A stretch of 24,932 nucleotides of DNA from a virus, in IMG/VR virus record IMGVR_UViG_3300042350_002613, positions 1 to 24,932 of that record, one strand, 5' to 3'. Positions 1 through 24,932 of the stretch are shown piece after piece (within the stretch, counting starts at the first letter, position 1; every line of letters starts with the position of its first letter). A program made the translations under genes and the position numbers. The notes under the pieces were generated by a model. It was not told the DNA's origin, searched no databases, and saw nothing but the letters and a program-made list of their open reading frames with translations.

Positions 1-1
1 A

Positions 2-127
2 TATACGAGTGGAAAACCGCGCAGATTCTTATGGGGTCAATTGGCAAAAGATTTTTTACCTGGCGATTTCTTTGAACCAGTTCCTGTTGATGTAAAAATC
101 ACAAGAACCATAACGATAAAAAAATAA
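2..127 (+). CDS. C-terminal end of an unidentified protein (partial)
   Basis: An open frame enters from the left edge and runs 41 codons to TAA at 125-127. The visible end contains a PGDFFEPVPVDVKI stretch and closes with basic residues (TITIKK). It is followed within ten bases by a strong terminator, which supports it being a real gene end. The visible part is too short to assign a family, and no catalytic motif can be seen. The proline-rich, beta-like tail would be compatible with a structural protein, but that is only an impression. Confidence 0.6.
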   Translation, partial: YTSGKPRRFLWGQLAKDFLPGDFFEPVPVDVKITRTITIKK

Positions 128-135
128 GATAATAC

Positions 136-159
136 AAAGGGAACTTCGGTTCCCTTTTT
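136..159 (+). terminator. Intrinsic terminator with UUCG tetraloop
   Basis: A perfect 9-bp stem (AAAGGGAAC at 136-144 with GTTCCCTTT at 149-157) encloses the stable C(UUCG)G tetraloop at 145-148. The right arm runs into a five-T tract (155-159). It lies 8 bases after the upstream stop and just before promoter 161-191, so it insulates the replication operon from the previous unit. Confidence 0.9.
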
Positions 160-160
160 C

Positions 161-191
161 ATTTGGAAATGTCCCAAAAATTTCGTATATT
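161..191 (+). promoter_or_regulatory. Sigma70-type promoter for the clamp-loader operon
   Basis: TTGGAA (163-168) and TATATT (186-191) are separated by exactly 17 bases, fitting -35 and -10 boxes. The predicted start near 198 gives a leader of about 24 bases to the ATG at 222. The whole 31-base element matches 21814-21844 at 27 of 31 positions, including TTTCGTATATT. It lies directly after the terminator. A phage early promoter read by host RNA polymerase is the likely role. Confidence 0.75.
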
Positions 192-221
192 GTATTCATC
201 TGATAACAATAAGGTTTCAAA

Positions 222-1160
222 ATGTTCAATCCCCAACACACCCTCTATGTGGAAAAGTATCGTCCACAATCACTTGACACGTATATTGGAAACGAAACAA
301 TCAAGGAAACGTTCAAGAGATACCTACAATCAGGTGATGTACCACACCTTCTTCTTTATGGTGATGCCGGTAGTGGTAAGACAACACTTGCAAAGATTGT
401 AGCCAACACAATTTCAAAAGACAATTACATTTACATAAATGCTTCCGATGAGAACTCCATTGATACCGTCCGAGACAAAATCAAGCAGTTCGCATCATCT
501 ATTGGTTTCGGTGGTTTGAAGATTATCATTCTCGACGAGTCTGATTATCTCACTCCAAATGCACAAGCTGCTCTCCGTAACATCATGGAGACGTTCAGCA
601 AGACAACACGATTTATCCTAACGTGTAATTACGTGGACAAGATTATTGACCCGATTCAATCTCGGTGTCAAATCTTCAACATCGTTCCTCCATCTAAGAA
701 AGATGTTGCAGTTCACACGATGGGAATTCTTGAATCGGAAGGTGTGGAGTTCTCAAAGGAAGATTTAGCACAAATCATCAACATGACTTATCCTGACATT
801 CGTCGTGTACTGAATACAGTTCAACGTTGTATTCTCGATGGTAAGATGCAACTTGATAAGTCAACTCTTGTTCAGAATAACTTTTACTCAACAGTTGTTG
901 ACGTATTAAAGTCTGGTAAGAATAAGAAAGAAAAGTACACAGAGATTCGTCAGATTCTTGCTGACAACTCAATCCGTGATTACAACCCACTCTTCCGTTA
1001 TCTGTATGATAATGTAGAGGAGTTCGCTAATGGGTTTGTGTCTACCGCGATTCTTATTATCGCAGAATCACAATACAAAGATGCAATGGTAGTAGACCAT
1101 GAAATTAATGCGATGGCGATGTTCATCCAACTCATTATGGAAATAGACCAAAGAAAGTAA
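222..1160 (+). CDS. 44: Sliding-clamp loader ATPase subunit (T4 gp44-like)
   Basis: AAA+ ATPase of the replication factor C type, 312 residues against 319 for T4 gp44. Visible motifs are the N-terminal EKYRPQ box (11-16), Walker A GDAGSGKTT (47-55), Walker B IIILDESD (101-108), sensor 1 TCN (134-136) and the arginine-finger motif SRC (147-149). In T4 four copies join one gp62 to open the gp45 clamp and load it at primer ends, using ATP. The gp62-like partner lies downstream (2187-2639), separated by two genes. An AAGG about 7 bases upstream supports the ATG at 222. All motifs are intact, so the protein should be active. Confidence 0.95.
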   Translation: MFNPQHTLYVEKYRPQSLDTYIGNETIKETFKRYLQSGDVPHLLLYGDAGSGKTTLAKIVANTISKDNYIYINASDENSIDTVRDKIKQFASSIGFGGLKIIILDESDYLTPNAQAALRNIMETFSKTTRFILTCNYVDKIIDPIQSRCQIFNIVPPSKKDVAVHTMGILESEGVEFSKEDLAQIINMTYPDIRRVLNTVQRCILDGKMQLDKSTLVQNNFYSTVVDVLKSGKNKKEKYTEIRQILADNSIRDYNPLFRYLYDNVEEFANGFVSTAILIIAESQYKDAMVVDHEINAMAMFIQLIMEIDQRK

Positions 1161-1161
1161 G

Positions 1162-1926
1162 ATGGAGATAAACAAGATATATAATGAAGATTGTTTGGAG
1201 ACAATGAAAAGAATACCAGATGGATTCATTGATTTGGTTGTAACTTCTCCACCTTATGATAACTTACGCCAGTATAACGGTTATTCATTTGATTTTGAAA
1301 ATACAGCAAAAGAATTATATCGAATCGTTAAAAATAGTGGTGTAGTTGTTTGGGTAGTTGGTGATGAAACATCAAATGGAAGTGAGTCTGGTACTTCATT
1401 TAAACAAGCACTTTACTTCAAACAGATTGGATTTAACTTACATGATACGATGATATACGAGAAAAATTCACCGGCATATCCTGCATCTAAAAAATCTAAT
1501 AGATATACACAGATATTTGAGTATATGTTTGTATTATCGAAAGGTAAACCATTTGCAAATTTGATATGTGACAAACCAAACAAATGGTATGGACATAAAG
1601 ACTTTTCAGGCAAACTAAAAAATCCAGTTCCAGAATTTTCTCCAAGAACAAACATTTGGAAATATACCACATCGTTTAATGGTGTCTATCACCCTGCACC
1701 TTTTCCAGAACAATTGGTGGAAGACCATATATTATCTTGGAGTCAAATAGGTGAGATTGTATATGACCCTTTTATGGGAAGTGGAACTACTGCTAAGATG
1801 GCGTTGATGAACAGTCGTAAATTTATTGGTAGTGAAATATCGAATGAATATTGTGATATAGCCAATAATAGAATTAAAGATATATGTGCAGTTGATTTGA
1901 TGAATCTAAATAAATTTTTTGAATAG
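1162..1926 (+). CDS. DNA methyltransferase (N4-cytosine / N6-adenine, TSPPY class)
   Basis: SAM-dependent amino-methyltransferase of the beta arrangement. The catalytic motif TSPPY is at residues 28-32, and the SAM-binding motif DPFMGSGTT is near the C-terminus at 202-210, followed by the GSEI motif. The length (254 residues) is normal for a single-chain modification enzyme. No restriction endonuclease is adjacent, so it is probably a solitary methylase that protects or marks phage DNA. The target base and recognition site cannot be read from sequence: SPPY leans to N4-cytosine, but TSPPY enzymes of both kinds exist. The start lies one base after the gp44 stop. Its position between the two clamp-loader genes is unlike T4, where 44 and 62 are adjacent, and suggests an insertion. 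Confidence 0.92.
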   Translation: MEINKIYNEDCLETMKRIPDGFIDLVVTSPPYDNLRQYNGYSFDFENTAKELYRIVKNSGVVVWVVGDETSNGSESGTSFKQALYFKQIGFNLHDTMIYEKNSPAYPASKKSNRYTQIFEYMFVLSKGKPFANLICDKPNKWYGHKDFSGKLKNPVPEFSPRTNIWKYTTSFNGVYHPAPFPEQLVEDHILSWSQIGEIVYDPFMGSGTTAKMALMNSRKFIGSEISNEYCDIANNRIKDICAVDLMNLNKFFE

Positions 1927-1939
1927 AAGGGAAATAACT

Positions 1940-2206
1940 ATGAGCAATGTATTTGATATTGGTGGGGGACAACCACCACAACAAAAGGTAAATGTGAATT
2001 TGAACGAGGCACAAGATTTGACGTGTCCTAATTGTGGAAGTCACTTCTTCAACACAGTATTTATGTTCAAGAAACTATCGGCACTTGTGTCACCAAATGG
2101 TAGAGAATCTTTGATTCCTATTGAAACTTTCGCGTGTATTGAATGTGGAACAATTCCAAAAGAACTTCTACCAAAGGTCCCAGGTAATGGCTCGGAACTT
2201 ATTTGA
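1940..2206 (+). CDS. Small zinc-ribbon protein, conserved phage type
   Basis: 88 residues starting at ATG 1940, chosen over an upstream TTG because AGAAGGGA sits just before it at a normal distance. Two knuckles, CPNC (Cys29, Cys32) and CIEC (Cys66, Cys69), would bind one zinc ion. Between them lies a KLSALVSPNGRE stretch which I recall from unnamed proteins of marine T4-like phages. Its function is unknown; single zinc ribbons often bind nucleic acid or replication or transcription proteins. The last 20 bases overlap the start of the gp62-like gene, implying translational coupling and perhaps a link to the clamp loader. Confidence 0.8.
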   Translation: MSNVFDIGGGQPPQQKVNVNLNEAQDLTCPNCGSHFFNTVFMFKKLSALVSPNGRESLIPIETFACIECGTIPKELLPKVPGNGSELI

Positions 2207-2639
2207 TTTAATTAAGGGTGTGACCAAAGATAAGATTAAATGGGAAACCCTTGCCGAAGAAGAACAGAAGACGTGGAATAACTTTATTGTTACACGTTGG
2301 TTTTCTATGGAGATGGAATTAACAGATGCCGTGAATGACTTTCAAAAGTATAGTAACGGCATCCTTACTTCCAAAGATTACTATAAGCTACTCCATGATA
2401 TTTTACCAAAGACAACATTTTATCTGAAGTACACAAAGAAAAAGAAAAAGATAGATATAGATTCGCAATTTGTAGATTTATTCTGTCAGCATTATCAACT
2501 TGGTAAGAAAGTAATTTTTGAGTATATTACAGACCTTGTAAGAATAAATCCAAGCGAACTTGTTTCTGTTTTGGAATCTTACGGAACCAAGAAAGAAGAC
2601 GTAGAAAAATTCAAGAAACAAATAAAGACATTACAATGA
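2187..2639 (+). CDS. 62: Sliding-clamp loader small subunit (T4 gp62-like)
   Basis: 150 residues from ATG 2187, which follows AAAGG at 2173-2177 and lies inside the previous gene's end. A longer reading from 2121 would run through that gene and lacks support. The N-terminal part (a WNNFIVTRWFSM stretch followed by a lysine-rich FYLKYTKKKKK segment) resembles, by recall, the short gp62 of cyanophage-type myoviruses rather than the 187-residue T4 protein. It has no ATPase motifs, as expected for the single non-catalytic subunit that joins four gp44 copies. Position downstream of the gp44-like gene supports the call. Its stop overlaps an ATG at 2636. Confidence 0.78.
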   Translation: MARNLFDLIKGVTKDKIKWETLAEEEQKTWNNFIVTRWFSMEMELTDAVNDFQKYSNGILTSKDYYKLLHDILPKTTFYLKYTKKKKKIDIDSQFVDLFCQHYQLGKKVIFEYITDLVRINPSELVSVLESYGTKKEDVEKFKKQIKTLQ

Positions 2640-2650
2640 GGACAACAAAG

Positions 2651-3028
2651 ATGGCAATAAAAGAAATTGACTTGGGTAAAAAGAAAGATGAGAGTGACAT
2701 CATTGCTCAAATGGAAGAGAAGTTTCCAATTATGACTACGGACTTTAAGAGGATTCAGCGCGAACAGTATGAACTCTTTTGCCGTAAGCAATCGAACTAT
2801 GGACCAGATAATATTTCATTAGGAACAACTCTTGAAAGAGAAAACGATAGAAAGTTATCACTTCAAGGTTTGTTCTTCCGATTGAATGATAAAATCAATC
2901 GTTATAAGCAAATGATTATGTTTGGTTCTGTGGATGCCGTTGGTGAATCACTTGAAGATACATTCAAAGATATTTCAGTTTACGGTATCATTGCACAACT
3001 CGTTCAAAACGGGAAGTGGGGTAAGTAA
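2651..3028 (+). CDS. DUF1599 / Nmad1-like protein
   Basis: 125 residues from ATG 2651, preceded by GAGGA at 2638-2642 with an 8-base spacer. An in-frame ATG at 2636 overlaps the gp62 stop but has a poorer ribosome site. Conserved-looking stretches are EFCRK-type ELFCRKQSNYGPDNISLG (41-58) and LEDTFKDISVYGIIAQ (101-116). These match my memory of DUF1599, also called nucleotide modification associated domain 1, a helical family common in phages. The biochemical activity is not established. Placement beside a DNA methylase, a nuclease and an IMPDH-family enzyme fits a role in nucleotide or DNA modification, but that is inference. Confidence 0.72.
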   Translation: MAIKEIDLGKKKDESDIIAQMEEKFPIMTTDFKRIQREQYELFCRKQSNYGPDNISLGTTLERENDRKLSLQGLFFRLNDKINRYKQMIMFGSVDAVGESLEDTFKDISVYGIIAQLVQNGKWGK

Positions 3029-3930
3029 TGTCTTCTTCAAGAATTTCCTTCTCACAATATCAAATGTGGAAGGGATGTCCTCATCGTTGGAAACTAAATT
3101 ATATTGATAAGGTTTCCGTACCTTCACCATCTATTGCACTCGTGTTTGGAACTGCCATGCACGAAGTTCTGCAAATGTATGTGGAGATATTATATCGTTC
3201 TACGATTGAAGAAGCAAATTCACTTCCACTCGAAGACCTCCTAAAAGAAAAGATGGGTGTGGAGTATAAGAAGATGTTGACTGAAAACAATGAACAACAC
3301 TTTTCCAATCCAGATGAAATGCAGGAACATCTTATAGATGGTATTGAAATCATTCGTTGGTTCAAGGCACATCGTGAAAAGTTCTTTATGAAAAAGGGAT
3401 GGGAACTTGTTGGTATTGAATTACCAATCAATATCATACCACTCGAATCAAATCCAAATGTTCGTCTCGTTGGTTTTCTTGACTTGGTAATGCGAGATTT
3501 GAAAACAGGCAAGATTCACATCTACGATTTCAAAACTTCAACAAGTGGTTGGAATAAATACACAAAGGCAGATAAGGTAAAAACATCACAACTTGTTTTG
3601 TATAAGACCTTCTATGCAAAGCAATTCGATATTCACCCCGATGATATTGAGATTGAGTATCTTATTTTGAAACGTAAGATTGATGAGAATGCAGAGTATG
3701 CTGCAATGAGAAATCGTGTTCAACGGTTTGCACCTTCACATGGAAAGGTATCGCAAAAACAAATCCTGAAAGAGATTCAAACATTTGTTGAGACTGCATT
3801 TGATTCAGAAGGTAACAAGAGAACAGACATTTACTATCCTGCAATTGAAGGTGAGAAGGCCAAGAATTGCCGATGGTGTGAGTTCAAAGATAAAGATGAT
3901 TTATGTCCAATAAAGAATAGGGTTCAATAA
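3028..3930 (+). CDS. PD-(D/E)XK nuclease with probable Fe-S cluster (Cas4/RecB-like)
   Basis: 300 residues. The RecB-type nuclease core is visible: GTAMHEVL with His45, GFLDLV with Asp152, YDFKTS with Asp167 and Lys169, and the QLVLY motif (188-192). One cysteine near the N-terminus (Cys17, in GCPHRW) and three near the C-terminus (Cys281, Cys284, Cys293) reproduce the iron-staple arrangement of Cas4, AddB and Dna2, which holds a 4Fe-4S cluster. A single-strand DNA exonuclease role in recombination or replication-fork processing is likely. There is no CRISPR array or other cas gene here. The ATG overlaps the previous TAA by one base, and the next gene overlaps by one base. Confidence 0.88.
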   Translation: MSSSRISFSQYQMWKGCPHRWKLNYIDKVSVPSPSIALVFGTAMHEVLQMYVEILYRSTIEEANSLPLEDLLKEKMGVEYKKMLTENNEQHFSNPDEMQEHLIDGIEIIRWFKAHREKFFMKKGWELVGIELPINIIPLESNPNVRLVGFLDLVMRDLKTGKIHIYDFKTSTSGWNKYTKADKVKTSQLVLYKTFYAKQFDIHPDDIEIEYLILKRKIDENAEYAAMRNRVQRFAPSHGKVSQKQILKEIQTFVETAFDSEGNKRTDIYYPAIEGEKAKNCRWCEFKDKDDLCPIKNRVQ

Positions 3931-4961
3931 TGAAGTACGCATATACATTTGATGATATTCAAATTATTCCAAAGTATAGTGAAGTAGATAGTCGTGGTAA
4001 ATGTAATCTTGTAACAAACTTTACAAAACAATATAAGATTGGTACACCACTTGTTGCTTCACCAATGGATACTGTAACCGAATACAACATGGCAATAACA
4101 ATCGCATCATATGGTGGGGTCGGTGTAGTTCACCGATTCATGACCATTGAAAGACAGGCAAATCAAATTCGTAAGATTAAAGAACAAGAGAAGTTAGTAG
4201 CCGGCGCAATTGGTGCAACAGCTGACTACAAAGAACGTGCACAAGAACTTGTAAACGCAGGTGCAATCGTTCTTCTTATTGATGTTGCCCACGGTAACAC
4301 AAAACAAGTTCGTGATGCAATTGCTTGGTGTAAACAAAATCTGCCAAACTATGTGGATGTAATTGCAGGTAATGTTGCTACATATGAAGGTGCAAAAAAT
4401 CTGGTAGAGTGGGGTGCCGATGCCATTCGTGTTGGTATTGGAAATGGTTCTCTTTGTGAAACAAGAATTAGAACTGGTGTTGGTATTCCGCAAGTCACTG
4501 CTCTTATTGAGTCTATTCGTGCCGTAGAAGAATCAGGAATTGATGTTCCAATTATTGCAGATGGTGGTGTGAGAATGACAGGTGATGTTGCCAAGGCACT
4601 TTCACTTGGAGCAGATTCTGTAATGTTGGGTTCACTCCTTGCGGGTACTCGTGAATCGCCAGGTGAAATTCACCGAATGGGAATGTGGCCGAACGAACAA
4701 CTTTTCAAGAAGTATCGTGGTTCTGCATCCGCTGAAGTAAAACAAGTTCATGGTTTAGAAGAAAAGAATGTAGAAGGTAATTCAAAGTTAATTCCTTACA
4801 AGGGTAAGGTTGAACGCGTCATAAATGACATCAATGACGGTGTTCGTTCTGCCATGTCTTATGTTAATGCAACAACAATTAGAGAATTTCAAGTTAAGTC
4901 CGAACACGTTTTGATTACACAGAATGGTTTGATTGAAGCTAAACCCCACTTGTTATTGTAA
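3930..4961 (+). CDS. IMP dehydrogenase / GMP reductase family enzyme, no CBS domains
   Basis: 343-residue TIM-barrel oxidoreductase. The substrate loop [15 protein letters not shown] carries the catalytic Cys176 and Thr178. Asp211 in IIADGGV and the [15 protein letters not shown] phosphate-binding region are present. The usual bacterial IMPDH has about 490 residues with two CBS domains; here they are absent, giving the length of a GMP reductase (about 345). The flap ([11 protein letters not shown], 282-292) lacks the Arg-Tyr pair that acts as general base in IMPDH, favouring GMP reductase. The EAKPH tail, however, resembles the IMPDH C-terminus. The product may therefore interconvert GMP and IMP or make XMP, changing the guanine nucleotide pool. 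It overlaps the nuclease gene by one base. Confidence 0.88.
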
Positions 4962-4978
4962 TCGTTTTTTCGTATATT
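4950..4978 (+). promoter_or_regulatory. Sigma70-type promoter for the glycan gene cluster
   Basis: TTGTTA (4950-4955) and TATATT (4973-4978) are 17 bases apart, with the same TTTCGTATATTG core as the promoter at 161-191. The -35 box lies within the last codons of the IMPDH-family gene. The predicted start near 4985 gives a leader of about 34 bases to ATG 5019. An ATATTTAT element follows at once, so this gap may hold two promoters used at different times. Confidence 0.65.
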
Positions 4979-4979
4979 G

Positions 4980-4987
4980 ATATTTAT
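4980..4987 (+). promoter_or_regulatory. ATATTTAT octamer, putative phage promoter element (site 1)
   Basis: One of four copies of ATATTTAT in this window, all in gaps between genes. It begins two bases after the TATATT box and lies 31 bases before the start codon of the first glycosyltransferase. AT-rich octamers of this sort serve as late promoters in T4-type phages (TATAAATA), but this sequence is the reverse complement of that core's ATAAATA form, so orientation is uncertain. Confidence 0.45.
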
Positions 4988-5018
4988 TAAAAAGAAGTTT
5001 TGTATTTAAAGGTTATGT

Positions 5019-6422
5019 ATGGCAAAGAAAAAGATTCTCCTCTTATCGGATGACCTCCGACTTACATCAGGTATTGCCACTGTCTCTCGTGATATGGTAC
5101 TTGGTACGGTTGCACAATATGATTGGATTCAAGTTGGTGCAGCAATTAATCATCCGGACAAAGGTAAATTATTAGACCTATCTGATGATGCAAAATCAAT
5201 AACAGGTGTTCAAGACGCATCGGTTAAAATTCTATGTAACGATGGGTATGGTGACCCATTCTTGATTCGTCGTCTTATTGATGCCGAAAAGCCGGATGCA
5301 ATAGTCCATTTCACAGACCCACGTTTTTGGGGATGGTTGTATAATATGGAACACGAAATCCGTACAAATATTCCGTTGATATATTTGAATATATGGGATG
5401 ACATTCCAGACCCGTATTGGAATAAAGAAGCATATTCAAGTTGTGATTTGCTCATGGCAATATCGAAGCAAACCTATGGAATTAATCACCGCATCCTTAC
5501 AAGGTTTGAAGGTGAAGTAAGTCCTACACGAATCACATATGTTCCACATGGTATTAATACAGAAATGTTTTATCCAATCACTCAAGGTGATAAAGCATGG
5601 GAACCGTATGTAAATGAGACAAATAAAATTCGTGGTAACAACAAAGATAAGTTTGTTGTATTCTGGAATAATAGAAATATTCATCGCAAGCATCCTGGAG
5701 ACGTTATCCTTGCATACAAAGAAATGTGTGAACTGATTGATGCGAATGGTGGTAATGCCGCAAACGATTGTTTACTTCTCATGCACACACAACCCATCGA
5801 CCCGAATGGCACAGACCTAACTGCGGTTGTTGGTGAATTGTGCCAAGAATATCCAGTCATGTTTAGTGATAAAGTTATTCCAAGTGAGGCACTTAACATT
5901 CTTTATAATGTTGCTGACATTACTTTGAACATGACTTCGAATGAGGGATTTGGTCTTGGAACTGCAGAATCACTTTCATCGGGTACACCTATTGTTGTAA
6001 ATGTAACTGGTGGTATGCAAGACCATTGCGGATTCATTAATCCTAAAACAGGAAAGTTCTTCTCTGCCGATGATTACGTTGAAGTAAAGACACTTCATCG
6101 AAAAGATAAATGGGGAGATTTACAACATGGTGAGTGGGTTAAACCAGTTTGGCCATCCAATATTTCACTTCAAGGTTCTGTACCAACTCCTTATATTTTC
6201 GATGATCGAGCAGATTTCCGTGAAGTTGCACAGAAGTTGTATGAATGGTACAAGACACCAAAGGCAGAACGTAAAGCATCCGGCATCAAGGGACGTGAGT
6301 ATATCATGAATCCAGAAGTTGGTATGAGCAGACAACTTATGTGTGAACGTGTTGTAGAAAGTGTTGAAGATTGTTTCAAGAACTTCACACCAAGAAATCG
6401 TTATGAATTACATTTAGCGTGA
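5019..6422 (+). CDS. GT4-family glycosyltransferase (GT-B fold)
   Basis: 467 residues. The start is set by AAAGG at 5008-5012, six bases before the ATG. The N-terminal Rossmann half opens with a KKILLLSDDLRLTSGIA strand-loop. PHGIN (176-180) marks the domain boundary, and the C-terminal half carries the EX7E nucleotide-sugar motif (Glu309 and Glu317 in EGFGLGTAESLSSGTP). This is the usual layout of retaining GT4 enzymes, which transfer a sugar from a nucleotide donor. No membrane segment or signal peptide is seen, so it should act in the cytoplasm. It is the first gene of the glycan cluster. Donor and acceptor cannot be deduced. Confidence 0.9.
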   Translation: MAKKKILLLSDDLRLTSGIATVSRDMVLGTVAQYDWIQVGAAINHPDKGKLLDLSDDAKSITGVQDASVKILCNDGYGDPFLIRRLIDAEKPDAIVHFTDPRFWGWLYNMEHEIRTNIPLIYLNIWDDIPDPYWNKEAYSSCDLLMAISKQTYGINHRILTRFEGEVSPTRITYVPHGINTEMFYPITQGDKAWEPYVNETNKIRGNNKDKFVVFWNNRNIHRKHPGDVILAYKEMCELIDANGGNAANDCLLLMHTQPIDPNGTDLTAVVGELCQEYPVMFSDKVIPSEALNILYNVADITLNMTSNEGFGLGTAESLSSGTPIVVNVTGGMQDHCGFINPKTGKFFSADDYVEVKTLHRKDKWGDLQHGEWVKPVWPSNISLQGSVPTPYIFDDRADFREVAQKLYEWYKTPKAERKASGIKGREYIMNPEVGMSRQLMCERVVESVEDCFKNFTPRNRYELHLA

Positions 6423-6429
6423 GGATAAT

Positions 6430-7737
6430 ATGAGTTATAGACCAGAATTAGTTTTTTGTGGGCCAGTTGCAACACGCAGTGGATATGGCGAACACGCCAG
6501 AGACCTTCTTCTTTCTCTATTCGAGATGGACAAGTTTAATATCAAAGTAATCTCTATTAATTGGGGAGAGACACCCATGAATGCTCTCAACCCAGAAATA
6601 CCAGACCATAAAAAAATATTGGACTCAATTATACCGGGACTTCAAACACAACCGGAAGTTTGGGTACAATGTACTATCCCAAATGAATTCCAGCCAGTTG
6701 GAAAGTATAACATCGGAATAACTGCCGGTGTAGAAACAGATACTTGCTCTGGTGAATGGATTGAGGGTTGTAACAGAATGAATCTTGTCATCGTACCATC
6801 CAAACATGCAAAGGATGTATTTCTAAATACGAAATATGAAAAGAGAGATAAGCAAACTGGTCAACCGATGGGGAATATTGAAGTTACAGTTCCAATTGAA
6901 GTTCTTCACGAAGGTGTCCGTCTTGATGTCTATGGTAAAAATATTCCATTCGAATCTTCAATAAAAGAAACACTCGACGATATAAAGGAAGATTTTTGTT
7001 ACCTATTCGTTGGACACTGGTTGAGAGGTGACTTCGGTCAAGATAGAAAAGATTTGTCAGGATTGATTTACACTTTCTTGGAAACGTTTGGTGATACAGA
7101 GAATCCACCTGCACTTCTATTAAAAGCATCCAGTGGTGGTTTTTCTATAACTGACAGGAGTAAAACACTTGAAAAGATTTCTCTTATTAAGCAAATGGTA
7201 AAGAAGAAGAATCTTCCAAACATCTATCTTCTTCATGGTGATTTAACAGACCAAGAAATGAATACTCTTTACAATCATGAAAAAGTAAAGGCATTTGTTT
7301 CATTCACAAAGGGCGAGGGTTATGGTAGACCAATCGCAGAATTTATTATGTCTGGTAAACCTGTTATTGTATCTGGATGGAGTGGTCAAGTTGATTTCGT
7401 AAATCCAGCATTCCATACTTATCTCGATGGTGAACTTAAACCAATTCATGATAGTGCAGTTTGGGAAGGTGTTCTAAACAAAGGAACCAGTTGGTTCACT
7501 GTGAATTACCAATCTGCCGCCGATACACTCCGTAAGGTTCAAAAGAAATACAGCTCGTATCTTTCTGAATCAAAGAAGTCTGTTAATCAAATGGAAGTGA
7601 AATTCTCATACGATGCAATGGTTAAGAATTTCGATACAATGTTGGATAAGTATCTTCCAAAGTTCGCACAAAAGATGTCTCTTAACTTGCCTCAATTAAA
7701 GAAACTCCCAACCTTAAAGAAAGTTGAAACGGAATGA
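6430..7737 (+). CDS. GT4-like glycosyltransferase (GT-B fold)
   Basis: 435 residues, with a GAGG site at 6421-6424 ahead of ATG 6430. The N-terminus opens with a donor-domain-like CGPVATRSGYGEHARD segment. Residues VLHEGV (158-163) precede the C-terminal domain, and the EX7E pair is Glu296 and Glu304 in EGYGRPIAE. The protein shares architecture with the preceding enzyme but little direct sequence, so the two probably add different sugars or make different linkages. The C-terminal 40 residues are lysine-rich and look helical. It ends in an ATGA overlap with the following GT2 gene, implying coupled translation. Confidence 0.88.
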   Translation: MSYRPELVFCGPVATRSGYGEHARDLLLSLFEMDKFNIKVISINWGETPMNALNPEIPDHKKILDSIIPGLQTQPEVWVQCTIPNEFQPVGKYNIGITAGVETDTCSGEWIEGCNRMNLVIVPSKHAKDVFLNTKYEKRDKQTGQPMGNIEVTVPIEVLHEGVRLDVYGKNIPFESSIKETLDDIKEDFCYLFVGHWLRGDFGQDRKDLSGLIYTFLETFGDTENPPALLLKASSGGFSITDRSKTLEKISLIKQMVKKKNLPNIYLLHGDLTDQEMNTLYNHEKVKAFVSFTKGEGYGRPIAEFIMSGKPVIVSGWSGQVDFVNPAFHTYLDGELKPIHDSAVWEGVLNKGTSWFTVNYQSAADTLRKVQKKYSSYLSESKKSVNQMEVKFSYDAMVKNFDTMLDKYLPKFAQKMSLNLPQLKKLPTLKKVETE

Positions 7738-8360
7738 TTTCTTATACAATAACCGCTTGCAATGAAGATAGAGAGTTGGATAAACTACTGAATGTGATTC
7801 GTGTAAACTTAAAGGACACAGACGAGGTAGTTATCCAACTCGACCAAAATAATTCAACAGATGAAGTTAGAAAGGTATGTTCGATATATCAAGAAAGAAT
7901 ACCAATATTAAAGGTTATACAATTTCCACTCAACAATGATTTTGCATCATTCAAGAATAACTTGAAGAGCCATTGTACAAAAGAATGGATATTCAACATT
8001 GATGCCGATGAAATACCATCAGCCTTTCTACTTGAAAATATCCACACCATTCTTGAATCAAATTCTGATTTAGACCTTTTAATTGTTCCGAGGTGGAATA
8101 TTGTTGATGGTATAACTGAACGTCATATCGATTCTTGGCGTTGGAGATATGACGAGTGGGGTAGAATAAATTGGCCAGATTGGCAAATGAGAATCTATCG
8201 AAACAAGGAATCAATATCTTGGAAGAATAAAGTACATGAAAAGATTGATGGATATGAAAAATATTCATTCCTTCCAGAAGATAAGGATTATTGTCTTTTC
8301 CATAACAAGACAATCCAAAAACAAGAACAACAAAATAATTTCTATGATACAATAGTTTAA
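7734..8360 (+). CDS. GT2-family glycosyltransferase (GT-A fold)
   Basis: 208 residues. It begins directly with the GT2 first strand (ISYTITACNEDRELDKLL) and has a DADE metal-binding DxD motif at 90-93, preceded by the typical KEWIFNID strand. A WPDWQMRIYRN segment around residues 140-160 matches the acceptor-side part of the waaE/kdtX-like GT2 group that extends lipopolysaccharide cores, by recall. It is shorter than many GT2 proteins but has the complete catalytic domain. The start overlaps the previous stop as ATGA. Confidence 0.85.
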   Translation: MISYTITACNEDRELDKLLNVIRVNLKDTDEVVIQLDQNNSTDEVRKVCSIYQERIPILKVIQFPLNNDFASFKNNLKSHCTKEWIFNIDADEIPSAFLLENIHTILESNSDLDLLIVPRWNIVDGITERHIDSWRWRYDEWGRINWPDWQMRIYRNKESISWKNKVHEKIDGYEKYSFLPEDKDYCLFHNKTIQKQEQQNNFYDTIV

Positions 8361-8361
8361 T

Positions 8362-9123
8362 ATGAAAAATCTTCTAATTGGTGCCATAAGCGGGAATTAT
8401 TCCCAAAGTGATGTTCAACGATGGATTGAATCATCGGATGGTTTTGAAATCAAAAGAGTCCTCTTTCTTTACAACGATGAAAATGAGGAACTTAAAAAAT
8501 ACTTATCAACAAAAAATGTGGATGTGATAATTCCAACTCATGATGCGTATAACAATGAAGTGGATAAGTTTCAAACTCACACTGGAGAGATGACAATATC
8601 ATCGTCTTACAATCTAGTTCATAACATAAGATTTTATCATATATGGCAATACTTGACAGAGAATGATTATGAAAAAATTCTGATTACGGATGTACGAGAT
8701 GTATATTTTAACGATGACCCATTTAGCAAGATACCGTCCGATAAGATAATTGCATCGAGTGAAGTTATAAAATATGAAGATGATAAATGGAATGAACGCC
8801 ATCTGTATAACAATTTATCTATGATTGGTTATCATTCTTTGATTTCAAATCAAGTTTATAATGTTGGTGTATTCGGTGGTAATGCAAAATTAGTTCAAGA
8901 CATATGCGCAGACATTTATCTAATGTCAATAGGTAAACCTCTTGTTGCAGACCAAACCTCTTTCAATTATTTGATACAAACATCCCATAAAGATAAAGTT
9001 GTATTTACAGATTTAAAAGATAAGTTTGCAGTTCATCTTCATGTTGTTGCAAATGGTATGGTTCAATTTGATTTATCAACCTTAAACGAATATTCAATTG
9101 TTCACCAATACGATAGGTTATGA
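8362..9123 (+). CDS. Putative GT-A glycosyltransferase (DVRD motif)
   Basis: 253 residues. The ITDVRDVYFNDDPF segment (108-121) has the shape of a nucleotide-sugar transferase metal-binding motif: hydrophobic strand, then D-x-x-D, then residues leading to DPF. A second conserved-looking block, VYNVGVFGGN, follows about 60 residues later, and an ADQTSFN stretch after that, both common in GT-A enzymes that act on surface glycans. The CAZy family is not recognised. One base separates it from the previous stop, and its end overlaps the GT7-like gene by four bases. Confidence 0.7.
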   Translation: MKNLLIGAISGNYSQSDVQRWIESSDGFEIKRVLFLYNDENEELKKYLSTKNVDVIIPTHDAYNNEVDKFQTHTGEMTISSSYNLVHNIRFYHIWQYLTENDYEKILITDVRDVYFNDDPFSKIPSDKIIASSEVIKYEDDKWNERHLYNNLSMIGYHSLISNQVYNVGVFGGNAKLVQDICADIYLMSIGKPLVADQTSFNYLIQTSHKDKVVFTDLKDKFAVHLHVVANGMVQFDLSTLNEYSIVHQYDRL

Positions 9124-9839
9124 AATACTCCATAATAATATCATACAGAGATAGAGAAGAACATTTATCTAAATTACTCCCACGTCTTCATTCCATCTTC
9201 AACAAAACAGATTATGAAATAATTGTTGTTGAACAAGATGACAAGGACAAGTTCCAAAAGAATTCTCTTTACAATATTGCGGCTCTTCGTGCAAAGGGAG
9301 ACCTCTTGATATTTCACGATGTGGATTATTATCCATCGGATAATATCACTTTCAATTCTTATTCCACACAAAAAGATTTACCACTATACCCAGTTGGTAA
9401 AGTTATATTTTTAGATGAGAATGATTCACCAAGAGATTACAAAGATATTCCAGCTGGATATAGAAACTTTCATGTTGATGTTGGTGACCATTCTGGTGGA
9501 ATATTTGTTTTGCATAAAGATTTGTTTCATGATATAAAAGGACTTAATCCTTATTATCGTGGATGGGGTAAAGAAGATGATGATACCAGAGAGCGATTCC
9601 GATTATTTGGAAAAGATTGGTTTAGAAATAAGGAAGGATTGTTTTATGCCTTGTATCATAAAGATAGTAAGCCAGATGATAATGACACCGATTTTATAAA
9701 CAATCATATAATGTTATCGCAGATTGAAAAAAATATAGAGTTGGGATATAATGATGTCACTGCTGATGTTGAAGAATTTGGTGGAGACGATGGAGTTCGT
9801 TGGTTGAAAGTTAAAAATTTTAAATACAGAGAAATATGA
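9120..9839 (+). CDS. GT7-like beta-1,4-galactosyltransferase family protein
   Basis: 239 residues carrying the full run of signatures of the animal-type beta-1,4-galactosyltransferase fold: YRDRE (9-13), VVEQ (36-39), FHDVDYYP (65-72) with the metal-binding DVD, SGGIFVLHKDLF (125-136) and the YYRGWGKEDDD block (145-155) equivalent to WGWGGEDDD. The enzymes of this family transfer Gal or GalNAc from UDP to a terminal GlcNAc or xylose. The animal enzymes have a transmembrane anchor and stem; this protein has only the catalytic domain and no signal, so it should work in the cytoplasm. Donor specificity cannot be told. It overlaps both neighbours by ATGA. Confidence 0.88.
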   Translation: MKYSIIISYRDREEHLSKLLPRLHSIFNKTDYEIIVVEQDDKDKFQKNSLYNIAALRAKGDLLIFHDVDYYPSDNITFNSYSTQKDLPLYPVGKVIFLDENDSPRDYKDIPAGYRNFHVDVGDHSGGIFVLHKDLFHDIKGLNPYYRGWGKEDDDTRERFRLFGKDWFRNKEGLFYALYHKDSKPDDNDTDFINNHIMLSQIEKNIELGYNDVTADVEEFGGDDGVRWLKVKNFKYREI

Positions 9840-10444
9840 GAAACCTACAATTAATATCAAATTACTTTATACCTTACAGAATATTGGACATCGGTGCAAA
9901 CGTCGGACAATTCCATCAACTCTGCAAAGAATCTTTTCCTGATAGTTTTATATTCAGTATCGAGGCATCTCCTTCCTGTGAATCTTCTCTTAAATCAATA
10001 ACACCGAATTATTTAATTGCGATGTTGACAAAGGATAATTCCGTTTATGATTTCTACATAAGAAAGGGTGACCCAACTTGCACTGGAAATTCCATCTATA
10101 AAGAACTGACGGAATTTTATTCCGATGACCAAGTTGAAATTTTAAATCAGCATGGAGTTAGATTGGATGATTTATTTACAGACGATTCGGAATTTGATTT
10201 AATTAAAATGGACACACAGGGTTCCGAGCTTGATATTATCTCTGGTGGTATTTCTATTTGTAAAAAGGCAAAGGGGATTTTACTTGAAGTGTCTATGACT
10301 CAATATAATGAAGGTGCCCCGTTATATGAAGATGTGATTTCATTCATGGCCAACATAGGATTTGTTCCAGTTGAAACATTGGATGAATCAAGAAATCATG
10401 GTTCTTATCAAAAAGATATTCTCTTCATAAATAAAAATAAGTGA
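9836..10444 (+). CDS. FkbM-family SAM methyltransferase
   Basis: 202 residues. Motif I DIGANVGQF (18-26) binds SAM, an acidic IEAS follows motif II, and the FkbM hallmark IKMDTQGSEL (123-132) is intact. FkbM enzymes O-methylate hydroxyls, very often on sugars of polysaccharides and glycoproteins. In this position, flanked by sugar transferases with an ATGA overlap upstream, it probably caps or decorates the glycan made by the cluster. The acceptor is unknown. Confidence 0.9.
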   Translation: MRNLQLISNYFIPYRILDIGANVGQFHQLCKESFPDSFIFSIEASPSCESSLKSITPNYLIAMLTKDNSVYDFYIRKGDPTCTGNSIYKELTEFYSDDQVEILNQHGVRLDDLFTDDSEFDLIKMDTQGSELDIISGGISICKKAKGILLEVSMTQYNEGAPLYEDVISFMANIGFVPVETLDESRNHGSYQKDILFINKNK

Positions 10445-10449
10445 ATTAT

Positions 10450-10827
10450 ATGAATATTGAAGTATCAAATGGTGAAATCTTAGACAAACTTTCTATATTA
10501 GATATAAAATCTAAGAGAATAAATGACACGGATAAATTAAAAAACATCGAGAAGGAAAGGCAAGTATTATTGCCATTCTATGATTTAATAGTTACAACAA
10601 ATGAGCTATCGAAAAAATTCGAAGAGTTATTGGACATCAATATAAAACTATGGGAAATAGAAGATTCAATTCGTGAAAAAGAATGGAATAAACAATTTGA
10701 TTCTCAATTTATAGAGTTAGCTCGTTCAGTTTATCTTTGCAATGATATTCGTGCAGAAATAAAAAGAGAGATAAACACACTCTCGAATTCAAATTTGATT
10801 GAAGAAAAATCTTATGCAAAAACGTAA
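10450..10827 (+). CDS. DUF6165-like protein
   Basis: 125 residues from ATG 10450; a GTG at 10441 in the same frame would add three residues but has no better ribosome site. It is largely helical and charged. The opening MNIEVSNGEILDKLSILDIK, the middle LWEIEDSIREKEW and the EEKSYAKT end match my recall of DUF6165, small proteins often found beside glycosyltransferase and nucleotide-sugar genes in bacteria and phages. No catalytic motif is visible, so a scaffold or regulatory role within the glycan pathway is possible. The end overlaps the next gene by 14 bases. Confidence 0.7.
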   Translation: MNIEVSNGEILDKLSILDIKSKRINDTDKLKNIEKERQVLLPFYDLIVTTNELSKKFEELLDINIKLWEIEDSIREKEWNKQFDSQFIELARSVYLCNDIRAEIKREINTLSNSNLIEEKSYAKT

Positions 10828-11713
10828 ATGTTTAATAATAACACATGGGTTCTTTGGTGATATTATATTCGCAAGTTCTATTGCGAAAAAACTAAAGGAG
10901 GAATCTCAATTTGATGAGGTAGATTATTTGATAGGATTTCCACAGATGGAAAGGTTGATGCAAAACAATCCATACACCAATAATGTCTATGTATCAAATT
11001 ATCCTTCACCTTCTCCTTATAATAATTCAATAGATGAAACCGTTTATGATAAGATTATTAGATTGGAAAGTTTGTCATTTCAAATTCCTCCTCCAATTGA
11101 ATTTCAAAAATTTGCTGGTGTAAAAAATGTAGAGCCAATATATTCGGTTTATACTGAAAGTGAATATGATGATATTGCGAGAAAGTATATTGAATCAATA
11201 TCATCAAATGGAAAAAAGACAATAGCCATTATGAACAATTGGAAATCAAAAACATATTTGTTTTCTGAAAAACAATATCAAGAAGGCATTGACGTACCTA
11301 ACCTCGGATATGGTGGGAGACACCGAGACACTGATACTATAATTAAAAAACTATCCGAGACTTTCAATATTGTTTTAGTTGGTATGCCGGATGGCATTTC
11401 TCAACAACAGACAAGTCTATTAGAAAATAACGATGAAAAATCTATTTTGTTTGAATGTTCTCTAATGAAATATTGTGATTCATTTGTTGGAACGGAAGGT
11501 GGTTTGTGTAATCTTGCCGCTGGGGTTGGAACGAGAACAATCATTACCGGTGATTTTGTTCATCAATTATATGGATGGAATGGTGTATTAAAGAAAATTG
11601 AAGAACCTAAATTGGGGCCAAAATATTATTTCAATGATGTTGGTCATGTTACATTAAATCCGTATATTACAGATGATATGGTTGTGGAACAAATAATCAA
11701 AATACTAAATTGA
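10814..11713 (+). CDS. GT9-like (heptosyltransferase-type) glycosyltransferase
   Basis: 299 residues from ATG 10814, nested in the previous gene's end; a TTG five codons earlier is less likely. The N-terminal GFFGDIIFASSIAKKLKEE loop is the GT9 signature (heptosyltransferases have GDxL/I..P.l..L), and the C-terminal GTEGGLCNLAAGVGTRTI block corresponds to the GxGGGxxH-like donor-binding region near residues 220-240. GT9 enzymes usually add heptose or related sugars to lipopolysaccharide cores. The central part is divergent, so family membership is likely but the donor sugar is not established. Confidence 0.75.
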   Translation: MQKRKCLIITHGFFGDIIFASSIAKKLKEESQFDEVDYLIGFPQMERLMQNNPYTNNVYVSNYPSPSPYNNSIDETVYDKIIRLESLSFQIPPPIEFQKFAGVKNVEPIYSVYTESEYDDIARKYIESISSNGKKTIAIMNNWKSKTYLFSEKQYQEGIDVPNLGYGGRHRDTDTIIKKLSETFNIVLVGMPDGISQQQTSLLENNDEKSILFECSLMKYCDSFVGTEGGLCNLAAGVGTRTIITGDFVHQLYGWNGVLKKIEEPKLGPKYYFNDVGHVTLNPYITDDMVVEQIIKILN

Positions 11714-11726
11714 GAGTGGGAACAAT

Positions 11727-12449
11727 ATGAATGTTGCATTGTGTATGTTTGGACAACCGAGAGTTATAAGAAATCCTTTTACTTTTAATTCTCATGAAGA
11801 GCATATCATAAAGAAATATAATGCAGATGTTTATTGTCATTCTTGGATTTCAAAAGAGCCAAAGCAATTCGAATATTCCGATTGGGTAAATTCCAATCAT
11901 AGAAGTACAGAAGACATCTCTGCCTCAGAAATAATACTTGAGAGATATAAACCAAAGGATTTTTTATTTGAGGAACCTCGTCACTTTTCTCTAACAGGAA
12001 AGTCAAGGGAGTTAGCCGAGAACAGTGGTAGATGTCCTATGGGTGTTTATTACTGGAGTGAAAACAATGAACACAATCTAATGTCTCATCTATATTCTAT
12101 ATCAAAAGTAATTAAGATGTCAAACCGTATAAAGTATGATTGGATAATCTTATCGAGGTACGATAATCACATAGAACATATCCCTTCTCTTTATGAATTG
12201 GACTCTAATAATTTGTACTTGAGTAATCAGTTTCCACACTTCGTGGATGTTTTAATGATGGGTGGGCAAAATGAAATGAATACGATTGCTTGCTATGATG
12301 ATATACCGGAATTGTGTGGTGAGATAAATTATTTTACACCTGAAGAATTCAAGCGTGCATCATTCAATCGTAAATTTGAAAGAGAAATTAGGGTAGACAT
12401 ATCGGTTGGTATTGCCAGAACAAACACACTAGAGGGATTACAAAAATGA
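11727..12449 (+). CDS. Putative glycosyltransferase, FGQPR/SRYD family (copy 1)
   Basis: 240 residues. VALCMFGQPR at the N-terminus and DWIILSRYDN (138-147) recur in the gene at 14537 as IALCLSGQAR and DFVIRSRFD (137-144), both in the same order and at almost the same spacing. The second block has the layout of a DxD-type metal site preceded by a hydrophobic strand. I recall such proteins from polysaccharide clusters and large DNA viruses as putative glycosyltransferases. The HSW after the first strand corresponds to HTW in the other copy. The start has a GTGGGA site upstream. The end overlaps the fusion gene by ATGA. Confidence 0.6.
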   Translation: MNVALCMFGQPRVIRNPFTFNSHEEHIIKKYNADVYCHSWISKEPKQFEYSDWVNSNHRSTEDISASEIILERYKPKDFLFEEPRHFSLTGKSRELAENSGRCPMGVYYWSENNEHNLMSHLYSISKVIKMSNRIKYDWIILSRYDNHIEHIPSLYELDSNNLYLSNQFPHFVDVLMMGGQNEMNTIACYDDIPELCGEINYFTPEEFKRASFNRKFEREIRVDISVGIARTNTLEGLQK

Positions 12450-13807
12450 TAAAGTTTATTATTTTTGATTTAGATGGAGTTTTAGTAGAAGCTAAAAATA
12501 TTCATTACGATGCATTAAATGAATCACTTGATGCGGAGTATCGAATATCATGGGACGAACATCTAAGTAAGTACGATGGTCTAAAAACAAATCAGAAGTT
12601 GGAATTATTAACATTCGATAAAGGATTAGACCCATCCTTGCACAAAACCGTTTGGGAAAAAAAACAAAAGATTACTCTTGAAAAATTAAATGAGTTACGA
12701 GAATCAAAACAACTGATAACCTGCATGTCAAGGTTATCGAGAGATGGTTATAAGATTGCCTGTTGCAGTAATAGTATTCGCAAAACAGTGTTGACAGTTT
12801 TATCAAAATTGGGAATAATACAATACTTCGATTTAATTCTTTCAAATGAAGATATTAAGAACAGTAAACCACATCCCGAAATTTATTGGAAAGCAATATC
12901 GATGATGGGGTTCCTACCAGAAGAAACTTTAATAGTTGAAGATTCTCCGGTTGGACTGTTGGCGGCAAATAGAACTCATTCAAAAGTTATTCGTGTAGAG
13001 AATCCAAACGATGTAACATATGAAAACTTACATAAATATTTTAACGGTGATGATATGAAATTGATACCTAAATGGAAAAATGAAAAACTGAATGTTCTAA
13101 TACCAATGGCCGGTGCCGGTAGTAGATTTGAACAAGCTGGTTATACTTTCCCAAAACCATTAATCGAAATAAATGGAAAGCCAATGATACAGATGGTTGT
13201 GGAAAACTTAAACATCGATGCGAATTACATATATGTTGTTCAGAAAAAACATAGAGAAAAATATAACTTAGATTCACTTCTTAATTTGATAACGCCAAAT
13301 TGCAAGATAGTTGAAGTCGATGGTGTAACAGAAGGTGCTGCCTGTACTGCACTGATGGCGAAGGAATATATTGATAATGATAATCCATTATTTTTTGCCA
13401 ACTCTGACCAGTTTGTGGAATGGGATTCGAATGAGTTCATGTATAAAATGCAAGAAACAAATTCTGATGGTGGGATTGTTACATTCAATTCAACTCATCC
13501 GAAATGGTCATTTATTAAATTAGATGATAATGGTTTTGTTGTTGAGGTAGCTGAGAAGAATCCAATATCTGATGTGGCCACAGTTGGTTATTATTATTGG
13601 AAACATGGTGGTGATTTTGTAAAATATGCCGAACGTATGATTGAATCAAATATACGAGTGAATAATGAATTTTATGTTTGTCCTGTATTCAATCAAGCAA
13701 TTCAGGATAATAAAAAAATCAGAAACTTCAATATAAAGAAAATGTGGGGACTTGGAACCCCAGAAGATTTAAATCATTTTTTAGAAAATTATAAAATTGA
13801 GGAGTAA
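12446..13807 (+). CDS. HAD phosphatase - sugar nucleotidyltransferase fusion
   Basis: 453 residues with two enzyme domains. Residues 1-200 are a haloacid-dehalogenase phosphatase: DLDGV with nucleophile Asp8 and acid Asp10, SNS (108-110), Lys141 in SKPHPE, and the VEDSPVG acidic loop (164-170). Residues 215-453 form a nucleotidyltransferase: PMAGAGSRF (220-228), FPKPLI with Lys237 (235-240), and FANSDQF (317-323), the metal-site region. The two activities fit consecutive steps that dephosphorylate a sugar phosphate and activate a sugar as NDP-sugar. The reading frame is continuous across the linker, so the fusion is real in this sequence. The sugar is unknown. Confidence 0.88.
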   Translation: MIKFIIFDLDGVLVEAKNIHYDALNESLDAEYRISWDEHLSKYDGLKTNQKLELLTFDKGLDPSLHKTVWEKKQKITLEKLNELRESKQLITCMSRLSRDGYKIACCSNSIRKTVLTVLSKLGIIQYFDLILSNEDIKNSKPHPEIYWKAISMMGFLPEETLIVEDSPVGLLAANRTHSKVIRVENPNDVTYENLHKYFNGDDMKLIPKWKNEKLNVLIPMAGAGSRFEQAGYTFPKPLIEINGKPMIQMVVENLNIDANYIYVVQKKHREKYNLDSLLNLITPNCKIVEVDGVTEGAACTALMAKEYIDNDNPLFFANSDQFVEWDSNEFMYKMQETNSDGGIVTFNSTHPKWSFIKLDDNGFVVEVAEKNPISDVATVGYYYWKHGGDFVKYAERMIESNIRVNNEFYVCPVFNQAIQDNKKIRNFNIKKMWGLGTPEDLNHFLENYKIEE

Positions 13808-13813
13808 ATTCTA

Positions 13814-14521
13814 ATGAATAAATACACATCGATGCAACATGAACAATATGAATCAGATGCAAGTAAATGGTCTGTTGATAACAGAGACCCTGTTGTTGGT
13901 GGATTTGATTTACATAATAATTGGCAAGACTATGATGAATATCTTTTCAGAGACATTGAAAATACAGAAGATAAAATTTGTTTAGATTTTGGATGTGGTC
14001 CTGGTAGAAATCTTGTGAAGTATGGTAATCGATTTAAAGAGATACACGGAGTCGATATATCACAAAAGAATTTAGATAACGCAAAGATTTGGATTGAGCA
14101 CAATAATCAAAATATAGCCAACCATAAATTATTTCTGACAAATGGAATTGACTTATCAGAAATAAAGTCTAAATCTTATGATGTGGTTATGAGTACAATA
14201 TGCTTCCAACATATCTGTGTTCATAGCATACGATATGATTTCCTAAAAGAATTTAATCGTGTATTGAAATCAAATGGAGTTCTTACGATGCAGATGGGTT
14301 TTGGCCCACAAGTTCCAACAAAAGCATCCGTGGGATATTACGAGAATTATTTCGACGCAGGTGGAACGAATGGTTTAATGGACACACGAGTAGATGAAGT
14401 TTCTTTTATTGAAAAAGATTTGATTGAACTTGGATTTGAAAATTTTAATTACTATATTAGACCAGTTGGTCCCGGTGATGGTCATCAAAATTGGATATTT
14501 TTCAACGCAACAAAGAAATGA
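13814..14521 (+). CDS. Class I SAM-dependent methyltransferase
   Basis: 235 residues. GAGGAG at 13799-13804 is a strong ribosome site for ATG 13814. Motif I is LDFGCGPGRN (57-66), followed by an IHGVDIS acidic strand end and a YDVVMSTICFQHI motif IV region, as in small-molecule and sugar methyltransferases. The end of the protein (PGDGHQNWIFF) closes the beta sheet. Placed inside the glycan cluster, it probably O- or N-methylates a sugar or intermediate. It is distinct from the FkbM protein upstream. The substrate is unknown. Confidence 0.85.
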   Translation: MNKYTSMQHEQYESDASKWSVDNRDPVVGGFDLHNNWQDYDEYLFRDIENTEDKICLDFGCGPGRNLVKYGNRFKEIHGVDISQKNLDNAKIWIEHNNQNIANHKLFLTNGIDLSEIKSKSYDVVMSTICFQHICVHSIRYDFLKEFNRVLKSNGVLTMQMGFGPQVPTKASVGYYENYFDAGGTNGLMDTRVDEVSFIEKDLIELGFENFNYYIRPVGPGDGHQNWIFFNATKK

Positions 14522-14536
14522 TGATAAAGGATTATT

Positions 14537-15238
14537 GTGATTAGAAATGATTTAAAAATAGCACTTTGTTTATCTGGTCAAGCCAGATTTCTCGAACAAG
14601 GGTACCGAGAAGTTATTCATCCATTTATTTTGGAAAATAATAATGTTGATGTTTTTATACACACTTGGGGTATCGATGAAAATCAAGAAGGAAGACCTTA
14701 TGTAAATGGTGGTGGGTTTAATATGGGGCAACCTGTTAACAAATCAATTGTGTTAGATATTCTAAACATTTATAATCCCATTAAGTTATTAATACAAAAG
14801 CAGGTACCATTTGAATATGGTAAATATAAAGAAAGAACTTTACCTGGAATAAGAAGCGATTATCTATTTAGTATGTTCTACTCTATCTATAAATCTAATG
14901 AATTGAAAAAACAATATGAACAAGAAAATCAATTTAAGTATGATTTTGTGATACGAAGTAGATTTGATATTAAATTAGATTCGAAGGTGGATTTTAGTGT
15001 AGATGGTTCAAAGATATATTTACCGAATGGGTGTTTTAATCCATCTTCTGGATATGTTGATAGTTTCGCATATTCAAATTCGAATTACATGGATGTTTAC
15101 GCAGAAACATTTAATCACATCGATAATATAATGAACACAACAAACATTGGATTTTGTGGAGAATATATTCTAAAACAACATTTAGATTCAAATAATATTC
15201 CTATAAATGACAATTATTGGCATAGCTTATATCGATAA
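14537..15238 (+). CDS. Putative glycosyltransferase, SGQAR/SRFD family (copy 2)
   Basis: 233 residues starting at GTG 14537, which is supported by AAAGG at 14526-14530 with a six-base spacer. It shares N-terminal IALCLSGQAR (8-17), an HTW near residue 42, and DFVIRSRFD (136-144) with the gene at 11727. The C-terminal halves differ (this one has an FCGEYILKQHL segment), which suggests related folds with different acceptors. No signal peptide or membrane helix is seen. A glycosyltransferase role is inferred from motif layout and neighbours. Confidence 0.6.
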   Translation: MIRNDLKIALCLSGQARFLEQGYREVIHPFILENNNVDVFIHTWGIDENQEGRPYVNGGGFNMGQPVNKSIVLDILNIYNPIKLLIQKQVPFEYGKYKERTLPGIRSDYLFSMFYSIYKSNELKKQYEQENQFKYDFVIRSRFDIKLDSKVDFSVDGSKIYLPNGCFNPSSGYVDSFAYSNSNYMDVYAETFNHIDNIMNTTNIGFCGEYILKQHLDSNNIPINDNYWHSLYR

Positions 15239-15276
15239 CAATCTAGTAAATTATTTTTTTGAAATTGGAGAAATAT

Positions 15277-15918
15277 ATGAATACAGAATCCTTTGATAAG
15301 ATAAAAGAAAACTATGAAATAACCTGTGGTAAAGCAAATGATATATCACCATACTGTGAACTCCTCAGTAGAATGGCGAACGAATGTTCTTCTGTAACTG
15401 AATTCGGTATCGGGCCGGTTGCTTACGGACTTAATTCCACTTGGGGATTATTACATGGTTTGGTAACTTCTGAAAAAACTAATGGTCATAAAAAATATCT
15501 CGCAGTTGACCACGAGACAAATACAAATATAAACATCTACGATGCACAAAAATTAGCAAAAGATGTTGGAATTGAATTCGATTTTATAATATCCGATTCA
15601 GTATCAGTTGACATTGATGAAACTGACCTTTTGTTCATAGATACAGACCATAGGTACTCTCATCTTATGAAAGAGCTGATAAAGCACGAGAGTAAGGTGA
15701 ATAAGTATATTATCATACATGACACGAGTGGAAAGTATGCACATTGGGAAGATTGGCCGTATGACCATGAGAGCCGTGGGGAACTGAAAAATAGTCCAGA
15801 AAAATATGGATTGTGGCCATGTGTTGTTGATTTTCTTCAGATGAACAGTGATTGGGAATTGCTTAATAGATATGAAGAAAATTGTGGTATGACTGTCATA
15901 CAAAGAAAATCAAGGTAA
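15277..15918 (+). CDS. Class I methyltransferase-like protein (Methyltransf_24 type)
   Basis: 213 residues from ATG 15277; GGAG at 15267-15270 sets this start, whereas a TTG at 15259 would place the ribosome site inside the gene. TEFGIG (41-46) is a modified SAM motif I, a YLAVDHE strand supplies the ribose-binding acid, and IDTDHRY (121-127) with IIIHDT (145-150) gives the D-x-D-H and HDT pattern of the methyltransferase-24 and cephalosporin-hydroxylase-like group. Such proteins modify sugars in surface polysaccharides. Motif I is weaker than usual, so SAM dependence is not certain. Confidence 0.7.
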   Translation: MNTESFDKIKENYEITCGKANDISPYCELLSRMANECSSVTEFGIGPVAYGLNSTWGLLHGLVTSEKTNGHKKYLAVDHETNTNINIYDAQKLAKDVGIEFDFIISDSVSVDIDETDLLFIDTDHRYSHLMKELIKHESKVNKYIIIHDTSGKYAHWEDWPYDHESRGELKNSPEKYGLWPCVVDFLQMNSDWELLNRYEENCGMTVIQRKSR

Positions 15919-15921
15919 AAT

Positions 15922-16629
15922 ATGAAACTGAAAATCATATACAGAATATCTGACGCTGGGTATAACAAAATAAAACCTGCGTATGTTAATAACGAAAATT
16001 GTCTTTCAAATGCGATAAAGGTTTTTCCATTTGAAAAATACGATTGGTCTATTATTGCAGACAACGTATCTCAAAAAACAATCAATATGATGTTGAAGTA
16101 TGTTCCGTCTGAATGTATTTCTTATGTTAGTGTTGGTAACGGTGCAGGTACATTTAATTTAGCATTAGATGAGGCACTGCAATATGATGAAAAAGGTATT
16201 GTTTATTTCATGGAAAATGACTATATTCATAAACCAAATGCAGATTTGATTCTGTTCGAAGGTTTTGGGTTGGGTGCAGATTATATTAGTCTGTATGATA
16301 ATCCTGATAAATACATACCAGCTTCTCGCGGTGGTAACAAATTTATCGGTGAAGATGGTGGCGAAGAAACAAAAGTTTATTTGACTAAATCTTCCCATTG
16401 GAAATTAACGAATAGTGCAACGATGACATTTGCATCGTATGTATCTACTTTGAAAGATGATGAAGAAATATTTCGCAAATGGACTAACGTTGGTGGATAC
16501 CCACAAGATTTTAGATTGTTTGTTGAATTAAGAGAAAAAGGAAAGAGTTTATTATCACCGATACCGGGTTATTCTACTCACGGTGAGAGTGCTTGGTTAT
16601 CACCACTAACAGATTGGGAAAAGATATGA
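15922..16629 (+). CDS. Putative GT-A glycosyltransferase (MENDYIH motif)
   Basis: 235 residues. The opening (KIIYRISDAGYNKIKP), the SIIADNVS strand, an NGAGTFNLALDEAL helix and YFMENDYIHKPNA (95-107) follow the order of a GT-A enzyme, with ENDY in place of DxD. It reads like a conserved family seen in phage and bacterial surface-glycan loci, but I cannot give a family name. The C-terminal part contains a long aromatic, glycine-rich segment (SPIPGYSTHGESAWLSP). It overlaps the GT2 gene that follows by ATGA. Confidence 0.6.
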   Translation: MKLKIIYRISDAGYNKIKPAYVNNENCLSNAIKVFPFEKYDWSIIADNVSQKTINMMLKYVPSECISYVSVGNGAGTFNLALDEALQYDEKGIVYFMENDYIHKPNADLILFEGFGLGADYISLYDNPDKYIPASRGGNKFIGEDGGEETKVYLTKSSHWKLTNSATMTFASYVSTLKDDEEIFRKWTNVGGYPQDFRLFVELREKGKSLLSPIPGYSTHGESAWLSPLTDWEKI

Positions 16630-17414
16630 TTTCAGTTGTTATCCCCTCATATAGAAATCCGAAGTGTCTTGATATTTGTTTACAATCGGCTTTGGAAAAT
16701 CAATCGGACAAGAATGAAATAACCGTCGTGATTGATGGATTTGTAGAGGAATCTCAACACATAGTTGAAAAATATAAAGATAGAGTTTCGTTTATACCAC
16801 TCGAAACAAATTCAGGTATGCAACACGCCTTAAATATTGGTGTGTATCGTTCTTCAAACGAATGGATATTGATTGTTAATGATGATAATGTTTTTCCAAA
16901 AGATTGGGATAGATTATTACATCAAGACAATAGAGATAAGTTAGTTATCACTCCAAATCAAATCGAACGTTCACAGAGCATATTTAATTTTGTTACAAGA
17001 GATTTCGGTGGAGTTGATGACTTTCAATTTGAAAATTATACAAATGAAGAACCATCATATCGAAAAGAACTATTGACAGATGATGGTGAGATATTTCCTT
17101 TTTATATGCAAAAGAAATATTACATGGCTGTTGGTGGTTTTGATACAATTTATGATTCTCCATTTATTTGTGATTGGGATTTCTTCTTAAAGTTAGAATT
17201 GATTGGTATAGAATTTTTAAGAACTAGAAAATTAAACTTCTATCATTTTGGAAGTATGGCAACGAAGAACGGTAGTGAACGAGATAGATTTGTACAAAGT
17301 GAAAGAGATGCTGCTGAATCGTTCAAATACAAATGGGGATTTTATCCATTAAGGAATATGAACAATAGCCATACACCGGGTAAGGGAAAAATAATGGGAA
17401 TACGTTATGAGTAA
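16626..17414 (+). CDS. GT2-family glycosyltransferase
   Basis: 262 residues from ATG 16626, which overlaps the previous stop as ATGA; an upstream in-frame start at 16593 lies wholly inside the previous gene. It begins with the classic GT2 strand ISVVIPSYRNPKCLDICLQS, has ITVVIDGF, and carries the metal-binding NDDNVFP (85-91). A YMAVGGFDTIY segment and CDWDFFLKLELIG near residues 170-200 match the GGFDE and EDxDLxxR acceptor-side motifs. All features of an active inverting GT-A transferase are present. It overlaps the epimerase gene by eight bases. Confidence 0.88.
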   Translation: MISVVIPSYRNPKCLDICLQSALENQSDKNEITVVIDGFVEESQHIVEKYKDRVSFIPLETNSGMQHALNIGVYRSSNEWILIVNDDNVFPKDWDRLLHQDNRDKLVITPNQIERSQSIFNFVTRDFGGVDDFQFENYTNEEPSYRKELLTDDGEIFPFYMQKKYYMAVGGFDTIYDSPFICDWDFFLKLELIGIEFLRTRKLNFYHFGSMATKNGSERDRFVQSERDAAESFKYKWGFYPLRNMNNSHTPGKGKIMGIRYE

Positions 17415-18405
17415 GAATGTTTTGATAACAGGTGTAGCTGGTCTTCTCGGTTCTCGTCTTGCCGATTGGATTGTACAAAATAAACCTGAATATAAAGTAA
17501 TCGGTATCGATAATCTTGAAGGCGGTTACATAGAAAATGTAAATGATGATGTTGTGTTTAGAAAGATTGATTGCACGGATTCAGTTGGAATAAATTCTCT
17601 GTTTGAAGAATATCAACCAGAATATGTATTTCATTTTGCTGCATATGCTGCAGAGGGATTATCTCCATTCATCCGTTGTTTTAATTATACAAACAATCTA
17701 CTCGCTACCGCAAACATTGTTAATAACTGTATAAGACATGACATCAAACGTCTTGTATTTACATCCACTATGGCAGTGTATGGTCATGGCAATCCTCCGT
17801 TCGATGAGTCACATCAACCTGCACCGATTGACCCATATGGTGTTGCAAAGTTTGCCTGTGAGCAAGATATTCAAATTGCAGGAGAACAACATGGTTTGGA
17901 CTGGTGTATTATTAGACCACATAATGTATATGGTATTAAACAAAATATTTGGGACAAGTATCGTAACGTTCTTGGTATTTGGATGTACCAACACCTAAAT
18001 GGAAAGCCAATGACAATATATGGCGATGGTACACAAACACGAGCATTTAGTTATATTGATGATTGCCTTGAACCACTTTGGAAATCAGCAGTCGATGAAC
18101 GTGCATCAAAACAAATAATTAACTTGGGTGGAACATTTGAGCATACCATAAATGATGCCAATAATATTCTACGAGAAGTGATTGGTGGTGGAGAAGTTAT
18201 TTATCTTGAACCACGTCATGAAGTAAAGGCCGCTCATCCAACATGGAAAAAATCAATTGAGATTTTAGATTACTCAGATAATACTACGTTAAAGGGTGGA
18301 CTATCTGAGATGTGGGAATGGGCGAAACAACAACCAAATAGAGAACAATTTATTTGGGACAGTTATGAATTGGATAAGGGAATATATTCATTTTGGAGAA
18401 AATAA
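17407..18405 (+). CDS. NAD-dependent sugar epimerase/dehydratase (extended SDR)
   Basis: 332 residues. GVAGLLG (9-15) is the GxxGxxG NAD-binding loop, STM (120-122) and YGVAK (Tyr144, Lys148) form the catalytic Ser/Thr-Tyr-Lys set, and IRPHNVYG and TRAFSYIDDC are the usual substrate-side motifs. The overall pattern is that of UDP-hexose 4-epimerases (GalE/WbpP group). It could supply UDP-galactose or UDP-GalNAc to the GT7-like enzyme in the same cluster, though the exact sugar is not shown by sequence. The last 40 residues (WEWAKQQPNREQFIWDSYEL) form a helical tail typical of this group. Confidence 0.92.
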   Translation: MSKNVLITGVAGLLGSRLADWIVQNKPEYKVIGIDNLEGGYIENVNDDVVFRKIDCTDSVGINSLFEEYQPEYVFHFAAYAAEGLSPFIRCFNYTNNLLATANIVNNCIRHDIKRLVFTSTMAVYGHGNPPFDESHQPAPIDPYGVAKFACEQDIQIAGEQHGLDWCIIRPHNVYGIKQNIWDKYRNVLGIWMYQHLNGKPMTIYGDGTQTRAFSYIDDCLEPLWKSAVDERASKQIINLGGTFEHTINDANNILREVIGGGEVIYLEPRHEVKAAHPTWKKSIEILDYSDNTTLKGGLSEMWEWAKQQPNREQFIWDSYELDKGIYSFWRK

Positions 18406-18408
18406 GTT

Positions 18409-19251
18409 ATGATTAATTCTGTTGGTATAGTTGGTCAAGGTTTTGTTGGCACTGCCGTCAATGCTGGCTTGTCAAAATATTTCAGGGTGGAAACATTTGA
18501 TATTATTCCTGAGAAGTGTACGGTTGGTAGTTTAACCGAACTGTATCATAAGACCGATGTTATATTTGTTTGTCTACCGACTCCTATGCGTAAGAGTGGC
18601 GAATGTGATATTAGTATTGTTGATAATGTACTATCAAAATTAAATTCTTTGGGTAAAGAAAAGATTGTGATTTTGAAATCAACAGTACCACCTGGAACCT
18701 GTGAATCATTACAAGAAAAGTATGATAATATCGACTTGGTTTTTAATCCAGAGTTTTTAACTGAGGCGAATGCCATAAATGATTTCATCCATCAAGATAG
18801 AATTGTTCTCGGTGGTAAAAGTAAATTGGCATTAAGTGAATCATATGAAATGTTTAGAAAGGCATTCCGTGATGTTCCAATTATAAAGACGGACACAAAA
18901 AGTGCAGAGATGGTTAAATACATAACAAACTGTTTCCTGTCCGTTAAGGTTGCATTTGCAAATCAGATTTTTGATATTTGTTCTTCTATCGGAATCGATT
19001 ACGGTACTGTATCTTCTATTGCAAAGATAGATAAACGTCTTGGGGATAGTCACTGGAAAGTACCAGGACCAGATGGTGACAGAGGATATGGTGGTCATTG
19101 TTTTCCAAAAGATATGTCTGCATTTCTTTACTTCTGTGAAACGAACGGCATTGACCAATCTATCATTCGTGAATCAATAAAATACAATGATAAGATTAGA
19201 ATAGACCGTAATTGGGAGAATATGGTTGGTAGAGCTGTATCGGATGATTAA
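18409..19251 (+). CDS. Short UDP-glucose/GDP-mannose dehydrogenase-family protein
   Basis: 280 residues. The NAD-binding GQGFVG (9-14), STVPPGT (91-97), NPEFLTE (113-119), Lys180 in the central helix and GGHCFPKD with the nucleophile Cys231 (228-235) are all intact. These enzymes oxidise a UDP- or GDP-sugar to its uronic acid in two NAD steps. Family members usually have about 390-450 residues; the C-terminal UDP-binding domain is missing and the frame stops normally about 50 residues after the catalytic Cys. The product may still be catalytic, or may have a different substrate site. It closes the glycan cluster. Confidence 0.88.
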   Translation: MINSVGIVGQGFVGTAVNAGLSKYFRVETFDIIPEKCTVGSLTELYHKTDVIFVCLPTPMRKSGECDISIVDNVLSKLNSLGKEKIVILKSTVPPGTCESLQEKYDNIDLVFNPEFLTEANAINDFIHQDRIVLGGKSKLALSESYEMFRKAFRDVPIIKTDTKSAEMVKYITNCFLSVKVAFANQIFDICSSIGIDYGTVSSIAKIDKRLGDSHWKVPGPDGDRGYGGHCFPKDMSAFLYFCETNGIDQSIIRESIKYNDKIRIDRNWENMVGRAVSDD

Positions 19252-19266
19252 TTCTTTACCAAAACT

Positions 19267-19274
19267 ATATTTAT
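19267..19274 (+). promoter_or_regulatory. ATATTTAT octamer (site 2)
   Basis: The octamer lies in the 58-base gap after the glycan cluster and 35 bases before the predicted start of the ferritin-like gene. No well-spaced sigma70 boxes were found in this gap, so the octamer is the best candidate for transcription of the small genes downstream. Confidence 0.45.
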
Positions 19275-19309
19275 TATCATAGAACAATTAATCGTATATG
19301 GAGAATATA

Positions 19310-19666
19310 ATGCACGAAATAGCAAGCAAACTTATCGAGATTCATACCCAATTGAAGTTTTTCCATTGGCAAACAACTTCGTATGCCCGCCATCAAGCTT
19401 ATGGTGGTGTATATGACGCAATGACTGGCTTAATAGATACATTCGTTGAAACAATGATGGGTAAGTATGGTCGTGTACCTGCACTACCTATGCACGTTTA
19501 TAATCGTAATGAAAAAGACTGTATGACATTTATTGATGAGACAATTGCGTTCTTGCTTGGACTATCTGTTATGTTGAGCCCAACTAACGATTCAGACCTT
19601 CTTAATATCCGCGACGAAATGGTCGGTGAATTTAATAAGTTAAAGTATCTTCTTACATTGAAGTAA
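19310..19666 (+). CDS. Ferritin/Dps-like small phage protein (DUF5856-like)
   Basis: 118 residues from ATG 19310, chosen over ATG 19298 because GGAGA (19300-19304) sits five bases before it. The N-terminal helix block FHWQTTSYARHQAYGGVYD (18-36), followed by LIDTFVETMMG, has the H-W-x-T...H...D...E spacing of Dps ferroxidase helices. By recall this matches DUF5856, common in large phages. Iron binding or a four-helix structural role is possible; neither is proven. It starts a run of small genes after the glycan cluster. Confidence 0.72.
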   Translation: MHEIASKLIEIHTQLKFFHWQTTSYARHQAYGGVYDAMTGLIDTFVETMMGKYGRVPALPMHVYNRNEKDCMTFIDETIAFLLGLSVMLSPTNDSDLLNIRDEMVGEFNKLKYLLTLK

Positions 19667-19686
19667 AATTATTTTAAAGGTGATAT

Positions 19687-19875
19687 ATGCGAACAGAGAA
19701 TGATATTCAAACTGAAGAATCAAAGGGTCTTGGTGATACTATTGCTAAGATAACAAACACATTAGGTTTGGATAAACTTGCAGAAGAAGTTGCTAAGTCA
19801 GTAGGTAAACAAGATTGCGGATGTAAAAAGAGACAAGAAAAACTAAATGATTTGTTCCCTTACAAAGGGAAGTAA
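19687..19875 (+). CDS. Small Cys-rich phage protein
   Basis: 62 residues with AAAGG six bases before the ATG. The N-terminal half has an amphipathic segment (GLGDTIAKITNTLGLDKLAE). The C-terminal half contains DCGCKKRQEKLNDLFPY, a short cysteine motif I have seen recurring in small proteins of many tailed phages. Two cysteines alone do not make a full metal site, so dimerisation or a partner may complete it. Function unknown. Confidence 0.75.
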   Translation: MRTENDIQTEESKGLGDTIAKITNTLGLDKLAEEVAKSVGKQDCGCKKRQEKLNDLFPYKGK

Positions 19876-19893
19876 TGAAAACAAACATACAGT

Positions 19894-20325
19894 ATGAGCG
19901 CAATTAATCACATAACACCTGAAGAACTTTCACAGATACGAAAGCCTGCGGCCTCTGGTGTTTTGGTGATGAATAGTGCAGGGGAATTCCTCCTCACTCA
20001 AAGAACAGATAAGGCACATTACTTACCAGGACACTGGTCTGTTCCATCTGGAGAATCTAATGTAAATGAATTGGAATCTCTTGAGGATTGTGCAAGACGA
20101 GAATTTTTAGAAGAAACAACTCATAAAATTCCCGAAGGTGAGAAGTTGATATGTATGGACAGATATTATGCCGACGAAAGAATGTACTTCTTATTTCTTT
20201 ACAGAACAAAGGGTAGATTCTTTGTTAAGATTGATTGGGAACATCAAAACGTCGGATGGTTTACAAAAGACAATCTACCAGAACCAATGGCTCCCCAAAT
20301 ATTAGATACTATTTCTAGATTGTGA
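19894..20325 (+). CDS. Nudix hydrolase
   Basis: 143 residues. The Nudix box is Gly53...Glu61...Arg69-Glu70-Phe-Leu-Glu73-Glu74, the REFLEET core being exact; the first spacing is seven residues instead of five, a small insertion in the loop. SVPSGES before it and the YFLFLYRTKG strand after it fit the fold. Nudix enzymes cleave nucleoside diphosphates linked to another group, such as NDP-sugars, modified NTPs or NAD-like compounds. In this genome it could recycle NDP-sugars or clean nucleotide pools. No clear ribosome site precedes the ATG. Confidence 0.88.
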   Translation: MSAINHITPEELSQIRKPAASGVLVMNSAGEFLLTQRTDKAHYLPGHWSVPSGESNVNELESLEDCARREFLEETTHKIPEGEKLICMDRYYADERMYFLFLYRTKGRFFVKIDWEHQNVGWFTKDNLPEPMAPQILDTISRL

Positions 20326-20332
20326 TATTTAT
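20325..20332 (+). promoter_or_regulatory. ATATTTAT octamer (site 3)
   Basis: The octamer overlaps the last base of the Nudix stop codon and ends four bases before the next ATG (20337). If it were a promoter, that transcript would be leaderless or would serve a start further downstream. It may instead be a chance copy, or the gene may be translated from readthrough. Confidence 0.3.
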
Positions 20333-20336
20333 TTGT

Positions 20337-20675
20337 ATGAAGAAAAAACAAAGATATAAAGAAATCCAAGAAGCAGATTACGTCATGAAAATGATGGAAG
20401 ATGTATTTGGTCATCGTGTAACAACTTGGACACCCGCCGATACAAATAGATTGAAAGGTAAAATCAACCAACCAATTTCTGATAAGGAAAAAGAAGAATT
20501 TGTTGCAGTAGTGGAGCCATTGATGATTCGTAAGACGTACATTGCTCCCGATAAAGATAGATACTTGGATGCGTTCTTGGATTTAGACACAAGAGTTAGT
20601 CAGAAAGATTTTGAACCAGAAGATGATTCTGAGTCAGAAAAACTTGATAAGATGCTTGGTTCTGACTTGACTTAA
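20337..20675 (+). CDS. Hypothetical protein, charged
   Basis: 112 residues from ATG 20337; a GTG at 20322 would overlap the Nudix stop. It is basic at the N-terminus (MKKKQRYKE) and strongly acidic at the C-terminus (a DFEPEDDSESEKLDKM stretch). No known domain is recognised. The gene is followed by a sigma70-type promoter that starts inside its last codons. Codon use resembles its neighbours, which supports it as a real gene. Confidence 0.7.
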   Translation: MKKKQRYKEIQEADYVMKMMEDVFGHRVTTWTPADTNRLKGKINQPISDKEKEEFVAVVEPLMIRKTYIAPDKDRYLDAFLDLDTRVSQKDFEPEDDSESEKLDKMLGSDLT

Positions 20676-20695
20676 TCTAAAATAGTATGTATATT
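20667..20695 (+). promoter_or_regulatory. Sigma70-type promoter for the acidic-protein gene
   Basis: TTGACT (20667-20672) and TATATT (20690-20695) are exactly 17 bases apart. This is the closest match to consensus among the four promoters in the window. The predicted start near 20702 leaves a leader of about 20 bases, with GGAG at 20712-20715 and ATG at 20722. Confidence 0.75.
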
Positions 20696-20721
20696 GTAGT
20701 TAAGTAATAATGGAGATAAAG

Positions 20722-21327
20722 ATGGGTGACCTCAAAAAATTTGTTATCAATGAGATACAAGAAAATCTAAAACGTGAACTTGGTAGAAAAAAGATAATGG
20801 AATCAAGCAAGAATTTGTTTGAAGCAGTAACTCTTTCAGAAAACGCCAAGGCGAAAAATGACCCATCTAAAATCAAGCTAGCTGAAACGGCAATTGAAGT
20901 TGCCGAGAAAAAACTGAAAGAAGATTATGATGAATATGATAACGGCTGTGATTGTGGAGAAGGTGAAGGTGAGATGTTGAAATCACAACTGATGTCAATA
21001 ATGTCCAACGCCAAAAAGCTTTATCACATGATTGATAGTGATGACCAGTTTGAAGATTGGTTACAATCTAAGATTACAATCGCGGAAGATTATATCCAAG
21101 CAGCTTATAGTTACTTAACATATTATAATGCAGGCGAAGACGGCGAAGTTAGCGAAGATGATTGGGATGGAGAAGAATTTAACGGTGAAGAAGATTGGGA
21201 TGAAATCGAAGAAGAAGATTGGAACGACGAAATGGAATCAATCCAACCATCGATGCAAGCACCAAATTATATGACCGCACTTTCTCCCGATGTTGATGAT
21301 GACGAAATTTTTGAATCTAAAAAATAA
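20722..21327 (+). CDS. Acidic phage protein with a helical mid-domain
   Basis: 201 residues from ATG 20722, placed by GGAG at 20712-20715; ATG 20710 overlaps that site. The N-terminal 75 residues are helical and basic. The middle (LKSQLMSIMSNAKKLYHMI ... QSKITIAEDYIQAAYSYL) resembles a helical module I have met in many myovirus structural or scaffold-like proteins, recalled without a database name. The tail is intensely acidic, with repeated Glu-Asp-Asp-Trp units (EEDWDEIEEEDW). Such tails occur in scaffolding or DNA-mimic proteins. It is transcribed from its own promoter. Function unproven. Confidence 0.75.
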   Translation: MGDLKKFVINEIQENLKRELGRKKIMESSKNLFEAVTLSENAKAKNDPSKIKLAETAIEVAEKKLKEDYDEYDNGCDCGEGEGEMLKSQLMSIMSNAKKLYHMIDSDDQFEDWLQSKITIAEDYIQAAYSYLTYYNAGEDGEVSEDDWDGEEFNGEEDWDEIEEEDWNDEMESIQPSMQAPNYMTALSPDVDDDEIFESKK

Positions 21328-21339
21328 GCAGAGGTGTAA

Positions 21340-21543
21340 ATGTACTACCAACCATTTATGTTTGTAGACGGATGGTCTTTCAGTTATAATGGTAAGTCAT
21401 TGCATATCAGTGAAGAAGATTTAGAAAATTATATTGAGAACGGTTTAACAGAAGACGAAATTAAATCAATAGCATTCTCCTATTTGAGTAAACAAATTTT
21501 TATGGATTTTGAAAAACCATTACCATCTAATTATGAACTTTGA
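21340..21543 (+). CDS. Hypothetical small protein
   Basis: 67 residues, preceded by an AGAGG-like site. It has a FVDGWSFSYNGKSLHIS opening and an acidic helix (EEDLENYIENGLTEDEI). No domain is recognised. The last 11 bases overlap the next gene, in keeping with the compact operon. Confidence 0.6.
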   Translation: MYYQPFMFVDGWSFSYNGKSLHISEEDLENYIENGLTEDEIKSIAFSYLSKQIFMDFEKPLPSNYEL

Positions 21544-21814
21544 TACGAGAACTGTTTTAGATTTATTTATCCTCGACCCAGATTTAGAAATTGTTATCTG
21601 TGCATTAGTAGATGGCGAAAGAATTTTATGGAACGGGATTGGCAATACAAGTCAAAATGATTTTGTTAGGTCAATTATACCATTGGTCAAAGACGAATTA
21701 AAATTCTATATGAAAACTCGTCTACACAGGATTAAGTTGGGATTCCTTAAAAAAATGATTAATTTGGAAAAGGTTGACTATTATCACCTTATTCCTGCGG
21801 TGGCAAAAATATAA
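21533..21814 (+). CDS. Hypothetical small protein
   Basis: 93 residues from ATG 21533; the longer reading from a TTG at 21509 is within the upstream gene. It begins FDTRTVLDLFILDPDLEIVI and ends with a basic helical part. No known family was recognised. No clear ribosome site is visible, so it may depend on coupling to the overlapping upstream gene. Confidence 0.55.
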   Translation: MNFDTRTVLDLFILDPDLEIVICALVDGERILWNGIGNTSQNDFVRSIIPLVKDELKFYMKTRLHRIKLGFLKKMINLEKVDYYHLIPAVAKI

Positions 21815-21844
21815 TTTGGAAATCTCAAAAAAGTTTCGTATATT
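21814..21844 (+). promoter_or_regulatory. Sigma70-type promoter, near-duplicate of 161-191
   Basis: TTGGAA (21816-21821) and TATATT (21839-21844) are 17 bases apart, and 27 of 31 positions match the promoter at 161-191. The -10 box ends only six bases before ATG 21851, so the transcript should begin at or next to the start codon. Confidence 0.75.
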
Positions 21845-21850
21845 AGTGTT

Positions 21851-22222
21851 ATGAAAAAATTACTACTAAATAGAATCCGCCAAGGGGAGTTTAATCCATC
21901 CCCATCAATTCAACAAACTATTGATTCGCTCAATACATCTTATGCTCGTGCAAAAGAAACGGTACAACGTATGCACGGTGAAGATGAACTGACACTTGAA
22001 GAATCAATGGGTAGAGAGTTTCTTTATTACAGTAAAGAAATGCACAAGGCGAAACTAAAACAATTTGAAGACGAAGAAAAGAAAATGTTTGAACTTCGTA
22101 AAGAATTAACAAATATTTTTGAAGTGGATGTTTGGGACGACGTAATTCAAAATTGTAATTTTAATACACTTGAAGAACTTTACGAATCATATAAATCATA
22201 TGCGAGAAACAACTATGCTTAA
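21851..22222 (+). CDS. Hypothetical charged helical protein, probably leaderless
   Basis: 123 residues. Opening KKLLLNRIRQGEFNPSPSI, then long charged helices (ESMGREFLYYSKEMHKAKLK, EDEEKKMFELRKEL) that could form a coiled coil. No family name can be given, though an opening of this kind occurs in conserved phage proteins I recall. There is no ribosome site: the predicted transcription start coincides with the ATG. The end overlaps the membrane-protein gene by eight bases. Confidence 0.7.
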   Translation: MKKLLLNRIRQGEFNPSPSIQQTIDSLNTSYARAKETVQRMHGEDELTLEESMGREFLYYSKEMHKAKLKQFEDEEKKMFELRKELTNIFEVDVWDDVIQNCNFNTLEELYESYKSYARNNYA

Positions 22223-22397
22223 ATCTTTTATAGAGTTTTTGATGACAGGCGTGATGCTTGTAATTGGGTACATATTATATTTTGTATGTATGTTTTTAGG
22301 AACTTTTATCATCGGACTACCTATTGCATTCGGTATAAAGTTTTTGATAGACATCGTGAGTGTATTTTTTGGAGGGGCATCAAATGCCAACATATGA
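22215..22397 (+). CDS. Small membrane protein
   Basis: 60 residues from ATG 22215, with GAGA at 22204-22207 upstream; ATG 22200 would add five residues but lacks a ribosome site. Almost the whole length is hydrophobic (a GVMLVIGYILYFVCMFLGTF stretch, then a second one around IGLPIAFGIKFLIDIVSVFF), suggesting two membrane helices. Small phage membrane proteins often act in lysis timing or superinfection exclusion, but nothing here decides. It overlaps both neighbours. Confidence 0.65.
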   Translation: MLKSFIEFLMTGVMLVIGYILYFVCMFLGTFIIGLPIAFGIKFLIDIVSVFFGGASNANI

Positions 22398-22581
22398 TTT
22401 TAAATGTGAATCGTGTGGTGAAATTAGAGAATATATTGTTCCACTGACAACATCAGTTCCTGATAAATGTAAATGTGGAAAAGAAGATTGTAAATTAACA
22501 AGGGTAGAATCTTTTGGTGCGTCAAAACCGCAATTAAAAACTGGTGGATTCTACGAAACTGATTATAAGAATAAAGGATAA
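22384..22581 (+). CDS. FmdB-like zinc-ribbon protein
   Basis: 65 residues from ATG 22384, set by the strong site GGAGGGG (22371-22377). MPTYDFKCESCG at the start, then KCKCGKEDC, give the CxxC...CxC zinc ribbon of the FmdB regulatory family. The C-terminus is glycine-rich and unstructured-looking. Bacterial homologues are small putative regulators with unknown targets. The last 14 bases of the upstream gene overlap its start. Confidence 0.85.
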   Translation: MPTYDFKCESCGEIREYIVPLTTSVPDKCKCGKEDCKLTRVESFGASKPQLKTGGFYETDYKNKG

Positions 22582-22585
22582 TATT

Positions 22586-22921
22586 ATGGAAAGAGAATAT
22601 CCGAGATACGCATCTGGAAAAAATATCCAAATCAAGATGACACCACAGATGGCAACTATGGGATGTGATTATCATCACCTCGTTCGTGCCTTTGGACAAC
22701 CATCATTTAGTTCAGATGCAGGTGATGAGTTTGATGGCATTGAAAAGTGTGCTTGGCACATTGAATTTGAAACAGGAGAACGTGTCCGTATATCTGATGT
22801 ACGTCCTTTTGGTATGGATGACAGTGTTACGAAAACAAAAGAATGGCGAGTAAACACACTCAGTCAAACTGCCTACGAATGGATTAAGCAAATTATCCGT
22901 GATTCAAATCCAAATGGGTGA
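22586..22921 (+). CDS. Conserved hypothetical phage protein
   Basis: 111 residues from ATG 22586, with AAAGGA at 22573-22578. It begins REYPRYASGKNIQIKMTPQM and contains WHIEFETGERVRISDVRPFG and WRVNTLSQTAYEWIKQII. The density of conserved-looking aromatic and charged residues and my recall of similar phage proteins suggest a compact folded domain. No catalytic site or domain name is known to me. Confidence 0.75.
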   Translation: MEREYPRYASGKNIQIKMTPQMATMGCDYHHLVRAFGQPSFSSDAGDEFDGIEKCAWHIEFETGERVRISDVRPFGMDDSVTKTKEWRVNTLSQTAYEWIKQIIRDSNPNG

Positions 22922-22924
22922 TAA

Positions 22925-23572
22925 ATGATACAACCAATAGTTCTGTATAGTTCAAATCACAACATTCTACGAACAAAGACAAAGCAATCCAATATTCAAA
23001 ATGACCGAGAAAACTTGGAAAAATTAATCCAAGATATGAAAGACACTCTCGAATCGGTTGGTGGTCTTGGTCTTGCCGCTAATCAACTTGGAAGAGACGA
23101 ATCAGTTTGTCTTGTAAAGTTGGATAACAATATCATAACGATGATAAATCCACAGATAGTAAGTAGTAGTGGAGAAAAGAAAACATCAATCGAAGGTTGT
23201 CTTTCACTTCCTGATATTACTTCAAAGGTAGAACGTGATGAAACAATATCGGTAAAGTTTATCAATCCAGATACCGAATGGTCTGAACAAGAAATGGAAA
23301 TTGATTTTCCAAACTCTGTTATTGTTCAACACGAAGTAGACCATCTAAACGGTAAGTTGATGATTGATTATTTAACTCCACTACAAAAGAACTTAATAAA
23401 CACCAAACTGAAAAAGGTTTCTCGTGGAAATGCGGATATTAATTATGTTGGAATGGTTTGGCGAGACTCCCAACGGAGTTGGTCTTTGGTTGGCACAATG
23501 GTAAAATTGATGGAATTTTATTCACAACATCAAGAAAAAGAAGAAAATAAAGAGGTGACTACTGAAAAATAA
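22925..23572 (+). CDS. def: Peptide deformylase
   Basis: 215 residues. All three metal-site motifs are present: GLGLAANQ (47-54), EGCLSLP with Cys92 (90-96), and HEVDH (136-140) with catalytic Glu137. The enzyme removes the formyl group from new proteins. Phage versions are usually short (about 130-150 residues); this one has about 60 residues after the core, including NYVGMVWRDSQRSWSLVG and a charged, glutamate/lysine-rich end. Phage deformylases are thought to support host translation during infection. It is the last gene before the structural gene's leader. Confidence 0.93.
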   Translation: MIQPIVLYSSNHNILRTKTKQSNIQNDRENLEKLIQDMKDTLESVGGLGLAANQLGRDESVCLVKLDNNIITMINPQIVSSSGEKKTSIEGCLSLPDITSKVERDETISVKFINPDTEWSEQEMEIDFPNSVIVQHEVDHLNGKLMIDYLTPLQKNLINTKLKKVSRGNADINYVGMVWRDSQRSWSLVGTMVKLMEFYSQHQEKEENKEVTTEK

Positions 23573-23583
23573 TTCGTAGACAC

Positions 23584-23591
23584 ATATTTAT
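23584..23591 (+). promoter_or_regulatory. ATATTTAT octamer (site 4)
   Basis: The octamer lies 60 bases before the start of the signal-peptide protein, in the only gap between deformylase and that gene. No well-spaced sigma70 boxes were found here. With a start 6-9 bases downstream, the leader would be about 50 bases and begin just before the hairpin at 23605-23639. Confidence 0.5.
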
Positions 23592-23604
23592 CTGTAATTG
23601 GTTT

Positions 23605-23639
23605 CGGAAAGTTTTGTTGTTTTATATCACAACTTTTCG
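23605..23639 (+). other. Leader hairpin ahead of the structural-gene ribosome site
   Basis: A 9-bp stem (23605-23613 with 23631-23639, one G-U pair) closes a 17-base loop. Its last base is the first base of GAGG (23639-23642), seven to eight bases before ATG 23651. No T-run follows, so it is not a terminator. It could protect the 5' end or control access to the ribosome site. Confidence 0.55.
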
Positions 23640-23650
23640 AGGAAATACAG

Positions 23651-24932
23651 ATGAAAAAATTTATACTCGCCCTTGGCTTATTAGTTTCAACAATTACAGG
23701 GGCAGTAGCCCAAAATGGTTTAGGAGAGGTGTTACCGGCACCAGATGCTTCTAAACCATACGTGCTTGTAGACACGTCGTTTATCGTAGGTTCTTATCTT
23801 CAAGGTTCAACAACCTTATATCTCCACTACAATTACACCGGCACAGACAAAGTAAAGGCTATCCAAACTCGTATCTATTTTGATACAGCAGCTTTTTCTG
23901 GTGTAACTGCAACTACTGGCCCAACTATCGAAAATGAATCGGTTTACTTCCGTTCAAACAGAGTTGCAAACTATCTCACACTCACAGTATCTTATACGGG
24001 AAACAATGGAAACTGGTCATTCCCTTCTGGTGCTTGGGTGAAGTTGGTCTTCACACACGGCCCACGTTTCTATGATGTTGACCCTGACTCAATCAAACTC
24101 ATCGGTACACCGTCATACTCTAACAGAGCAACAATCAACAGTGGTACTGACGTAACATTGGGTATGGTAAACTATGGTGGAAGATTTATTCGTCCTCCGT
24201 TTGTCATGCCTCTTTATGTTTTCAACCAAGATGATTCTCCACTCGGTGATGTGAAGGTTCAATTCTTCCATCGTAAAAAGGCAAATACTGCCGCTAACTG
24301 GGATTCAGTTGCAACATATCTCACAGATTCAGCAACAGGCAAAGTAACACTTCGTACAAACGTTGATACATCTATCTCTTTTGTAAGAATTCGTATCAAT
24401 GGTGATACCGCAAAAGCTGGTGATGCTGTAAACGTAACAGACGCTTACAAGATAAATGAAGTTGTTCTTGAAACAGATACCCTTTCAAAATTCCAATACT
24501 TTGCAGCTGACATCAACAAGAATAACATCTATACAATATCAGATGCGTTTCTTGTATTCAATCGTATAGCTCAAAGTGCTACTTTTTGGAATGACTTTTT
24601 ACCAGGAACAAAAGACCTGATGTTATTCCGTGTTGGTGAAAAGCAATCAATCTATGCCGCACCTGGCACAAACTTCACAACAACAATTACACCAACACAC
24701 GATATGGTTGACACACTCAATGGTGAGGATAGTGTTGCATATTGGGGTGTTCTTCTTGGTGATGCAAACGGAACAGGTCTTACAAACATCGGAATGATTG
24801 TTGGCAAGAATACAGATGACATCGAATCACCTGAGTACGTTCGTGATGCCCGTGTTTCATATGACAAGGCAAAAGAAAAGGTATCGTTTGAATTACCACG
24901 TCTAACTATATCAGCTGAATCAGAAGTAACTC
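23651..24932 (+). CDS. Exported or virion protein with dockerin-like loops (partial)
   Basis: The frame is open for 427 codons and runs off the right edge. A signal peptide is clear: KK, a hydrophobic stretch (FILALGLLVSTITG) and AVA before Gln21. After it comes a beta-rich region (about 38-165) with strands like those of cohesin-type domains, then a second beta region. Residues 287-298 (DINKNNIYTISD) have the D-x-N-x-N...D spacing of a dockerin or EF-hand calcium loop; a weaker second loop starts at 371 (DANGTG). Secreted adhesins and some phage virion proteins look like this. Family assignment is by shape, not by a recognised homologue. Codon use appears more GC-balanced than in the glycan cluster. 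Confidence 0.75.
   Translation, partial: MKKFILALGLLVSTITGAVAQNGLGEVLPAPDASKPYVLVDTSFIVGSYLQGSTTLYLHYNYTGTDKVKAIQTRIYFDTAAFSGVTATTGPTIENESVYFRSNRVANYLTLTVSYTGNNGNWSFPSGAWVKLVFTHGPRFYDVDPDSIKLIGTPSYSNRATINSGTDVTLGMVNYGGRFIRPPFVMPLYVFNQDDSPLGDVKVQFFHRKKANTAANWDSVATYLTDSATGKVTLRTNVDTSISFVRIRINGDTAKAGDAVNVTDAYKINEVVLETDTLSKFQYFAADINKNNIYTISDAFLVFNRIAQSATFWNDFLPGTKDLMLFRVGEKQSIYAAPGTNFTTTITPTHDMVDTLNGEDSVAYWGVLLGDANGTGLTNIGMIVGKNTDDIESPEYVRDARVSYDKAKEKVSFELPRLTISAESEVT

Follow-up and report, generated by a model that had tools for sequence, protein, structure and literature searches.

A phage-only clade of GT7 glycosyltransferases with a fixed, once fused partner enzyme and allele exchange between related phages

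Within a virus record of 24,932 bases (probably a fragment), termed here the window, two overlapping genes most likely encode a two-enzyme module that phages can swap within a glycan island. The second of these genes (positions 9120 to 9839, + strand) encodes, from an ATG start, a 239-residue GT7 glycosyltransferase that consists of the catalytic domain only, as judged from Pfam, alignments, a structural model and its structure match; the first (8362 to 9123, + strand), which overlaps it by 4 bp, encodes a 253-residue partner, termed here GTx, with a predicted GT-A fold nearest to that of family GT6. Swapping of the pair probably changes the sugars that a phage puts on itself or on its host. 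Phage GT7 genes have been catalogued before, both in PHROG 1721 and in BFVD, which holds phage GT7 entries, and a literature search on phage GT7 found nothing on the subject; what is new here is not GT7 in phages, but the surroundings of a phage-only GT7 clade, namely its fixed partner, a fusion with that partner and the exchange of alleles.

Profiles and the structural model both identify the 9120 to 9839 reading frame as a real GT7-family catalytic domain. Both Pfam halves of the family exceed their curated cut-offs and keep their order: PF13733 matches residues 2-76 (E = 2.6e-15; 56.7 bits against a cut-off of 27) and PF02709 matches residues 124-181 (E = 5.1e-10; 39.3 bits against a cut-off of 23). 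The GT7 signature blocks that a sequence-only reading of this DNA had picked out, including FHDVDYYP and GWGKEDDD, are present in order, and the profile search that it had proposed gives significant matches. Among PDB sequences the window protein matches beta4GalT1 and beta4GalT7 (best E ~1e-11), and a profile of the phage clade reaches the same enzymes at up to ~1e-18. The reading frame is not a chance one, because orthologues of 46-100% identity occur in 39 viral contigs and because the differences between the window gene and its counterpart in contig L003 (47, 27 and 113 at first, second and third codon positions, respectively) fall mostly at third positions, a pattern that points to purifying selection. 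The protein contains no hydrophobic stretch (the maximum 19-residue Kyte-Doolittle mean is 0.67) and its first residue aligns with bovine residue 180, within the catalytic domain, which agrees with its earlier description as a soluble, minimal version of the enzyme.

An AlphaFold model built from 19 relatives (mean pLDDT 93.5) superposes on bovine beta4GalT1 with a Z score of 25.0 (2.2 Å over 209 residues, at 28% identity) and on Drosophila beta4GalT7 with a Z score of 23.7; the top Foldseek matches are likewise beta4GalT7 (E 3e-15). Because phage residues 1-237 superpose on bovine residues 180-402, the phage protein corresponds to the catalytic domain alone, without the membrane anchor or stem of the animal enzyme. 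In other words, the predicted fold is the beta4GalT-type GT-A fold that had been proposed, shared with bovine and human B4GALT1 (CAZy family GT7) across the whole catalytic domain, with the DVD, GG and GWGxED motifs in order. Neither of the outcomes named beforehand as telling against the assignment (no significant profile match, or a fold lacking the GT-A metal site) was seen, the metal and base positions being conserved in the alignment.

Alignment with bacterial and animal GT7 enzymes places D67-V68-D69 at the DVD motif, the putative metal site, and K151-E152-D153 at the xED of GWGKED, with D153 at the position of the catalytic base. Within a 19-member core alignment of the phage clade FHDVD, GG (G126-G127 in the window) and GWGKEDDD are invariant, as is H180, which is followed at position 182 by Asp or His; H180-x-D182 are the putative C-terminal metal ligands, and the counterpart of bovine H347 is H180 according to MAFFT and D182, two residues away, according to HMMER. 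What the xED aspartate and the C-terminal histidine do in GT-A enzymes has been described (PMC7185993). The phage motif, H-x-(D/H), differs from the Met-x-x-His of B4GALT1 and is similar to the H-x-H-like motif of Drosophila and human beta4GalT7, to which the phage protein is 22-23% identical; the second His of that motif is Asp in the window and His in some relatives. Two further positions distinguish the phage enzymes from B4GALT1. His124, conserved in the core clade and seen at this position in none of the cellular GT7s aligned, replaces bovine Tyr289, the donor gate of beta4GalT1 that selects between Gal and GalNAc; and Trp312 is lost, its position being occupied by Arg, Lys, Ile or Val within the core clade.

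The clade to which the window protein belongs is seen only in viral contigs. A clade-profile scan of genome contigs found bacterial GT7s of only 25-33% identity, and 395 genomes from the phylum of a Chitinophagaceae bin yielded just distant matches, so no cellular donor was found. Among annotated phage records, a tblastn search with the window protein gave no match at 1e-5, so that the clade is unrepresented among the annotated phages searched; PHROG 1721 ('galactosyl transferase') is also a phage-encoded GT7 family, but its match to the window protein is weak (E 5e-8; residues 2-182; 33.8 bits). In a maximum likelihood tree the compact phage GT7s form a single clade (support 98/100) on a long stem, and the animal enzymes, represented by composites of PDB chain stretches, group weakly with Bacteroidota GT7s (96/79). 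The sequence-only reading had called the enzyme 'animal-type' and had asked for such a tree. This label is too specific and should be dropped: GT7C matches over the cut-off occur in 5 of 14 control genomes (ordinary bacteria), 51 of the 98 genomes examined in a single Bacteroidota family also have GT7C matches, and the phage enzymes form a clade of their own. An AU test, on a tree with long branches, does not reject a phage-plus-animal grouping either (p = 0.43); an animal origin by horizontal transfer is accordingly neither supported nor rejected.

Other GT7 architectures were encountered as well. Two-domain viral GT7s of about 490 residues (L027-L046) likewise carry DVD and GWGKEDDD and likewise occur on viral contigs, but they are 28-35% identical to the window protein, have an extra N-terminal domain and form a separate branch; in most of them the C-terminal GT7 domain carries an H-x-H motif, as in beta4GalT7. 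In one viral contig (L045, 34-858) the GT7 protein has a long tail of Thr-Pro repeats. A Chitinophagaceae bin contains two convergent, adjacent GT7 genes (L047, 5935-7576), whose products are the cellular GT7s that group with the animal enzymes in the tree described above.

GTx matches the PHROG 1579 glycosyltransferase family and contains the motifs TDVRDV, ADQTSFN and HQYDR. Its model (pLDDT 94.8) superposes on 1g8o with a Z score of 18.0 (3.2 Å over 211 residues; 11% identity), and its best 50 structure matches are all GT6 enzymes, that is, alpha-1,3-Gal/GalNAc transferases (Z up to 18.0; 11-14% identity). Sequence searches gave no Pfam match, no match to any PDB sequence, those of GT6 included, and a single partial match of 28% among annotated phages. 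Invariant GTx residues include D110 and D113 (of TDVRD), Q198 and H248. The invariant Gln198, within a DQxxxN motif, appears by eye to stand in the place of the GT6 catalytic Glu, which is E317 in bovine alpha3GalT and E192 in BoGT6a. GT6 enzymes lack a C-terminal metal His (PMC7185993), so that the invariant His248, which as a lead only is more reminiscent of GT8, also sets GTx apart from them. Membership in GT6, which the fold had suggested, was therefore rejected: there is no sequence match, the Glu appears to be Gln198, and His248 is invariant. Because of these last two features GTx is classified, on its sequence and model, as probably a retaining GT-A glycosyltransferase rather than as a GT6 enzyme.

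GTx is the fixed partner of the phage GT7 clade: it almost always adjoins GT7 and is once fused to it. Among 33 compact-clade loci, a GTx homologue is present in 31, mostly overlapping the GT7 start. Since these loci had been chosen by their GT7, the reverse search, from a GTx profile, is what matters. Every one of the 22 loci with a close GTx (>300 bits) has a GT7 nearby, whereas none of the 58 loci of remoter relatives (<250 bits), 43 of which have at least 1.5 kb of downstream sequence, has one; the 22 paired loci represent related phages and not 22 independent events. In 14 of these 22 loci the nearby enzyme is the 'B' form of GT7, a divergent variant with 39-44% identity. In contig L096 the two enzymes are fused as one 527-residue protein. 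Two further contigs (L091, 694-1992; L095, 3410-4705) encode a GT7 behind what by eye looks like an N-terminal methyltransferase-like domain, unlike the GTx-GT7 fusion. Across the 33 compact-clade loci the order GT4a-GT4b-GT2a-GTx-GT7 is conserved; the genes that come next vary from locus to locus and include FkbM and DUF6165 among others; at one locus (L171) the GTx-GT7 pair occurs without the GT4 and GT2 genes.

Comparisons of DNA between loci indicate that either GT7 alone or the GTx-GT7 pair has been swapped between related phages. The window and L003 are ~100% identical from 8241 to 9080 and 98% identical from 9081 to 9140, and then only 52-85% identical from 9141 through GT7, so that the break falls at the GTx/GT7 junction. 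L187 aligns to the window at 82% up to position 8347, and the alignment resumes at 10449; between the counterparts of these positions L187 carries a different GTx together with a GT7-B (HQVD, FYGG, GWGNEDED). Loci with GT7-B are L171-L176, L178-L181, L183-L185 and L187, and those that were read have HQVD for HDVD (the first Asp of the DxD being lost), FYGG and GWGNEDED; to judge from these motifs, GT7-B possibly uses a different donor. L094 carries a GT7-A plus a B-like copy with the motif QQVD (L094b).

The pair lies within an island that begins behind a phage core and whose genes, as listed here, are all on the + strand. Its conserved upstream part comprises two GT4-like glycosyltransferases, namely GT4a (5019 to 6422; a weak PF00534 match, homologous to a glycosyltransferase of Flavobacterium phage immuto) and GT4b (6430 to 7737; from sequence matches), and the GT2 enzyme GT2a (7734 to 8360; PF00535, E = 1.1e-9). 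Downstream of GT7 come an FkbM-type methyltransferase (9836 to 10444; PF05050), which overlaps GT7 by 4 bp and is a variable accessory found in 18 of the 33 loci; an accessory DUF6165 protein (10441 to 10827; PF19662); a conserved island protein without a Pfam match that is GT9-like by eye only (10799 to 11713; a homologue in 24 of 33 loci); a protein that joins a HAD phosphatase to a sugar-1-phosphate nucleotidylyltransferase, assigned to NDP-sugar supply (12446 to 13807; PF13419 and PF00483); a second GT2 enzyme (16593 to 17414; PF00535, E = 1.3e-18); an NDP-sugar epimerase/dehydratase (17407 to 18405; PF01370; PDB 4zrm, E = 4e-43), whose best solved relatives include UDP-glucose 4-epimerases; and a short, 280-residue nucleotide-sugar 6-dehydrogenase (18409 to 19251; PF03721 and PF00984; TIGR03026, 211.6 bits). 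The phosphatase-nucleotidylyltransferase fusion is a single 453-residue protein that is conserved in several related phages, and the dehydrogenase has a GGHCFPKD motif but gave no match to a C-terminal UDP-binding domain. The presence of the epimerase and the dehydrogenase suggests that NDP-sugars are produced or remodelled by the phage itself.

Ahead of the island (222 to 4961, + strand) lie genes for a clamp loader, a DNA methyltransferase, a clamp-loader-A-like protein, a PD-(D/E)XK exonuclease and an IMP dehydrogenase; the last (3930-4961, 343 residues) occupies the same place in the Microcystis phage Mel-JY01. The order of clamp loader, exonuclease and IMP dehydrogenase is common to both phages, and Mel-JY01, like the window, also has Nudix and deformylase genes, which marks the window as DNA of a T4-like tailed phage. 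The islands of immuto and Mel-JY01 likewise have GT4-GT4-GT2 genes behind a nuclease, and the resemblance of GT4b, GT4a and GT2a to immuto genes makes a host among the Bacteroidota a plausible guess. Profiles of GT7 and GTx had no match in the stretch examined of immuto and of the cultured phage Mel-JY01, at an otherwise syntenic locus. At the far end of the window, a gene running off the contig (23651-24931) encodes a protein with a signal-like start that looks secreted and, by eye, like a Bacteroidota cell-surface protein; it has no Pfam or NCBIfam match.

These observations are probably best explained, taken as a whole, by an exchangeable pair that contains an inverting GT7 and acts on a virion glycan. 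GT7 would be a cytoplasmic, metal-dependent, inverting enzyme that adds one beta-linked sugar to a short glycan from an NDP-sugar, probably a UDP-sugar; the metal-nucleotide would be bound by D69 and H180, together with D/H182, and D153 of the xED would serve as the base, activating the acceptor hydroxyl. GT7 and the upstream GTx would act as a pair, one making the acceptor of the other, within a phage glycan island of soluble GT4 and GT2 enzymes, a methyltransferase and NDP-sugar genes, and recombination between related phages, by exchanging the pair or GT7 alone, would alter the outer sugars of the glycan. A more specific version may be entertained tentatively: an obligate, sometimes fused GTx-GT7 module responsible for the outer disaccharide of the glycan, with lytic phages switching glycans by whole-allele exchange between GT7-A (HDVD, His124) and GT7-B (HQVD, Phe-Tyr).

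The most likely targets of the glycan would be phage structural proteins. A glycan added to these in the cytoplasm is favoured because none of the island proteins tested has a membrane-spanning stretch, and we infer on this ground that a virion glycan is to be preferred over modification of the host surface or of DNA. Mycobacteriophages encode glycosyltransferases that decorate their structural proteins, at least as relayed from Freeman et al. 2023 in PMC12619734 and PMC13313380. That precedent, from phages of different hosts, serves as an analogy only; together with the absence of membrane genes it is what the virion target would rest on, and the host could supply any membrane steps. Because the window is a fragment, other glycan genes may lie outside it.

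The strongest contender, which we nevertheless consider rather unlikely, is that the island acts on the infected cell and modifies its surface polysaccharide (capsule or lipopolysaccharide), for instance as a means of excluding superinfecting phages. Loci for surface polysaccharides typically contain genes of the kinds seen here (FkbM methyltransferase, NDP-sugar dehydrogenase, GT2 and GT4), and membrane enzymes could be borrowed from the host. The surface-polymer systems of the Gtr and Wzx/Wzy types, however, have membrane-spanning proteins, and among the island proteins tested there is no flippase, polymerase, phosphoglycosyl transferase, GtrA/GtrB-type membrane protein or hydrophobic segment; moreover, the replication genes in the window are T4-like, and none of its genes was recognised as an integrase.

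That GT7 is a plain beta-1,4-galactosyltransferase, transferring Gal to GlcNAc from UDP-Gal that the phage epimerase supplies, is unlikely. Its family and its beta4GalT fold are those expected, and an NDP-sugar epimerase belongs to the same island, PF01370 matches being present on 11 of the 12 long contigs that carry this clade. The sequence-only reading had placed the epimerase next to GT7 and had suggested UDP-Gal or UDP-GalNAc as donors and GlcNAc as acceptor. The epimerase in fact lies 7.6 kb further downstream, separated from GT7 by ten genes, the real neighbours being GTx and the FkbM gene, and at 104.8 bits against a GalE cut-off of 262.3 it is not assignable to GalE. Nor could it be upheld as a specific partner of GT7: it lies within the flanks of 9 of the 33 compact-clade loci, and its presence is uninformative because the PF01370 family also occurs in all 14 control genomes. 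With His124 in place of the gate Tyr and with residues other than Trp at the Trp312 position, donor and acceptor are not readable from the sequence; His124 would itself be compatible with UDP-Gal.

Hypermodification of phage DNA by the island glycosyltransferases appears quite improbable. T4 glucosylates hydroxymethylcytosine, and phages of the T4 type are among the relatives of the window phage. Some glycosyltransferases of viruses do decorate DNA, according to Pyle et al. 2024 as relayed in PMC12619734. Against this, no base-hydroxylating enzyme was recognised in the window (itself a fragment), and the size of the island and its methyltransferase and dehydrogenase genes suit a complex glycan better. 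Nor, to our knowledge, is GT7 a family of DNA glycosyltransferases. Finally, that GT7 is a decayed or non-catalytic scaffold for GTx, as the altered motifs of some phage relatives (HQVD and GWGNEDED in GT7-B, QQVD in L094b) might hint, is highly implausible, given that the window enzyme keeps every catalytic position, that the core clade is invariant there, and that its codon positions bear the mark of selection noted above.

A paired, exchangeable GT7 thus has implications beyond this one island. The phage clade offers a natural GT7 catalytic core of 239 residues, a practical enzyme lead within a family whose members are workhorses of glycan synthesis, and the differing donor-contact residues of the A and B alleles amount to an experiment of nature on how GT7 enzymes choose their donors. 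More generally, the pairing, the natural fusion and the exchange of alleles together provide a testable hypothesis as to how the phages of aquatic bacteria may vary the sugars that they display or impose.
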